Origin: Comamonas endophytica
GTDB lineage: Bacteria; Pseudomonadota; Gammaproteobacteria; Burkholderiales; Burkholderiaceae_C
Length of the DNA stretch: 64,000 bases
Assembly: GCF_023634805.2 (NCBI RefSeq)
Contig: NZ_CP106883.1
Coordinates: 1 to 64,000, forward strand
Direction of reading: 5' to 3'
Position numbers and translations under genes: made by a program. Positions within the stretch are counted from its first letter, which is position 1. Each line of letters starts with the position of its first letter. Positions 1-64,000 of this stretch are shown here, one piece after another. The notes under the pieces are model-generated. The model was given only the letters and a program-made list of their open reading frames with translations, was not told the DNA's origin and ran no database searches.

Positions 1-769
1 TACATGCATCACCCGGCAATAGCACCTTATTTCGGTTGGCAGCGTGTGCCAAACCGCAGCCGGACAGCGTTCGCAAATCGTTGAAGGTGTTGGCCTCTGG
101 TGACTCTTCAAACGAGATATCGTAGGACTTAAGTAAGTATTTTCTGAATTTGCTATCTCTCTCGCTGCAGATCTGCTCTGGTCCGAGCTGAATGAATCCT
201 TGTCGTTCATTTTCAATCTCCTTGGCTCCATGGAAAGTTCGTTGCAAGGCGTATTTGATCTCAAGCGCATCGCATGCCTGCATGAGCCGTTTCTTGTCGT
301 AGTAAGGCTCGATATTCTGCAGCCCCGTAGGATGGACCTTATTGATTGCTACATGGACATGCAAGTGATCCGTGTCCTTATGGATGGCAGATATCCTTTG
401 GTGGTCCGCCAAGCCTATGGCTGCGCACAATTCATCTTCAATCGCATGCAAGACATCAAGGCTTGGATTTTCACCTTGCGGAAATGAAAACACCAAATGA
501 TAGGTTTTATCGGCCTTTGATTTCCTGTTTTCTGCTTGTTTCGCGCTGATCAATATCGTGGCAATGGCCGGGTCGTCCGTACCGCAGTTTGTCACTCTAT
601 AGCTAGCCACCCGTTCACCTACGGCAGTCGTCTCCTGGGTGTCCAAAATATAGTCTGCGGTCCTTAGCCACGAGGCAGGATCGATACCTCCCTTGGCGGC
701 AATCATGTACCGCACCAGCCTGGCCGGGCTTGAGGTTCCCTTGGCCCGAGGTATTCTTTTGGCAATCAT
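1..769 (-). CDS. traI: TraI-like MOBP relaxase, N-terminal part (cut by window edge)
   Basis: DNA relaxase that nicks oriT and stays bound to the transferred strand. The frame is open from an ATG at 769 to the left edge (256 codons, C-terminus outside). It begins MIAKRIPRAKG and has Tyr21 in RLVRYM, matching the catalytic tyrosine of IncP TraI. The metal-binding motif HKDTDHLHVHVAINKVHP (His130 onward) is the MOBP motif III with the conserved following Asn and HP. The start overlaps the traJ stop by ATGA, so the two are translationally coupled, as in RP4. The coupling protein TraG is not in the window and may lie further left. Family assignment is firm; the missing C-terminal helicase or primase-like region cannot be judged. 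Confidence 0.93.
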   Translation of the reverse strand, partial: MIAKRIPRAKGTSSPARLVRYMIAAKGGIDPASWLRTADYILDTQETTAVGERVASYRVTNCGTDDPAIATILISAKQAENRKSKADKTYHLVFSFPQGENPSLDVLHAIEDELCAAIGLADHQRISAIHKDTDHLHVHVAINKVHPTGLQNIEPYYDKKRLMQACDALEIKYALQRTFHGAKEIENERQGFIQLGPEQICSERDSKFRKYLLKSYDISFEESPEANTFNDLRTLSGCGLAHAANRNKVLLPGDAC

Positions 770-1134
770 TGCTTATGCATCCGCGACATCAAAAATGTCA
801 TTTCGGTCTGCAAGGCCCGGAAATCCATCATCATGGCCTCGACATCGATTGGCCGCGCACCCTGCCCCCGCTTTTCAGCCAGCCAAAGTTTCAATAGCCC
901 AGCGACGCGGCCAAGATCGCCATTGACCTTTGCGATATCACTGACCGCTTGGAAATCAAGCTTTGAACGGATTGGGTTCTTTAATCCGGCAGCCAGAAGG
1001 TAGGCGGACAGGGATAAACCGGCTTGGTCGGCCAATTCCGCAACCTTTGCTTTTTCCACGTCTGTCACCCAGACTTTGATGGGCGGCACTTCACGGCGTG
1101 GCCGAGGCTGCTGATCGTCGTTTTCGTGTGACAT
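766..1134 (-). CDS. traJ: TraJ/MobC-like relaxosome accessory protein
   Basis: A 122-residue protein that in IncP systems binds the oriT inverted repeat and recruits the relaxase. The sequence has the ribbon-helix-helix character of MobC/TraJ proteins: the segment PPIKVWVTDVEKAKVAELAD, then SLSAYLLAAGLKNPI and NGDLGRVAGLLKLWL, is typical. I chose the ATG at 1134, preceded by a GAGGG Shine-Dalgarno, over a GTG at 1149. It is divergent from traK across the oriT and overlaps traI. It was recognised by family pattern and position; short accessory proteins diverge quickly, so the symbol rests mainly on synteny. Confidence 0.85.
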   Translation of the reverse strand: MSHENDDQQPRPRREVPPIKVWVTDVEKAKVAELADQAGLSLSAYLLAAGLKNPIRSKLDFQAVSDIAKVNGDLGRVAGLLKLWLAEKRGQGARPIDVEAMMMDFRALQTEMTFLMSRMHKQ

Positions 1135-1254
1135 CTGGAATGCCCTCACTGGAACTGGTGCGCCAACCTGGCGTTTGTCTTTGGTGCTATTCGCGGCAGC
1201 GAATCCCAGCCTCGCAGAGCAAGATGCGTCGAGCCGAAGGCGAGTAAGCAGGGG

Positions 1255-1320
1255 GGCTGGAGGCAGGAGCGGCGCAGCCGCGTAGGCCTACAGCACACAT
1301 CTTGCCGTCAAGCTTTTGCG
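1255..1320 (+). other. oriT: IncP-type origin of transfer (oriT), nick at about 1304/1305
   Basis: The top strand reads GGCCTACAGCACACATCTTG then CC from 1285. RP4 oriT has GGCCTACTTCACCTATCCTG then CC, so 16 of 20 positions agree, and the nick consensus YATCYTG/Y is met at 1298-1305. A small hairpin (GCGGC at 1270, GCCGC at 1278) lies upstream where TraJ's repeat is expected. The site sits between divergent traJ and traK, as in RP4. The rest of the gene-free interval 1135-1542 holds AT-rich sequence with repeated AAATTTCCTT-like words near 1418 and 1459 that could be TraK binding sites and promoters. Confidence 0.85.
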
Positions 1321-1542
1321 CCGCGTGGATAATCCAGCGTAGCACGCAGGCCGCAATTAATCCTCCATAGACTATATTTTCCGCAAGGAATTGCGCCACT
1401 CTTCCAAAGTTGCCTTAAATTTCCTTTGTGCAGGCTTCGAGCTTTCAAAAGTTTCGCTAAATTTCCTTGATTTTCATTAAATTGCTTTGCACGCATCGCT
1501 AGAAATCTGCTTGGTTTGAGCGCACGCGCTAAGGAGAACAGC

Positions 1543-1899
1543 ATGCAAGATCAGCCTACTCAGGCCCAGCGCGGCCAAGGGCGCGTGGCCTTCCTGGCAT
1601 TGCTTGAGAAATTCCGGACGCTGCTTCTAGAGGGCCATTCACTGCTCACCATCCACAAGGATCACCAGCAGCAACTCGGCATCTCCTATCCGCAATTCAC
1701 CAAATATATCAACCGATATCTGAGTGCGGAAGTAAAGGATAGGCACCAAAAGGAAATTTCCGTCGGCTTGGGTAGACATCTGCTGAATGCTTCCCGAATG
1801 AAAAACCACAGTCTAAAGACACAGAAAAAACCTGCAGGCAATCCCAATGGATTTACCTACAACCCCAACAGCGGAAACTCACGCGGCGATCTCATTTGA
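1543..1899 (+). CDS. traK: TraK-like oriT-binding protein
   Basis: A 118-residue protein resembling RP4 TraK, which wraps the leading-region side of oriT. The diagnostic stretch is RVAFLALLEKFRTLLLEGHS, then the segment ending GISYPQFTKYINRYL, with the same spacing as RP4 TraK (VAFLAV...ETFTHHVKRYI). The start at 1543 is set by AAGGAG at 1531-1536; an upstream in-frame ATG at 1516 lacks a ribosome site. The C-terminal third is basic and low in predicted structure. It is the first gene of traK-traL-traM, transcribed away from oriT. Confidence 0.85.
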   Translation: MQDQPTQAQRGQGRVAFLALLEKFRTLLLEGHSLLTIHKDHQQQLGISYPQFTKYINRYLSAEVKDRHQKEISVGLGRHLLNASRMKNHSLKTQKKPAGNPNGFTYNPNSGNSRGDLI

Positions 1900-1915
1900 A
1901 TCAAGAGGATTTAAA

Positions 1916-2635
1916 ATGAAACAGGTTCATTTTACCCTGCAAGGCAAAGGCGGCGTTGGCAAATCCTTCATATCGGCCTTGCTGATTCAATACCTTCGCT
2001 CCAAAGGCAATGAGGTACAGGCGGTTGATACCGACCCTGTGAATGCCACGCTGTCCGGCTACAAGGCATTCAATACGCAGCGCCTTGAGCTCATAAAGAA
2101 CGGCACACTGAATGAAAGAAATTTCGACAACCTGATTGAACAGATTGTGGCGGAAGACAGCGACTTTGTTGTTGACAATGGCGCGGCATCATTCCTTCCG
2201 CTGACCTACTACCTTGCAGAGAATGACGCAATAAATATCATCCAGGAAAATGGCAAGCAGGTCGTAATTCACACGGTCATTACCGGCGGACAAGCCATGC
2301 GCGACACTTTGGCCGGGCTGGCCTCGTTGGCTGAGCAAATGCCCGGAGATGCGCAAATAGTAGTATGGCTCAATGAATATTTCGGCGACATTGAAGCTGC
2401 GGGCACGCAATTCGAGCACATGCAGGTCTACAAGAATAACAAGGATCGCATTGCTGGAATTGTTCGGATTGCACGACAAACCAGCACAACCTATGGCGAG
2501 GACATCAAACTGATGCTCGACAGCAAGCTTACTTTTGAAGAAGTAAAGCAAGCGCCAGAGTTCAAGTTGATGGCCAAGTCGCGTTTGGAAAAAACAAAAT
2601 CTGCAATCTTTGACCAGCTTGCGCTTGTTGTCTGA
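1916..2635 (+). CDS. traL: TraL-like P-loop ATPase of the transfer leader region
   Basis: A 239-residue ParA/MinD-superfamily protein close to IncP TraL. The deviant Walker A is LQGKGGVGKSFISALL near residues 8-20, followed by VDTDPVNATLSGYKA, both nearly identical in TraL of RP4. VVDNGAASFLPL and HTVITGGQAM also match. The start at 1916 (MKQVHF) fits the family and follows AGAGGAT; the ATG at 1847 is a longer extension overlapping traK. TraL is non-essential or accessory in IncP transfer and its biochemical role is not settled. Confidence 0.9.
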   Translation: MKQVHFTLQGKGGVGKSFISALLIQYLRSKGNEVQAVDTDPVNATLSGYKAFNTQRLELIKNGTLNERNFDNLIEQIVAEDSDFVVDNGAASFLPLTYYLAENDAINIIQENGKQVVIHTVITGGQAMRDTLAGLASLAEQMPGDAQIVVWLNEYFGDIEAAGTQFEHMQVYKNNKDRIAGIVRIARQTSTTYGEDIKLMLDSKLTFEEVKQAPEFKLMAKSRLEKTKSAIFDQLALVV

Positions 2636-2646
2636 GGGAGGCAACG

Positions 2647-3099
2647 ATGATCGACTTCGATGAAATCAGGAAAGAGCTCGCGATTCGCCACAATGTTTTG
2701 CTTGGCAAGGACGACCCTATACTTGTCACCGTCACACTCAATGAATTGGTTCTCAAGCAATATCTCGATTTAGTTGAAAGCCAGTATGCGGAGACCAGCA
2801 AGGAGCTTACTGTCATCCTGCAGCAGCACGTTGAGCAATCTAAGCAAACCGCTGGGAAAATAATCACCGAGGCGTCCAATTATGTCAGTGAGCAAGTACA
2901 TAAATCTATGGAATCCACTTTGCAGCAGGTCACAACCGAATTAAAGAAGGATATTCAGTCTGCGATGAACCTTCAAAGAAGGTCACTGGCCTCTGCTGTC
3001 GAGGCCCAATCTTTCAGGAAAGCAGCGTATATTTCAGCTATTACGGCAGGAGTATCTGCCTTGATTGCTGTGGGGGCAGTTATCTTCGCTGCGCTTTGA
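2647..3099 (+). CDS. traM: TraM-like transfer protein
   Basis: A 150-residue protein with the N-terminal signature of IncP TraM (IRHNVLLGKDDPILVTVTLNE), a long predicted helical or coiled-coil middle, and one C-terminal hydrophobic segment of about 20 residues (AAYISAITAGVSALIAVGAV), suggesting a tail-anchored inner-membrane protein. It follows traL by 11 bp with a GGGAGGC ribosome site, so it is probably in the same operon. IncP TraM helps transfer efficiency, but its molecular role is unclear. Assignment rests on the DDPIL motif, length and order. Confidence 0.8.
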   Translation: MIDFDEIRKELAIRHNVLLGKDDPILVTVTLNELVLKQYLDLVESQYAETSKELTVILQQHVEQSKQTAGKIITEASNYVSEQVHKSMESTLQQVTTELKKDIQSAMNLQRRSLASAVEAQSFRKAAYISAITAGVSALIAVGAVIFAAL

Positions 3100-3159
3100 T
3101 AAGATGCTGATTGCCCCGTCTACGTAGGGGGTCCTCTCACTACGGAAACAGGAGGTGCC

Positions 3160-3414
3160 ATGCGAACGGATTCGCAAGACGCCGATGACGCACACAGCAA
3201 AGCGATCTCCCCAGAGCGATTGATCTTCGCTCGCAACTTCCGTAAAGCACGGACAAAAGCCAAGTTGACCCAGCGGGGCGTCACCAAGCGAACCGGATTC
3301 GCCCAGTCATGGATCAGCGCAGTTGAAACAGGACGTAGCAATATCAATCTCGACAACATGGCAGTTTTAGCCAAATGCGTTGACGTTCCGCTCTGGCAAC
3401 TCCTTGTGCCATAG
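3160..3414 (+). CDS. XRE-family helix-turn-helix regulator
   Basis: An 84-residue DNA-binding protein. Residues about 22-78 form a Cro/C1-type helix-turn-helix: ARNFRKARTKAKLTQRGVTK, then AQSWISAVETGRSNINLDNM. It has its own ribosome site (ACAGGAGGTGCC) and lies alone between traM and the trb operon, followed by a strong terminator. It is a plausible controller of trb and of itself, with the palindrome at 3515-3532 as a candidate operator (inference). No enzymatic domain is present. Confidence 0.8.
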   Translation: MRTDSQDADDAHSKAISPERLIFARNFRKARTKAKLTQRGVTKRTGFAQSWISAVETGRSNINLDNMAVLAKCVDVPLWQLLVP

Positions 3415-3450
3415 GAAAAAAATTGGCTTAAACCTCCATCCATAATGGAT

Positions 3451-3482
3451 AAAACCATGCTTCTGGGCATGGTTTTTTTTTG
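3451..3482 (+). terminator. Rho-independent terminator after the XRE gene
   Basis: Stem AACCATGC with GCATGGTT around a short TTCTGG-type loop, then a run of about ten T. It separates the traKLM/XRE transcript from the trb promoter. Confidence 0.85.
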
Positions 3483-3514
3483 TTTCATGTGTATGTTGCG
3501 CCATTTTTCCAATT

Positions 3515-3532
3515 GATAGTCTACTGACTATC
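3515..3532. promoter_or_regulatory. Perfect palindrome, candidate operator of the trb operon
   Basis: GATAGTC-TACT-GACTATC, two perfect 7-bp arms with a 4-bp spacer, 61 bp upstream of the trbB start in the only gap large enough for the trb promoter. A role as binding site for the upstream XRE protein is inference from position. Confidence 0.55.
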
Positions 3533-3592
3533 ACGCCGCACAGGCATTGGTGACCGAACGCGCCAGGAAAGCACCCAAGGACGGGGGGCAAT

Positions 3593-4564
3593 ATGCAAAG
3601 TTCAGAACCCTTCAACCTGTCACTGAACCGATCGGAGCATGAGCGCCGCATCAATGAGAAGCTGCGCCGCGAACTTGGTCCGAACATCTGCCGGCTCCTG
3701 GAAGATCCGGATGTGATCGAGATCATGCTCAACCCCGACGGAAAGTTGTGGGTGGAATGCCTTGGGGCGCCGATGGTATCGATCGGGGGGCTTTCAGCCT
3801 CGCAAGCAGAGTCGCTCATGGGGACGGTGGCCTCGACCCTGAAGACGCAGATAACCGCTCAGAACCCCATCCTGGAATGCGAGTTGCCGCTGGACGGCTC
3901 GCGTTTCGAGGCGCTGATCCCTCCCGTTGTGCGCTCGCCTACCTTCACCATCCGCAAGAAGGCGATCAGGATCTTTTCGCTGGATGACTATGTAGACGCT
4001 GGGACCATGAACTCGGACCAGCGTGACGCGATCCAGGCGGCTGTGCGCAACCGACGCAACATCCTGGTGGTGGGGGGAACGGGGACCGGCAAGACGACGC
4101 TCACCAACGCCATCACCGACTACATGACGAAAGTCTGTCCCCAGGATCGGCTGGCGATCATCGAGGACACCGGCGAGCTGCAATGCAATGCGCCCAATGC
4201 CGTGACGATGAGGTCCGTCGATCACGTGGACATGACGCGGCTGCTCAAGGCCACGATGCGGCTGCGCCCGGACCGGATCCTGGTGGGCGAAGTCCGCGAT
4301 GGCGCTGCCCTGGCGCTGCTCAAGGCCTGGAACACGGGGCACCCCGGCGGGGCTGCAACCGTGCACGCGAACTCGGCTGCTGCCGGATTGATCCGCCTGG
4401 AACAGCTGGTCGCTGAAGCCACCCAGGCACCAATGCAATCGCTCATCGCCGAAGCCATCGATCTGATTGTTTCCATCGGGAAGGAGAGCGGCAAAAGGCG
4501 CGTTCAGGAGGTCGTCTTGGTTGAAGCCTACGACGGCCATGCTTACGTCACCAAACCAGTCTAG
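3593..4564 (+). CDS. trbB: TrbB/VirB11-type secretion ATPase
   Basis: A 323-residue hexameric traffic ATPase powering the type IV secretion channel on the cytoplasmic face. Walker A VVGGTGTGKTTL is at about residues 159-170, the Asp box AIIEDTGELQ near 193, and the Walker B region RPDRILVGEVRDGAAL at about 226-241, followed by the His box GHPGGAATVHANS. The length is normal for TrbB. The start follows GGGGGG, eight bases away. It is the first gene of the trb operon, 8 bp before trbC. Confidence 0.95.
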   Translation: MQSSEPFNLSLNRSEHERRINEKLRRELGPNICRLLEDPDVIEIMLNPDGKLWVECLGAPMVSIGGLSASQAESLMGTVASTLKTQITAQNPILECELPLDGSRFEALIPPVVRSPTFTIRKKAIRIFSLDDYVDAGTMNSDQRDAIQAAVRNRRNILVVGGTGTGKTTLTNAITDYMTKVCPQDRLAIIEDTGELQCNAPNAVTMRSVDHVDMTRLLKATMRLRPDRILVGEVRDGAALALLKAWNTGHPGGAATVHANSAAAGLIRLEQLVAEATQAPMQSLIAEAIDLIVSIGKESGKRRVQEVVLVEAYDGHAYVTKPV

Positions 4565-4572
4565 AGGTCCTT

Positions 4573-5058
4573 ATGCAAGTTGCATCCACTTCGGCACCGT
4601 CCTCACTCACCGGCAAGGCGTGGGCCATCGTATCCAGCCCGTACTTCTGGCTGGGTGTTGTCCTCGTGGTTTTTCTGTTCGGCCTCATCCAGCCTGCGCA
4701 TGCAGCGGATGCGTCCGATGGTGGCGGCGCCGGCCTGCCGTGGGAAGTCCCCCTGGGCAAGCTCAAGAAATCGGTGAGCGGGCCGGTGGCCTTTGCCATC
4801 GCGCTGCTGGGGATCATTGCCTGCGGATCCACGCTCATCTGGGGTGGCGAAGTGTCGGAGTTCACCCGCCGGATGGTCTATGTCGTCCTGGTGGTCTGCA
4901 TGATCGTCTTTGCCAACACCATGCTGACGGGCGCGCTGTTCTCGGGTGCCTTGGTGCCCTCAAGCTGCCGCTGGTGCGGCAATGCATACCCAGCCACAGC
5001 CGGCGCGCTGGCCGGCCCTGGGAGGCACCAATGGATAGCAACGAACCGCTGCGCCTGA
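4573..5058 (+). CDS. trbC: TrbC/VirB2-type conjugative prepilin
   Basis: Pilin precursor. A signal peptide ends near residue 44 (IQPAHA before ADASDG), then LPWEVPLGKLKKSVSGPVAF and two hydrophobic helices with the family pattern FAIALLGIIACGSTLIWGGE and EFTRRMVYVVLVVCMIVFAN. The last 30 residues after SGALVP are Cys/Trp-rich and unlike other TrbC tails, and the gene overlaps trbD by 28 bp. This could be a natural extension or a small indel near 4950. Function is secure from the core; the C-terminus is uncertain. Confidence 0.88.
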   Translation: MQVASTSAPSSLTGKAWAIVSSPYFWLGVVLVVFLFGLIQPAHAADASDGGGAGLPWEVPLGKLKKSVSGPVAFAIALLGIIACGSTLIWGGEVSEFTRRMVYVVLVVCMIVFANTMLTGALFSGALVPSSCRWCGNAYPATAGALAGPGRHQWIATNRCA

Positions 5059-5345
5059 CGCCATTTCACCGGGCGCTGCACCGCCCGCAGCAAATCATGG
5101 GCGGAGAGCGCGAGCTGATGCTGTTCTCCATGCTGATTGCCGGTGGCCTGGTGGTTTCGGCGCTCAACCTGCTGGCAACGGGCATTGGCCTGGTGCTCTG
5201 GCTGGTCTGTGTCTATGGCCTGCGCAAGATGGCCAAGGCCGATCCTGAAATGTCGAAGGTCTATCTGCGGCAACTGAAATACCGGGCCTACTACAGCCCG
5301 TTTTCCCGGCCCTTCCGCCTCGCGAAATCGCCCCGGGTCTACTAG
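5031..5345 (+). CDS. trbD: TrbD/VirB3-like inner-membrane protein
   Basis: A 104-residue protein of the mating-pair apparatus that partners the TrbE ATPase. It starts MDSNEPLRLTPFHRALHRPQ, a typical TrbD N-terminus, followed by two membrane segments around residues 28-65. The ATG at 5031 follows GGGAGG. A much longer open frame upstream of it is a shadow of trbC. It is followed 12 bp later by trbE. Confidence 0.9.
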   Translation: MDSNEPLRLTPFHRALHRPQQIMGGERELMLFSMLIAGGLVVSALNLLATGIGLVLWLVCVYGLRKMAKADPEMSKVYLRQLKYRAYYSPFSRPFRLAKSPRVY

Positions 5346-5357
5346 AAGGAGCTCGCA

Positions 5358-7865
5358 ATGCTCGCCCTCGCCCCCTTCCGCAGCAAAGCCGCGGGGCTGC
5401 CTGACCTGCTCAACTTTGCGGCGCTGATCGATGACGGGGTCGTGCTGGGAAAGGACGGCTCGCTGATGGCTGGCTTTTTCTTCCGCGGGGACGATGCCGC
5501 CTCGGCAACGACCGAGGAACGCAACTATCTCACCGCGCTCGTCAACCAATACCTGGCGCGCTTTGGCTCGGGCTGGGCCATGTGGATGGATGCCGCCCGG
5601 CTCCCCTCGCCAGGCTATCCGGCACCAGAAAAATCCCATTTTCCAGAGCCCGTGACGGCGCTGATCGACGCGGAACGCCGCGCCGCCTTCGAGGCCAAGG
5701 ATGCCCTGTTTGAAACGGAGTACGCCCTGATCCTGCAGTTCCTGCCACCGACCCGGCGCGACTCGAGGGTTGGCGAACTCGTCTATGACGATGAAGGCCG
5801 CGACGACTCAAACCCCGCAGACCGCCTGCTGGCGGAATTCAAGAAAAAGATAGACGACCTGCAAGACGGGCTGGGCGACCTTCTGCACATGCGCCGCATG
5901 GGATCCATCGTTGTGTCCAAGCCTCCTGGTGAACGGGAAGAAGCCTACGAGTCCGACGAACTGGTGAACTACCTTCACTTTGCGCTGACCAATGAGCCGA
6001 TCGCGCTGCGCATCCCGGATTGCCCCATGTACCTCGACGCGTGGCTAGGATTCCATGAGCTATGGCCTGGCGACACGCCCAAGCTGGGAAAGAAATTCAT
6101 CAGCTGCGTCGCCATCGAGGGCTTCCCAGGCCACTCATATCCCGGAATCCTCGACATGCTCGACGGCTTGCCGCTCGCCTACCGCTGGTCGAGCCGCTTC
6201 ATCTTCCTTGAGCAGCACGAGGCCATTGCCGCGCTCAACCGGTACCGGCTGAAGTGGCAGCAGAAGATCCGCGGATTCTGGTCGCAGGTAATGAAGTCCC
6301 AAAAGGGCATGGTCAATACCGACGCATTGGAAATGTCGCGGCAGACCGAGGTAGCCATCAACGACGCCAAATCCGGGCTCGTGGCCTATGGCTACTACAC
6401 GCCGGTCATCGTGTTGATGAGCGAGAGCCGCACGGTACTTGAAGACCAGGCGCGCCACGTCAAGCGGGAACTTGAACGCCGGGGTTTTGGCGCCCGCGTG
6501 GAATCCGTCAATGCCCTGGAGGCTTGGCTGGGGTCTTTGCCGGGCCAGACCTTCCCCAATGTGCGCCGGCCCCTGGTGCACACGCTGAACCTTGCGGACC
6601 TGTTGCCGCTGGCCAGCGTCTGGCCCGGGCTGCGTGAGAATCCATGCGAGTTCTACCCAGCAGGCTCTCCCCCGCTCATGCAGACGGTCACCACCGGTGA
6701 CACGCCGTTCCGGCTGAATCTGCATGTGGGCGACGTCGGGCACACCCTGATCTTCGGCCCGACGGGCGCCGGCAAATCGACGCTTCTGGCTTCGCTCCAC
6801 GCCCAATTCAGGCGCTATCGCAGCCGTCCGCGGCGTGACGGATCGCATGTGCCGGCAACCATCACGGCGTTTGACAAGGGACGCTCCCTGTTTGCCTTGT
6901 GCAAAGCGACCAGCGGCATTCATTACGACATTGGCAACGACGAAGCGGACACCCCGGCGCTGACGCCGCTGATCGACATCGACAGCGAGTCGGACGCGCT
7001 TTGGGCCGAGGAATGGATCGCCACATGCTTTGAGCTGCAAGCCAGGAAACAGCCCTCGCCGCAGCAGAAGTCGGAGATCCATCGGGCCATGAATCTCTTG
7101 CGGGACTCGCCACGCGACTTCCGCTCGATGACTGACTACGTTTCAACCATACAGGACGGCGAGATCCGGGCCGCCCTGTCGCACTACACGCTGAACGGCT
7201 CCATGGGTCATCTACTGGATGGCAAAGACGATTCTCTGAAATTGAGTAGCTACACCGTCTTTGAAATAGACGAGCTAATGAACATGGGGAATGCAAACGC
7301 CATCCCTGTGCTTCTATTCCTTTTTCGCCGCTTTGAGCGGTCCTTGAAAGGTCAGCCAGCAATGCTTTCGCTGGATGAGGCATGGGTGATGCTGGGCCAT
7401 CCAGTTTTCCGGGAAAAACTGCGCGAATGGCTCAAGGAGCTTAGAAAGAAGAACTGTTTGGTCATTTTGGCAACGCAGAGCCTGTCCGATGCAGTGGGCT
7501 CTGGTCTGCTCGATGTCCTTATGGAACAGTGCCCCACAAAGATTCTCCTGCCCAACAAAGAGGCTGAGCTTCACGGGACCAAAGACAGCCCTGGCCCGGC
7601 TGATCTTTACGCGATGTTTGGACTGAACAATAAAGAAATTGCTCTGCTGAAGAACGGTCGATACAAGCGCCAATATTATTACAAGTCACCGCTTGGACGG
7701 CGGATATTTGAGCTAGGCCTGGGGCCTCTTGCACTGGCTTTTGTTGCGATATCAGACAAGGAAACACTGGCGGAAATTCGTCGCCTTATCGATACAGAAG
7801 GCGCGGACTGGCCGCTTCATTGGATGACCAAAAAGGGGGTGGACTATGAGAAATATCTCGCATAA
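5358..7865 (+). CDS. trbE: TrbE/VirB4-type secretion ATPase
   Basis: An 835-residue ATPase energising pilus assembly and transfer. Walker A IFGPTGAGKSTLLAS lies near residues 464-478 and Walker B PAMLSLDEAWVML near 668, with the VirB4 N-terminal domain (CagE/TrbE/VirB4) before them. The start follows AAGGAG. Base composition shifts sharply inside the gene: up to about 7,190 it is GC-rich like trbB, afterwards codons become AT-richer like the downstream trb genes, suggesting a recombination joint within the coding region. It overlaps trbJ by 20 bp. Confidence 0.95.
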   Translation: MLALAPFRSKAAGLPDLLNFAALIDDGVVLGKDGSLMAGFFFRGDDAASATTEERNYLTALVNQYLARFGSGWAMWMDAARLPSPGYPAPEKSHFPEPVTALIDAERRAAFEAKDALFETEYALILQFLPPTRRDSRVGELVYDDEGRDDSNPADRLLAEFKKKIDDLQDGLGDLLHMRRMGSIVVSKPPGEREEAYESDELVNYLHFALTNEPIALRIPDCPMYLDAWLGFHELWPGDTPKLGKKFISCVAIEGFPGHSYPGILDMLDGLPLAYRWSSRFIFLEQHEAIAALNRYRLKWQQKIRGFWSQVMKSQKGMVNTDALEMSRQTEVAINDAKSGLVAYGYYTPVIVLMSESRTVLEDQARHVKRELERRGFGARVESVNALEAWLGSLPGQTFPNVRRPLVHTLNLADLLPLASVWPGLRENPCEFYPAGSPPLMQTVTTGDTPFRLNLHVGDVGHTLIFGPTGAGKSTLLASLHAQFRRYRSRPRRDGSHVPATITAFDKGRSLFALCKATSGIHYDIGNDEADTPALTPLIDIDSESDALWAEEWIATCFELQARKQPSPQQKSEIHRAMNLLRDSPRDFRSMTDYVSTIQDGEIRAALSHYTLNGSMGHLLDGKDDSLKLSSYTVFEIDELMNMGNANAIPVLLFLFRRFERSLKGQPAMLSLDEAWVMLGHPVFREKLREWLKELRKKNCLVILATQSLSDAVGSGLLDVLMEQCPTKILLPNKEAELHGTKDSPGPADLYAMFGLNNKEIALLKNGRYKRQYYYKSPLGRRIFELGLGPLALAFVAISDKETLAEIRRLIDTEGADWPLHWMTKKGVDYEKYLA

Positions 7866-8619
7866 ATCCTTCGGCTTGCATGCTTCGGCGGCAATCATGG
7901 CGAGCGTGCTCATTGGTTCTGTTTTCTATCTATCGGCTCCCAAACCTGCTCATGCCATTTATTGCTCGAACTGCGCTACGTGGTATCACCAAATGCGTGA
8001 GTACGCTGAAGCTGTATCGACGAATTTGAATACGGCCAAACAGCTGCAGACCCAAATTAGTCAATACAACGACATGGTGAAGCAAGGCATGTCCTTGCCA
8101 TCGAGAAATTTCAAAAATATAACGCGCGATCTGGAAAACATCGCAGATGTCTACCGCGGAACCCAGGCGATTGGGAGGAACATTTCAAACCTTGAAGAAG
8201 CATTCAAGCAGCAGTTTCCTGGCTACCAAACCTATCTTCAATCATCTAGCAGAGCGTCCGAGATGATGCCAAGCCGCTATGAAAAGTGGGATAGGCAAGG
8301 GCAGGATAACGCGCGCACGGCAATGCTATCCGCAGGAATGAACATCAGCACATTCGCCTCAGAAGAGGCGCAACTCAGAACGCTGGTCAGTCGCTCCCAA
8401 AACGCAGAGGGGCGCCTTCAGGCCATCCAAGCAGGCAACGAAATCGCGGCCTCCAACGTGCAGCAACTTCAAAAACTCCGGGATTTGCTGGCTACACAAA
8501 TTCAGATGCAAAGCAATTATATGGCTCAAGAGCAAGAACGCATGTCTATTGAAAACGCACTTCAACAGCAGCGCAGTTCAATGATAATTAATGACACCGG
8601 CCTGGATAAGGGGTACTAA
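7846..8619 (+). CDS. trbJ: TrbJ/VirB5-like periplasmic pilus protein
   Basis: A 257-residue protein with an N-terminal signal peptide ending about residue 37 (SAPKPAHA before IYCSNCATWYHQ) and a helical, Gln-rich body. The motif CSNCATWYHQMREYAEAV is characteristic of TrbJ, and two cysteines lie just after the cleavage site. VirB5-type proteins sit at the pilus tip or in the periplasm. The C-terminal codons DKGY contain the ribosome site (AAGGGG) of the next gene. Confidence 0.9.
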   Translation: MRNISHKSFGLHASAAIMASVLIGSVFYLSAPKPAHAIYCSNCATWYHQMREYAEAVSTNLNTAKQLQTQISQYNDMVKQGMSLPSRNFKNITRDLENIADVYRGTQAIGRNISNLEEAFKQQFPGYQTYLQSSSRASEMMPSRYEKWDRQGQDNARTAMLSAGMNISTFASEEAQLRTLVSRSQNAEGRLQAIQAGNEIAASNVQQLQKLRDLLATQIQMQSNYMAQEQERMSIENALQQQRSSMIINDTGLDKGY

Positions 8620-8828
8620 CAATGATGAAAATCAACATATGGATTTTTTTATCCTCTATTATTACAGCAATAATTATTGGAGGATTGGGAACTTCATTGT
8701 TTATCACAAGAAACACAATTTCAGAAAAAGTTCACCTTTTACCACAAGAATGCGTTTCAGAACCAAAAGAAACTTTCCGTTTTGATGCAAAACAAAATGA
8801 CACCGACTTAAATAAGGGGTATTGAAAT
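8590..8828 (+). repeat. Pair of ~30-bp direct repeats ending trbJ and the next gene
   Basis: Copies at 8590-8619 and 8797-8825 share AATGACACCG, then ATAAGGGGTA. Each encodes the C-terminus ND-T-L-KGY, stop codon and Shine-Dalgarno for the next start, so the small gene may have been duplicated or inserted together with a coupling sequence. Confidence 0.7.
8622..8825 (+). CDS. Small membrane protein in the trbK position
   Basis: A 67-residue protein with one strong N-terminal membrane segment (FLSSIITAIIIGGLGTSLFI) and a polar tail. It occupies the place of trbK (entry exclusion) between trbJ and trbL, but I see no lipobox as in RP4 TrbK, so that function is only a positional guess. Its last ten residues (NDTDLNKGY) and the DNA beneath them nearly repeat the end of trbJ (NDTGLDKGY), carrying along the ribosome site for the following gene. 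Very AT-rich. Confidence 0.7.
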   Translation: MMKINIWIFLSSIITAIIIGGLGTSLFITRNTISEKVHLLPQECVSEPKETFRFDAKQNDTDLNKGY

Positions 8829-10710
8829 GTTTTTAACACGACGTAGCCGGCCAATGTTTTTGGTGTCAGCTCTGATGGTTGTCGTGTTGACATTTTTTCC
8901 TGGCGAGACATTTGCACATCTCACTGACCCGAGTGGCTCACTTAACGGCTTACTTGATCTTGTAAAAAACAGCGCGTCCTCTTGGGACGCCCGATTACGC
9001 GGCTACGCCATTAGTATTTTTTGGTTACTTGCCTCGATCCAGTTTGTATGGATATTCTTCCCACTAATATTCCGCCAAGCTGATTTTGGAGAGATTGTTG
9101 GGGAACTCATACGATTTATCTTGATAATTGGTTTTTTCTATGCTCTTTTACTATTTTCTACTGATTGGGGACAGGCAGTAGTCAACAGCTTCAGAGAAGC
9201 GGGATCCCATGCTATCGGAATTAGTGAAAAAACCTTGAAACCAGGCGCTGTTTTTTCAGAAGCCATCAAGTTAGCCAACACCATTGGAAATGTGAAGACT
9301 ATTAATCCGCTTACCGCATTACTGGTTTCTCTTTCAGCATTTATTGTCGTGATTTGCTTTACATTTATCGCAGCATTTATGGCAGTCACTCTCATCGAGT
9401 CCTATATAGTTATTCATGCCTCTGTACTTTTTATGGGTTTTGGTGGATCCCAATGGACACGTGAATTTTCGCTTGCCATGATTAGATATGCAGTTTCCGT
9501 GGGAGCCAAGTTGTTTGTTTTGACGCTAATTGTTGGAATGGTCTTGCAATCAGCAAAAAAATGGGCGCAAGCATATACAGCAGACAACGTATCAATGTGG
9601 ACGATGGTTGGATTGAGCCTTGTCTGTGCTTATCTTGCCAAAACCGTCCCTGAACTCGTAGCTGGCATGATTAATGGCTCATCCATGGGAGGTGGATCGG
9701 CTCTTGGAGGGATGGCAGCAGCTGGTGCGGCGGGCGCGGCTGCGGCCGTGGCAACGATTGCGACGGCAGGTGCAGCAGCGCCGGCGGCTGGGGTATTAGG
9801 CACTGGCGGCGGAGCAGCCAGTGGAACTGGCGGGGGCTTAGCGGGAGTCTTGAACTCCAGCATTGGAGGGAATGCGGGTGCGGGTGGAGGAACATCCGCC
9901 GCGAAGTCCGACTTGGGCGCAACCACTGGCGGGTCAAATGCAGCAGCAACGGCGCCAACAAGGGTTGGGGGTAATCTGCCATCCGACCCGGCACAACCAA
10001 TTTCCACTCGTTCCACCAGCGCGGTTCAGCAGGCAACAAAGCAAACGGCGAAGTCACCGACAACGCACGGTGACGCAGCTGTAAAGGCGTCAACGGAGGA
10101 CACTGCAAGCTCTGCTTCAATGACTACTTCACCAACTTCAACGACAGCTTCTCCAGAAGTAGAAGCTTCTGACAACACGATATCTGCCCCAATAGTCGAA
10201 ACCTCCAACACAGAGGCGAAACCCCCAATAGCCACACCCCCAGTGGCAGCCACCCCATCAACTGATACGGCTCCATCAGCTGCGTCGACTCCACCAGCCG
10301 CTACTGCTCCAACAGCAGCTACTGCTTCACCAGCTGCAGGTTCGCCAACTGCTGCTTCACCAGCTGCTGCTCGACCAACTGCTGCTCCACCAGCTGCAGG
10401 GGCTACAGGTAACACCGCGAACATTCCTCCAGCGGGTGTCGCAACGTTGGCAACAAAGATGGGTGAAGCCATTCTCACAGCAGCGCAAAAGGGTCCGATA
10501 ACAGGTCTGCAAGTTGCATCAGGCGTAGTGAAAGGGACGGGCATTTTGGCGGCCATTTCCGTCCCCGGCATGGAAGGAGCTGCGGGGTTGTCTTTAACAA
10601 GCGGCGCCCCACGGGTTAACGCACCAATAGATGATTCCGACAGTTTTGATTCCCGTAGTGATCCAGAAAACATCATTAGACCCTCTAAGCCTAAAGGAGG
10701 TAAGCCATGA
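8827..10710 (+). CDS. trbL: TrbL/VirB6-like polytopic membrane protein
   Basis: A 627-residue inner-membrane channel component. After a signal-like segment it has about six membrane helices in residues 1-290, including FIVVICFTFIAAFMAVTLIE and the family motif VLFMGFGGSQWTREFSLAMI. The C-terminal half (about 300-600) is low-complexity, rich in Ala, Pro, Thr and Gly with repeated TAAPPAAT-type units, and is probably disordered. Start follows AAGGGG; the stop overlaps the next start by ATGA. Confidence 0.9.
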   Translation: MFLTRRSRPMFLVSALMVVVLTFFPGETFAHLTDPSGSLNGLLDLVKNSASSWDARLRGYAISIFWLLASIQFVWIFFPLIFRQADFGEIVGELIRFILIIGFFYALLLFSTDWGQAVVNSFREAGSHAIGISEKTLKPGAVFSEAIKLANTIGNVKTINPLTALLVSLSAFIVVICFTFIAAFMAVTLIESYIVIHASVLFMGFGGSQWTREFSLAMIRYAVSVGAKLFVLTLIVGMVLQSAKKWAQAYTADNVSMWTMVGLSLVCAYLAKTVPELVAGMINGSSMGGGSALGGMAAAGAAGAAAAVATIATAGAAAPAAGVLGTGGGAASGTGGGLAGVLNSSIGGNAGAGGGTSAAKSDLGATTGGSNAAATAPTRVGGNLPSDPAQPISTRSTSAVQQATKQTAKSPTTHGDAAVKASTEDTASSASMTTSPTSTTASPEVEASDNTISAPIVETSNTEAKPPIATPPVAATPSTDTAPSAASTPPAATAPTAATASPAAGSPTAASPAAARPTAAPPAAGATGNTANIPPAGVATLATKMGEAILTAAQKGPITGLQVASGVVKGTGILAAISVPGMEGAAGLSLTSGAPRVNAPIDDSDSFDSRSDPENIIRPSKPKGGKP

Positions 10711-10994
10711 ACGGATTCCTCGGTTTTCTTCCTTTATTGCTAATGCTTATTTTCGGAATTGCGCTATGGGCGCTGGGCCAGTTTTTGCGACGCCGTGGCT
10801 GGGGAGAGCGGCTGGACTTTATAGACACACGACTTCGCAAAGCGCAAGCCATAATAGGCCGCTTTTCCGCGATATTAGGGTTGGCTTGGTTAGGCGCCGG
10901 CTCCGCATTGAGCCATACCCCCTTATTGGGAAGCAAAAGTAGCAGGAAAATTCTTGACACGTTTAAATCACAAGAAAAAAACGGTCGATATTAA
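10707..10994 (+). CDS. Small membrane protein between trbL and trbF
   Basis: A 95-residue protein with two hydrophobic segments (residues 3-24 and about 52-70) separated by a basic loop (RRRGWGERLDFIDTRLRKAQ). It has the strong ribosome site AAAGGAGGT and is translationally coupled to trbL. I do not recognise a named family. The location in the trb operon suggests an accessory role in the mating apparatus. Confidence 0.7.
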   Translation: MNGFLGFLPLLLMLIFGIALWALGQFLRRRGWGERLDFIDTRLRKAQAIIGRFSAILGLAWLGAGSALSHTPLLGSKSSRKILDTFKSQEKNGRY

Positions 10995-11056
10995 TAATTC
11001 AAATCATCGATTTTTTTACGTGTCAAAAGTCCTCCACTATAGAAATGGAGTAAATT

Positions 11057-11745
11057 ATGCGCTCCAAGCAGAAAGCACCGACATCAAAGGCAATCTCGGA
11101 AACGCCCTACCTAGCGGCACGGCGTGAATGGAACGAACGCTATGGTGATTACATCTCCAGGGCGAACAACTGGCGACTCGTGGCATTTGGCTGTGTAGCA
11201 ACGTCGAGCATTTTGGCGGCGGGACTGGTTTGGATTTCAGGTCAGCAAAAAGTTATTCCTTACATCGTGGAAACCAACGGCTATGGTGAAGTCATCCGCG
11301 TGTCCCCTGCAAACAGCCTTGGAAGACCAAGCGAAAAACAAATAAAGTCTACATTGCGCCAGTGGATTACAGGCGCTCGGACTGTTTATGTCGATGCGCG
11401 TGCACAGCAACAAATCGTGGCAGCGACATATGCCACAACGCTGCCGGATAGTCCCGCATATACAACGCTTTCCACTTACCACCGTGACCACAATCCCTAT
11501 CAGCGGGCAAAAAAGAAACTGCCGAAGTGGCTTGGCACGGCGCCAGTCTGATTGGGGGAGATACATGGCAAATCGAATGGACAGAAACTGTCCATTCTAG
11601 AGATGGAAAACCCATTTCAGATCCGACAACATACACCGCAACAATCATGACCTCATTGGCCACCCCAACCGATGAAGACACGATTACCTTAAATCCCTTT
11701 GGAATCTATGTAAAGCAGTTCTCCTGGAATCAACGAATCAACTAG
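11057..11745 (+). CDS. trbF: TrbF/VirB8-like protein, split by a -1 frameshift at A AAA AAG
   Basis: Inner-membrane VirB8-type assembly factor. The zero frame (11057-11551) has the N-terminal TrbF part (WNERYGDYISRANNWRLVAF, membrane helix at residues 36-55). The remainder, GGDTWQIEWTETVHSRDGK to the end NPFGIYVKQFSWNQ, lies in the -1 frame and stops at 11745. The frames meet at GCA-AAA-AAG near 11508-11516: slipping back one base gives GAA-ACT-GCC-GAA-GTG-GCT-TGG and a 229-residue protein of normal TrbF length. Either one A was lost from a run, or this dnaX-type heptamer A_AAA_AAG is a working slippery site. Unslipped product: 164 residues. Confidence 0.85.
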
Positions 11746-11758
11746 TTGGGTGATTACC

Positions 11759-12682
11759 ATGAAAAAAACGACTGTCTGGATCGCTGGTTCTTTATTTGCG
11801 GTAGCAGGCAGTGCGGCGCTTGCTCAAACAAAAGTACCGGCACTTTCGAGTTCTCCAAAAGAGGCTCTCCCGCCCGTCAATTTGACTTCTCCGCATTCAG
11901 CTCCACTAGACGCCAAGGAGCGTTATGGTGCCCAGCTGGCAAACGACTGGAAAATAAACCCAGAAAGACCACGCAAAGGCGCCGATGGCAGCGTGAAATA
12001 TCTCTTTGGTGCGACTTTGCCAACACTCGTTTGTACCCCATTGCAAGTTTGCTCCATCGAATTGCAATCCGGGGAAATTGTCAATGACGTTCATGCTGGA
12101 GATAGCGCACGCTGGAAGATTTCTCCCGCTTCCATCGGCAACGGGTCATCGGCAAAGACCGTTATTATCGTGAAGCCTACTAATACCGGATTGGTGACCA
12201 ATCTAACAGTAACGACGGATCGCCGCCTTTACACCATAAAGCTTGCTAGTACGCAGCGGGACTGGATTCCTGTCCTTTCTTTCGATTACCCAGATGAAAC
12301 GGAAAAGATGTGGGCTGAACATCGTGAAAGGCAACTGAAGCAGTTGCAAAGCAACACCATGCCTACCGGCCAGAATCTCGCGAATCTGGATTTTGGATTT
12401 CAATTGAGCGGTGATTCTCCAAGCTGGAAGCCTATACGCGTTTATAGCGATGGCAGCAAGACCTTTATCCAATTCCCATCGTCCGATTTCGGTGGATCGG
12501 CTCCAGCGCTAGTCGCACTTGGCAAGGATGGTGGCCTATTCTCTGATCCATCAATAAAAATTGTGAACTATCGCGTGATCGGAGATCGGTACGTTGTCGA
12601 TAAAGTGCTGGATCGGGCGGCATTGATTAGCGGCGTAGGCCGAGACCAAGTCAAGGTGATCCTTATTCGCGGAGGAAATTGA
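11759..12682 (+). CDS. trbG: TrbG/VirB9-like outer-membrane complex protein
   Basis: A 307-residue periplasmic component of the outer-membrane core complex. Signal peptide MKKTTVWIAGSLFAVAGSAA with cleavage near ALA-QT. It has the CagX/VirB9 pattern: SVKYLFGATLPTLVCTPLQV near the N-terminus and the C-terminal FDDGSKTFIQFP-like strand (YSDGSKTFIQFPSSDF) followed by VNYRVIGDRYVVDKVLDRA. I prefer the ATG at 11759 to a GTG at 11750. It starts 13 bp after trbF and is followed by trbH after 1 bp. Confidence 0.92.
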   Translation: MKKTTVWIAGSLFAVAGSAALAQTKVPALSSSPKEALPPVNLTSPHSAPLDAKERYGAQLANDWKINPERPRKGADGSVKYLFGATLPTLVCTPLQVCSIELQSGEIVNDVHAGDSARWKISPASIGNGSSAKTVIIVKPTNTGLVTNLTVTTDRRLYTIKLASTQRDWIPVLSFDYPDETEKMWAEHRERQLKQLQSNTMPTGQNLANLDFGFQLSGDSPSWKPIRVYSDGSKTFIQFPSSDFGGSAPALVALGKDGGLFSDPSIKIVNYRVIGDRYVVDKVLDRAALISGVGRDQVKVILIRGGN

Positions 12683-12683
12683 T

Positions 12684-13172
12684 ATGCGCTTTTGTCTTTT
12701 CATCTCATTTTCAGCTGCTCTTTTCCTAAGTGCGTGTGCTGCGCCTTTACGATCTTCGTCCTCCTACGTTGATTCAAATATCAATGCCGCCGACGCCATC
12801 ACATTAGCGAACGATGCTGCCGTATACCTGTCCAAATCGCTGTCCCCTGCCAAAACCATGCTGGTGATTGATCCACCACCGACCCGCAACGTGGCGGATG
12901 AGCTTACGCCTGCGATGCAAACTGCATTACGGGAAAAAGGCTATGGCGTTCTTATTCTTTCAACGAAAAATCCTGAAAAAAAAGAAAAGGCGGATCCTCC
13001 GGCAGGAACAGCACTGCGTTATTTGGCCTCCCCGCTGGAAACCGGGGTCCTTTTACGTTTGCAATTTCAAGGGATAGAAGCTTCGCGCTTCTATCAGCGG
13101 AATAAGGATGGTGCTTTGCTGCCAAATGGCTTTCCATTTACCGTGGGAGGTGGCCCCAATGACATACGATAA
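12684..13172 (+). CDS. trbH: TrbH-like lipoprotein
   Basis: A 162-residue lipoprotein (VirB7 role). Lipobox FLSACAAPLR places the lipidated Cys near residue 18. The body includes KTMLVIDPPPTRNVADELTP and PFTVGGGP, in keeping with IncP TrbH. Ribosome site GGAGG; it overlaps trbI by 14 bp. It probably stabilises the TrbG outer-membrane ring. Confidence 0.85.
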   Translation: MRFCLFISFSAALFLSACAAPLRSSSSYVDSNINAADAITLANDAAVYLSKSLSPAKTMLVIDPPPTRNVADELTPAMQTALREKGYGVLILSTKNPEKKEKADPPAGTALRYLASPLETGVLLRLQFQGIEASRFYQRNKDGALLPNGFPFTVGGGPNDIR

Positions 13173-14501
13173 AAATTCTGATTTTTCTCCCGAGGAGACA
13201 CAAATCGACGAACGCCACGACTACGAAGCCGACCAGTCTCCCGATTTTTTGTCGTCTACCCGACGAGGGCAAGGGGTGAGACGGCTAAACAAGGTACCCC
13301 TGGTCATCGTTGGTGCGATCTTGCTAATGGCGGTCGCAGGCATGACATACACCTTTTTTTCCAAACAAGCAGATGCTGTTGCGCAGACTAAGCCGGCTGC
13401 ACTTCCTGTCGTCACAGAAGCAGCCCGCCCACCAGTGTGGCCTCCTGGAGAAGACTTTGTTCCACCTGGAAAACCGGCCCCCTTGGAGTCTGCATTGGCA
13501 CCCGGTGAGGCTGCAGCCGCGGCAGTAGGCCCGTCGTCTCTTCCCCGGTCAACGAAACAATGGAGCGCCGCCTGCAACTCATTCAGCAGGTCGAAGAAAA
13601 ACACCTTGCCAAATGGGAGGCCGCATTGGATAGCGATGGGGCCATTCAAAAATTTGAGAGAAAGTCGGGAGCCCCAACGCCGGGTGCTCCAGATAGTCCC
13701 GGATCACAGCTCAACCCGCAGGAAATGATGCAGCGATACATGGCCGCAGGCCCTATGCCAAGCTCTGGGGACCCCTATGGCATGGGCGCTGTGAGTGGGA
13801 TGGCTGCTGAAAATGGTCAAGCCCAAAAGCGCGCATTTTTGTCTGGCACTCCCGAAGCAAATGTCTATCTGGCAAACCAGCGCAAAGCCCCCCTCGCGCC
13901 ATCTCAAGAGATCAAAGCAGGAACGGTAATTCCGAGCGTCTTGGTGTCCGGGGTTAATTCAGACTTGCCAGGGCAAATCATTGGACGCGTAGCCGAAGCG
14001 GTCTATGACTCAGCCACCGGTTCCCAACTGCTCATCCCGCCAGGAGCTACGCTCATCGGCACCTATGACAGCAGCGTAACTTTAGGACAGAGCCGTGCAC
14101 TCGTTGTATGGAAACGGATCATCTATCCCGATAGCTCGTCTATTTCACTTGATGGCATGCCAGGCGCGGATCAGGGCGGGTATGCCGGTTTCCATGACAA
14201 AGTTAACAACCACTACGGGCGGCTTTTCGGGCATGGTCTGTTGCTTTCATTGTTTTCGGCAGGAATTCAGCTCTCACAACCGCAGGCCCAAAACGGAGAA
14301 AACTACAGCAGCTCGCAAATCATCGCGGGTTCGCTGGGTCAGCAAATGGGACAGCTTGGTATGCAGATGGCGCAAAGGAACATGAACATACAGCCTACAT
14401 TGCAAATCCGACCAGGCTATGAGTTCAATGTTATGGTGACAAAAGATATTATATTGCCAACGTGGGAGGGACACCCCTTGTCAAGCATTTCTTCTCAATG
14501 A
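13159..14501 (+). pseudogene. trbI: TrbI/VirB10-like core channel protein, frameshifted
   Basis: VirB10-type envelope-spanning protein. The first frame (from ATG 13159, after GGGAGGTGG) gives a cytoplasmic N-terminus, one membrane helix (VPLVIVGAILLMAVAGMTYT) and a Pro/Ala-rich linker. The rest, from NETMERRLQL to KDIILPTW, lies in the -1 frame and ends at 14501. It carries the VirB10 signatures GTVIPSVLVSGVNSDLPGQI and LLIPPGATLIGTY. One extra C in the GGCCCG stretch near 13532-13537 would join the frames into a 447-residue protein of usual TrbI length. It may be a sequencing artefact rather than true decay. Confidence 0.85.
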
Positions 14502-14554
14502 AATTATTGGCATTAATTCAATATCCATATTGGGCAGTCACTTCACATCAATTA

Positions 14555-15541
14555 CTAAGTGAATTGGTTCACTCGGAAGGCAGACTTCCAAGTTCGATCT
14601 TGTGCCCCTGTTGCTCGAACGAGGCTTTCAATCAAGGCTTTGCTTCTTCCCAGAATGAACTCATGTGCCGATGCCGCAATTAGCAGATTCATGTAATTTA
14701 CAAATTCTCGATCCGCGATCTTTCTTGATATATCTGGTATACCAGGTGTGGAGATGATGCATATATCACTGCTTAAGGGTATTGCACGAGACGATTGCGC
14801 AAAGCCTATGGAGTTTTTTTCACGAGATGGTAGCAACACAACTGGACTATCTCCAGTTACGAAAAACTCCTTCTTTGGCGCCTGAATAATTGTTAATTTG
14901 GAATCCCAAAAAAGTTGACAAATAAGCGGAACAAGCCGCACTACTGCAGGAACGACCCCATGATTTTCATAAATAATTTCATATTCTTCTGAGTGCACTA
15001 AATCGAATAACTCTTGGGCGCTTAGCCCATCCAGGTTAGGATCTTCATCAATCCGCTCCTGAGTTTTCTCAAGCGACGAATACTGAGATTTTATTTCCAT
15101 CAAGTGAAGTTCACTATAAATCGCTTTGTAGGAACGAATTAGATCATGTGAGCGACAGAACGAGACTCCAAGGAAATAGCAGAGCCAGAATCTATCTTCC
15201 TCGGATAAATCCTTGCCTGCTAAGATACGCTCAATAACTGGTGCTGATATATCTTCGATAGCTGCTAAGAAGTGTTCAACTACATAGCTAGGCTCGCCCT
15301 AATTTTTAGGAAGAGTGTATAGGTCTTGAATTACCCCAATTCTTCTTGGAAAACTTTCCCTAATGCTTTTCATTGAGAAAATGTATACCCAAAGCTTTTC
15401 GTCATCTGCCCGAAACCTTGCTTGGTAACTCGCCGGAACAAAATGCTGCCTTCGAGGTTTCTGCGGATTCCGGCTTTGCTTTTCTATGCGTCCCCTAATT
15501 ATTTCCTGGATCTTGGAAAAGAATGCATAACGTTCGTTCAT
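14555..15541 (-). pseudogene. DUF4238 protein gene with one in-frame amber codon
   Basis: Reading from 15541 gives KPRRQHFVPASYQARFRADD, the conserved start of DUF4238 proteins, as far as YTLPKN, then TAG at 15301-15299, then the same frame continues GEPSYVVEHFLAAIEDISAP through FFVTGDSPVVLL to the stop at 14555. The total is 328 codons, normal for the family. Because the frame is unbroken on both sides, a single substitution or a readthrough codon is the simplest explanation. The distal part may be translated from an internal start near 15103. DUF4238 function is unknown; members are common on mobile elements. It lies convergent with trbI and is AT-rich. Confidence 0.75.
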
Positions 15542-15670
15542 TTCTCTCCTAGTAAGGTAGCCTATCTTCTTTGCACTCTAATATGTGCCAAACCAAAGCA
15601 GCCCCTTTGTCATCCGTCTTTATACCCTCGACAATATGAAAATTTTGCACCTCAGGTTGGACAAATAACA

Positions 15671-15698
15671 AAAAAGGATGACTACTGCCATCCTTTTT
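15671..15698 (-). terminator. Terminator of the H-NS-like gene
   Basis: Perfect 10-bp stem AAAAAGGATG with CATCCTTTTT around an 8-base loop, 12 bp beyond the stop of the H-NS-like gene. The A/T-rich arms on both sides make it potentially bidirectional. Confidence 0.85.
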
Positions 15699-15710
15699 AT
15701 TTAAAACCTA

Positions 15711-16019
15711 TTAAGCCGCCGAGGTCTGAATCAAAAACTTTTGGCGATCCTCATTAGCAATCCACTTTGGCGCCTTCCCGCGGCCAGTCCAGGTATCGCC
15801 CGTGGCGGGATTGCGATATTTTGCTTCTACCTTATGACCAGCAGATGCTTTGCGTTGTCCGCGCGCAGGCGCAAAAACATCTTCAGCGGTCAAAGAATAT
15901 TCGGCAACAATGGAGCGAACTTTGGATACGGCTTCGTCGAGCTCTGCCTTACGTGCAGCCTGGATCTGTTGTTCCAGGGCATCGCGCTGAGCCATCAATT
16001 CTTTATAAGTAGTTTGCAT
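15711..16019 (-). CDS. H-NS-family nucleoid protein
   Basis: A 102-residue H-NS-like DNA-binding protein. The N-terminal half (MQTTYKELMAQRDALEQQIQ) is a dimerisation coiled coil; the C-terminal domain KYRNPATGDTWTGRGKAPKW contains the AT-hook-like loop TGRGKAPKW typical of betaproteobacterial H-NS/MvaT-type xenogeneic silencers. The start at 16019 follows AAAGGA; an upstream ATG is unsupported. Plasmid-borne H-NS proteins lower the fitness cost of AT-rich cargo, which fits the AT-rich blocks in this window. Confidence 0.92.
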   Translation of the reverse strand: MQTTYKELMAQRDALEQQIQAARKAELDEAVSKVRSIVAEYSLTAEDVFAPARGQRKASAGHKVEAKYRNPATGDTWTGRGKAPKWIANEDRQKFLIQTSAA

Positions 16020-16084
16020 AAAAATCCTTTCATTTATCTTATTAAACATTATCCACAAAATTCAATGAGAATTCTAACATCTAC

Positions 16085-16321
16085 TTAACGAATTCTCATC
16101 AAAATGTTACTCATTACTCTTGGAATTATATAAGCAGCGAAAACAGCCAAACCAGCTTTAATAAAATGAGGAAGCAACGTCATCAACGGAATATCGGCCA
16201 CCGACGCAGCTATTGAAAGGAGAGCGACGTTCAAACATAGCACCCAAGCAAATAGCTTCAGAAAGAGGCGGACTACTCCGCTTACTTTAGCCAGTGGCGC
16301 GTACATATGATGGTAACTCAT
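16085..16321 (-). CDS. Small two-helix membrane protein
   Basis: A 78-residue protein with two hydrophobic stretches (about residues 14-45 and 50-68) and a basic C-terminus ending RVMSNILMRIR. The ribosome site GGAGGT is strong. No family recognised. It lies 65 bp upstream of the H-NS-like gene on the same strand and may be co-transcribed. Confidence 0.6.
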   Translation of the reverse strand: MSYHHMYAPLAKVSGVVRLFLKLFAWVLCLNVALLSIAASVADIPLMTLLPHFIKAGLAVFAAYIIPRVMSNILMRIR

Positions 16322-16354
16322 AGTTTACCTCCGTCTAGGATGTTGAATCAACTT

Positions 16355-16800
16355 TTAGCGCTTCATAAAGCACAGTCTTCTCCACTTTGATGCTGCAGCG
16401 ACTTCTCGGAATGTAAGCCCCTTGTCCACTATCTGTTTCGCTTGCTGAAGCTTTGCAGTGAGGATTACGGGCTTTCTTCCTCCCTTGCGCCCCTGGCTGC
16501 TACTGACGTCAGCCCAGCAACGGTCCGCTCGAGGATCAAATCACGCTCGAATTCCGCGAGTGAAGCAGATTGGTAAGCAGTCTTTCGCTGCGTGTTGTCG
16601 TATCGATCTCTGGATCACTCAATGATCTAAATGAAATTCCGCGTTTCCCTTAGTCTAAGACCGTTTGCACCAAATGTTTAAGGGATCGGCCCAGTCTGTC
16701 CAGCTTCCAAACGATAAGGGCGTCACCTTCGCGCAGGTACTGCAATGGTTTTTCAAGTCCTGGCCTATCGTCCTTATCTTCCCTGACGACATCTGAGAGC
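16355..16800 (-). pseudogene. Decayed serine resolvase/invertase
   Basis: Fragments of a Tn3-type or Hin-type serine recombinase in order on the minus strand: DRPGLEKPLQYLREGDALIV and VWKLDRLGRSLKHLVQTV, a stop, then KRGISFRSLSDPEIDTTTQR, SLAEFERDLILERTVAGL, and after frameshifts KPVILTAKLQQAKQIVDKGL and TFREVAAASKWR from the C-terminal helix-turn-helix. The N-terminal catalytic-serine segment is absent, so it cannot be active. It marks an old transposon next to the TA and umu genes. It accounts for most of the gene-free interval 16322-16997. Confidence 0.8.
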
Positions 16801-16997
16801 TCCTTAATCTTCGGGCCACTTGAGGCTCCAAGCTTCGCATATAGCCAAGATACGTACTCGGCCATTCGGTACCAGCCTGTGGAGATCCGCTCTGCCCCAG
16901 CGTAGGGCCCCCAAGCACAGAAGCATGTCATTGCTGGGTGCCCATTTCTCACTGGGTAAATCGTACTGGCGCGCGTTTGATCTTCCCAGCCGACTAT

Positions 16998-17324
16998 CTA
17001 CGCTACCGCTTTGCCGCTCAGATCGGCGAAGTTATTGATCTTCACCGCGCCGTCCGGGAAGCGCGCCACGATCTCCAGCTGTCCGCCCATCGCCTCGATG
17101 TGACTGCGTAGCGTGGAAAGGTACATATCCGTGCGCCTCTCCATTTTGGCAATGGAAGGCTGCTGAACGCGGAGTACATCCGCCAGCATCTTTTGCGACA
17201 GGCCACGCGCTTGGCGCAGCTCATTGAGCGGCATCTCGGCAAGCATTGCCTGTGCCTGAACCTCGGCGCGGGCCTGTGCCTCGGGTGACATTTGCTGCCG
17301 CAGTTCAGAGAATTTCTTAGCCAT
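16998..17324 (-). CDS. higA: HigA-type XRE antitoxin
   Basis: A 108-residue antitoxin. The helix-turn-helix is LNELRQARGLSQKMLADVLR and QPSIAKMERRTDMYLSTLRS, followed by IEAMGGQLEIVARFPDG, a pattern seen in antitoxins paired with HigB/RelE toxins. Its start overlaps the toxin gene's end by 8 bp, with the toxin upstream, as in higBA loci. Such antitoxins also repress their own promoter. Confidence 0.88.
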   Translation of the reverse strand: MAKKFSELRQQMSPEAQARAEVQAQAMLAEMPLNELRQARGLSQKMLADVLRVQQPSIAKMERRTDMYLSTLRSHIEAMGGQLEIVARFPDGAVKINNFADLSGKAVA

Positions 17325-17682
17325 TGATCAGCCCTTCCTTTCGAAGTTGCTCCAGATGTTCGTCGTAAAGCCTGTCGGCGATGGGAACATGGACGTCATA
17401 CCAACGGTCGTTTCCTGTCTTGTCCCCGCCAATCAACAAAATAGCTGATCGTCGGGGATCAAACGCGTACAAGGTTCGAAGTGGGCGCCCATCATGCTGA
17501 GTGCGCAATTCCCGCATATGGCTGTGCCGTGAGCCATTGATTCCGCTGCTATGAGGAAAACCCAGGGTAGGCCCACGCGCTTCCAACAGACGTACCGATG
17601 TATCCAGCGATTCCTGCTCTTCTGCAGTCAAGCCGGCCCACCAGTCGCCAAAGTCATCTGTGTACTCGACATCCCATTTCAT
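17317..17682 (-). CDS. higB: HigB/RelE-superfamily toxin
   Basis: A 121-residue toxin of the phage-derived Gp49-like/HigB group, expected to cleave mRNA on ribosomes. Recognisable segments are WDVEYTDDFGDWWAGLTAEE, GSRHSHMRELRTQHDGRPLR and LYAFDPRRSAILLIGGDKTG. It is the first gene of the TA operon. Residues for RNA cleavage cannot be assigned with certainty by eye. The locus stabilises mobile DNA and lies back-to-back with umuD. Confidence 0.88.
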   Translation of the reverse strand: MKWDVEYTDDFGDWWAGLTAEEQESLDTSVRLLEARGPTLGFPHSSGINGSRHSHMRELRTQHDGRPLRTLYAFDPRRSAILLIGGDKTGNDRWYDVHVPIADRLYDEHLEQLRKEGLING

Positions 17683-17821
17683 GACTCAAGTATAGCTTCC
17701 ATGGAATATTCCGTCAAAGGAATACATGTAAAGGTCAAGCAACTTCTTTTAAGCGTGGTAAGCGCACCGTTAGACCCGCAGCGTTATGAAAATCATTTCA
17801 AGCTCCGCAACCAAACGTATA

Positions 17822-17837
17822 CTGTACGCATGTACAG
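17822..17837 (+). promoter_or_regulatory. LexA (SOS) box of umuDC
   Basis: CTGT-ACGCATGT-ACAG fits the CTGT-N8-ACAG LexA consensus exactly. A TATACT -10-like hexamer overlaps its left edge at 17818-17823, so LexA would block the polymerase. The proposed umuD ATG (17830-17832) lies inside the box. Confidence 0.85.
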
Positions 17838-18273
17838 CAATTCATTAATCGCCGGCCAGCCGATTCCTTGGCTTGCAACTCCTTTGGTGCTGCCATTAGC
17901 GGATTGCTCTGTGCGTGCCGGCTTTCCCTCTCCCGCGGAAGACTTCAGCGGTAAGCGCCTGGACATTTCGGAAATTCTGGTGGAACACCCCCAGGCTACC
18001 TATCTGCTGCGTGTGGCTGGGCCCTCAATGACCGAATACGGCATCGATGACGGCGATTTGATCGTGGTGGACCGAGCGCTGACGGCGCGCCATGGCTGCA
18101 TAGTGGTTGCAATCCTGGACAGCGAATTCACCGTGAAGGTTCTGCACCAGGTCAACGGCACTTTTCGCCTTAAGGCGGGCAACCGCACCTATCCCGACAT
18201 TGTTCCGCGCGAGGGCCAGACCCTCGAGATCTGGGGCGTGGTCACGGCCTGTGTGAAGCGATTCTCGAGATAG
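17830..18273 (+). CDS. umuD: UmuD-like SOS mutagenesis protein
   Basis: A 147-residue S24-family autoprotease subunit of an error-prone polymerase V. After the cleavage site A-G in [13 protein letters not shown] come the catalytic Ser in [20 protein letters not shown] and the Lys in SEFTVKVL, spaced as in UmuD. The Ala-Gly site resembles LexA rather than the Cys-Gly of E. coli UmuD. The only suitable ATG, at 17830, is within the LexA box; with the TATACT -10 this suggests a leaderless or very short-leader mRNA. Longer frames upstream run through the promoter and are unlikely. umuC follows after 2 bp. Confidence 0.88.
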
Positions 18274-18275
18274 CC

Positions 18276-18403
18276 ATGTTCGCGCTGATCGACGGGAATA
18301 ATTTCTATGTGTCGTGCGAACGCGCCTTTCGCCCCTCGCTGCGCGGCATTCCGGTGGTCGTGCTGTCCAACAACGACGGTTGCGCCATTGCCAGATCAGA
18401 CGA
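18276..18403 (+). pseudogene. umuC: umuC 5' fragment (interrupted by arsenic element)
   Basis: The first 42 codons plus two bases of Umu[21 protein letters not shown], then [16 protein letters not shown]. Homology stops at the element's left end at 18404. The remaining codons resume at 26830, where G completes the split GA/G codon and the frame continues AKALGIKMGQPHF. The first metal-binding Asp of the Y-family palm (ALIDGNNF) is on this fragment, so neither part alone can be a polymerase. Confidence 0.92.
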
Positions 18404-18415
18404 TTATGTGGAATG
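18404..18415 (+). repeat. Left terminal inverted repeat of the arsenic element
   Basis: TTATGTGGAATG. It pairs with the right end at 11 of 12 positions. The preceding six bases AGACGA complete the host umuC reading frame. Confidence 0.75.
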
Positions 18416-18589
18416 CAATCATCCGTCAACCAGGTATCGTTTCAACATCATCGCGATAAGCTGTGCATATGAGACTCCACTTCCCCAAGAGTCGCAGAAG
18501 CCACGCTACGTTGTCATGGCAGTCGTGGAGAAATCGGGCGCCGCACGTTTTCCTCTGCCGCCGAATGCCCCCTCGTGACATCCATTCCG

Positions 18590-19789
18590 CTACAGGTTTG
18601 GCTTGTCTAGCTCAGTGACATGTTGCGGAAGCCGTATACCGTGAAGCGCCCAGAAGGCGGTGATTCCCAGCAATGAGGACAGCCACAGTGCGCCTGAACC
18701 CCACTGGGAGACGGCCATGCCAAAGAGAAACGGCGAGCCGGCTTGCAGAATGCGCGCCGGTACCATCAGCCAGCCCTGGCGCAGACCATAGCCGTGCGCG
18801 CCGAACACCTTGAGCGGCAGCGTACCCACGGCGATGGTCAGAATGCCGTTTCCCAACCCATGCAGAATGGCAAAAACGCTGGCCGCAGGGGCACCAACCA
18901 AACCCAGACAGATGGCGGCCAAGGGATGGGCAAGGATCGCCAGTTTTGCGCACAGCAGCGGATGTGCATTCCTGAGGAACCCGTACTCTGCCAAGCGTCC
19001 CGCCACCTGTGCAGGCCCCACAAGCGCTGCGGCCCAGATAGCTACCGCCACCGTTCCGCCTGTAATTTGCAGCAACTGTGGCAGGTGGGCAGCCATGGCG
19101 GTGCTGATAAACCATGAGACAGCGAACACATAGGCCATTAGACACACGGTGCGCCTGCGGAACTGCACTTCCTCGCTTGCGTCCTGCATTCCTTCTTGTC
19201 TGCGGTCGCTTGACCCCTCCTCGGCCGCTTTTGCAGCCCGTGGCAACAACATGTTGAGCGGGAGCCCCAGCAACAGGTGCAGCGCCGCCCAGGTCAAACA
19301 GGCCTCGCGCCATCCAAACTCATGCGCAAGATGGCTGGATAGTGGCCACCCGATGGTGCTGGCGAATCCTGCAAACAGCGTGATGCCAGTGATGGCGGGT
19401 CGGGCGTCCTGACCATAGAGGCGCACAACCGTGGAAAACGCTGCCTCGTACAGGCCGCTGCCCATGGCAATACCCATGATGGCCCAGGCCAGAAACACCT
19501 CGCTGGACTGGGTGGCCTGACTCAGTATCGCCAGTCCGGCAGCAAATACCAGGTTGCTTGCGATCAAAACCGGACGGCCACCGAAACAGTCGATGAGCCG
19601 ACCGGCCACGGGCCCAGTGGCAGCTGAAACCAGCAGTGCCGCTGAGAACGCGGCGAACACTGTGGAGTACGCCATGCCAACGGCACGGCTGATTGATTCA
19701 GCCAGCACCGCGGGCAGGTAGTACGACGATGCCCAGGACAGCGTTTGCGCCACACCCAGCATGACGGTGGTCTGTGTGCGGCGCTGCAT
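18590..19789 (-). CDS. MFS transporter of the ars operon
   Basis: A 399-residue major facilitator protein with about 12 membrane helices and the inter-helix motif GPVAGRLIDCFGGRPVLIAS (loop 2-3). It is the last gene of the ars operon, 12 bp after arsH. MFS proteins of this type recur in proteobacterial ars clusters and may export an arsenical; the substrate is not evident from sequence. It could also be an ArsK-like or ArsJ-like exporter, but no gapdh partner of arsJ is present. Confidence 0.85.
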   Translation of the reverse strand: MQRRTQTTVMLGVAQTLSWASSYYLPAVLAESISRAVGMAYSTVFAAFSAALLVSAATGPVAGRLIDCFGGRPVLIASNLVFAAGLAILSQATQSSEVFLAWAIMGIAMGSGLYEAAFSTVVRLYGQDARPAITGITLFAGFASTIGWPLSSHLAHEFGWREACLTWAALHLLLGLPLNMLLPRAAKAAEEGSSDRRQEGMQDASEEVQFRRRTVCLMAYVFAVSWFISTAMAAHLPQLLQITGGTVAVAIWAAALVGPAQVAGRLAEYGFLRNAHPLLCAKLAILAHPLAAICLGLVGAPAASVFAILHGLGNGILTIAVGTLPLKVFGAHGYGLRQGWLMVPARILQAGSPFLFGMAVSQWGSGALWLSSLLGITAFWALHGIRLPQHVTELDKPNL

Positions 19790-19801
19790 CGTCGCGTCGC
19801 C

Positions 19802-20521
19802 TTAAATGCTGCGTTGGTTGACCCGCTGGGACAGCGCCTCGGCGCTTTCGCGCCGTTCGCTGTAGCGGTCCACCAGGTAGTCCGCGCAGTCGCGGGTCAG
19901 GATCGTGAACTTGATCAACTCCTCCATCACATCAACCACCCGTTCGTAATATGAGGACGGCTTCATGCGACCTGCTTCGTCGAACTCTGCAAAGGCCTTG
20001 GCGACGGACGACTGGTTGGGGATGGTGAGCATGCGCATCCAGCGACCCAGCACGCGCATCTGGTTGACAGCATTGAAGGACTGCGAGCCCCCGGAGACCT
20101 GCATCACGGCCAGGGTCTTGCCCTGGGTCGGCCGTACGGCGCCCACGGCAAGGGGAATCCAGTCGATCTGGGCCTTCAGGATTCCGGTCATGGCCCCATG
20201 GCGCTCGGGTGAGGTCCAGACCATGCCTTCCGCCCATAGCGCCAACTCACGCAACTCCTGCACCTTAGGGTGGTTGTCCGGTGCATCGTCGGGCAGAGGC
20301 AGTCCGCGTGGGTCAAAAATCCGCGGCTCGGCCCCCATTGCTCGCAGCAGCCGGGCTGCCTCCTCCGTCAACAGCCGGCTGTAAGAGCGCTCCCGGGCCG
20401 ACCCATAGAGCAGCAAGATGCGAGGGGGATGTGCAGCGCGCTGCTGCGGCAGCAGCCGCGCCAGGTCTGGCACTTCGAACGATTGCATATCCAGGTTGGG
20501 GAGATCAGTGCTTTGCAACAC
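19802..20521 (-). CDS. arsH: ArsH NADPH:FMN oxidoreductase
   Basis: A 239-residue flavodoxin-like protein. The signatures are [40 protein letters not shown] and [20 protein letters not shown], all diagnostic for ArsH. ArsH oxidises trivalent organoarsenicals to less toxic pentavalent forms. The gene overlaps the end of arsC by 17 bp, so the two are coupled. Confidence 0.95.
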
Positions 20522-20936
20522 ATTGTCCTTTCGCGTCGATGACGGCTTCGCCGTCTTCCTTGGAGAGTGCGCCCTGTTGGGGCCGAGGTAGGATGTCCAG
20601 CACAGCCTCGGAAGGGCGGCACAGGCGGGTGCCGAGCGGCGTCACCACGATGGGGCGATTGATCAGGATCGGATGCTCGAGCATGAAATCGATCAACTGC
20701 TGGTCGGTCCACTTCGGGTCGGCCAAGCCCAGTTCATCAAAAGGCGTGCCCTTTTGCCGCAGAAGATCGCGCACGGGAATTGCCATCGTGGCCAGCAAAC
20801 GCTCCAGCGTAGCCCGGTCGGGTGGCGTCTTGAGATACTCAATGACGCAGGGCTTTTCGCCGCTGTTGCGGATCAAGGCCAGCACGTTGCGGGACGTGCC
20901 GCAGGCGGGGTTGTGGTAGATGGTGATGGTGCTCAT
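20505..20936 (-). CDS. arsC: Glutaredoxin-coupled arsenate reductase ArsC
   Basis: A 143-residue ArsC of the E. coli R773 type. [20 protein letters not shown] contains the catalytic Cys near residue 12, and the Arg residues for arsenate binding are within the thioredoxin-like fold ([16 protein letters not shown]). It reduces arsenate to arsenite for export by ArsB, 25 bp upstream. The start at 20936 fits the family; longer upstream starts overlap arsB. Confidence 0.95.
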
Positions 20937-20961
20937 GGCAGGTCCAAAGCAAAGGGGCGCT

Positions 20962-22251
20962 TCAAGCAAAAAGGCTCAGGCGCAATGCCAGGGCCGCGAG
21001 GGTGGCCAGCAGAACCGGGACGGTCAACACCGCACCGACCTTGAAGTAGTAGCCCCAGCCAATCGTCATGCCCTTCTTGGCCAGCACATGCAGCCACAGC
21101 AGCGTGGCCAGGCTGCCGATGGGGGTGATCTTGGGGCCCAGGTCACAGCCGATCACATTGGCGTAGACCATGGCTTCCTTGACGATGCCACTGGCACTGG
21201 AGGCATCGATAGACAAAGCGCCCACCAGCACGGTCGGCATGTTGTTCATCACGGACGACAGCAGGGCAGACAGCAGGCCTGTGCCCAGGGCCGCGCCCCA
21301 TATGCCGCCCTGCGCAAAACGGTCCAGTAACGCCGCCAGGTAGTCTGTCAGGCCCGCATTGCGCAGACCGTAGACCACCAGGTACATGCCCAGGGAGAAA
21401 ACCACGATTTGCCAAGGAGCGCCGTGCAATACCTTCTTGGTGCTGATGACAGCCCCGCGCCCAGCCACCGCCAGCAAAATGGCAGCGCCCACCGCCGCGA
21501 CGGCGCTGACCGGCACGCCCAGGGGCTCCAGGCCGAAGAAGCCAACCAGCAACAGGACCAGCACCACCCAGCCCGCACGGAAGGTGGCCGGGTCCTTGAT
21601 GGCATCGGCGGGGCGTTTGAGCTTGCCAAGGTCGTAGGCTGCGGGAATGTCACGGCGGAAGAACAACAGCAGCATGGCCAAGCTGGCGATCACCGAGACG
21701 ATGTTGACCGGCACCATGACCGCGGCGTATTCATTGAATCCGATATCGAAGAAGTCGGCCGAAACGATATTGACCAGATTGGAAACGATCAGCGGCAGGC
21801 TGGCCGTGTCGGCGATAAACCCTGCCGCCATGACAAAGGCCAAAGTGGTTGCCGGCGAGAAGCCCAGGGCCACCAGCATCGCCATGACGATGGGCGTGAG
21901 GATCAGCGCGGCCCCATCGTTGGCGAACAAGGCAGACACGGCCGCGCCCAGCAGCACGATGAGCGCAAAGAGCCTGGTGCCACGGCCGCCGCCCCAGCGC
22001 GCAAAGTGCAGCGCGGCCCATTCAAAGAACCCGGCCTCATCAAGCAGCAAGCTGATGATGATCACTGCGACAAAGGTGGCCGTAGCGTTCCACACGATAT
22101 TCCAGACCACCGAAATATCCGTCAGCTGCACGACCCCCAGCAGCAGCGCAATGGCCGCGCCCAGTGAAGCGCTCCAGCCGATGCCCAGGTTACGGGGTTG
22201 CCAGATAACCAAAACCAGGGTGAAAACAAAGATCAGGGCAGCCGTGAGCAT
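20962..22251 (-). CDS. arsB: ArsB arsenite efflux pump
   Basis: A 429-residue inner-membrane arsenite/antimonite-proton antiporter with about 12 helices. It is very close to the enterobacterial ArsB pattern: [80 protein letters not shown]. No arsA ATPase accompanies it, so it works as a secondary transporter. It lies in the operon between the two arsC genes. Confidence 0.97.
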
Positions 22252-22306
22252 AGTGTGGGAGTGCGAGGGGTGAGAGGTCTGCGTTCGTGGGCGACGGCGC
22301 AGGAAA

Positions 22307-22813
22307 TCAGGAGGCCGACATGTCGCGCGCCGTGCCTTGCAAGCGCGCCTTGTCCAGCTTGTCGGCGGGCAGGTTGACCAGTAGTTCCAGGCGGCGACGC
22401 ATCAGGTGCATGGTCTGGCGGAAGGCTTCCAGCTTGGTGTCCTCAGGCGCATCGCCTGCGGAAGGATCGGGGTAGCCCCAGTGCGCCGTGGCTGGATGCC
22501 CAGGCCAGATCGGGCAGACCTCGCCCGCAGCGTTGTCGCAAACCGTAATGATCAGATCCATGTGGGGTGCCTCGGGCGTGGCGAACTCGTCCCAGGTCTT
22601 GCTGCGCAGGCCGTCCACCGACACGCCGGCGCGCTGCAACACTTGCAGGCCCAGGGGGTTGGGCTGTTGGTTGGCACGTGGGCTGCTGCCGGCCGAATAG
22701 GCCTTGAAGCGGCCCCGGCCCATGTCGTTGAGCAGGGCTTCTGCCAGGATGCTGCGCGCCGAGTTGTGGGTGCACAGGAACAGGACATTCAAGGGGGCAG
22801 TGGTATCGGTCAT
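22307..22813 (-). CDS. arsC: Low-molecular-weight phosphatase-type arsenate reductase
   Basis: A 168-residue arsenate reductase of the thioredoxin-coupled or mycothiol-type LMW phosphatase fold, unrelated to the ArsC at 20505. The P-loop is [20 protein letters not shown] (CX5R with Cys near residue 16), and the Asp loop is [29 protein letters not shown] supplies further cysteines. The start at 22813 ([10 protein letters not shown]) is chosen over an upstream extension at 22894 that lacks family similarity. It is transcribed directly after arsR. Confidence 0.93.
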
Positions 22814-22921
22814 AGGTTTTAGCAGCAGGACTTGAGGACGAATGGTGCGAGGTGCGCAGACGGTCACCGCTGCGGCACGCGGGGAAAGGCACAAAGCAAG
22901 CGGTGCCGCTCGCCTGTTAGA

Positions 22922-23245
22922 TCAGCAATTGCAGGCGGAGGCATCCGCAGGCGTGCAAACAGCGCCCTGACAGCAGTTCTCGGTGAGATAAGCCAGCAGT
23001 TCGTTCATCGTTGGGAAGGCTGCGCGGTAAATCACGTTGCGCCCTTGGCGCTCCTGACTGACCAGTTCCGCATGGGACAACTCCTTGAGGTGGAAGGACA
23101 GCGCATTGGGTGCAATGCCCAACTGCTCTGCCAGGACGCTAGGGGTAAGGCCCTCCGGTCCAGCCACCACCAGAGCGCGGAACACACGCAGGCGGGCCTC
23201 ATGTGCGAGGGCTGATAGCGAACGAATGACTTGGGTCTCTTGCAT
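22922..23245 (-). CDS. arsR: ArsR/SmtB-family arsenic repressor
   Basis: A 107-residue winged-helix repressor and first gene of the ars operon. The DNA-binding helix is SVLAEQLGIAPNALSFHLKE. The recognisable As(III)-binding Cys are not in the helix but at the C-terminus (TENCCQGAVCTPADASACNC), as in the Acidithiobacillus-type ArsR with tail cysteines. It should release the operator upstream of its own start when arsenite binds. Confidence 0.95.
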   Translation of the reverse strand: MQETQVIRSLSALAHEARLRVFRALVVAGPEGLTPSVLAEQLGIAPNALSFHLKELSHAELVSQERQGRNVIYRAAFPTMNELLAYLTENCCQGAVCTPADASACNC

Positions 23246-23469
23246 AAATCAATGATACAACGATTATTGAATTAATGGTTAAAAAAGAGTATTTCGATCG
23301 CAATGTTCGTTACCGGTCGGCCGCGTGATGGGCGGGTTTGAGCTGGACTTCACAGTTGTACTGCCGTCCAGCGACGGCAATGCACGCGGCCTGTAGGTCA
23401 TCGCAAGCGAGCTTGCAGGGGGCAGTGTGATCAAGCACTGAGAATGGGCGTCTTGTGCTGCCGTCTTGA
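23246..23469 (-). promoter_or_regulatory. ars operon promoter/operator region
   Basis: The gap between tnpB-like and arsR. A dyad TCAAT-N12-ATTGA at 23249-23270 lies directly upstream of the arsR start in an AT-rich stretch and is the best ArsR operator candidate. The rest of the interval has only short frames with no family likeness. Confidence 0.6.
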
Positions 23470-25722
23470 TCATGGTCGCTGTGTCTTTTTGATGGCATTC
23501 GGTGTTCGTCCATCAGGCGTAATGGTGTGGCTCAGGCTATCGACCAATTTCTCCATGGCTTCTATTCCATCTTCAACCGCAGCACGCTCTGTGTCTTGCA
23601 ACGGGATTTCCTGAAGCATGCGCGTGAGATTCGCCCCCGCTTCGAGCGCCTGGGCCTTGGCCGAATCTTTCGGTAAATAGAACGAGCATTTGGCACACGC
23701 CATCCGGTGTGGACATTGATCGAAGAAGTCGTAGGTGCATAACCCATGTCCCAGGTCGTAGAAACGCCAGGGCTCGCCCCGGGCAGCTGCGCCGCTGCGC
23801 ACTGCATCCTGGTCGACGAGCACGGCGATCGTGCGCAAGTTGCGCTCGAAGTACCCAGCCCGCTCGATTGAACCCGCGAGCTTAGTCGGTGTCACCGTGA
23901 CGTAGTGTTGGGTGGATTGAGGTGAAGCGTGGCCGAGCCAGGCCTGCAGCTCGAATATACCCAGCGGTTCCCTGGCGTTGAAGAGCTGGCTTGCAATGGT
24001 GGCGCGCGCGCGGTGGCTGGTGATGCGACCGCGTGCGTCTTCCAGTGGTATGCCGGCCTTCCTGCACAACAGCGGAATGAGAGCTCGGTTGAGGTATGCC
24101 CCGGCAACGCGTCTTCCGCGATGCACAAATAGATAATCCACCACGCTACCCGTCTTAGCATCGGTCATGCTCGGATGAGGCAAGCGCTCTCGTTCCCAGG
24201 CCTCGACTGCATGGCCCACGACGGCATCAATCGGCTTCGTGAAGGCGGTGGACGTCTTGTTAACGGGCACGTCGAGAAAACACGTCGGTGAAGCAGCCAC
24301 ATCGTTGGGGCCTGGTTGCCAGCGGATACAACCGATCTGCAGCCGCAGCGATTCGTCGCGGCGTAGTCCTGCGAACAGCCAGAGTACTGCCAGGGCCCGA
24401 ATCATCGTGATCGGATAGCGTGTTGGTTGATCGGCACAGCCTTGCCGACTTGGGGTAGGTTTCAAGTCTTCTTCACTCAGATTGAGACCCGCCCACATTA
24501 GCTTTGCCCACGCGCCGTCGGCCACGATGCGTGGCTGGGGTCCGATCAGTACACCGACGGCGCGCGGCAACCCGAGCGCGCGCACCGGATCGAAGCGTTG
24601 AGGGATCCACTCCCATTCCTGAAGGTCACGGAAGAAGCTGCGAACGCTACGCAGATGCGAAGCCTTGGCAGCAGGCTTGAGCGGGTCACCACGCTGCTTC
24701 AGGTACATGCCACCGGGATTCGACCATCGGCCAATCGTCATTCGGGCAACAGTCGCCACGTATTCCAGCGCCGTCGCGCGAGTCCAGTCGGCAGGACTAT
24801 TGATCTCAGGATGTATTTCGGCGAGCCAGCGACCACACTTCAGCAGCGCATAGTAGTCTCCCGTGATCGAGGAGGCAGCTCGTACGGCAGTGGCTCTCCA
24901 ACGCTCGCACCACTGCAGCCACTCATCTGGGATACCGTCGGTCGCACGGTACTCGTCTGCCGGACGGCGACGATCGTTGACGCGGTGATCCAAGCCATGC
25001 GTGAGCAACTTCAGACGCACCAATGTCCGAGAGAGTGTTGCAACCCCACTGCGAATGAATGCCGCACCGGTTCGAGCAACTTGCTGCAATGTATGAAGGG
25101 TCAGGTCGTCGATACGTGGACTGCGTTGGATGAGCAGCGCGGTATAGAGCGCGTTCGAAACGCTGGGCCGATGGACCGACCTAAAACCGACCTTGCTCAT
25201 CTCGTCGAAAACTTGGCGGTTGGCGTGCTCTACGGCTTCGCGTCCGAACACCTTGATCGCGAGGCGGTACGGGAAGAAGCGTCCGATCTCCGGGATCCGA
25301 TCAAAGCCGCACAGGAGATAGGCCACTGCGATAACGTACTGGCGGCAGTTGCCGTTGCCCCCGTAGCGACTTCGGAAGGCCGCTTCGCTGCTGCACAGCA
25401 CGTCGAGCCAGTCATCACTGGTCCATCCCCAGTAGGCGATACCGCGGTATTGCATCTCGACAATCACAAGGTGAATCACAGAATTGCGTGGCGCCTGTGC
25501 GGCAGGTATGCGTTCCAGCAGTTCGTGAAGCGGGCATAACAGTCGCGCCAGTGCTTTACGGGACGCTGTGGGCCATTGCCGTCCATGGCTAGCGAAGTGC
25601 ACGCGAAGCACCTCCAGTGCCGCACGCTCGTTGGCAGCAAGCACAGGGCTTTGTTCCTTGAGCGAAAACGACTTTTGCGGTATCGCATTCGCCGGCGCGA
25701 TCGCGTTCGCCACATTGCTCAT
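23470..25722 (-). CDS. tnpB: Large tyrosine recombinase, TnpB-like
   Basis: A 750-residue site-specific recombinase with a long N-terminal region (about 1-400) and a C-terminal catalytic domain. Catalytic residues are visible in LRRDESLRL (Arg), SHRARATIA (His-x-x-Arg variant), WLGHASPQSTQHYVTVTPTK (His and the nucleophilic Tyr). A Cys-rich tail (CTYDFFDQCPHRMACAKCSF) may bind zinc. Size and pairing resemble TnpB of Tn554. Its start overlaps the stop of the upstream recombinase by ATGA. Confidence 0.88.
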   Translation of the reverse strand: MSNVANAIAPANAIPQKSFSLKEQSPVLAANERAALEVLRVHFASHGRQWPTASRKALARLLCPLHELLERIPAAQAPRNSVIHLVIVEMQYRGIAYWGWTSDDWLDVLCSSEAAFRSRYGGNGNCRQYVIAVAYLLCGFDRIPEIGRFFPYRLAIKVFGREAVEHANRQVFDEMSKVGFRSVHRPSVSNALYTALLIQRSPRIDDLTLHTLQQVARTGAAFIRSGVATLSRTLVRLKLLTHGLDHRVNDRRRPADEYRATDGIPDEWLQWCERWRATAVRAASSITGDYYALLKCGRWLAEIHPEINSPADWTRATALEYVATVARMTIGRWSNPGGMYLKQRGDPLKPAAKASHLRSVRSFFRDLQEWEWIPQRFDPVRALGLPRAVGVLIGPQPRIVADGAWAKLMWAGLNLSEEDLKPTPSRQGCADQPTRYPITMIRALAVLWLFAGLRRDESLRLQIGCIRWQPGPNDVAASPTCFLDVPVNKTSTAFTKPIDAVVGHAVEAWERERLPHPSMTDAKTGSVVDYLFVHRGRRVAGAYLNRALIPLLCRKAGIPLEDARGRITSHRARATIASQLFNAREPLGIFELQAWLGHASPQSTQHYVTVTPTKLAGSIERAGYFERNLRTIAVLVDQDAVRSGAAARGEPWRFYDLGHGLCTYDFFDQCPHRMACAKCSFYLPKDSAKAQALEAGANLTRMLQEIPLQDTERAAVEDGIEAMEKLVDSLSHTITPDGRTPNAIKKTQRP

Positions 25723-26756
25723 GCTGAGCCTCCCCGGAGTTGGTCCAGTCGTGCCTCATGGACCGCAGCCATGCTGCGGGTAAACCGGTCTGAGAGATCA
25801 CGCGCGCTCAGATGAATGTAGAGCAAGGTCGATTGAATGCAGCGATGGCCGGCAAAACGGGCGATCTCCTGGATGTCCCAGCCAGCACGTGCCAGGTCCG
25901 TCAGGCAGAGGTGACGGAAGCTGTGGGTCGTCAGTGCGGGCACCCCGGCGTGCAACGCGAGCCTGTGTACTACTTTCGACCAAGTCCACTTGGTCAGGGG
26001 CGTCGCTCGATTGCGTGAGGACTCCGATAGGAACAATGGACCTCGCGGGCTGCCCAAGCGACGACGTTCGGTAAGGTAGGCCACGTAGAGCTCTGCGCTC
26101 ACCACCGAGTAGGGGACAATTCGCTCCTGCCGGGTCTTGGTCGTCTCGGCCCGAATGCGAAGCAGGCGTCTTGCCGGATCGATGTCTCCCGTGGCAAGCG
26201 AACACAGTTCCTCCCGACGCAGCGCACAGTCATACGCAAGGGCGAGCATCAAGCGGTTGCGGACTGGCTCGCTGCGCGCCGTGCACAGTAAAGCCTGCCA
26301 ATCCGAATCGTCGGGAATCCAGGGAAGCCGCCGCTGAATGGGGATGAGGCCGCGTTGTCCGACACCGAACCCACCGGAAGCGGCTCCGCGTCGCCCGCGC
26401 GCGACAGGATTCGTTGTGCGCACACCCTCTTCGACCAAGTAGTCATAGAACAACCGGACAACGGTGAGCCGATGGCGGATGGAAGCGTTGGAAAGAGCGG
26501 AGACGGTGCTGGAAGGGACCTCCACGCCACAGGAGCGCCCAGCCAGTTCGCGCACGTAAGCAGCGATCTGAGCGCTCCCAACACTTGTGACATTCAACTC
26601 CATCCGTCGACAGAAACCGAGGTAGTGATCCAGCCCACGCGCGTAGGCGGCGACGGTATTGGGAGCTCTTAGCAGATCAACCTGCAAGGACACCCACGCG
26701 TACGCAAGGGCATCGCTGCAGAGGTTCGCCAACGCACGCCAAGGTTCTGTAGACAT
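25719..26756 (-). CDS. tnpA: Tyrosine recombinase, TnpA-like
   Basis: A 345-residue phage-integrase-family protein. The SAM-like N-terminal domain (TVAAYARGLDHYLGFCRRME) is followed by the catalytic core with Arg in DCALRREELCSL, HSFRH in ALTTHSFRHLCLTDLARAGW, and GHRCIQSTLLYIHLS with the nucleophile Tyr. It is nearest the right end of the element (56 bp inside), as expected for the leading transposase gene. Together with the 750-residue partner it would catalyse excision and insertion. Confidence 0.92.
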   Translation of the reverse strand: MSTEPWRALANLCSDALAYAWVSLQVDLLRAPNTVAAYARGLDHYLGFCRRMELNVTSVGSAQIAAYVRELAGRSCGVEVPSSTVSALSNASIRHRLTVVRLFYDYLVEEGVRTTNPVARGRRGAASGGFGVGQRGLIPIQRRLPWIPDDSDWQALLCTARSEPVRNRLMLALAYDCALRREELCSLATGDIDPARRLLRIRAETTKTRQERIVPYSVVSAELYVAYLTERRRLGSPRGPLFLSESSRNRATPLTKWTWSKVVHRLALHAGVPALTTHSFRHLCLTDLARAGWDIQEIARFAGHRCIQSTLLYIHLSARDLSDRFTRSMAAVHEARLDQLRGGSA

Positions 26757-26811
26757 CGTGCCTCCTGGGGATTGCCTACGCTACTCCAGTTGGGCACGGC
26801 AGTCAGTCAGA

Positions 26812-26823
26812 CATTCCACGTAA
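26812..26823 (-). repeat. Right terminal inverted repeat of the arsenic element
   Basis: Reads TTACGTGGAATG on the minus strand. The next six bases TAGATA (26824-26829) are foreign to umuC and are followed at 26830 by umuC sequence. Confidence 0.75.
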
Positions 26824-26829
26824 TAGATA

Positions 26830-28006
26830 GGCCAAGGCGCTTGGAATCAAGATGGGCCAGCCGCACTTCGAGATCCGGCACCTGGAGCAGAGCGCTGGAC
26901 TTGTCTGCCTGTCAGCGAATTTCGAGCTCTACGGCGACATCAGTGACCGGATGATGACGCTGGCTGCTGGCCTGGGTCCTCTGCAGGAGATCTATTCCAT
27001 CGACGAGAGCTATGTCGGCGACTTGGAGGGCGTTCGCGACCTGACGCAGCGCGCTTGGGCGGTCCGCTCGCGCATCCACCGCTGGACCAGCATTCCGACC
27101 TGTGTCGGCCTGGCACCCACGAAGACGCTGGCCAAGTTGTGTAACCACGTGGCCAAGGACGCTGAGCGCAAGCCGGGAAGCTACCCCAAGGAGTTTGCCC
27201 AGGTATGCAACTGGGCAGAAATGTCGGCAGCCGCACGCCAGGATATTCTCCAGCGCACGGCTGCGGCGGAAGTCTGGGGCATTGGCCGCAGGATCGCGGC
27301 CCAGCTGGCGGAGCAGGGAATCCTGACGGCCTGGGATGTTGCCCGGATGCCCCCGGGCAAGGCCCGCAGGGAGTGGAGCGTGGTGCTCGAGCGCACCGTA
27401 CTCGAGCTACAGGGCATGAGCTGCATCAGCCTGGAGCAGGCGCCGCCGCCGAAGAAGCAGATTGCCAGCACGCGCAGCTTTGGCCAGGCAATCACCGATT
27501 TGCCGCCGCTGATCGAGGCGGTGAGCGAATTTGCTACGCGCGCCGCGGAGAAACTGCGCGCCGGCGGCCAGCGCGCCGGTGCGCTGCAGGTCTTTGCGCA
27601 TACCTCGCCGTTTCGCCCGGGACCGCGCTTTTACCGCTCGGCCACCATCCAGCTGCAGCCTGCCTCATCAGACACCAAGGTGCTGGTGGGCGCAGCCGTT
27701 GCGGGCCTGCGCTCGATCTATGAGCCTGGCTACCAACTGGCCAAGGCTGGGGTGATGCTGCTGGACTTGGCAGCCCCCGGGCCGGAGCAGCAGGCGCTGG
27801 ATTTCGCAGTGCCGGGCCCAGTGCGCGACCAGAGCCCGCTGATGGAAGTGATGGATCGAATCAACGGTCGCTGGGGCAAGGCCACGGTGCATGTGGCCAG
27901 CACCGGGAATGCCGAGAAAGCCGTATCCGATTGGAGGATGAGACCAGAGCGCCGGACCCCAAGGTACACCACGGTTCTGGATGAGGTGCCGATTGCACGC
28001 GCTTAA
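26830..28006 (+). pseudogene. umuC: umuC 3' fragment (remainder of interrupted gene)
   Basis: Completes UmuC after the element: AKALGIKMGQPHFEIRHLEQ, the catalytic IYSIDESYVGDLEG motif, the helix-hairpin-helix region WGIGRRIAAQLAEQGI, the little-finger domain and a normal C-terminus. Joined to 18276-18403 it gives 434 residues, the usual UmuC length, with no frame error. An internal ATG at 26852 could give a product lacking the first metal-binding Asp, which would be inactive. Confidence 0.92.
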
Positions 28007-28198
28007 GGGCACTGCAGCGGAATCTGCGCAGCAAGCGCACGGCCTTGGAGGCTCCCTCCCCTCCTGGAGCTTCTTGACCTATGGGCTTCGCCCTTCCCCC
28101 CTTTAGTACACACCTTGCCGTAGGCGTCCCTTAACTTGTGCCAGCTGCTGACGGTATCAATCGGCGCAGCGCTGGCATGGACCAGTTCACACTCCACT

Positions 28199-28227
28199 AA
28201 TATATATACTTATATATATACATACCT
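28199..28227. repeat. TATATATACTTA-type block 1
   Basis: Alternating TA with TATATATACTTA and TATATATACATACC. It sits between the end of umuC and a second umuC 3' remnant. The interval 28007-28198 has no gene. Confidence 0.7.
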
Positions 28228-28307
28228 GCACCTGTCTCTTCTCATTTGCGCGAGTGAGCTCTGTCATCAACGATGCTCGAGTTAGTTTGAGCCTGACTTG
28301 CAAGTAA

Positions 28308-28640
28308 TCCAAGGTGCTGGGGAGCGCGGCTGTTGCGGGCCTGTGCTCGATCTACGCGCCGGGTTACCAGCTGGCCAAGGCGGGGGACATGCTGCTGCAC
28401 TTGGCGGGAATGGGTCCCGAGCAGCGGGCCCTCGACTTCGCGGCGCCGGGCCTGACGCGCAGCCAAAACCCGCTGATGGAAGTTATGGACCGGATCAACG
28501 GACGCTGGGCAAAGCTGCGGTACATGTCGCCAGCACAAGGAATGCCGAAGGTCGAGTTCGGCTGGAGGATGAGGCAGGCGCTCCAGACACCTCGGTATAC
28601 GACGGCACTGGACAGTTGCCGATTGCGCATGCCTACATGT
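28308..28640 (+). pseudogene. Second, diverged umuC 3' remnant
   Basis: The DNA from CAAGGTGCTGG at 28308 aligns with umuC from 27677 onward at roughly three quarters identity: GYQLAKAGDMLLHLAG, LDFAAPGLTRSQNPLMEVMD, RINGRW, then RMRQALQTPRYTTALD. Two compensating frame errors occur near 28508 and 28550. It is a relic of another umuC copy, not a recent duplicate, and is bounded on both sides by TATATATAC blocks. Confidence 0.8.
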
Positions 28641-28679
28641 GAAGGCTCCGAAGGCGTCATAGTCAAACGGATTCACTCG

Positions 28680-28728
28680 AATATATATACCTATATATAT
28701 TTATATATACGTATATATATACCTACCA
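28680..28728. repeat. TATATATACCTA-type block 2
   Basis: Three tandem variants: ATATATATACCTATATATAT, then TTATATATACG, then TATATATATACCTACC. It follows the umuC remnant. Confidence 0.75.
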
Positions 28729-28835
28729 CAATTGTCTTGCTGGCTCTTCCTGTGGTTGTCTACTCGAGTGTCCTGTCGTACAACGATGCCTCCCTAAAAG
28801 TGGCATGCGTTTGGGGCAGTAAAATCCCCGGCAGG

Positions 28836-30204
28836 TTACCTCGGCCGTCCTGCGTCAATCCACCTTTGGGTCATGCCCCGCGCGAGGTTGTAGCGAGCGC
28901 AGTTGTATTGCTCCATATGATCTAGCTCTGTGTTAGCTATGACGCGCAGCGCAGCAAGGTCAGCAGCGTCGACAGGCACCTGCAAAAATGCGTCTTCCAG
29001 CGTTCGGCCGTAAAAGACAACGAACTGCATGAGCTCATTGAGGGCCTGGCGGTATCGGGCGCGAAGCGGATCGGGTACGCCCAGGGAGGCTCGCAGCACG
29101 CTGTACTTCTCAATCGAGCGACGGTAGATAAATTCAAACAGCTCCACAGCTGCAGCGACATTGCGCTGTTCGTAGACGCCAAGCATGGCGGTCGCATAGT
29201 CGTTGCGCTCCACATCCAGGAAAGACAGCGGCGCGCAGTTGTACAGCATGAGCGGCATGTTGGCGCTCAGCCTGCTCGTGCGCTTGTTGCCATCCGCAAA
29301 GGGTTGTAGATAGGCTACGTTGACCCATAGGAAGAATGCTGCTTCCACCGGGTTACGGATGTGTCGGACCTTGTCGATGATGACCTTGAGCGTTTCTTCC
29401 AAGAGGGTGGGGATGTTGCTCGGGGTGTACACAGAGCCGTGGATGTTCACCACGCGCTGGCGGATGCTGCCAATGTCGCGCGAGTCCTTCAAAAGGTCCT
29501 TCATCAACTTGGCTTGCAGGTCAACAATGATGGGCACGGTAATGCCCTGTGTCGGCACAGCATCGACCATGAACTCGATGGCGTTCTTGTGGTTGAGCAG
29601 CATCAAGGTGTCTTCATCGAGGGGACCCACTTGCTCACCGAGCTCAAAGAGCTCCTTGGTATCTAGCAAACTCTTGCTATTGCCCTCCAGTCGCGATGAC
29701 GACCAGGACAGGTCGATGAGCAGCTGCTCCAGAACCTCGCGCGCATAGGTTCCTGCGGGCTGCTGATCACGACTGCGACCGGCATTGAACAGCTCGGTGG
29801 CCAACTGCTGCGGCAGCAAGCTGGATTGGTTCGGGATGTAGTTACCCAAAAACTGCTTTCATAACCCACCAGAGTACGTGTTCCGAGAGGCGCAAGAAGC
29901 GTTTCGACCAAGGGCATCGCAACGGGCGACCAACGCAGCGGACCAGGCCCCGCTGGCATGGGCGCGGCTGCAGTCGAAACTCGCAGTGCCGCTCTGGCCG
30001 CATCGGTGGCCACGTAGCGAGTGGACCGACCATCCCCAGCTTTTCCAGAAATCCCGTGGTCAGGAGGTCTCGCAAATCCCGGTTGATAGTGGGCCGGGAA
30101 ACTTGGAGGGCTTGCTCCAGTGCGCCGGGCTGTATAGGCCCGCTGGCAGCAAGGACCAAGCGCAGCAACGCATGGTGACGAGGCAACAGACGGGGGGTGC
30201 TCAT
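28836..30204 (-). pseudogene. Fic-domain protein with N-terminal HTH, two frameshifts and altered motif
   Basis: Three consecutive frames read as one 456-residue protein: RTPRLLPRHHALLRLVLAAS-like start at 30204 with a winged-helix region (QALQVSRPTINRDLRDLLTT), a middle RYVATDAARAALRVSTAAAP, and the Fic part from 29849 down. Adding one G near 30031 and one T near 29850 restores the frame. The inhibitory motif SSRLEGN is present. The catalytic motif HPFxDGNxR appears as QPFADGNKRTSR, so the general-base His is Gln. The Fic part (28836-29849) could still be made from a TTG start, but AMP transfer is doubtful. Confidence 0.8.
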
Positions 30205-31389
30205 GAAATAAAGATTCTCTTCAATCTTGTCAGCTGATAAGATTATGGGCGTAAACTCATCAAAATGACAAGATTAGACACTAATCTAATCGGCCGGATA
30301 GGTTTATGACAAGATTATTGATGGCAGTGAACCACCGATGCATCAGGAGCACATGTTTGTAGTATATATATAGGTATATATATACCTTCGAATTTCATGT
30401 CTTTTCCATGTTCAACCAGCAATGATTCAGGTTGCCAAAAGTGTTCGACCCAATTGCGGAGCAAGAAGTCGCTAATAGGGTTGCCATGAGATGGCTACGG
30501 CTTCGTTCTACGCGGGCAATCACGTAAGAAGACGCCACACCCTTTCCACTCTGGTATCGAACACATGACAATTTCAAAACCAAATCTTCTTATATATATA
30601 TACCTACTTCTTCTCTCGCGTTGGATCTTAGCCAGTCTTGTGATTGCAAAAAAGGGAGGATGCCTGCGGCAGGCAGCTGGCAACTTGGCCAGTAGGAGGA
30701 GGATGTACGCAGGCCTGGGGCGTGCGCTCTGTCCTGACGCGTCCTGCGCGGAAATCTCGATATGCACACTACCAAAAACATATGTATATACATATATACT
30801 TAGCAGTTGTTTCTCTACGTCATACAGACCCTCAGGAGTCGCAGAAGCACCCTACGAACGGATTCTTAGCTCCACTTCTGCCCAAAGTCTGATTGTGCTT
30901 CCAACACTGGCTGCTGGAAAATTCAGGCACTGCGATGAGTTTGTCGCAGGGTATTGAAGGAGATAGCGATGAAGCGTAATTTGGTAATCAATAGCGAAAT
31001 CACTACGGCATTGAACCGGGCAACAAGTCCCACACCGGGCCAAGGAGACGGCTGGCCAAGCAAAACCGGGGAAGATTCTGGTGGCGGCCGCTGGAACAAT
31101 CCGCCAAGGAAGTAACTTTTCTTGGTCGACACTGGCGAGCATTCCGCGTTGGTGACCTACCAGTGATCGAAAGAGTCGATTGCGGCAGGGCCCCCAATGT
31201 TGTGCATCCATAGCAGTGTCAATGCGACACCCCCGAAAATCCAGCCATCTCGAGTTGGGCCGTGATCGAACGGCTGAGCCATCGAAAGCAGGTATGGAGC
31301 GCAGACAGGTTGGCGGTATTTGTGAAAAAGCCAGTGGTGGTGATGCACCGGGCAATGGTGCTGCAGTGCGATCGCCTTGACTCAAGCGT
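30205..31389. other. Long interval without a recognisable gene
   Basis: It holds an AT-rich promoter-like stretch at 30225-30330, three TATATATACC blocks, and then GC-richer sequence. Short frames exist on both strands (the longest minus-strand frame 30852-31385), but none looks like a known protein or has convincing codon bias. Part of it may be decayed coding sequence. Confidence 0.5.
30362..30802. repeat. TATATATACC-type blocks 3 to 5
   Basis: Block at 30362-30386 is a near-perfect palindrome, TATATATAGGTATATATATA then CCTT. Block at 30586-30606 reads TATATATATATACCTACT. Block at 30779-30802 reads ATATGTATATACATATATAC. Confidence 0.7.
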
Positions 31390-32364
31390 ATGAGCGCGCG
31401 AGGGGGTGAAAACTCCGTGCTAATCGACAGTATCCAACGTATGCTCGGCTACATGGCCATACCTGATTACCAAACCTGCATGCTTCCGTTCCTTCGCCAC
31501 TTAGGAGATGGAAAAGAACATTCTTTAAGGGACACAGAAGAGGCGCTTGCTGAGCACTTCAACCTAACCCCTGCCGAGAGAGCTGAACTTCTGCCAAGTG
31601 GACAACAAGGAATTTTTAAAAACCGTATTGGCTGGGCAAGGACATACCTAAAAAAGGCCGCTCTGATCGAAGCTCCGAAGCGAGCCGTTTTCAAAATTAC
31701 AGAGCGCGGCCTGCAGACTTTGGCATCAAATCCAAAAAGAATTGACGCAAGATTTCTAGAGCAATGGCCCGAGTTCATTGAATTTAGGGATATATCCAGA
31801 GCCAGTATATTACAAGAGCAGCCTGTTGATTTACCAATAACAACAACGACTCCTGAAGAAACTATCGAGAACGCCTATCAAGGATTAAGAGAGCAACTTG
31901 CTCAAGAGCTGCTGGCAAAAATTTTGTCTTGTTCACCGACGTTCTTCGAACAGCTTGTCGTCGAGCTTCTCGTAAAAATGGGCTATGGCGGATCGCGCCG
32001 AGATGCTGGCGAGCGAATTGGTCAAACTGGAGACGGTGGTATTGACGGAATTATCAAAGAGGACCGGCTTGGTCTTGATACGATCTTTATTCAAGCTAAA
32101 CGTTGGCAGGGATCGGTTGGCAGGCCAGAAATTCAAAAATTTGTTGGCGCATTGCAAGGTCAGCGTGCACGCAAAGGCGTTTTTATTACAACCTCTTATT
32201 ATACGACTGATGCGATAGATTACGTGACACGTATTGATACGAAGGTGGTTCTCATAGACGGTAAGCAATTATCCGGGTTAATGATTGATTTCGATATTGG
32301 TGTTTCGGTCGCATCTTCATTTGTTGTCAAACGCATTGATTCAGATTATTTCGAGGAAAGTTAA
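31390..32364 (+). CDS. mrr: Mrr-type (type IV) restriction endonuclease
   Basis: Restricts methylated DNA. The N-terminal winged-helix domain (IFKNRIGWARTYLKKAALIE) and the C-terminal Mrr catalytic domain are both present. YGGSRRDAGERIGQTGDGGI, IDGIIKEDRLGLDTIFIQAK and RWQGSVGRPEIQKFVGAL match E. coli Mrr closely, with the D-(x)n-QxK nuclease core. Length about 324 residues versus about 304 in E. coli; the true start may be the GTG at 31417 after GAGGGGG, or ATG 31453, where Mrr similarity begins. It stands alone, bounded by AT-rich DNA. Confidence 0.93.
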   Translation: MSARGGENSVLIDSIQRMLGYMAIPDYQTCMLPFLRHLGDGKEHSLRDTEEALAEHFNLTPAERAELLPSGQQGIFKNRIGWARTYLKKAALIEAPKRAVFKITERGLQTLASNPKRIDARFLEQWPEFIEFRDISRASILQEQPVDLPITTTTPEETIENAYQGLREQLAQELLAKILSCSPTFFEQLVVELLVKMGYGGSRRDAGERIGQTGDGGIDGIIKEDRLGLDTIFIQAKRWQGSVGRPEIQKFVGALQGQRARKGVFITTSYYTTDAIDYVTRIDTKVVLIDGKQLSGLMIDFDIGVSVASSFVVKRIDSDYFEES

Positions 32365-32911
32365 TACTTGTTTATGTAGCGAATCCCGTCAACCCGCATT
32401 CTCCAGCGATCAAGCGTCAGATAAATTTGGCTAATGCTGGCGAATACATGGAGCATTAGACATACGGCTGCAGTGGTCGTTTCCATGTGCTCCGTAGTGC
32501 TTCAAACCCAACGCCAGCTTATCAAGCATTCCTTCCCCCTCTGCCTCTCTCAATATATATATATATCATCTAATTTTCTTTTCGATCGCACCTAGATAGC
32601 GCCTTCGTCACTTTCAACTTCTACAGGTCGTGTACGTTCGGCTTGCAACGGTCGCAACAAATTTTCGGTGAGGACTGACTTTGAAATGAGGCCCATGCTC
32701 GTGTGGACCGTACTCCGCATGAGCATGGCCTCAATCCATAACATGGTGCAGCACAGAAGCTATATATATATATATATATATAGATGTATAGCTGCGGCTT
32801 TGCTTTCGGTATATCCCAGCTAAACGAATACGCAGAAGCGAACAGTCAAGATGTCTGTGGGTTTCCATACGCGAATTCCGTGGCCGCTGGGACAGTCAGC
32901 ACCAGAAATAG
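32365..32911. other. Gene-free AT-rich interval with two TA blocks
   Basis: No frame with family similarity. It contains pure TA tracts at 32551-32570 and 32761-32782 (the latter 22 bp followed by GATGTATAG). These resemble the other TATATATA blocks but lack the ACC ending. Confidence 0.6.
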
Positions 32912-33981
32912 CTAGCTCAGGCCTTTAATGGTAAGCATCTCGCGCCAGTGATGTTGCCAGTGCTCGAAAGACTCCACGGCCCATTGCGATGGGCTTGCAG
33001 CACCTACATATTTTTCGGTAGCAATAACATCGGCGCAACGCCATAAATCAGCCATGGCAAGTACCGCCGTGAATCTACGTGCAACATAAAACTGAGCGAA
33101 TAGCAGCTGCTCACCTGATTGACCTAGAAATTGTTCCGCTCCCAGCTGTGCAAGCGCCTGCAGAAACGGTTCAAAACGCTTTTGAGCGGGGAAAATGCTG
33201 CCGCTGCACCAACGGATGAACGTTGCATCACTGGGGAACTGAGGTTCAGCGCACAGATCAGCTACTGCATCTTTCAACTTAGCCAGTGACCCCAGACAAG
33301 CAAAATGCTGAAAGTGCCTCAACATGGTTTGACCAGGCTTCGCTGGCGACCCGATCAGCATATTCCTGAAAGAGCCACAGATACCTTGCGAAGCGATCGC
33401 TATCCCATTGGTCAGGCTCACTTTAGCCAGAATCGACATCTGCAACTCTAACCATGCTTTTAATCTGGGAGCCAGGGTCTGCTCCATTGATTTCGCCCTA
33501 GCAAGCTCGTCTAAAGCTCCGTGACGCCAGAAAATTGAAATTGCACCCGTATCCGTGACCTCACTGGCGACATCAGAAAATTGCCAGCGGCAAGGACTGT
33601 ATTGGCCTTGGCACAGGCTGGCTCAAGCTCCACGTACGCTTTGGAAAAAGCCGAAAAAGGCTCTGTCTGACCCAGCACGAACCAATTCCAGGCTCCCAAT
33701 TGCTCGACCTGGCGAAGGGCGGTGTTATCACCATCGAGCGCATGCAGCAAGGACTGTGACTGCTGCAATGCCAGTTGATCGCTGGAACCCATTTTCGTGA
33801 TCATCGCTCTCATTTTCAAAGCATCGGGAACAGTGTCTTGACGACGCACATTGCGCATCAAAGTCCCAATCCTTGGGCAGTCTTCCAAGTCCCGCCAAGG
33901 AACCTCTTCGAGCTTCATTTCCCATTCAATGCTCGGAAGGAAAAGGCCAGAGAAGCCAACCTTCGCTGGCCTGCCTTTCAT
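32912..33981 (-). pseudogene. Unknown protein, one frameshift
   Basis: Two abutting minus-strand frames read as one 356-residue protein: MKGRPAKVGFSGLFLPSIEW to the end of the first frame at 33511, then GALDELARAKSMEQTLAPRL onward to 32912. They join if one G is added to GG at about 33517 (ACGGAGC to ACGGGAGC). The product is Ala/Leu/Gln-rich, soluble, with no motif I recognise. The downstream half could be translated from ATG 33487. It lies downstream of repA on the same strand. Confidence 0.55.
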
Positions 33982-34178
33982 AAACAATGCCCTCAAAAGG
34001 ATTTCCTTCACAACTGGCCATATAGCCAATGAAACCTGCGTGCTGGCTATGCACGAAAGCACGGTCAACCCAGCAGCCTGCCTACATCAGGCTCATCCGA
34101 AAGCTCTTCACCAATCCAGCTTACGTGCGCAGCGAATTTCACCTTCGAGTGTATGCAAGAGACTCACTGGAAAAGCAA

Positions 34179-35450
34179 TCAACTTGAATCTTCACCTTGA
34201 GGCGCAACAGCCACAAGCTTGAACAATGGCAACGAATCACCAACATGCCCAACATCGGGTCCAAACTCCCCAGAAAACAACCGGGGAGGGGTTACCTGAT
34301 GTACACCAAACTTAACAAACTCAGGAGGGCGTGCATCGTGCGCCAGCGCAGCGGTAGCCGGTGGCGAAGGTCGTAGGAAGTCATCAATCACGCGCTGGTA
34401 AGTGGCCACGGCCTGGCGGGAAAGCTGGGTCAATCGGGCAATGGCGGTCTGGGTGATCTTTTCGCCTCTGGCGTGCAGGGCGGCGCAGGCGGTGCGCACA
34501 CTGTCGCCCGTCTTCCTGGTGCGTTCGCTGTGGGTGCGTTCGGCAGCCAGGCGCTGCCGCTGTACCAAAGAAAGCGAGGGATCGAGCTGCATCACACCGC
34601 GATTGCAGCGCCCATCGCCCGTGTAGCGGTCCCACGTCCAGCGGGCCACACTTTTGACCGTGTAGCGCAGCGCGGAGACGGCCAGGTTGCCCTTGGAAAC
34701 GCCGGTTTTGGGGTCCAGGAAGCCGCGACGCTCGAAATCGTTGATCTGGTGGGCGTAATCTTCGAGACGCCGCGAGAAGGACTCGAAACTGCCCCTGTCT
34801 CGCTCGATGTTGACCACGCTATACGCAAAGAAGCGCAGCTGCTCAAACAGCGTCACTGCACGGGAATGCATCACCGGCAGCAGATCCGGCCCTTTGCTGA
34901 ACCGCGGCTTCTCGGCGGGGATATCGAAGTACTCGTGAAGTTCACCCAGGCTGTATTCATGGGGATGCAGCTCTGCGGTATGCCACCAAGCATGGCCTGG
35001 AGTTTTGCACACCGGCCCTCCGTGATAGTCCGGGTCGGCATCCAGCAAGCGCGCCATCTCGCCATAGATGGCCTTCATGTAGCGGATCGGATGCGACCTG
35101 GCCTTGGCAGAGGTACAGACGGGATCAATGGCGTACAGCAGGTGAAAACTGCTGACGCTGCCGTTCTTGCCGCTCGATACGATCAAATTCGGCGCCGGCA
35201 GTCCTACCCTCTCCCAGCGATAGATATCTCCGTGATCGCAGTCGAACACCAGCCAGCTCACGAAGTTCGGGCGGTTGATCTGCATATACGGCCAGCGAAT
35301 GGCGTATTCGACCGGCCGCGACAAGGTGGCGCTCTTGTTGTCGCTGACGCGCGGGTAATAAGCCGCTTCGGCCAGCACGCGGCCCAATGCAGTAGCCGGT
35401 GCTTCGTAGCGTTGTCTTAACGTGTTTTCAAGTACGGCTGTCGCTGTCAT
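34179..35450 (-). CDS. repA: RepA, ColE2-type replication initiator (Replicase/PriCT)
   Basis: About 423 residues. The Replicase domain shows WPYMQINRPNFVSWLVFDCD, RWERVGLPAPNLIVSS and NGSVSSFHLLYAIDPV, followed by a PriCT-like segment (HPIRYMKAIYGEMARLLDAD) and GGPVCKTPGHAWWHTAELHP. A C-terminal helix-turn-helix (TQTAIARLTQLSRQAVATYQ) likely binds the origin. Such proteins act as origin-specific primases. I chose ATG 35450 (MTATAVLENT); another ATG lies at 35486. It argues that this backbone is, or was, a plasmid. Confidence 0.88.
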   Translation of the reverse strand: MTATAVLENTLRQRYEAPATALGRVLAEAAYYPRVSDNKSATLSRPVEYAIRWPYMQINRPNFVSWLVFDCDHGDIYRWERVGLPAPNLIVSSGKNGSVSSFHLLYAIDPVCTSAKARSHPIRYMKAIYGEMARLLDADPDYHGGPVCKTPGHAWWHTAELHPHEYSLGELHEYFDIPAEKPRFSKGPDLLPVMHSRAVTLFEQLRFFAYSVVNIERDRGSFESFSRRLEDYAHQINDFERRGFLDPKTGVSKGNLAVSALRYTVKSVARWTWDRYTGDGRCNRGVMQLDPSLSLVQRQRLAAERTHSERTRKTGDSVRTACAALHARGEKITQTAIARLTQLSRQAVATYQRVIDDFLRPSPPATAALAHDARPPEFVKFGVHQVTPPRLFSGEFGPDVGHVGDSLPLFKLVAVAPQGEDSS

Positions 35451-35486
35451 GGTCCCATAGCGCACATCCCATAGGGACGCGCGCAC

Positions 35487-35693
35487 GCTTGCGCGCAGGG
35501 TTCAGGACACGTACAATAAAAGCATTCCAAGGCGCTTCATTGCGTTGGTAAGTGTCCACCCGTCAAAGTGTTCACTCACCTTGTGTCCCGGCCCCGCCCG
35601 GTTTCACTGTCAAAGCCCGCTCGTCAAAGCGGGCTTTGTCTTTTCTGATCGTCCAGTTTTCTACTGTCTGGTCAGCACTCTCCTGTTCTTGAC
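35487..35693. other. Candidate origin region upstream of repA
   Basis: Contains three CGTCAAAG/TGTCAAAG words (near 35563, 35608 and 35622) and an 11-bp perfect stem CAAAGCCCGCT with AGCGGGCTTTG at 35611-35638, followed by GTCTTTTCT. The stem could be a terminator or part of the origin. ColE2-type origins are short and close to rep, so this is the natural place (inference). Confidence 0.45.
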
Positions 35694-35996
35694 TTACTCA
35701 TCTGCCTCGGCGCCACCGCCTTGTTGCGGCCGCATTGTCCTAGGCACCCAATCACCGGTTTCTACGGTAAAGCGTGTAATGCCGTAGCTCTGCAAAACAC
35801 TTGCTACGCCATCCAGGCTTTGAAAATAGCGCAAACCGCCACGCGCAGCCCCGAGCACGCGCTCGTTCACTCCGGCGCGCAGAACAATCACTAGCCCTTT
35901 GTCGTCGGGTTCCACGCGGGCATCCGAAACCACGCCGGCGACGACGAGTTCCTTCAGGATCCGCGGCAAAACCACGCTTGCAGTTGTTGTCAACAT
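35694..35996 (-). CDS. Small protein of the partition region
   Basis: A 100-residue protein, MLTTTASVVLPRILKELVVA, with a predicted alpha/beta pattern and the segment RGGLRYFQSLDGVASVLQSY. It lies between repA and the par genes on the same strand and may be a ParC-like partition-associated protein; that name rests on memory of similar neighbourhoods, not a motif. The start overlaps no other gene. Confidence 0.65.
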   Translation of the reverse strand: MLTTTASVVLPRILKELVVAGVVSDARVEPDDKGLVIVLRAGVNERVLGAARGGLRYFQSLDGVASVLQSYGITRFTVETGDWVPRTMRPQQGGGAEADE

Positions 35997-36106
35997 CGTT
36001 TTTATACCCTATTGTACGATCAAAGGCAACAATATTAAAAATTGTCGCGATTTTACACGCTTCATACGTGCTCGGCCTCGCGTCATGAAGATCCTAGATT
36101 GCATAT

Positions 36107-36146
36107 CGTTATATATATACTTACTTATATAGGTATATATATACCT
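36107..36146. repeat. TATATATACTTA/TATACC block 8, between par genes
   Basis: ATATATATACTTACTTATAT, then AGGTATATATATACCTAT: the second part is a perfect AGGTATATATATACCT palindrome. It touches the 3' end of the ribbon-helix-helix gene and is a good centromere candidate. Confidence 0.7.
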
Positions 36147-36465
36147 ATTTTTGCCTGAAGAGCATTTCAAGCGCCTCAACGACGATGTCCTTCTCGGTCA
36201 CTCGCCGACCCTTGTCCCGGGTACGGGCCTGCGCTTCGTCACGCAAGCGGTCTGCCAAATCTTCGGGAAAATTGAAGATCTTTTGCACCCTGCCTCTGCG
36301 TGGCGCAGCTGTTTCCTCTTCCAGCGCCGCGATGGGAGCAGGGGCTACCACCACAGGCGATCTGGCTAAATTTTCCGCCTTGTCAGCTTGGCCACCTTCC
36401 AAAAAAGCCGTCGGATCCTTGGGCGTCTTGAACTGGGAGGTGTTGGGTTTTCCCTTCATGCTCAT
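36145..36465 (-). CDS. parB: Ribbon-helix-helix partition protein (ParB-like)
   Basis: A 106-residue DNA-binding protein encoded right after parA, with a 4-bp overlap. The flexible N-terminus (to about residue 58) is rich in Pro and Ala. The C-terminal part, RGRVQKIFNFPEDLADRLRD then RRVTEKDIVVEALEMLF, has a ribbon-helix-helix outline like small centromere-binding partners of type Ib ParA proteins. The symbol is functional rather than a sequence match to ParB proper. Confidence 0.7.
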   Translation of the reverse strand: MSMKGKPNTSQFKTPKDPTAFLEGGQADKAENLARSPVVVAPAPIAALEEETAAPRRGRVQKIFNFPEDLADRLRDEAQARTRDKGRRVTEKDIVVEALEMLFRQK

Positions 36466-37094
36466 GCCGTCACCTCGCGGAAAAATGCTTCCATCTCGGC
36501 GATCGCCGCCTGATCACGTCCCAACTCTTTCACGCTCGCTCCCTCACCGATGGCACGACGAAACGCCACGCGCTCGCACACCTTCGTGGTCAGAACCCTC
36601 AGTTTCTGTTCCGTCAAAAATTCCAGCATTTCCGCTGCGTCCTTGGTTCTTGGATCAACCCGGGTAAGCAGCACGCGCACGTCCAGGTCTGGGTTGTAAT
36701 CACGCGCCAGTTCGACAACTTCGAGCAAGTCGGTCATGGCGGCGGCATCCAGATTGCTCGCCCCAACGGGGATCACGGCGCGCTGGGCCAGCAGCAGGGC
36801 AGAGCGCAAGCCCACGGAATCACGGCCGCCGGCATCGACCACCACATGGTCAAAACCCGTGGCCAGCTGCTTGCCCTCGGAGAGGATTGCCTTGCCTGCC
36901 AAGCAGGTCGTCGTGGGAGTAGGGCCGCTGCTGTACTCCGAATCCCGGCGCCATGCGGCCCAGCTCGCTGCCGATGCCTGCGGGTCACCGTCAATCAAAA
37001 GCGTGCTGCCTTGACGAGCCAACATCACGGCCAAATGCACAGCAGTAGTTGTCTTGCCCACGCCGCCCTTGGTGTTCACACACGCGAAGATCAT
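36462..37094 (-). CDS. parA: ParA-family partition ATPase
   Basis: A 210-residue ParA of the short (type Ib) class, lacking an N-terminal HTH. The deviant Walker A FACVNTKGGVGKTTTAVHLA is at residues 3-22, Walker A' LLIDGDPQASA near 35, and Walker B FDHVVVDAGGRDS near 81. It positions plasmid copies on the nucleoid. TATATATAC blocks flank its promoter region at 37105-37122 and 37175-37197. Confidence 0.93.
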   Translation of the reverse strand: MIFACVNTKGGVGKTTTAVHLAVMLARQGSTLLIDGDPQASAASWAAWRRDSEYSSGPTPTTTCLAGKAILSEGKQLATGFDHVVVDAGGRDSVGLRSALLLAQRAVIPVGASNLDAAAMTDLLEVVELARDYNPDLDVRVLLTRVDPRTKDAAEMLEFLTEQKLRVLTTKVCERVAFRRAIGEGASVKELGRDQAAIAEMEAFFREVTA

Positions 37095-37104
37095 GCCTTC
37101 TCCT

Positions 37105-37197
37105 AGATATGTATATATACCGATTTATCCGCACCGACAGTTGACCATCGGCCATCGGAAGCCCTCAGGCATCAAGTATATATATACATACCTAGAA
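37105..37197. repeat. TATATATACC blocks 9 and 10, upstream of parA
   Basis: Copies GATATGTATATATACC at 37105-37120 and GTATATATATACATACCTAG at 37177-37196, about 70 bp apart in the parA promoter region. Confidence 0.7.
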
Positions 37198-37248
37198 ACG
37201 CACCATTGCGATGATCTTTTCTAGGCAATACGTAGCTTAAGGTTCGCA

Positions 37249-37321
37249 GTCCGAAAAATATACACAAATTTCGGACAAGATGAATTGCAAGTTGTCCGAA
37301 AAATGTATATAAATAACGGAC
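37249..37321 (+). promoter_or_regulatory. Two GTCCG...CGGAC palindromes upstream of abiEi
   Basis: First: GTCCGAAA at 37249 with TTTCGGAC at 37269-37276, perfect 8-bp arms. Second: GTCCG at 37294 with CGGAC at 37317-37321, ending 3 bp before the start codon. Both enclose CCGAAAAAT-TAT sequence. AbiEi antitoxins bind inverted repeats in their own promoter, so these are likely operators. A TATAAA -10-like word lies in the second. Confidence 0.7.
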
Positions 37322-37324
37322 ACT

Positions 37325-38050
37325 ATGTCTGATCTCAAATCGCAAGTCACTGCCATCGTTCGATCGGGTGGCCCCAACACCGTTTGGGTCCCCAGCGATT
37401 TTGCTTGCCTGGGAAACCGTGCCGCGGTCGACAAGACGCTGCAGCGCTTGGTGCAAAGCGGTGCGTTGCGGCGCATCGAGCGCGGCCTCTATGACCGACC
37501 GGGCATGAACAGTCTCACCAAGCGACCGACCCGACCGGACTACCGTGCCGTGGTCGATGCCATTGCGCGCCGCGATCAACTGCGTCTGCTGGTTGACGGT
37601 ATGACGGCCGCCAATGATCTTGGCCTGACCGATGCCGTGCCCGCGCGCGTCACGATCCATACGGATGCGCGACGGCGCAGCATCAAGCTGGACCAGCTCG
37701 CCATTGATTTCAAGCACACCGCGCCAAGTCGACTGTATTGGGCTGGCAGGCCTGCAATGCGCGTGGTGCAGGCGCTGCATTGGCTCAAGGACACATTGGC
37801 TACAGACCGGCAACGCGTCCTGGACAAGCTGACCAAGGTGCTGGTAGACCCTCAGTATGGCGACGCTATACGCAACGACCTCTTGGAGGGCTTCGCCCTG
37901 CTTCCAGCCTGGATGCAAAGCGTGGTGCGCGAATTGCCAGGATGTGACCCTGCTACGGCCATCGTTCAGCCGTTGACCCAGTCGAAGAAGATGAAGACCG
38001 CTCTCCCCGTCCGCAAAGCAGCATTGAAGGAGAGCTCAATTGAAAGCTGA
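37325..38050 (+). CDS. abiEi: AbiEi-type antitoxin/transcriptional regulator
   Basis: A 241-residue protein of the DUF6088/AbiEi group. The N-terminal winged-helix region is VWVPSDFACLGNRAAVDKTL, QRLVQSGALRRIERGLYDRP; the C-terminal antitoxin domain follows. It should repress the operon through the palindromes just upstream and neutralise the AbiEii toxin, whose gene overlaps its end by 11 bp. In the type IV TA model toxin and antitoxin need not bind each other. Confidence 0.88.
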   Translation: MSDLKSQVTAIVRSGGPNTVWVPSDFACLGNRAAVDKTLQRLVQSGALRRIERGLYDRPGMNSLTKRPTRPDYRAVVDAIARRDQLRLLVDGMTAANDLGLTDAVPARVTIHTDARRRSIKLDQLAIDFKHTAPSRLYWAGRPAMRVVQALHWLKDTLATDRQRVLDKLTKVLVDPQYGDAIRNDLLEGFALLPAWMQSVVRELPGCDPATAIVQPLTQSKKMKTALPVRKAALKESSIES

Positions 38051-39083
38051 TTTCCAAACGGTCATCGCCGCGTCGGATGCCGACCGGCTCGGCCTATTCC
38101 TGGCTACCGCCGCGCGCCTTGGCACCCCGGTGCAGAACGTCGAAAAAGATTTCTGGGTCTGCTGGACACTGGATGCCTTGTTCAATGGACTGCCCGCCGG
38201 CGGTCCACGGCTGCTGTTCAAAGGCGGCACATCGCTCTCTAAAGCCTTTGGACTCATCTCCCGATTTTCGGAAGACATCGACATCACGGTCTTCCGCGAA
38301 GACCTTGGCCAGCCTGTCGAGGCCGCCGACCTCGATGTCCTCACTGGCAAGAAGCGCCGTGCCAAACTGGATGACATCCGCGATGCCTGCCAGGCCTATA
38401 TAACGGCACCGTTCACCCCCCAGCTGTATGAACTGGCCGCGCAATCCATGTCTAAGGGGAGCTTCAAGATAGAGGCCGATGAGGACGACAAGGATGGGCA
38501 GACCGTACTGTTTTGGTACCCTACAGTCACTGGGGCAGAAAGCGACTACATCCGAGCGGCGGTCAAGATCGAGGCAGGCGCCAAATCCGCACTCGACCCC
38601 CACATACCGGCCACAGTGACGCCGTATGTGGCGCAGGATCTGCCCGACCTGGACCTGCATATCGGCAATGTGACCACCGTCAAACCAGAGCGGACGTTCT
38701 GGGACAAGATCATGATCCTGCATGGCCTGCGCCAGTGGCACGAAAACCGCGGCGTGCTGCGTCACGGCGGACAGCGGGTTTCACGCCACTACTATGACAT
38801 TTACCGTCTCGCGCAGGCCAAGGACATCGCGGATTGGCAAGCTGACAAAGCACTGGCCGAGGACTGCGCCACCCATGCCAGGCTGTTTTTCGGCAGCCCG
38901 GATCTGGGCCTGGATACCGCAACTGCTGGAAGCTTCACGCTGAGTCCCAGCGAAGAAATGCGTGACGCGCTCATCAAGGACTACGCCGCCATGTCAGGGA
39001 TGATTTTTGGCGAGGTTCCCACGCTGGACGACGTTTTGGCCAAGGTTGCCGATGTCGAGCAAGTGCTGAACAGCACTACATAA
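38040..39083 (+). CDS. abiEii: AbiEii-type nucleotidyltransferase toxin
   Basis: A 347-residue nucleotidyltransferase. The active-site pattern LLFKGGTSLSKAFGLISRFS then EDIDITVFRED is the family's GGTxLxK...FSxDxD signature, and VEKDFWVCWTL and PERTFWDKIMILHG are further conserved blocks. It starts at TTG 38040 after AAGGAG at 38028. Such toxins modify tRNA 3' ends and cause abortive infection or growth arrest. It forms an operon with abiEi. Confidence 0.92.
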   Translation: MKADFQTVIAASDADRLGLFLATAARLGTPVQNVEKDFWVCWTLDALFNGLPAGGPRLLFKGGTSLSKAFGLISRFSEDIDITVFREDLGQPVEAADLDVLTGKKRRAKLDDIRDACQAYITAPFTPQLYELAAQSMSKGSFKIEADEDDKDGQTVLFWYPTVTGAESDYIRAAVKIEAGAKSALDPHIPATVTPYVAQDLPDLDLHIGNVTTVKPERTFWDKIMILHGLRQWHENRGVLRHGGQRVSRHYYDIYRLAQAKDIADWQADKALAEDCATHARLFFGSPDLGLDTATAGSFTLSPSEEMRDALIKDYAAMSGMIFGEVPTLDDVLAKVADVEQVLNSTT

Positions 39084-39209
39084 GCGTTTCTCCTGGGCAA
39101 CTCTCTCCACGGCAGCATTTCGCTGCACGCCCACCCTACCATGGTGCTTTAGGCCATGTTTGCGGCGAAGAGTACCTAAAGGGTGCTCTATTGTTTACCG
39201 GATAAGAGG

Positions 39210-39232
39210 TTAAACGACACACACCACAATGA
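39210..39232 (+). repeat. 23-bp direct repeat, left copy
   Basis: Begins TTAAACGACACAC and ends CACCACAATGA. The identical 23 bp occurs at 57700-57722 in the same orientation, bracketing the metal-resistance/Septu segment. It lies in the 215-bp gap between abiEii and cadA. Confidence 0.85.
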
Positions 39233-39298
39233 CTTTACGCAGGGTTTGATAAACTGGGCTAGCACGATGCGCACCTCGTGACCAATGGTCGCCCCACA

Positions 39299-41821
39299 TC
39301 AAATCGACTTTTGCACGCCGCGTAGCAAACGCAGGCCATTGAACACGACCAGCAGGCTCGCACCCATGTCTGCAAAGACGGCCATCCACATCGTCGCGCT
39401 GCCGAACACGGCCAGCACGAAGAACACAGCTTTGATGCTGAGTGCCAGCACGATGTTCTGCCAGAGCACCGCATAGGTCTTCTTCGACAGGCGGATGGTT
39501 TCGGGCACCTTGCGCAGGTCATCGTTCATGATGAGCACGTCGGCCGCTTCCTTGGCGGTGTCGGTGCCGGCAGCGCCCATCGAGAACCCGATGTCGGCGG
39601 CAGCAAGCGAAGGGCTGTCGTTGACGCCATCGCCCACCATGCCGACATGCCGGCCCTGGCCGCGCAGCTCGGCCACCACTTTCTGCTTATCCTCAGGCAG
39701 CAGGCCGGCGCGCACGTCCTCGATGCCGACCTGCTTGGCAATGGCATTTGCGGTGGTAGCGTTGTCGCCGGTCAGCATGATCGGCCGCACGCCAAGCGCT
39801 AGCAGCTCAGCGACCGCCTGCCTGCTGGTCTCCTTGGTCGTGTCGGCTACGGCAAAAAGCGCCAGGGCGTGCTGCTCGTCCGCCAGCACCGAGAGCGTGC
39901 GCCCTTGCGCTTCATGTTCCAACATCAGCGCCTCGAGCTCCGGCGTGCACTGGCCGCGTTCGTGCAGCCAGCGGTGGTTGCCGAGGATATAGGCCCGGCC
40001 TTCGATGGAACCATGGACGCCCTTGCCAAGCTCGGCCCCGAAATCCACGACATCGGCTGTCGGACCCGGCAAGCCCGCAGCGACCGCCTTGGAGACTGGG
40101 TGGTCCGAGCGCGCCGCCAGGCTGCGCGCGATGCGCAGGATCGCTTCCTCGGATACGTCGTTTGCCAGCACACGCTGGGCGACCAGTTTTGGCTTGCCCT
40201 GGGTGAGCGTTCCGGTCTTGTCCAGGCCCAGCGCTGTGAGCTTGCGTGCCTGCTCGAGATAGACGCCACCCTTGACAAGGATGCCGCGGCGCGCGGCTGC
40301 TGCCAGGCCACTGACGACCGTGACAGGCGTGGAAATGACCAGCGCACAGGGACAGGCGATGACCAGCAGAACCAGCGCCTTGTAGACCGCATCCAGCCAG
40401 GCCCAGCCGGCCAGCAGCGGGAAGCCGACTGCCACGCCGATGGCCAGCAGGAATACGGCTGGCGTGTAGACGGCGGCAAAGCGGTCCACGATGCGCTGCG
40501 TCGGTGCGCGCTGACCCTGCGCCTCTTCGACGGCATGGATAATGCGCGCCAGCACGGTGTCGCCGGCAGGCTTGGTCACTTCAAATTCCAGCGAACCGCT
40601 CTGGTTGATGGTGCCGGCAAAGACATCATCACCTGGGGCTTTGTCCACGGGAATGCTTTCGCCGGTGACCGGTGACTGGTCAACTGCGCCATTGCCTTTC
40701 GTGACGCGACCGTCCAGAGCAAAGCGCTCGCCGGGCTTCACCCGCGCCACTGCGCCGACAGAAACAGCCTCGGCGTCGGTCAGTGTCCAGCTACCGTCGG
40801 GCTGGCGAACCTCGGCCTGCGGCGGAGACAGTGCCAGCAGTCCAGCAATGGCGTTGCGTGCGCGCTCGACCGACCGCGCCTCAATGAGCTCGGCCAAGGC
40901 ATATAGCGCCATGACCATGGCGGCCTCCGGCCACTGGCCGATAACGAACGCGCCGATCACCGCCACGCTCATGAGCGCGTTGATATTGAGCTGGCCATTG
41001 CGCAGTGCCGACAGGCCCTTCTTGAAGACCGACAGGCCGGACAGCGCAATGGCCCCGGCGGCAACCACCATGCCAGCCACATGCCATGGCAAGGTGTCCG
41101 GAAAAGCCAGGTGAAATATCTCGGCGATGACCGCCACCACCAGGGCGGCGATAAGCCGCACCAGTTCCACCCTCTGCGCCTTCGCAGTGTCAGCCGCCGC
41201 CGGCGGCACCGTCAGGGGCTCCGGATTAAAGCCCAGCCGGCGGATGGCAGCAGTGACGGTGTCCCAGGTATCGGCCGGTGCTTCCACGGTCAGCGCGCGC
41301 GCCGGCAGGTCAAAGCGCAGCCGCTTCACCTGCGGAAAAGCTTCCATCGCGCGCCGAATCTGGCCTTCTTCGACCGCGCAGTCCATCTCGGGAATGCGCA
41401 GCAGCAAGGCCCCTGCAGGGACGGCCGGCGCGGGAGCGATGGCAGGGGATGACGCCTTGGACGCGCGCCCAGTGAAAGAGATGGTCGCCGCAGGGCTGGA
41501 AGTGCCGCAGCAAGCGTTTGGCGCGGCCCGGCTTCCCGGCGGTTCAGTGGCGAACCCCAGCTGGGTCACTGCAGCCCGCGCCGCTTCCCAGGTCGGCACC
41601 GAGGCCCGGAATCGAATGGTCTGCTGCGCAAGGTCGAACGCCAGGTCGGTCACCCCAGGCAGGCTTTCCAGCGCAGCCCGGACCGGCCGCACTTCATTGG
41701 CACAGCACATTGCCGGCACGCGCAGCGAGCGCTCCGGCTCCTGGGGCATGGAGGGTGAACAGCAGCCGCCGCAATCGGCAGGCGACGAACTGGCGACAGG
41801 TGAAGATTCAGAGGAGTGCAT
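39299..41821 (-). CDS. cadA: P1B-type Zn/Cd/Pb-exporting ATPase
   Basis: An 840-residue heavy-metal ATPase. It has a Cys-rich N-terminus (CGGCCSP), two HMA-type domains (with CCANEV and MDCAVEEGQ), eight predicted helices with the transport motif CPCALVIST in helix 6, phosphorylation motif DKTGTLTQGK, and GDGVNDSPSL. The C-terminal helix ADMGASLLVVFNGLRLL is typical of the zinc/cadmium/lead group. It is divergent from its likely MerR-family regulator cadR and pumps divalent cations to the periplasm. Confidence 0.93.
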   Translation of the reverse strand: MHSSESSPVASSSPADCGGCCSPSMPQEPERSLRVPAMCCANEVRPVRAALESLPGVTDLAFDLAQQTIRFRASVPTWEAARAAVTQLGFATEPPGSRAAPNACCGTSSPAATISFTGRASKASSPAIAPAPAVPAGALLLRIPEMDCAVEEGQIRRAMEAFPQVKRLRFDLPARALTVEAPADTWDTVTAAIRRLGFNPEPLTVPPAAADTAKAQRVELVRLIAALVVAVIAEIFHLAFPDTLPWHVAGMVVAAGAIALSGLSVFKKGLSALRNGQLNINALMSVAVIGAFVIGQWPEAAMVMALYALAELIEARSVERARNAIAGLLALSPPQAEVRQPDGSWTLTDAEAVSVGAVARVKPGERFALDGRVTKGNGAVDQSPVTGESIPVDKAPGDDVFAGTINQSGSLEFEVTKPAGDTVLARIIHAVEEAQGQRAPTQRIVDRFAAVYTPAVFLLAIGVAVGFPLLAGWAWLDAVYKALVLLVIACPCALVISTPVTVVSGLAAAARRGILVKGGVYLEQARKLTALGLDKTGTLTQGKPKLVAQRVLANDVSEEAILRIARSLAARSDHPVSKAVAAGLPGPTADVVDFGAELGKGVHGSIEGRAYILGNHRWLHERGQCTPELEALMLEHEAQGRTLSVLADEQHALALFAVADTTKETSRQAVAELLALGVRPIMLTGDNATTANAIAKQVGIEDVRAGLLPEDKQKVVAELRGQGRHVGMVGDGVNDSPSLAAADIGFSMGAAGTDTAKEAADVLIMNDDLRKVPETIRLSKKTYAVLWQNIVLALSIKAVFFVLAVFGSATMWMAVFADMGASLLVVFNGLRLLRGVQKSI

Positions 41822-41850
41822 AGTCGTCTTGGTTTTGTTGAAGCTATTGG

Positions 41851-41876
41851 AATCCCTGTACCCACTACAGAGTCAA
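41851..41876 (-). promoter_or_regulatory. MerR-type operator/promoter of cadA
   Basis: On the minus strand TTGACT (-35) is followed by CTGTAGTGGGTACAGGG, a dyad CCCTGTA/TACAGAG, and a TCCAAT -10 with a 19-bp spacer. The over-long spacer with a central dyad is characteristic of MerR-family-activated metal promoters. Confidence 0.75.
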
Positions 41877-41971
41877 CCACCCCTTTCGCCAACATTGACA
41901 CTGCACGGATTTCCCGGAAAATCCTGTAGCCACTCCAGAATCACACCATTCGAATCCTCTGGGGGCCATTA

Positions 41972-42424
41972 ATGAAAATAGGTGAACTTTCCGCTGCCGC
42001 TGCCACGCAGATAGAGACTATCCGCTACTACGAACGCGAGGGCTTGCTGCCCGCCCCGGCGCGCACCCAAGGCAACTTCCGGTCATATGAGAACGCGCAT
42101 CTGGAGCGACTGCAGTTCATCCGGTATTGCCGGGGCCTGGACATGTCGCTGGACGAAGTGCGCGTGCTGCTGAAGGTCAAGGATGACCCCTTGTCCGACT
42201 GCGGGGACGTCAACGTCTTGCTGGACCAGCATATCGGGCATGTCACGACCCGCATCAAGGAGTTGCGCCTGTTGGAGCGGCAGCTCAAGGAATTGCGCCA
42301 GCGCTGCTGCGACGAGCGGTATTCGCAGCAGTGCGGCATCCTGGCCGGCCTCAACGAGGCCGCGTCGAAGCCTCTAGTGCCCGCAACCGATACGCGGCAT
42401 CTGCGCTCGGTGCACGGGCACTAG
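41972..42424 (+). CDS. cadR: CadR/PbrR-like MerR-family metal regulator
   Basis: A 150-residue MerR-family activator. The DNA-binding motif is KIGELSAAAATQIETIRYYE then EGLLPAPARTQGNFRSY. Metal-ligand cysteines are found in DDPLSDCGDVN (Cys near 77), RQRCCDERY and QQCGIL (around 112-121), matching the PbrR/CadR subgroup. A dimerisation helix lies between. It sits divergent to cadA, 150 bp away, and twists the promoter into activity when metal is bound. Confidence 0.92.
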   Translation: MKIGELSAAAATQIETIRYYEREGLLPAPARTQGNFRSYENAHLERLQFIRYCRGLDMSLDEVRVLLKVKDDPLSDCGDVNVLLDQHIGHVTTRIKELRLLERQLKELRQRCCDERYSQQCGILAGLNEAASKPLVPATDTRHLRSVHGH

Positions 42425-42476
42425 AGGCGGCAGGGACCGCAAGACACCACCGACTTTTCGCTGGGCACTGAGGATA

Positions 42477-42827
42477 TCAATCCTGCAGCGAGCGCAGGCG
42501 CGCAGCACGCTCCTGAGGTGTCTCGGACATCAGCGCACCGACCACCTGCTCGCGCGTCAGGCCCGAGGTGCTGGGTTTGACGGCGGGTTCACCGCTTTCG
42601 GTGACGTGGCCCATGTCGCCATTGCGCAGGGCCTGGCTGGTTTCGGCGCGCACCTGCTCGCGTGTCTTGCTGCTCTGGTAATGCTCGGGGTGCACGGTCA
42701 CACCCGCCTGGTTGTTGGCGGGGTGGTAGTAGCCGCTGGCTGCGGCCAGGCCAGGCAGGGCCAGGGCGGCGGCCAAGGCGGCGCTGGCAGTCAGGGAAAC
42801 AAAAGCGGAACGGCGGATGGCGGTCAT
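42477..42827 (-). CDS. DUF4148 periplasmic protein
   Basis: A 116-residue exported protein. The signal peptide ends near residue 32 (LPGLAAA before SGYYHP). Two TREQV repeats (KTREQVRAETSQAL and LTREQVVGALMSET) are the DUF4148 hallmark, a family widespread in Burkholderiales with no known function. It is encoded downstream of the sensor kinase gene but with a 155-bp gap, and is often seen beside metal loci. Confidence 0.85.
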   Translation of the reverse strand: MTAIRRSAFVSLTASAALAAALALPGLAAASGYYHPANNQAGVTVHPEHYQSSKTREQVRAETSQALRNGDMGHVTESGEPAVKPSTSGLTREQVVGALMSETPQERAARLRSLQD

Positions 42828-42981
42828 TGGAAATTCCTTGCAGTGTGGTTGAAGCGGCTTCCCGCCACCGCATTGCAGTGATCAGTGCAGTGGCCAGAGA
42901 AGATGGCTTGACTGTAGAAATCCTGTGCCGACACCACGCCAACGGGAATATGACAATTCAGTCATCTGCCAACCCGGACGG

Positions 42982-44334
42982 TCATGCGGCTGCGCCCGGT
43001 CCCAGTCGCATACCGATGCGCGTGCTGCCGCCGGACGACTCGGCAAATGCCTCGCCACCGTGCATGCGCGCAATGGCGGCGACGATGGCCAGGCCCAGGC
43101 CATGGTTGCGGTCGGCATGCGAGCGTGCGGGATCGGCCCGGTAGAACCGGTCGAACAGCCGCGGCAAATGTTCCGCAGTCACAGCCGCCCCCTGGTTGGT
43201 CACAGTCATCTCCACCCCACCCTGCGCCAACGGCCTGATGCCGATATCGACACGTGAGCCAGGCAGGGCATAGCGGGTGGCATTGCCCAGCAGGTTGGAC
43301 AGCGCCCGGCGCACCAGTGGCGCGTCCACACTCGCACCGGCATCTCCCTGCACCTCGGTGCGCAGGTTCGCTTCCTGCAACGCGGCCTCGTGGAACTCGA
43401 CCACCTCGGCCGCCAGCAACGCCAGGCTGGGCTGCAGCACACGCCGAGCCGGCAGGCCCCGCTCGGCGTTGGAGAGGAACAGCATGTCGCTCACGACGCC
43501 GGCCATGCGATGCAGCTCCTCCAGGTTCGACGACAGCACCTCGCACAGCTCCGCCGTGCTGCGCGGGCGGCGCAGCGCCAGTTCGCAGCTGCTGATCAGG
43601 GTGGCCAGCGGCGTGTTCAGCTCATGCGCGACATCGGCGTTGAACGACTCCATCTGCTGGTACGCGACATCCAGCCGGTTCAGCAGCGCGTTGAACTGGG
43701 CAATCAGCGGCTGCAGCTCCTGGGCCTGCTCGCTGCCGTCGAGCCGGCGGTCCATGCGCAGTGCGTTGACCCGACGCGTCTGCTCCACCAGCTTGTGCAG
43801 TGGCGACAGGCCCAATCCCACCAGCCAGAAACCTCCGGCCGATACCGCTGCCGCGCCGCCCAGTGCGGCCAGGGCCAATGTCCAGGCCAGCCGCGCAAGC
43901 AGTGCCTCATCGCTGTCGCGGTTGAGCAGCAGCGCGGCCTGCGCGGCGGTTTCCCCGGCTGCGCTGCCTTCGGGCATGCTGATGGTGAAGTCCACGCGCT
44001 TGCTGCCGCTGTGCGCAGGATGTGCCCGGGTCGTCTCATAGATCAGGTCGCCTCGCGCGTCAGTCAGGCGCAACGAAAGCTCGTCATGGCCTGTCAGGAA
44101 GTCATTGAGCAGATGGCGCACGCTTGCCAGGTCGTGCGCGCCGCGGCCCTCGGTCAGCAGGTGCTGTACGGAAATCTGCTTTTGCCGCAGCATATCGTCC
44201 TGCCGCACGGAAAGCGTCCACGCGATGACGATATACACCGCCACGCAAACCAGCCCCAGGCCCAGCATAGCCTGCAGGGCCAGCCAGCGCGACAGCCGCG
44301 CGCGCAGGCTGCCTTCCACCAGCAGGCGCTTCAT
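42982..44334 (-). CDS. czcS: Heavy-metal sensor histidine kinase (CzcS/CusS-like)
   Basis: A 450-residue membrane kinase: helix at residues 17-38, periplasmic domain about 40-150, second helix about 154-176, HAMP, H-box [20 protein letters not shown] with the phospho-His, N-box [20 protein letters not shown], and G-boxes [17 protein letters not shown]. The order fits the CusS/CzcS/IrlS group sensing periplasmic metal. Its start overlaps the response regulator's stop by 4 bp (ATGA). Confidence 0.92.
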
Positions 44335-45017
44335 GGGACGCGCGGCTCCAGCACATAGCCCATGCCCCGCACCGTGTGCAGCAGTGGGGCAGCGAAGGGT
44401 TGGTCCAGCTTGCCGCGCAGCCGGCGGATGGCCACCTCGACCACGTTGGTCTCGCTATCGAAGTTCATATCCCACACCTGCTCGGCCAGCTCGGTGCGCG
44501 ACAGCACCTCCCCCTGGCGGCGCAGCAGCAGGCTCAGCAGATTGAACTCCTTGGCTGTCAGGTCCAGGCGCTGGCCGGCACGCACGGCTTTGCGGCGGAT
44601 CAGATCCAGCTCCAGGTCGGCCATGCGCAGCACCGTGGCCTCGCCCATGCCGCGCGGTCCCTGCGCGCGGCGCAGCAGCACCTGGATGCGCGCCACCAGT
44701 TCCGAGAAGGCAAAGGGCTTGACCAGATAGTCGTCGGCACCGCTTTGCAGGCCCTGCACGCGGTCTTCCACCTGCGCGCGCGCCGTGAGCATGAGCACCG
44801 GTGTCTGCCGCGTCTGGCGCAGCGCGGCGAGCACGGCCAGCCCATCAATGCCCGGCAGCATGCGGTCCAGAACGATCAGGTCGTAGTCGGTTTCGCTTGC
44901 CATATGCAGGCCATCCACACCGTTGTGCGCCACATCGACCACATAGCCTTCCTCGCCCAGCCCCTTGCGCAGGTACTCCGAAAGCTTGATCTCATCCTCC
45001 ACCAGCAATAGTTTCAT
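44331..45017 (-). CDS. czcR: OmpR-family response regulator (CzcR/CopR-like)
   Basis: A 228-residue regulator starting [20 protein letters not shown] at 45017. The receiver domain carries the phospho-Asp in [19 protein letters not shown] and Lys in [12 protein letters not shown]; the C-terminal winged helix has [20 protein letters not shown] and [11 protein letters not shown]. The longer frame to 45047 has no ribosome site. It is divergent from czcI and the efflux genes and probably activates them with CzcS. Confidence 0.94.
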
Positions 45018-45169
45018 CCCCGCATTCTGGCGCCACGTCCGCAGCACGGAGATTACAAATTTGTCATCGGCGCGACGGCTTTTCGTCGGTCATGGCCGCA
45101 TACAGTCAGCACAGGCCCATTTCTCAATCTGCGAGTGCTCGTCATTCATCCTCGCTATACTCGCGCTCC

Positions 45170-45541
45170 ATGCATCGACTCGTGCTGGTCTTCCTGTTGG
45201 TTTTGCTTCCGGTCCAATGGACCTGGGCGGCAGCGGCCAGCATTTGCCGGCACGAAAGCGGCGCGGCAAGCCAGCATTTCGGCCACCATGAACACCAACA
45301 CGAGGTGGGCATGAAGGGCGGCGCCGAGGTGCAAAAACTCTCGGAGACGGGCACCCAGCTGTCCGATCTCGCTCATGACGACTGCGCCAGTTGCCATGGC
45401 ACCGCCCCGGCCCTGACGGCACTGCAGAGGGCGCCGGCACTGCACCATCCCCCGCTCCAGGGCGCCACGCCTTATCTGCGCGTTGTCACTGCAGGCATAC
45501 CCGAGCGCCTGATCCGTCCTCCTCACGCCAGTTTCTCCTGA
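45170..45541 (+). CDS. czcI: CzcI-like exported protein
   Basis: A 123-residue protein with a signal peptide (MHRLVLVFLLVLLPVQWTWA) and a His/Cys-rich body (HFGHHEHQHE, HDDCASCHG). This composition, size and place directly before a czcC homologue match CzcI, a small regulator-associated periplasmic protein of czc loci. The start at 45170 is preferred over 45092 because the signal peptide begins there. Confidence 0.75.
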   Translation: MHRLVLVFLLVLLPVQWTWAAAASICRHESGAASQHFGHHEHQHEVGMKGGAEVQKLSETGTQLSDLAHDDCASCHGTAPALTALQRAPALHHPPLQGATPYLRVVTAGIPERLIRPPHASFS

Positions 45542-45643
45542 TCTGCGGCAGGCAGCCGGCTGCGCGCCCTTGCGCGGCCGCCGTGCGCCTGTCTTCATTC
45601 GGACGAAACCGCGGCAGCTCCTGATGCCGCCCATGAGGACAAC

Positions 45644-46993
45644 ATGCTTTCTTTTTCCAGACCCCACCCTGGGGTCAAGGGCCTGCGCGTGCATGCGTGG
45701 GCCGCGGTGGCGCTGAGCCTTGCCGCCATACCCGGGCTTGCCCAGCCCATGTCTGAACCGGCAACCGCAGCGCCATCGCCAATAGCTGCCGCGCCGGCAC
45801 CACCGGCACCGGCGCTCACCACCTTGCGCCAGGCTTTTGACGCTGCCTGGGCGCGCCAGCCGGAGGCGGCAAGCGCCGCGCAATACCGCAATGCCGCCCA
45901 GGGCCGCCAATCGATCGCCAATGGCTGGACGCCTGAGCCGCCAGCGCTGGAGCTGGCCACCAAGACCGACCGCTGGCACCGTGACGAAGGCAGCGCCGAG
46001 CTGGAGGTCGGCGTCGCCGTGCCGCTGTGGCTGCCTGGCGAGCGTGGCCGCGCGCAGGCGCTGGCCCAGGCCGAATTCGATGCACTCGACACGCGCCAGG
46101 CCGCGGCGCGCCTGCGCCTGGCGGGCGCCTTGCGCGAGGCCTGGTGGCAGCTGCAGCGCGCGCAGCTCGACGTCGCCCAGGCCCAAGCCCGGCAGGGCAG
46201 CGCGGCCCAGCTGGCCGCGGATGTGGCCCGCCGCGTCAAGGCCGGTGAACTGGCCCGCGCCGATCAGCACCAGGCCGATGGCGCGGTAGCCGCGGCCGAG
46301 GCCGAGCTGGCCGAAAGCCAGGCCCAGCGGGCCGTGCATGAGCAGACGCTGCGCACGCTGGTGGCCCAGCCCGTGGGCGCACAAAGCGAAGCGCCCGAGG
46401 CATTGCCGCCGGGCGCATTGGTGGACGCCTCCAGCCATGCCCAGGCCGACGCGCTGGCTGCCGAGCATCCCGCGCTGCGCGAAGCCCAAGCCAGGCTGCA
46501 GGTGGCCGAGCGTGCGCAGCAACTGGCCGTGGCGCAAACGCGCGCCAATCCCGAACTGACCGTGGCCACCACGCGCGAGCGGGGAGCGCGCGGCGAACGC
46601 TACGCCCGCACGGTCACGGTGGGCGTGCGCATCCCGTTGGGCTCCAGCGGCGTGCGCCTGAGCAGGGCCGCCACCGCCGCCGCCGAGCTGCTGGCGGCAC
46701 AGAACCAGCTGGAGCTGGAGCGTCTGCGCATTGCCGGCGAGGTGGCCAGCGCCCGCGCCCGGCTGACCGGCGCGCGCACGGCCGCCGAGGCCGCCGAGCG
46801 CCGCGCGACGCTGGCGCGCGAAACCCAGGCGTTTATCGGCAAGGCGTTCCGCGCTGGCGAAATTGACCTTCCCAACCGCCTGCGCGTGGAGCTGGAGGCG
46901 GCCGATGCCGAGCGCCAGTCCGCCATTGCCCGGCTGTACATCAACCAGGCGCTCTCCTCCCTGCACCAGGCCCTGGGCCTGCTTCCGCAATGA
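45644..46993 (+). CDS. czcC: CzcC-like outer-membrane efflux factor
   Basis: A 449-residue TolC-superfamily protein. Signal peptide to about residue 34 (IPGLAQP). It is Ala/Gln/Arg-rich with long helical coiled-coil segments, and the repeated outer-membrane-factor motif is seen in LEVGVAVPLWLPGERGRAQA and TVGVRIPLGSSGVRLSRAAT. It forms the outer-membrane duct of the RND pump. Its stop overlaps the next start by ATGA. Confidence 0.9.
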   Translation: MLSFSRPHPGVKGLRVHAWAAVALSLAAIPGLAQPMSEPATAAPSPIAAAPAPPAPALTTLRQAFDAAWARQPEAASAAQYRNAAQGRQSIANGWTPEPPALELATKTDRWHRDEGSAELEVGVAVPLWLPGERGRAQALAQAEFDALDTRQAAARLRLAGALREAWWQLQRAQLDVAQAQARQGSAAQLAADVARRVKAGELARADQHQADGAVAAAEAELAESQAQRAVHEQTLRTLVAQPVGAQSEAPEALPPGALVDASSHAQADALAAEHPALREAQARLQVAERAQQLAVAQTRANPELTVATTRERGARGERYARTVTVGVRIPLGSSGVRLSRAATAAAELLAAQNQLELERLRIAGEVASARARLTGARTAAEAAERRATLARETQAFIGKAFRAGEIDLPNRLRVELEAADAERQSAIARLYINQALSSLHQALGLLPQ

Positions 46994-47592
46994 AACCGGC
47001 CCCCATGACGCGCACCCCTTTCCGCATCCCCTCCATGACCCACTTCTTTTCCCCATCGCCGCGCGCGCTGTGCGCCGGCCTGTCCATGGCAGCGGCGCTG
47101 CTGCTCTGCGCTCCCGCGCAGGCCGATGAAGGCCATGACCATGGCGAAGTGCCGGCGGCGGCCAGCGGCCCGGCGCTGCCCCGCTTCAGCGCAAGCTCGG
47201 AGCTGTTCGAGCTGGTCGGTGTGCTCGATGGCAAGCAACTGACCCTGTACCTCGACCATGCACCTACCAACGCCCCGGTGAAGGATGCAACCCTGGAGCT
47301 GGAAATCGGCAACCACAAACTGCAGCCCCAGGCACATGGCGAGGGACAGTTCGAAGCCACGCTCGAGCAGCCTCTGCCCGAAGGCCTATCGCCCGTCACG
47401 GCCACGGTGACCGCCAGCAACGACAGCGATCTGCTGGCCGGCGAGCTCGACATCCACGGCGACACGCATGCCGAAGCCCGCCATGCCCATGGCTGGAAGG
47501 AATATGCCCTCTGGGGCCTCGGCGGCATCGCCGTCCTCGCCCTGGCGGTGGCCGCCCTTCGCCTGGCGCGCAAGAAGGCAGGTGCCGCATGA
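46990..47592 (+). CDS. Periplasmic protein with C-terminal membrane helix, czc-associated
   Basis: A 200-residue protein, coupled by ATGA to both czcC before and czcB after. After a signal peptide ending APAQA it begins DEGHDHGEVPAA, a likely metal-binding motif that the next gene repeats (DEGHDHGDAPAA). It has a beta-rich middle domain, a His-rich stretch (HGDTHAEARHAHG), and one C-terminal helix (LWGLGGIAVLALAVAALRL). It looks like a metal chaperone or an adaptor-like subunit; the function is unproven. Confidence 0.8.
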   Translation: MKPAPMTRTPFRIPSMTHFFSPSPRALCAGLSMAAALLLCAPAQADEGHDHGEVPAAASGPALPRFSASSELFELVGVLDGKQLTLYLDHAPTNAPVKDATLELEIGNHKLQPQAHGEGQFEATLEQPLPEGLSPVTATVTASNDSDLLAGELDIHGDTHAEARHAHGWKEYALWGLGGIAVLALAVAALRLARKKAGAA

Positions 47593-48755
47593 AGCTGCGC
47601 ACCCTGGCCCATCCCTTCCATTTCCTCCATTTCCGCCCGATGAACCTGCGCCTTTGCACGCTGGCCGGCCTGCTCGCCGCTGCCCTCCTCGTCAACTCGC
47701 CGGTCCTGGCCGATGAAGGCCATGACCATGGCGATGCACCCGCCGCAACGAATGCCAACGGCCCGCAGCGCCTGCCCGACGGCAGCGTGTTCCTGCCCAA
47801 GCCGGCCCAACGCCAGATGGCGATTCGCACCGCTCCAGGCGCGCAGCGCTCGCTGCCGCGCGCGGTGGAGCTCAATGGCCTGGTCTTGATGGACCCGAAT
47901 GCCGGTGGCAAGGTGCAGGCCATGGTGGCCGGCCGCCTGCAGGCCGGCCCGCGCGGCCTGCCCGCCATTGGCCAGGCCGTGCGCAAGGGCGAGCTGCTGG
48001 CCTATGTGCAGCCGGCCACCAGCAGCCTCGAACGCTCGGGCCAGCAGGCCCAGCTGGCCGAACTGCGCGCCGCCCGGCAACTGGCCGAAAAGCGCCTGGC
48101 ACGCCTGCGCGATCTGGCCGATACCGTTCCGCGCCGCGAGATCGAGGCGCTCGAAAGCGAAGTCGCGAGCCTGGGCGAACGCGCGCGCGCCGTCGGCACG
48201 GGGCTCGAGGGCCGCGACGCACTGGTGGCCTCGGCCTCCGGTGTGATCTCCGCGTCCCATGCCGTGGCCGGCCAAGTGGTCGATGCGCGTGAGCTGGTAT
48301 TCGAGATCGTCGATACCCAGCGCCTGCGCGTCGAGGCCCTGGCCTATGACACCGCGCTGGCCCAGGACGTGGCCGGCGCCTACCTGACCACCGATGGCGG
48401 CCAGCGCGTGGCGCTGACGCTGGTCGGTGCGGCGCGCAGCCTGCGCGAGCAGGCCCTGCCGATCCAGTTCCGCGCGCAAGGCGAGGGCTTGGGCCAGCTG
48501 GCCATCGGCCAGCCGGTACGGGTGGTCGTGCAGACGCGCAGCGAAGTCACGGGCGTGGCCGTGCCGGCCGCGGCACTGGTCAAGAATCCATCCAACCAGA
48601 CGATTGTCTGGGTGAAGACGGCGGCAGAACGCTTCGAGCCCCGCGTGGTGACCACCGCGCCGCTGGACGGCGCATCGGTCAGCGTGACCACAGGCCTCCA
48701 GGGGGGCGAGCGCATCGTCACCGAGAGCGCCAGCCTGATCAACCAAGTCCGCTGA
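47589..48755 (+). CDS. czcB: CzcB-like periplasmic adaptor (membrane fusion) protein
   Basis: A 388-residue RND adaptor. After the signal peptide the mature N-terminus is DEGHDHGDAPAA. The barrel-sandwich halves flank a helical hairpin (about residues 150-205, SLERSGQQAQLAELRAARQL and RREIEALESEVASLGERARA), and the C-terminal part has VPAAALVKNPSNQTIVWVKT and SVTTGLQGGERIVTESASLI. It bridges the inner-membrane pump and CzcC. An alternative start at 47640 gives a more usual signal peptide. Confidence 0.92.
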   Translation: MKLRTLAHPFHFLHFRPMNLRLCTLAGLLAAALLVNSPVLADEGHDHGDAPAATNANGPQRLPDGSVFLPKPAQRQMAIRTAPGAQRSLPRAVELNGLVLMDPNAGGKVQAMVAGRLQAGPRGLPAIGQAVRKGELLAYVQPATSSLERSGQQAQLAELRAARQLAEKRLARLRDLADTVPRREIEALESEVASLGERARAVGTGLEGRDALVASASGVISASHAVAGQVVDARELVFEIVDTQRLRVEALAYDTALAQDVAGAYLTTDGGQRVALTLVGAARSLREQALPIQFRAQGEGLGQLAIGQPVRVVVQTRSEVTGVAVPAAALVKNPSNQTIVWVKTAAERFEPRVVTTAPLDGASVSVTTGLQGGERIVTESASLINQVR

Positions 48756-48765
48756 GGAGCCACCC

Positions 48766-51885
<3,120 letters not shown>

Positions 51886-51932
51886 GCGCCATGCCTTTCC
51901 CATCCCTTCCCTACGCACCCAGGAGAGCCTTT

Positions 51933-52325
51933 ATGCACACCCGCATCACCACCCTTCTCGCAGGCATCGCGCTTGCCTTCGGCACCGCCGCCTATGCGGC
52001 CGGCGACCATGGCGCCGGCCATGATCACAAGCCCCTGCACGGCGGTGTAGTCGTCGAGGCCAGCGACATGGATTTCGAGCTGGTGGCCGCCGCCGGCGCC
52101 ATCAGCCTGTATATCCGCGATCACGGCAAACCGGCCCGCATCGAGGGCGCCAGTGCCAAGCTCACGCTGCTCAACGGCAAGGACAAGACCGAGGTCCAGC
52201 TGTTGCCCGCGGGCGACCGGCTGCAGGCCCAGGGTGACTTCAAGGCCGGGCCCGGCACCAAGGCCGTGGCCGCCGTGGCACTGCCCGGCAAGAAGCCCGT
52301 CAATGTGCGCTTTGCGCTGAAGTGA
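51933..52325 (+). CDS. Small exported His-rich protein of the czc operon
   Basis: A 130-residue protein with signal peptide MHTRITTLLAGIALAFGTAA (cleaved near YAA-GDH) and an N-terminal metal-binding run GDHGAGHDHKPLHGG. The rest is a small beta-sandwich-like domain. The start at 51933 follows AGGAG. It is 47 bp after czcA. Homologues accompany many proteobacterial czc/cus-like clusters; it probably binds the exported metal in the periplasm. Confidence 0.8.
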   Translation: MHTRITTLLAGIALAFGTAAYAAGDHGAGHDHKPLHGGVVVEASDMDFELVAAAGAISLYIRDHGKPARIEGASAKLTLLNGKDKTEVQLLPAGDRLQAQGDFKAGPGTKAVAAVALPGKKPVNVRFALK

Positions 52326-52326
52326 C

Positions 52327-52692
52327 ATGACCACGCGCTTTGCCCGCAACATCCGCCCGCATGTGAGCGCAGAACTGCGGGCGGCCAAGGCGGCCCTGCG
52401 CGCCGGCCAGACCCTGCAGGCGTTCTCCCACCTGGAGCGGGCCCACGTGCTGGGCCAAGCCTCCACGGTAGAGCATGTGCGCGTGCACTGGCGCATGCTG
52501 CTGTGGGGCCTGCGCCAGCGCAGCCTGCGTGAATGCCTGGGCCAGATCCTGCGCATCGTGGGCGCCGCCACCAAGACCGCCGCAGGCATGGTTCCACACG
52601 GCAACACGGGTGGCACCAACGTGAGCCCCTTGCGGCGCATGCCGGTTGCGCCTGACCTGCAGGCGGTGATTGACCAGGCTCGGCGGCACTAG
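52327..52692 (+). CDS. DUF3703 protein
   Basis: A 121-residue cytoplasmic protein: LRAGQTLQAFSHLERAHVLG, HVRVHWRMLLWGLRQRSLRE and HGNTGGTNVSPLRRMPVAPD are conserved in DUF3703 proteins, which occur mainly next to metal-resistance genes. Function unknown. It begins 1 bp after the previous stop and ends the czc operon; no czcD follows. Confidence 0.85.
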   Translation: MTTRFARNIRPHVSAELRAAKAALRAGQTLQAFSHLERAHVLGQASTVEHVRVHWRMLLWGLRQRSLRECLGQILRIVGAATKTAAGMVPHGNTGGTNVSPLRRMPVAPDLQAVIDQARRH

Positions 52693-52806
52693 GTTCGGGG
52701 GTCTTGTTTCCAGAGACTGAGATCTACGCCGCACCGGGCTGCTCGCCCCGCTTGGCCCGACGGCGTAACGGATACGGCGGATGAGAAAGAAGCCAAAGCA
52801 AACGCT

Positions 52807-53349
52807 CTATTTTGGCGTTGCCGATGAAGCCCAACGCATGATAGTGCGGCGCAGACGTTGCTGCTCATTCAGCTCAAGGGCGCGCATGCGCGGGATCAGC
52901 TCCAACACCTGCTCCAATGTGACCAGGCTGTGGACGAACATTGCGATGCAGAACTCCCGATCCTTGTCGCGGCCAGCCACCGCCTTGGACAACAGAAGGT
53001 CGGCGAGGTCCAGGCAGTAGCCGAGCTTGCCATCCGTGCCATGGCCCTGCACCCTGTGCACGCGGGTCATCCAGTCATAGGGAAGCACAGCCGTTTCGGG
53101 TCCTACGCCCTGAGCATAGTAGCCGTAGGTGTCATGGAACTGGGAGCCTTCGCCGATCGCACCGTCAATCTCCTCGGCAAGCTCGGGCCGCTGCAGAGGG
53201 TAGATATCCGCTTCGCGAGACGCCCGGAATTCTTCCGGCGCCGCAGGCAACGCCCCAAGGATGGACTGGCTGCCAACGATGATGAACTCATACTGTTGGG
53301 TGATATCGGCGCTGGCGCGGATGATGTGTTCAAGCTCGTCACGGGTCAT
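52807..53349 (-). CDS. DUF6036-like nucleotidyltransferase (possible toxin)
   Basis: A 180-residue protein: TQQYEFIIVGSQSILGALPA followed by READIYPLQRP fits a minimal nucleotidyltransferase fold (GS motif, then acidic D-x-Y), and DLADLLLSKAVAGRDKDREF is the downstream conserved helix. It overlaps the preceding XRE gene by 4 bp, which suggests a toxin-antitoxin-like pair in which this is the enzyme. The reaction is not known. Confidence 0.75.
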   Translation of the reverse strand: MTRDELEHIIRASADITQQYEFIIVGSQSILGALPAAPEEFRASREADIYPLQRPELAEEIDGAIGEGSQFHDTYGYYAQGVGPETAVLPYDWMTRVHRVQGHGTDGKLGYCLDLADLLLSKAVAGRDKDREFCIAMFVHSLVTLEQVLELIPRMRALELNEQQRLRRTIMRWASSATPK

Positions 53350-54023
53350 GTGGTCGTTTCGTTGATGCTATCTGCGCCCAGGAGGACACCCTTGCGCAAG
53401 GCGCGTACTTTGCCCAGGATCTCGGCCCTGACCTCGGCAGGCAAAACCAGCGTGAGCGGCGACGCCTGCCGAAGCTCCGCTGCGCGCTGGCTGCGGCCGA
53501 GCACCTTCTTCCACGACTTTGTCTTGAGGATCATGTCCCAGTCCTGCCACAAGCTTGTCGATCGTGTCGGGCCGCTGCTCAACCATCGCTGGACCGTGTC
53601 CTGGGCCTGCGCGAGCAATTGCGGATCGGAACGGACCATCTGTACAGCAGCTTCGTGCAAGGCAAGGCTTTGCAGGTCCTGCGCCTGGTGCTGGGCATCG
53701 TCGGTCGACACAGTAACGCTGACGGTCGGCCGCCGGCGCTGTGATCGAGCCCCAGCGCTTCCTGCGGGCGCCGCCTGGATGGCATCGCCCGCCAGCAAGG
53801 CAAGGTCACCGGCGATCCCCAGGATGGACATGACGCGCAGATAACTGCCCATTGATGGACCAGGATCACCGGCCTCGATCGCAGCAAGCGTGGTGCGTGA
53901 AAGCTGGGCATTTTTGGCGACTTCCACCATGGACAGCCCTTGGCCCTTGCGCAGCGCCTTCAGGCGATCCCCTAGCTGCAAAAGCAGCTGCCGTTCGAGA
54001 ACAATGGATGAAGCTTTCAGCAT
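53346..54023 (-). CDS. XRE-family regulator, possible antitoxin
   Basis: A 225-residue protein with an N-terminal helix-turn-helix (RLKALRKGQGLSMVEVAKNA and QLSRTTLAAIEAGDPGPSMG) and a long C-terminal domain of unknown type, LALHEAAVQMVRSDPQLLAQ then DWDMILKTKSWKKVLGRSQR. It is coupled by ATGA to the nucleotidyltransferase gene. The ATG at 54023 lies in an AT-rich promoter stretch. Confidence 0.8.
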   Translation of the reverse strand: MLKASSIVLERQLLLQLGDRLKALRKGQGLSMVEVAKNAQLSRTTLAAIEAGDPGPSMGSYLRVMSILGIAGDLALLAGDAIQAAPAGSAGARSQRRRPTVSVTVSTDDAQHQAQDLQSLALHEAAVQMVRSDPQLLAQAQDTVQRWLSSGPTRSTSLWQDWDMILKTKSWKKVLGRSQRAAELRQASPLTLVLPAEVRAEILGKVRALRKGVLLGADSINETTT

Positions 54024-54208
54024 TTGTTCAATATTTTATACAAATTCTTATCACATGAACAGAATTATGAACATTTGAACAAGGTGAACTATCAGGGATT
54101 TAGACCTGCCACTGCGCCGGTATTCGCAACAAGAGCGCCGCTAATAACTTCCCCTCCCCCGGCAAATATAGGCATAGGCGACCCGCATACCTGCAGCGCA
54201 GCATTACT

Positions 54209-54985
54209 TTAGTCCAGCGTGACCTTAGCTTTCTTGAGCAACCGGGCAAACCGCTCCTGCTCGGCGCGCATGAACTGTGCCGCGGTCTCGGACTGCCCAG
54301 TACGGTGTACTCGCCGCGGCGCGCAAACCGGCTTGCACTTCGGGATCGGAATAGGCGGCGACGATGGCATCGTGCAGACGCCGCACTTGCTGGTGGCAGG
54401 CCCTTGAGAGCCACCGCCACCACCCAGCCACTGACATCTACATGGTAAAACCCTGCTCGGCAATGGTGGGCACACCGGGCAGCGAAGCCATGCGTGTGCG
54501 CCCCGTGATGCCGATCACGCGCAGTGCATCGGACTGGATATAGGGCTGGGCCGTGCCCAGGGCCAGCACACCCATCTCCCCCTGCCCGCTCGGCAGATCG
54601 GCAGCCATCGGGCTCACTCCCTTGTAGGGAATGTGCCGCGCGGACACCTGCGCAGCGTCCAGAAACACTTCTGCCGCCAGATGGAAAATGGTGCCATTAC
54701 CCGAAGACGCGTAGTTCAGGTCTGCGGGCCTGGCCTTCATCAGCGCCTGCAACTCGCGGACATTGCGCGCCGCCGCCTTCGGATGCACGCCCAGCACGAT
54801 GGGCACGCCGCCTACGATAGTCAACGGTGTTATGTCGTTCAGGCTGTCATAAGGCAGCTTCTTGAACACACTGGGGTTGACCGCATGATTGTTGGACAGA
54901 AAGGCAATGGTGTTGCCATCGGCGGCAGCCCTGACCAGCGCCTCCGTGCCCGAGATGCCGCCCGCGCCCTACAGATTATCGACTA
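54209..54985 (-). pseudogene. Bug/TctC-family periplasmic receptor, decayed
   Basis: Parts of a Bug protein in order: GNTIAFLSNNHAVNPSVFKK, LPYDSLNDITPLTIVGGVPI, NYASSGNGTIFHLAAEVFLD, SLPGVPTIAEQGFTM in one frame, then after frameshifts the C-terminal AAQFMRAEQERFARLLKKAK ending at 54209. The signal peptide and first domain are missing; similarity stops near 54985, beside the Septu-like pair. This is a chromosomal-type catabolic gene remnant typical of Burkholderiales, showing past recombination with a chromosome. The interval 54024-54208 holds no gene. Confidence 0.8.
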
Positions 54986-54991
54986 CAACCG

Positions 54992-55684
54992 CTAAGAACC
55001 AATTAAATTCTCCATCTGCTTCATCGAATTAACTTTAGTCGCTTTATTGAACAATCCTGAAAGTAGGCTTAGCAATGAGGCTCTCGTATTCAAGTCTTCA
55101 GTCTCCGTTATCTCGGTTACAACCTTCAACATCAAAAAATCGTAGCCATCAGCTGATGAATTAATATCAGCCAGCTTTAAAAAGAACCTACTTAATCCGC
55201 AATAATCATACGTCTTAAGGCCTTTATTAGTTCGAGGAAAATAAAATTCTCCTTCAGACACAACATTAATATGTGTGTCGTAGTCATCAAAATGTGGATG
55301 GAAAATCAAGAAAGCATCCTTATTACTCGGGTACTTTTTTAATCTCTTATTAACTAGGGTATTTTTGTCGCTTTTATGATTATTGCAATCTTTACAAGCA
55401 ATGCAAAGATTGTTCCCAAGGAGCATCCACTCTGGCCGTAGATTCTTGGGCACGATATGCTCTAAATCCCATGCTGAATTGTTTTCCACAACAATTCTCT
55501 GGCGGCAATATACGCAAGTATAATTCTGATTAACTTTATAGTGATCTTTAACGAATTTTTTATACTTCTGAAGATCTCCATTTTCTTCGGCATCCCAATA
55601 GGATGGACGAAAATTATTGACATCTGTAGAAAAATCAGAACAAAACTCTTTTAATTCATCACTAAGCTCCGGAGCTTTAAGCAT
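54992..55684 (-). CDS. ptuB: HNH endonuclease, PtuB-like (Septu)
   Basis: A 230-residue HNH nuclease. The zinc/HNH core is YTCVYCRQRIVVENNSAWDL, EHIVPKNLRP and NNLCIACKDCNNHKSDKN: CxxC, LEHIVPK with catalytic His, CKDCN and the final N/HK. Together with the upstream ATPase this is the two-gene arrangement of Septu anti-phage systems. ATG 55684 is chosen; an in-frame start at 55702 is possible. It overlaps the ATPase gene by 8 to 26 bp. Very AT-rich relative to neighbours, so recently acquired. Confidence 0.85.
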   Translation of the reverse strand: MLKAPELSDELKEFCSDFSTDVNNFRPSYWDAEENGDLQKYKKFVKDHYKVNQNYTCVYCRQRIVVENNSAWDLEHIVPKNLRPEWMLLGNNLCIACKDCNNHKSDKNTLVNKRLKKYPSNKDAFLIFHPHFDDYDTHINVVSEGEFYFPRTNKGLKTYDYCGLSRFFLKLADINSSADGYDFLMLKVVTEITETEDLNTRASLLSLLSGLFNKATKVNSMKQMENLIGS

Positions 55685-57176
55685 AGAGCCGCTCCCTGGC
55701 ATAAACCTTCAGCGCCTTACCAAGAATTACCAGAAGCTGTTTTGTAGGATCATCATCTTTTAGCTTATCCTCCAAAGTTAATAGCTTTTCAAAATTATAC
55801 ATTTGTTCTTTGTCCAACAATCTACCAGAACTTAAATCCGACAAAGCAATTGCCACTTGCTTAAGTAAGTACTCGTTTCGATAGCCTGGAGCATGGAACA
55901 CAGTTGCCAACTGAAAGTCGGCAGATTTCTTCGAGAATTCACTCGAATTAGTCAACAAACTCTCACCAATATCAATAACAAAAGAATTTCCATCGTGCAG
56001 ATTAGAAATAATTTGCGGAGAATGTGTTGCTAAAATGAAATGACATTCTGAAAAATCGGAGAATGACTCAATCAACAAACTTATATACCGCTCTTGCCAA
56101 GACGGATGAAGACATATTTCAGGCTCATCGATAAGGATTAGCGACCCATTTTTAATATATGCAGCAATTCCCAAAAGCGATATGAGGACCGATTGTTCGC
56201 CAGAGCTCGCAGAGGAGAGATTTATCACTCTCTTAGTGTTTATCTTTCTAACACCAAACTTTTTCAAAATTAATATTCCGTTATTTACGAAATCACTAAT
56301 TCTCAATGAAAGCAACTCACAGAATAAATCACCACCGCCTAAAACCAATTTGCCTTTAGACAAACCAATAATAATACTTGAATTAAATTCAAAATTTTTA
56401 ATTATTGTTAGAAATTCTACGAAATCAAATATCCCAAATTCGCACAAAGAGATAAAAAAACTCTCTGTTAATCTTATATCTCTTGTTTTATGAGTAGTCT
56501 TAACGTTTTTAAGACCCTCAAATATAAAATCTGCCTCTATGATTTTTCGATGTTCTAAAGACAGACCCTCCTTCAGTGCGGATGCTATGTCATCGACTCT
56601 TCCGTCGAACTCTCTCAAAACAGCATTAAAACCATCCGTATTGCCGACCATTTCAAACAATCTAACGCAGTTAATAAATTGAGGCGAAAATTTAAAATCC
56701 AATTCAATAGAATCAGAATAACCAAGGTATTTTAATACTTGGCCGCATATTTTCGCCCTACTTTCATCCTGAAAAATTTCACCAAAAAGATCACCAATGA
56801 CCCTTGCCATGTGAGTGAACCCCACATTCTCTCCAGAAATTCCACGAATTCCTAAATATTTATAATCTTTATAAAGATTATTGCTTCTCTTTATTACAGG
56901 AAATTTATCGAAAGGACTCACAGAGGAGACGATGACCTTAGAAAATTCCGAAGAATAATTAGGATCTAAATTTCTTGAGATATCTTTTAATCTCTCATTT
57001 TTAGAAGAAGCTGGCAAGGCGTCTATTCCAGCGGCATTTATAGCGATTGCGCCTAACAACCTGCTTTTTCCTACTCCATTAACCCCAACAAGCACGGAAA
57101 AAACATTACCTCTCTTTATCTTCAAATCTCCAATTAGATTTACGACATTACCCCTATAAGAGCAAGAATGAAGCAC
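55677..57176 (-). CDS. ptuA: AAA/SMC-like ATPase, PtuA-like (Septu)
   Basis: A 499-residue ATPase of the OLD/ABC-like group. Walker A is VLVGVNGVGKSRLLGAI near residues 26-40, the signature is INLSSASSGEQSVLISLLGI, Walker B SLILIDEPEICLHPSWQERY with the D-loop region, and the H-loop ILATHSPQII. In Septu the ATPase complexes with PtuB and triggers DNA cleavage when phage is sensed. It could also belong to a related retron- or RloA-like ATPase/HNH pair; no reverse transcriptase is present. Codon use is strongly AT-biased. Confidence 0.88.
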   Translation of the reverse strand: MLHSCSYRGNVVNLIGDLKIKRGNVFSVLVGVNGVGKSRLLGAIAINAAGIDALPASSKNERLKDISRNLDPNYSSEFSKVIVSSVSPFDKFPVIKRSNNLYKDYKYLGIRGISGENVGFTHMARVIGDLFGEIFQDESRAKICGQVLKYLGYSDSIELDFKFSPQFINCVRLFEMVGNTDGFNAVLREFDGRVDDIASALKEGLSLEHRKIIEADFIFEGLKNVKTTHKTRDIRLTESFFISLCEFGIFDFVEFLTIIKNFEFNSSIIIGLSKGKLVLGGGDLFCELLSLRISDFVNNGILILKKFGVRKINTKRVINLSSASSGEQSVLISLLGIAAYIKNGSLILIDEPEICLHPSWQERYISLLIESFSDFSECHFILATHSPQIISNLHDGNSFVIDIGESLLTNSSEFSKKSADFQLATVFHAPGYRNEYLLKQVAIALSDLSSGRLLDKEQMYNFEKLLTLEDKLKDDDPTKQLLVILGKALKVYARERLYA

Positions 57177-58161
57177 TATATTTCACCTCTAAAATTTACA
57201 AAAAACCTTTAAAGCCGCAAATTTAATTATTAGCAGTGCAATTTATTATTAATCATCTGCCATCAATTCTATGGCTAACAATATTCGATTTACCATGTTT
57301 TTATCCTACTGTGATATATCTTAACAGCGAAACTTTAAAAGCAATATTTTTAATATTAAGACCTCTCGAACAACTTCACTACGTTATGAAAAGATCACAG
57401 CTCTAGCCTAACTGCTTATTTGTAGGAAATAATAAACGACAAACGTCAAAAAGTGCGAACTACCGTAAGAGCGAGTTTCGTGTATCCACTCACTTAGCGA
57501 ATGAAGCCATACTGCCCCTTTGCCGGCCAGACACATCTGGGCTCAAGTTCAAGATCATTCGTGCATGGGGTTCATTCCACTTGAGATCAATGAGCATCTT
57601 CCTTGAATCTTCTGTAAAGCCAGGCTCTGGATGGCTAGCGCACGTATAGATATCTTCTTTTACGCCTCACATGCAGTGCTCAACCCGAACATCTCGTGAT
57701 TAAACGACACACACCACAATGAGGGATATGATGCGTCGATAAATTTGAATTAAATTATTGGTAGCAAAAAGAGCCTAAGGAAATGAGCTTTGCAGGAATG
57801 TTTTCGGGGCGAAAGATTTGGCACGAAGGTCGTGCCATACGCGGCTTATCGAGACTTATGCATAGGTATGGCCAAGCCACCAAAACCTGATCACTCCTGT
57901 CCCGCGTTTGCACATGCAAGCCTACGCGTTCCTGTCGGAGGTGAGCAAGCCGACTTGGAACGTGCCATAAGCAACCCAACTGCATTTGGTGACAGGCTCC
58001 TTAAGCCTGTACTGAGTCATTCGATGCCGGCGGGTTGAGTGCCCCCGCCACTGCAATCATCGGACATTCGTCCGGGAGTTGTGTATAAATCGCGATCAGC
58101 ACCAAAAGCAGGGATGCGAGGCGCAATGGCAGAAGCTGACCAGCAGCGGTTGACTGCGAAG
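57177..58161. other. Long interval without a confirmed gene
   Basis: AT-rich upstream flank of ptuA to about 57430, then mixed sequence. A minus-strand frame at about 57660-57487 (KEDIYTCASHPEPGFTEDSR, KMLIDLKWNEPHARMILNLS) looks like the C-terminal end of a lost protein but I cannot name it. It also contains the right copy of the 23-bp direct repeat. Short frames after 57750 show no family likeness. Confidence 0.5.
57700..57722 (+). repeat. 23-bp direct repeat, right copy
   Basis: Identical to 39210-39232, 18,490 bp away in the same orientation. The flanks differ on both sides. Confidence 0.85.
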
Positions 58162-59001
58162 CTATTGACCTGCGTACACCTCTTCCAGGTGTGCCGCACT
58201 GATATCCCACATCTCCATCGCTGGGCGCCGCTCTCGCTCTAGCACTGCGCGCGCAGATGGGAAAAGGCCGGCGTAGATGCTCGCAAACCGCGCCATGCAC
58301 AGGCACATGACGCCGAGCATCGACGACGACAGACTGGATTGCACGGCCAAGTCGTTGGCCTGGCCAACCTGCATCGCGGCTGCGTAGCTGCTGTGGGAAT
58401 AGCCGCAGAGGTAGGAGTAGATGTTCCGAAAGTAGCCTTCGCTCAGGCCAGACTCTTTTGCCAGCGCCTGCCAGGACCGGCCGGTCTTCCAGTCACCCTT
58501 AAGGATTGCCTTCTGCGCGCCGTTGGTCAGCGTCTGGAAAACCGGATGCCTCCTCACTTCAGCACTGAGCTGGTCAATCCGCAGCTTCTCCGCTGCCAGC
58601 CGGCTCTTGCTATCCGCTGTGCTTGCGCTCAGACTCTGCCGATCCAGCAGTCCACCTAGCTTCCACGTCATGTGCCGGAAGCGACAGACCTCCGGGTTAT
58701 GGTCGCCGAAGACCTGGGCAAACACGATGAAGTTCTCAAGGACGGCCCGCGCAATCACCTTTACCGACCCATGATCGATGAAACGTAGACCAACATCTCC
58801 GACGAGCAAAACAGAGCCTTGATGGATCTGCGCGATGGTGTGCAAATGATGCGCGAACTTCTTCGAAAGCGTCTGGCGATCCGCCATCCATTGCATGCCC
58901 TCCGGAATCGGTTCGCCACCAGGGGCGTCGACCATATCGACAATTAGTGCATGCAGCTCGGCGAACTGCTGGACAGGGTTGTATTCTTCAATGTGTATCA
59001 T
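58162..59001 (-). CDS. Hypothetical protein (DUF5677-like outline)
   Basis: A 279-residue, mostly helical soluble protein. Features: IARAVLENFIVFAQVFGDHN (an RxxLE-type helix), KESGLSEGYFRNIYSYLCGY and SHSSYAAAMQVGQ (YR-LS-x-H-type segment), and a Cys/Met-rich hydrophobic helix near residues 225-245. The RxxLE plus YxxLxxxxH pattern recalls DUF5677/HEPN-like proteins, but this is weak. It stands alone between the repeat-bounded segment and the ABC-3C operon, transcribed in the same direction. The interval 59002-59288 is empty. Confidence 0.65.
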   Translation of the reverse strand: MIHIEEYNPVQQFAELHALIVDMVDAPGGEPIPEGMQWMADRQTLSKKFAHHLHTIAQIHQGSVLLVGDVGLRFIDHGSVKVIARAVLENFIVFAQVFGDHNPEVCRFRHMTWKLGGLLDRQSLSASTADSKSRLAAEKLRIDQLSAEVRRHPVFQTLTNGAQKAILKGDWKTGRSWQALAKESGLSEGYFRNIYSYLCGYSHSSYAAAMQVGQANDLAVQSSLSSSMLGVMCLCMARFASIYAGLFPSARAVLERERRPAMEMWDISAAHLEEVYAGQ

Positions 59002-59288
59002 TCCAAGGTGGGCTAGCCGTGAAACACACTATAGCGCTTTCGTTCCAGCCCTTCTTTCCTGCGCTGCGCGAGTGGGACCTGTAAAGACAGGCAGGCGTGC
59101 AATTGAAATAGCACCTTCACCAGGCGAGGCAGATCTCACGGCGAGGGTAAACACGTTGCCCTATCGCTGCACGAGCGTCGAGCTGCCAAAAGGTCTGTTT
59201 TAGTACCTCCCAGCCGCTACGCGCGCGCCTCAAGTCCTCCAGTCTCTCGCTGCACTCAGTCATCAGGCCTGAGCCTTTTCCTAAAGCA

Positions 59289-61136
59289 CTACTGCCAAGA
59301 GGCAGGAATCAGCGCCTCTCCATTGCGAAACTCTGGGAGCACATATACGAACTCCATTCCATCAAACGTGTCTTTCGGCACGTGCTCAAGTACAATCATT
59401 TGGAAGTTTGAACCATATTGCTTATTCATTCTGGCTGCGAAGTTATTTAGCAGTTGGAACGCTATTTGTACCTTCTCGCTATCGCTGTTCGCAAGAACGA
59501 CATCATCCTTTGGCTTATCGTCCGGGTAGTACGGACGGCTTGGCTGATCGATAATTAGAAATTTAGGCACAAAGGGGGATTGGTGGATTATCGCGACCTC
59601 GTGAAGGGCTAAAAACTGAAGTAGATGCAGGAACATGTGATTCGAACTGCTGCCAACGTTTTCAATCAGCCGCGATCGAGGCTTGCGCAGTCTAAGGCGC
59701 TTCTCTTTATAAGCAAAGTCGGTTTGATACTTTGCATAATTGGCAAGGGCTTCACCGGTCTCTTTCAGAAGCGCTAGCGTAATTTCGTTTATTACGGAAA
59801 TGATAGCGTCGCGTGTTTCCTCTACATCGCGGACCGAGATGGTGTCGATTTCCGATTGGATCTCGCTGGCTGAGCGGGTTTCTACAGAAAACGCCGCTAC
59901 GGGAGTCGTATCCGAGAATAGCTTAAGGCGACCCTTAGCTTCTCCTACGAATAGCCACTTCTCTCGCTCTGAGGCAAACGACTTTGGATCTTGAGGCAGA
60001 AGCGCTAAGTCTCGTTGAAGGTTCTCCCGCTGCGCCTCGAGTTTCTTAATCATGGCTTGAATTTGACCATCCACGGGCTGCTTTCCTGCCAAGGAGGCTT
60101 TGACGCTAACGAGGTCTGCCTTAAGGCAACTAATGAGCTCGTCGAATATCTCGGATTTTACGACTTCAGACGCTCTCGAAATTAGCTGCTGAATCGGACG
60201 CAAACTGTCCTCAGCGCCCTGCAGATTACCTTTGTAGGAGCGATACTCATCGGTGAAGTGATGCAGCTTTCTCAGGCGTCGATTCACCGAGATCAACTCC
60301 GTGTTAACTTGTGCGTAGCGGTCATTAGCACGTCCCACATCTAGCGATGCGGCGCTTTCTATTGCTCGCTGCACTAACTCTCGGTTAACGTCTGAGGGCT
60401 TTGCATCAAGCAGGCCGTACTCTGCAGCTTTCAGGGCGATTTCCCGAATTTCCTCATCGAATGTTTCTCGGCCATTCGTAAGCGCCACTGATTTTCGTTC
60501 GAGTCGCTGCAACTCCTTCTTCAAAGCTTCCCGCTGCTCCCTGGCGTTCATGTTCGCGATGTCGTCAATTCCCAATGCCATATCGAAAATACGGGGCAGC
60601 GCCTCTCGATAACGGTCCTCCGACTGTTTATCGAAGAACGTGCGGCTGTTGGTAATGATGTCTTCAGAAATGGTATTGAAGAGGAAAAAATAACGAAAGG
60701 ATACCTTCGAGTTGGCTCGTAGCGCACCCCCCCCGTAGGAAAGTTTCACGTTGTCATCAATACTGAACTCAGACTCGAGGATGAGCCTTATGTCGGCTTC
60801 AGCCGTGTTAGTTTCCGGCTTTTCAGGAACTGTGCCAGAGCTGGAGAAGTAATAGTCCTTAGAGACGTCGTTTTCTATCGGGCTTCGGCGTGCGAGAGTG
60901 TACGTCTTATCGTTGATATAGAACGTTAGTCCGTACCAACCGACATTTTCGTTGATAACACTGTCTGGTAGTTTATGACTGCTGGCCAAAAAGCAGTAGT
61001 CGATGATGTCAAGCAATGCACTTTTGCCTGTGTGACTCCAGCCGGTAAGAACGTTAACGCGGTTTCGTTCAAATTTAAGCTGGCGCTGTTGGCCGCTGCG
61101 CGACCAAATCGTAATGGCATCAAAACCGAAGTTCAA
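59289..61136 (-). CDS. ABC-3C ATPase component (DUF3732)
   Basis: A 615-residue SMC/RecN-like ATPase: FDAITIWSRSGQQRQLKFER, Walker A VNVLTGWSHTGKSALLDIID near residues 28-42, a long coiled coil (about 190-460), and the distal Walker B-type segment VPKFLIIDQPSRPYYPDD near 510. The GWSHTGKS P-loop and IIDQPSRPY are hallmarks of the DUF3732 family, the ATPase of three-component ABC conflict systems. Last gene of the operon; its start overlaps the middle component by 4 bp. Confidence 0.88.
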   Translation of the reverse strand: MNFGFDAITIWSRSGQQRQLKFERNRVNVLTGWSHTGKSALLDIIDYCFLASSHKLPDSVINENVGWYGLTFYINDKTYTLARRSPIENDVSKDYYFSSSGTVPEKPETNTAEADIRLILESEFSIDDNVKLSYGGGALRANSKVSFRYFFLFNTISEDIITNSRTFFDKQSEDRYREALPRIFDMALGIDDIANMNAREQREALKKELQRLERKSVALTNGRETFDEEIREIALKAAEYGLLDAKPSDVNRELVQRAIESAASLDVGRANDRYAQVNTELISVNRRLRKLHHFTDEYRSYKGNLQGAEDSLRPIQQLISRASEVVKSEIFDELISCLKADLVSVKASLAGKQPVDGQIQAMIKKLEAQRENLQRDLALLPQDPKSFASEREKWLFVGEAKGRLKLFSDTTPVAAFSVETRSASEIQSEIDTISVRDVEETRDAIISVINEITLALLKETGEALANYAKYQTDFAYKEKRLRLRKPRSRLIENVGSSSNHMFLHLLQFLALHEVAIIHQSPFVPKFLIIDQPSRPYYPDDKPKDDVVLANSDSEKVQIAFQLLNNFAARMNKQYGSNFQMIVLEHVPKDTFDGMEFVYVLPEFRNGEALIPASWQ

Positions 61137-61579
61137 ATCTTCACCCTGAAGTTCAAATATAGTTCGTCAACGGGACTTGACAGCAAGGACGCAATGTGAC
61201 TGGAGGCTTTATCAATCTTCTCTGCACGTTTGCCAAATGATTTGTCAATCTGCAATGGTTTATTTAGAGAAAGGCCGTCGTTGAAGATTGCGTACCCGTA
61301 AACAACAAGCAACTGAATGGCGTTCACAGAAGCAACAAGACTCGCGTCGTACCGTTCTGAAAAATTGGTGAAAAGGTCAGGGCGCTGTGCGGCGAGTGCG
61401 GCCGATCCACGATGCGAAACTCGAGCATCTGAGAGGTGCCGCACTGTAGCCTCATGCATGACGAGAGGCATCACCAGAAGCGCTTTTGGAACGCTGATAT
61501 GCTCGGTGTGCCGGAGCACGCTTATGAGTGCCGTAGCACAAATTCCGACGTTATTATACCCGGACCATATGCTAGTCAT
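61133..61579 (-). CDS. ABC-3C middle component
   Basis: A 148-residue helical protein (ICATALISVLRHTEHISVPK then LLVMPLVMHEATVRHLSDAR) with the size and position of the middle component of ABC-3C systems, thought to link the ATPase with the effector. It overlaps both neighbours (8 bp and 4 bp), so the three genes are one translational unit. Identified mainly by context and general pattern. Confidence 0.78.
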   Translation of the reverse strand: MTSIWSGYNNVGICATALISVLRHTEHISVPKALLVMPLVMHEATVRHLSDARVSHRGSAALAAQRPDLFTNFSERYDASLVASVNAIQLLVVYGYAIFNDGLSLNKPLQIDKSFGKRAEKIDKASSHIASLLSSPVDELYLNFRVKI

Positions 61580-62786
61580 TTTTTACCCAATCTTGGTGCC
61601 AACCGATTCGACCAACGTCGGACAGGTGGTACAACTCTCCGTTACTGAGTTCAGTGGGTAATTGGTCCGCGTTCAATTGGAATTTTTCGCTTCTCAGCGT
61701 TTTAAGTATCGCAGTGGCAGCATCAATAACTGCAGCTGGATTATTGCATTTTCTGAATGCTCCCCTGAAGTTGTTCCTCCACCGTAGTACGACGTCTTCG
61801 TGAAGCGCCATGACTTCATCTTGAACGAGGTCGCCAGCTTGCACCCAGCGACCGAGTAGCGTGGTCAACCGTAGCTTGTGCCTAGTGTACTCAACTGCAT
61901 CTTCTTCATCCCCGGGAGATATATCTTCTATCTCGACGAGACGTCTGATGAACCTTTGCGCGAAGATGTCCTCGGGAAGTTCAGGTGAAAACTGGTAATA
62001 CTGGAGCTGCTTGCTCCGGCCGCTATCAAACAGTCGGCGGTACTTCATCGAAAACTGTTCAAAGCTAATCACGATAGACTCGCCGTTTTTAATGGCGATA
62101 AAGTTTTCACTTTTTATATTTGAGTCTAGTCTTTCGAAGACGAAGTCAATTTTTTCCTCGGAGATGATTTTTTCGCGTAGTGCTTGTTTGCATCGTTGAA
62201 TGATGTCATCAACCTCCAGTTCGAATTTTAAATTACGGAGGAACGCATCCAACACCATCTTTTCGAGCTTCCCCACCGTGCGGATATAACCTTTAATGGT
62301 GCCGTCTTCCGTTTTTTCCTCTAAGTACTTGAGATGTTTTTGGATAGCTTTGAGGTCGCACACACCATCCTGGAATTCCGCGACCTTCGCAATAAACTCG
62401 TTCTTCGTGGAAAGCGACTTGTTAGTTACCAAGTGGAACTCGGTTCTTCGGACGTAATCAAGTTGCTGAGGAAGACCCATTCGACCTTCAGCTTTGTCGA
62501 CAATGATTTCCGCCCAGTTACGCATGGTCTTCCAAAGGTCACTGTCCAGTTCAGTGAGCGCAATGGCTCCCCCCTCAGCGTTTTTCCTTACCGTATGCTT
62601 GATTTGAAATAGGATGTTGAAGTCGGCGTCCAGCTCGCTATGTACGTCGTCCTTGACCTCAAGTCCGACAGTCTGTCCCGTCTTCAAATTAAGAATGCGA
62701 TACAGGAAATAGTAGTACTGAAAATCAAATCCAATACTCTTATCGTCAGCTTTGGTTTTTTCGCTAAAACTTCTTTCGTCTGACAT
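61572..62786 (-). CDS. ABC-3C effector/sensor component with REase-like N-terminus
   Basis: A 404-residue protein, first gene of the operon. The N-terminus SIGFDFQYYYFLYRILNLKT, then GLEVKDDVHSELDADFNILF and QIKHTV, fits the E...D...QxK arrangement of restriction-endonuclease-like dsDNA nuclease domains (DUF4297-like). The C-terminal half, including DIFAQRFIRRLVEIEDISPG and LSDVGRIGWHQDWVKND, is the conserved ABC-3C C-terminal region. Together the operon should act as an abortive nuclease defence; the trigger is unknown. Confidence 0.83.
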   Translation of the reverse strand: MSDERSFSEKTKADDKSIGFDFQYYYFLYRILNLKTGQTVGLEVKDDVHSELDADFNILFQIKHTVRKNAEGGAIALTELDSDLWKTMRNWAEIIVDKAEGRMGLPQQLDYVRRTEFHLVTNKSLSTKNEFIAKVAEFQDGVCDLKAIQKHLKYLEEKTEDGTIKGYIRTVGKLEKMVLDAFLRNLKFELEVDDIIQRCKQALREKIISEEKIDFVFERLDSNIKSENFIAIKNGESIVISFEQFSMKYRRLFDSGRSKQLQYYQFSPELPEDIFAQRFIRRLVEIEDISPGDEEDAVEYTRHKLRLTTLLGRWVQAGDLVQDEVMALHEDVVLRWRNNFRGAFRKCNNPAAVIDAATAILKTLRSEKFQLNADQLPTELSNGELYHLSDVGRIGWHQDWVKND

Positions 62787-63036
62787 TTTGCCGAGTCCAG
62801 TTCTCTTTATTTGACCTCGCCTGCGCCGCTGCCGCCATTACTTTACATTAGACGGCAGGAAGCCCCCGAATTTACTTTTTTATGTTGTATAAAAGCGATT
62901 TCACGTAAGATGATACTGTGTCGATTGATTTTTGTTTTCATGTTAGTCCGCACTCTTAGTCGAGTATTTGAAGCATTGTCGGTTTTTACTATGCCCTTGG
63001 GGGGCGGTGCCAAGGCCGAAGCAATTTGAACTACTT

Positions 63037-64000
63037 ATGAGCACTCCCATCACCTTGACCGTGGGCGACATCGATCTCACCTACAACACACACCACATCG
63101 GCATGGATCATGGCATGCTGTTTCAGGAAGCGGACCGTCAACGTCGACGGCATCCCTACATCGATTACGAGTACTGCGAGCAGCATCAAGAAGATGTCAC
63201 CCAAAACGAACTGTGCTTTTGCCGCAGTCTTGGCTCTATGGTGTCACGGCTCGAACTGCTGGGATACACATTGAGCGCAATCAAGTCGGAATACGAAACG
63301 CAAGCCAAGCAAAACAACGACCTAGAAACCGATCTCGCAGCAGATGACACCTTCGACAAACCCAACCATTTCACATTCGACCAGCTCGTTGAATTCATCC
63401 GTGCGCATGCTGTACGTGACCTGAACAATGAATCCATTGATGACTATGAAGCCGAGCTTGCTGAGGGACGAGGTCGATTTGCCGGCGCGCTTACGGCCGC
63501 TAGGCCTGACCTGAAGGACTATGAACGAGATATGCGTTTCCATTCGGAACGCAGTCACTTCGGCGCTCTCATCGAATTCCTAGACCCCTACTCGACGCTA
63601 CGAATGCTGGCGGAAAATCCGGCAAATTTAGATCTAGAAGTTGTCTGGGACTACGGGAATTTCGTCGATGCCGGCTGGGCGAAAAACGAAGACTTCGTTG
63701 CCGGAGCACGGCGTCACCAAACTTACCTGATCGCGACTGAGGGATCTTCCGATACTCACATCCTAAAGCGCGGATTCGCGCTACTACGACCAGACATTGA
63801 AGACTTCTTCCGTTTCATTGACATCGAGGAGCGGCACCCATTCTCTGGCACGGGCAATCTGGCCAAATTTGCCGAGGGATTGGTCAAGATTGACGTTCAC
63901 AACCGCGTGGTTTTTCTTTTCGATAACGACGCCGAGGGAATCGACGCTTTTCGTGGCTTACAGCGCTTCAACTTTCCGGTGAACATGCGGGCAATGGTAT
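63037..64000 (+). CDS. HEPN/Toprim-type protein, N-terminal part (cut by window edge)
   Basis: The frame is open from ATG 63037 to the edge (321 codons). The N-terminal region begins MSTPITLTVGDIDLTYNTHH, then GMLFQEADRQRRRHPYIDYE, the layout of HEPN/Toprim-associated proteins. A Toprim domain follows: YLIATEGSSDTHILKRGFAL with the catalytic Glu, and VVFLFDNDAEGIDAFRGLQR with DxD. Toprim proteins bind Mg and cut or process nucleic acid; this group is usually linked to defence. It is divergent from the ABC-3C operon with a 250-bp gap. The C-terminus is outside. Confidence 0.78.
   Translation, partial: MSTPITLTVGDIDLTYNTHHIGMDHGMLFQEADRQRRRHPYIDYEYCEQHQEDVTQNELCFCRSLGSMVSRLELLGYTLSAIKSEYETQAKQNNDLETDLAADDTFDKPNHFTFDQLVEFIRAHAVRDLNNESIDDYEAELAEGRGRFAGALTAARPDLKDYERDMRFHSERSHFGALIEFLDPYSTLRMLAENPANLDLEVVWDYGNFVDAGWAKNEDFVAGARRHQTYLIATEGSSDTHILKRGFALLRPDIEDFFRFIDIEERHPFSGTGNLAKFAEGLVKIDVHNRVVFLFDNDAEGIDAFRGLQRFNFPVNMRAMV

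Follow-up and report, generated by a model that had tools for sequence, protein, structure and literature searches.

Genes and ends of the element

We analyzed a 64-kb stretch of Comamonas endophytica DNA (here, the window) in which umuC is interrupted at positions 18404 to 26829 (8,426 bp) by ars genes and two tyrosine recombinase genes. The preceding umuD (17830..18273, + strand, start codon approximate) matches NCBIfam NF007621 with 146.4 bits against a cutoff of 110. A candidate SOS (LexA)-like box, CTGT-N8-ACAG (17822..17837, + strand), lies upstream of or overlaps the umuD start; it is the single match in the window, where 0.66 would be expected by chance, and we take the motif to be the LexA-box consensus and presume its function from that. 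The 5′ part of umuC (nt 1 to 128; 18276..18403, + strand) was delimited by alignment to an intact C. antarctica umuC, as was the 3′ part (26830..28006, + strand), which also matches the IMS, IMS_C, and DUF4113 domains.

Within the element, all on the − strand, every gene other than the two recombinases is ars-type by profile match. This cargo consists of an MFS transporter that is ArsK-like but under the ArsK cutoff (18590..19789; NF033733, 234 bits against 400), arsH (19802..20521; TIGR02690, 417 bits), a glutaredoxin-type arsC whose true start may be further in (20505..20969; TIGR00014, 141.6 bits), arsB (20962..22251; TIGR00935, 706 bits), a low-molecular-weight-phosphatase-type arsenate reductase (22307..22894; PF01451, and below cutoff for TIGR02691), and the regulator arsR (22922..23245; NF033788, 65.8 bits); arsH, arsC, arsB, and arsR all score above cutoff. 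The preliminary description had placed two tyrosine recombinases inside, and both match PF00589 and carry full residue sets. TnpB (23470..25722) is a large protein of 750 aa in which R454, K489, H570, R573, H598, and Y607, as well as a C-terminal Cys/His cluster (C662-C670-H672-C676-C679), are invariant in 14 aligned sequences. TnpA (25719..26756; 345 aa) also matches PF02899, and its R180, K207, H278, R281, H304, and Y313 are invariant in 15 aligned sequences. The catalytic roles of these residues are presumed from family knowledge. No tnpC-like gene was seen, there being no open reading frame of at least 80 aa on the tnp strand in 23246 to 23469 or 26757 to 26829; a shorter or unrecognized one may be present.

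End comparison identified a tnpA-distal terminal repeat, TTATGTGGAATG (18404 to 18415, + strand), and a tnpA-proximal one, TTACGTGGAATG (26812 to 26823, − strand), which are identical at 11 of 12 positions when inverted. The 12-bp inverted-repeat ends proposed earlier are thus present and unique in the window: allowing at most 1 mismatch, the 64 kb contain no match besides these 2 (0.34 matches expected), and 2 or more matches occurred in 5 of 100 shuffled sequences. Unlike 6-bp words flank the repeats, again as described earlier. AGACGA (18398..18403, + strand) is umuC nt 123 to 128, where the intact C. antarctica gene has GGACGA and intact umuC loci of the family have the pattern N-codon-GA. 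TAGATA (26824..26829, + strand) is absent from empty sites; its positional counterpart in an element of C. antarctica is CAGATA. Judged from its sequence, the insertion is a cargo-carrying, site-specific mobile element made up of TnpA and TnpB, terminal inverted repeats of 11 to 12 bp, and ars genes.

Empty sites and plasmid context

On the C. antarctica plasmid NZ_CP054842, which carries an intact umuC, positions 30341 to 30932 align to window positions 17812 to 18403 and positions 30933 to 32105 to 26830 to 28002, with a gap of zero between the two blocks; identity is 113/128 nt in the 5′ part of umuC and 1009/1173 nt in the 3′ part. This alignment over 18403/26830 bears out the proposal that removal of 18404 to 26829 restores umuC. 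The reading frame also stays open when the segment is left out; because many other cut points preserve the frame as well, the exact cut point rests on homologues. The assignment to site-specific tyrosine recombinase elements with exact ends and an exact umuC target is upheld, and there is no target duplication at the insertion.

Among 399 genomes of the host family, umuC was matched in 71, and the loci compared here are the best-scoring 29 besides the window's own. The 5′ part of the gene is present in 28 of the 29 (L070 is without it), and the site is uninterrupted in all 28 readable Comamonadaceae umuC genes. A conserved umuC codon had been suggested as the integration site: the surroundings, IARS-x-EAK, are conserved, but the core word itself varies among umuC genes. 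Among the relatives, an occupied locus (L092) and an empty one (L096) have 4,266 bp in common up to the site, at 97.0% identity, and the empty-site word TGCCGA of L096 is the word at the distal end in L092, whose proximal word is CATAGA. The two are a natural occupied/empty pair of one backbone.

The host replicon is a circular plasmid of ~90.87 kb. An apparent second genomic copy (C3:114172) was rejected as a 40-kb terminal redundancy of this one plasmid caused by assembly overlap; the two overlapping copies of the plasmid end differ by short indels. The preliminary description held that SOS mutagenesis is traded for arsenic resistance while the element is inserted. Although no second UmuC match was found elsewhere in the genome at E ≤ 1e-3, we do not take this claim as established, since a different element in rulB of pWW0 is described as carrying no UV penalty (Rhodes et al. 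2014, PMC4542609).

Relatives, targets, and cargo

Of 25 plasmid records opened, 21 have the relative inside a umuC-type gene: clade A elements occupy the window's site (umuC nt 123 to 128), and clade B elements occupy nt 230 to 235. In a tree of 54 TnpA sequences, clade A (14 sequences, with L047 left out as too short) and clade B (27 sequences) stand on separate branches with support of 0.999 each. A scan of 55 loci from several phyla found a distal end at 33, and in 31 of these it is exactly ATTCCACATAA; we liken the element ends to dif. A target beyond umuC is ssb, occupied by acidobacterial relatives; two places in this gene, as well as primase-polymerase and UvrD-type helicase genes, are probable targets. 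We discarded assignments by eye of other targets as PAPS-reductase-like or parB-like (L022 and L037, with L099 and L021 by resemblance), as L022 and L037 had no Pfam support. At one locus (L015), the proximal end adjoins non-umuC DNA, and flanks adjoining the CTTACT elements L103 and L112 were not recognized as umuC.

By gene content, cargo varies behind similar recombinases: copper cargo lies next to 95 to 97% identical recombinases in C. antarctica, and enterobacterial relatives carry defence-like genes. In the 22 kb of C. antarctica DNA examined, we did not find the distal end of its element. TnpB occurs in 1 of the 399 host-family genomes, the window's own, and TnpA in 3 of 398 genomes of a phylum sample, own included.

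Words at the two junctions

The word near tnpA tracks element lineage, whereas the far (distal) word is native, varying with and following the target. CTTACT is the near word in 24 of 27 clade B elements, and among the 21 of these that lie in umuC, 20 different 60-nt flanks occur, with a median ungapped identity of 27.5/60. The 15 clade A proximal words are CATATA, CATAGA, and CAGCGA (4 each) and TAGATA, CAGATA, and CATTGA (1 each). Within one site, mean Hamming distances among proximal versus native words are 1.62 versus 3.24 for clade A, 0.33 versus 2.20 for clade B, and 1.40 versus 2.40 for ssb, in a comparison of 18 elements that is small, ignores kinship, and includes three near-identical pairs of clade B flanks. 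In all 18, the native word lies at the tnpA-distal side by its fit to the local reading frame, a placement additionally judged by intact genes at the clade A site. AGACGA belongs to the resident umuC, and TAGATA behaves like a word carried by the element.

Since the near word follows lineage and the far word follows target, the words do not show Tn554-style coupling. The preliminary description had read AGACGA and TAGATA as coupling sequences in that sense, a reading not supported, given the constancy of CTTACT beside divergent flanks. An element-borne spacer, a crossover at one edge, and clean excision are implied, and the case is weaker in clade A than in clade B; in clade A, target words may also be captured, because proximal words ending in GA could pass for umuC words.

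Proposed mechanism and alternatives

We consider it probable that this is a site-specific umuC element that has its own 6-bp spacer, inserts by a one-edge crossover, and excises exactly. TnpA and TnpB would circularize the element by joining its two ends across a 6-bp spacer supplied by the element's own word, with a predicted joint, in the tnpB sense, of ATTCCACATAA-TATCTA-TTACGTGGAAT. The circle and the target would then recombine, with the crossover placed at a single edge of the 6-bp core (left|native,right × distal|spacer,proximal → left|spacer,proximal … distal|native,right), and because the crossover is at one edge, the spacer would move along with the element. The reverse reaction would be excision, restoring umuC exactly.

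Movement of the Tn554/SE type, in which 6 bp of the donor site are carried to one end at each hop and TAGATA records the previous host site, is published for SE and Tn554 (PMC10214605, as far as described there) and would also produce unlike end words with two tyrosine recombinases. A umuC core would fit 9 of the 15 clade A proximal words (CAGCGA, CATAGA, and CATTGA, which end in GA and are umuC-like), and two of these, CAGCGA and CATTGA, differ by 1 mismatch from words found in the 29 intact loci of the family. However, TAGATA, CAGATA, and CATATA end in TA, whereas intact family words end in GA in 29 of 29, and each differs from all 29 by at least 3 mismatches. Among the 18 elements, every proximal word differs by more than 1 mismatch from the native words found at their occupied sites, and each of the 29 intact umuC words at the clade B site differs by 3 mismatches or more from AGTAAG, which is CTTACT read on the same strand. 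The native word of SE elements is, moreover, intA-proximal, and that of the window element is distal. With CTTACT kept in most of clade B, we regard such movement as unlikely.

A constant proximal word per lineage would equally be expected if coupling holds and all umuC copies came directly from a master at a home site with a constant core word. This would require one undiscovered home site for each lineage (CTTACT, CATATA, CATAGA, CAGCGA, CTAATA, and others) and would mean that none of these lineages ever hopped between plasmids; the loci read showed no home site of this kind, and we judge this scheme very improbable. Yet more doubtful is an element that has stopped moving, with plasmid transfer and homologous recombination accounting for the spread of occupied umuC alleles. 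A TnpB match occurs in 552 plasmid records, 326 of them typed conjugative, which would suit such spread, but umuC flanks differ widely beside near-constant ends, the word beside the distal end agrees with the gene at each locus, and L092 and L096 represent the occupied and empty states of one backbone.

If insertion through an element-borne spacer is right, umuC loss would be reversible, and a single platform would carry metal-resistance genes, defence genes, and an effector of a plant pathogen from plasmid to plasmid. More tentatively, and with somewhat less than even confidence, we propose that these elements form an undescribed, multiphylum class that has two recombinases, dif-like ends (distal ATTCCACATAA), and a 6-bp spacer of its own, and that inserts reversibly into conserved codons of replication and repair genes often present on plasmids (two umuC sites, two ssb places, primase-polymerase, and UvrD-type helicase). 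Were this true, the single-edge crossover would let each insertion act as a clean, reversible switch of the target gene and as an entry point for exchangeable cargo.

Comparison with known systems

The window element had been called Tn554-like. Like Tn554 as described, it has a pair of tyrosine recombinases, of ordinary and of large size (345 and 750 aa in the window element), and inverted ends and 6-bp words agree with the label; the absence of a visible tnpC-like gene, where Tn554 has tnpC, and the target do not. Tn554 targets radC, unlike the window element, which targets umuC. An element-borne spacer, if real, further sets the window family apart from Tn554 and SE elements: as described, these move 6 bp on from the donor site (PMC10214605), which family comparison indirectly speaks against for the window's relatives, clearly in clade B and less so in clade A. 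By the same account, SE elements have intA, tfp, intB, and srap, and RIT elements have three recombinases and 34-bp terminal repeats, in contrast to two recombinase genes and 12-bp repeats here. GInt islands are likewise tyrosine recombinase islands with a target preference, and ssb is a target both of GInts and of acidobacterial relatives of the window element; GInts are described as needing ginABCD, however, compared with two recombination genes here (PMC5385486).

The integron-like element (ILE) in pWW0 rulB, described as inserting site specifically in a umuC homologue and as active in matings, resembles the window element in that its recombinase side is conserved and its cargo side variable; it differs in having three recombinase genes, where the window element has two, a 3-bp repeat, and the end CTGAGGG (PMC4542609). 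The published "123 bp" suggested the window's own site, which we rejected: the insertion GAT reported for pWW0 is codon 34 (nt 100 to 102 of the aligned frame), 23 nt upstream of where the core of the window element begins. The same paper names the type III effector ILE of P. syringae pDC3000A (L057), which has recombinases of a common family (TnpA 44% and TnpB 34% identical) and the same kind of ends. It belongs to clade B, at umuC nt 230 to 235 in window numbering, in the opposite orientation and with tnpA adjoining the umuC 5′ part.

Two-integrase units in umuC or rulB are already published (PMC8547460, PMC9134201, PMC4542609), and other reports place fragments of umuC, or umuCD, close to int genes, with no ends given in what we saw of them (PMC10425158, PMC10015498). 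We did not find the exact ends, both umuC sites, or the spacer rule in the published literature, and of the 14 papers in which the exact end strings occur, none concerns this subject, judged by title. A close published parallel by description is the tmexCD-toprJ units, inserted in umuC on plasmids and chromosomes, for which umuC was proposed as an integration hot spot of two integrases (PMC8547460, PMC9134201); differing insertion sites in different plasmids are also described (PMC8547460). Their cargo is other, the descriptions seen give no ends, core, or spacer rule, and they may belong to clade A, clade B, or neither. Like the window element, they are described as two adjacent int genes and variable cargo inside umuC, and the present analysis defines the ends and target cores exactly, and predicts the circle joint, for a kind of mobile unit that appears in the resistance papers seen simply as two integrases in umuC.

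Insertion site and host plasmid

The preliminary description, precise and correct as an observation, placed the 8,426-bp arsenic resistance (ars) element to the base: excising 18404-26829 keeps umuC open and gives back IARSDEAKALGIKMG. Many alternative cut points would likewise leave the gene open, so the precise position was fixed by homologues, which confirmed the junction. On Comamonas antarctica plasmid NZ_CP054842, an intact gene encodes a UmuC of 434 aa, and record positions 30932|30933 correspond exactly to window 18403|26830. Of 399 genomes in the family, 71 gave a umuC match; among the 29 loci given (the best-scoring only), the gene is uninterrupted at the site in all 28 that include the 5′ part. 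Intact core words take an N-codon-GA form in 29/29; AGACGA (18398-18403), on the tnpA-distal side, fits this form, and TAGATA (26824-26829), on the tnpA side, does not, with at least three mismatches from each of the 29.

Since umuC is cut inside codon 43, the UmuC polymerase is presumably inactive. No other UmuC was found in the host genome using the 384-aa 3′ part as a query (E ≤ 1e-3): the four matches all lie on contig C3 and comprise two sequences, that 3′ part and a remnant of 59% identity, each doubled by the contig's overlap. The remnant (28272-28619), from another umuC 3′ end, carries one stop and lies just 3′ of the interrupted gene. Rhodes et al. (PMC4542609) reported that a different element in rulB of pWW0 caused no UV penalty.

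The window is the start of C3, a 131,045-bp contig of a 4.49-Mb genome. The C3 sequence starts over after 90,870 bp, a few short indels aside; in the stretches compared, C3 90,000-96,000 and 100,000-131,045 match window 1-5,128 and 9,128-40,179. Given this self-repeat, C3 most probably represents a circular plasmid of some 90.87 kb, and a candidate second genomic copy of the element at C3:114172 was rejected because it falls in the terminal overlap. The redundancy spans ~40 kb (window 1-40179 versus C3 90871-131045, with short indels between overlaps). umuD and umuC occupy 17830-28006, with an SOS-like box at 17822-17837 (single match, 0.66 expected by chance). Upstream of umuD, two small minus-strand genes (108 and 121 aa) lie within 16998-17682, and DNA resembling this interval is annotated as a RelE/ParE toxin and an XRE regulator in plasmid records.

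Element genes, relatives, and targets

The element carries eight minus-strand genes: those for an MFS transporter, arsH, arsC, arsB, a second arsenate reductase, arsR, tnpB, and tnpA. The claim of two tyrosine recombinases held, as TnpA and TnpB each have a complete R-K-H-R-H-Y set, invariant across 15 aligned TnpA and 14 aligned TnpB sequences. The TnpB C terminus has a conserved Cys/His cluster, and no third recombination gene was seen among the element's genes. The nearest recombinases, 95 to 97% identical, belong to a C. antarctica element in which copper genes adjoin the pair; its plasmid also has a similar ars cluster, situated past the proximal end of that element, and an unoccupied umuC elsewhere.

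TnpB matched 552 of 72,556 plasmid records (E ≤ 1e-20) and 26 loci in the genome collection; in the host family, the one match in 399 genomes is the host's own. In the phylum sample, TnpA was found in three of 398 genomes, the host's own included; the family to which one of the three belongs gave 11/392. Of 25 plasmid records opened, chosen nonrandomly for diversity, 21 have at least one junction inside a umuC-type gene, as called by tblastn or flank reading, often beside an annotated umuD, mucA, or S24-peptidase gene; the other four are from Streptomyces, Acetobacter, Hymenobacter, and Mycolicibacterium.

A tree of 54 TnpA sequences, which omits the clade A piece of L047 as too short, separates clade A (14 sequences) from clade B (27), with support of 0.999 each. 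Clade A elements occupy umuC nt 123-128, with tnpA toward the 3′ part, in the window, Comamonas, Paracoccus, Pseudochrobactrum, Serratia, E. coli, Klebsiella, Enterobacter, and Pantoea. Clade B elements occupy the LYGD codons (nt 230-235, window numbering), with tnpA toward the 5′ part, in Pantoea, Acinetobacter, Pseudomonas, Citrobacter, and others. In three records (Pantoea L017 and L048, and Paracoccus L047), both clades are represented by recombinase genes that face each other beside umuC sequence. One contig (G799:C3) has three clade B elements (L103, L112, and L113).

Some cargo is defence-like: a WYL gene with E1-E2-JAB-like and LmuA-like genes in L046 (clade A), CBASS genes in L096 (clade B), and a type II restriction-modification pair in L058 (clade B). 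In a copy in mucB of a Serratia IncN-type plasmid (L094), a TcdA/TcdB-type glycosyltransferase-domain gene adjoins secretion genes, by annotation.

Scanning outward from tnpB (≤1 mismatch) located the distal end in 33 of 55 loci, exactly ATTCCACATAA in 31 of them; those of L033, L038, and L039 lie far out and are candidate ends, and elsewhere the available DNA was too short or nothing matched. On the proximal side, the ends are closely related variants. Pfam supports ssb as the target in L025, L027, L031, and L023, Prim-Pol in L034, and UvrD_C in L053; the ssb of L035 falls just under the cutoff (25 versus 26 bits). Targets of L028, L029, and L030 are ssb-like by eye only (L028 had no Pfam match), and Pfam searches of those of L022 and L037 gave no match. 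The ssb insertions (L023, L025, L027, L031, and L035; acidobacterial and related) seemingly fall at two positions and share their end sequences.

Six-base words and proposed mechanism

We compared the six-base words of 18 elements for which both ends were located at a known site (seven clade A, six clade B, and five in ssb or ssb-like genes), leaving aside seven with both ends at other targets. The distal word matches the local gene, and no proximal word comes within one mismatch of any native word from these occupied sites (minimum, 2). Proximal words are more alike among themselves than native words are: the mean Hamming distances within each set, proximal versus native, were 1.62 versus 3.24 in clade A, 0.33 versus 2.20 in clade B, and 1.40 versus 2.40 in ssb.

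The clade B proximal word is CTTACT in 24/27 (otherwise CTTAAT in L056, CTAACT in L047, and CACCTT in L097). Twenty-one of the 24 are in umuC, and their 60-nt flanks comprise 20 different sequences (across 210 pairs, ungapped identity has a median of 27.5/60 and reaches ≥54 in three); flanks of L103 and L112 were not recognised as umuC, and the contig of L109 stops at the junction. All 29 intact clade B-site words are at least three mismatches from CTTACT. The 15 readable clade A proximal words are of six kinds: six end in TA, as no intact word does, and nine in GA, which could be umuC words, CAGCGA and CATTGA being one mismatch from intact words. These sequences argue strongly for an element-borne proximal word in clade B and moderately in clade A, with capture of the target word a possible source.

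A natural occupied/empty pair illustrates the outcome. L092 (clade A in umuC) and L096 (clade B in umuC) share 4,266 bp at 97.0% identity up to the clade A site, where L096, vacant, reads TGCCGA and then umuC; L092 reads TGCCGA and then the element, with CATAGA at its opposite end. Judging from this pair, insertion brings in the element together with CATAGA and removes no sequence.

Consistent with these data, we propose that a circle forms in which the element's own word serves as the spacer, that a single crossover would occur at the core edge adjoining the distal arm, and that the reverse reaction would give back the target. Strand exchange by tyrosine recombinases normally takes place at both core edges, so the one-edge outcome would imply one strand exchange finished by replication, or biased repair.

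Comparison with known systems

Among publications judged mostly from listings, with subscription literature largely outside the coverage, none with these ends or this spacer rule was found. The element belongs to the umuC-inserted two-integrase units: two reports describe a pair of int genes inserted in umuC together with tmexCD-toprJ and name umuC as their hot spot (PMC8547460 and PMC9134201), and another describes integron-like elements in rulB (PMC4542609). In strand-biased circularizing elements, according to PMC10214605, the 6 bp of the donor is carried onward and an empty site does not arise; in contrast, the umuC elements would carry their own spacer, a rule that is probably distinct.
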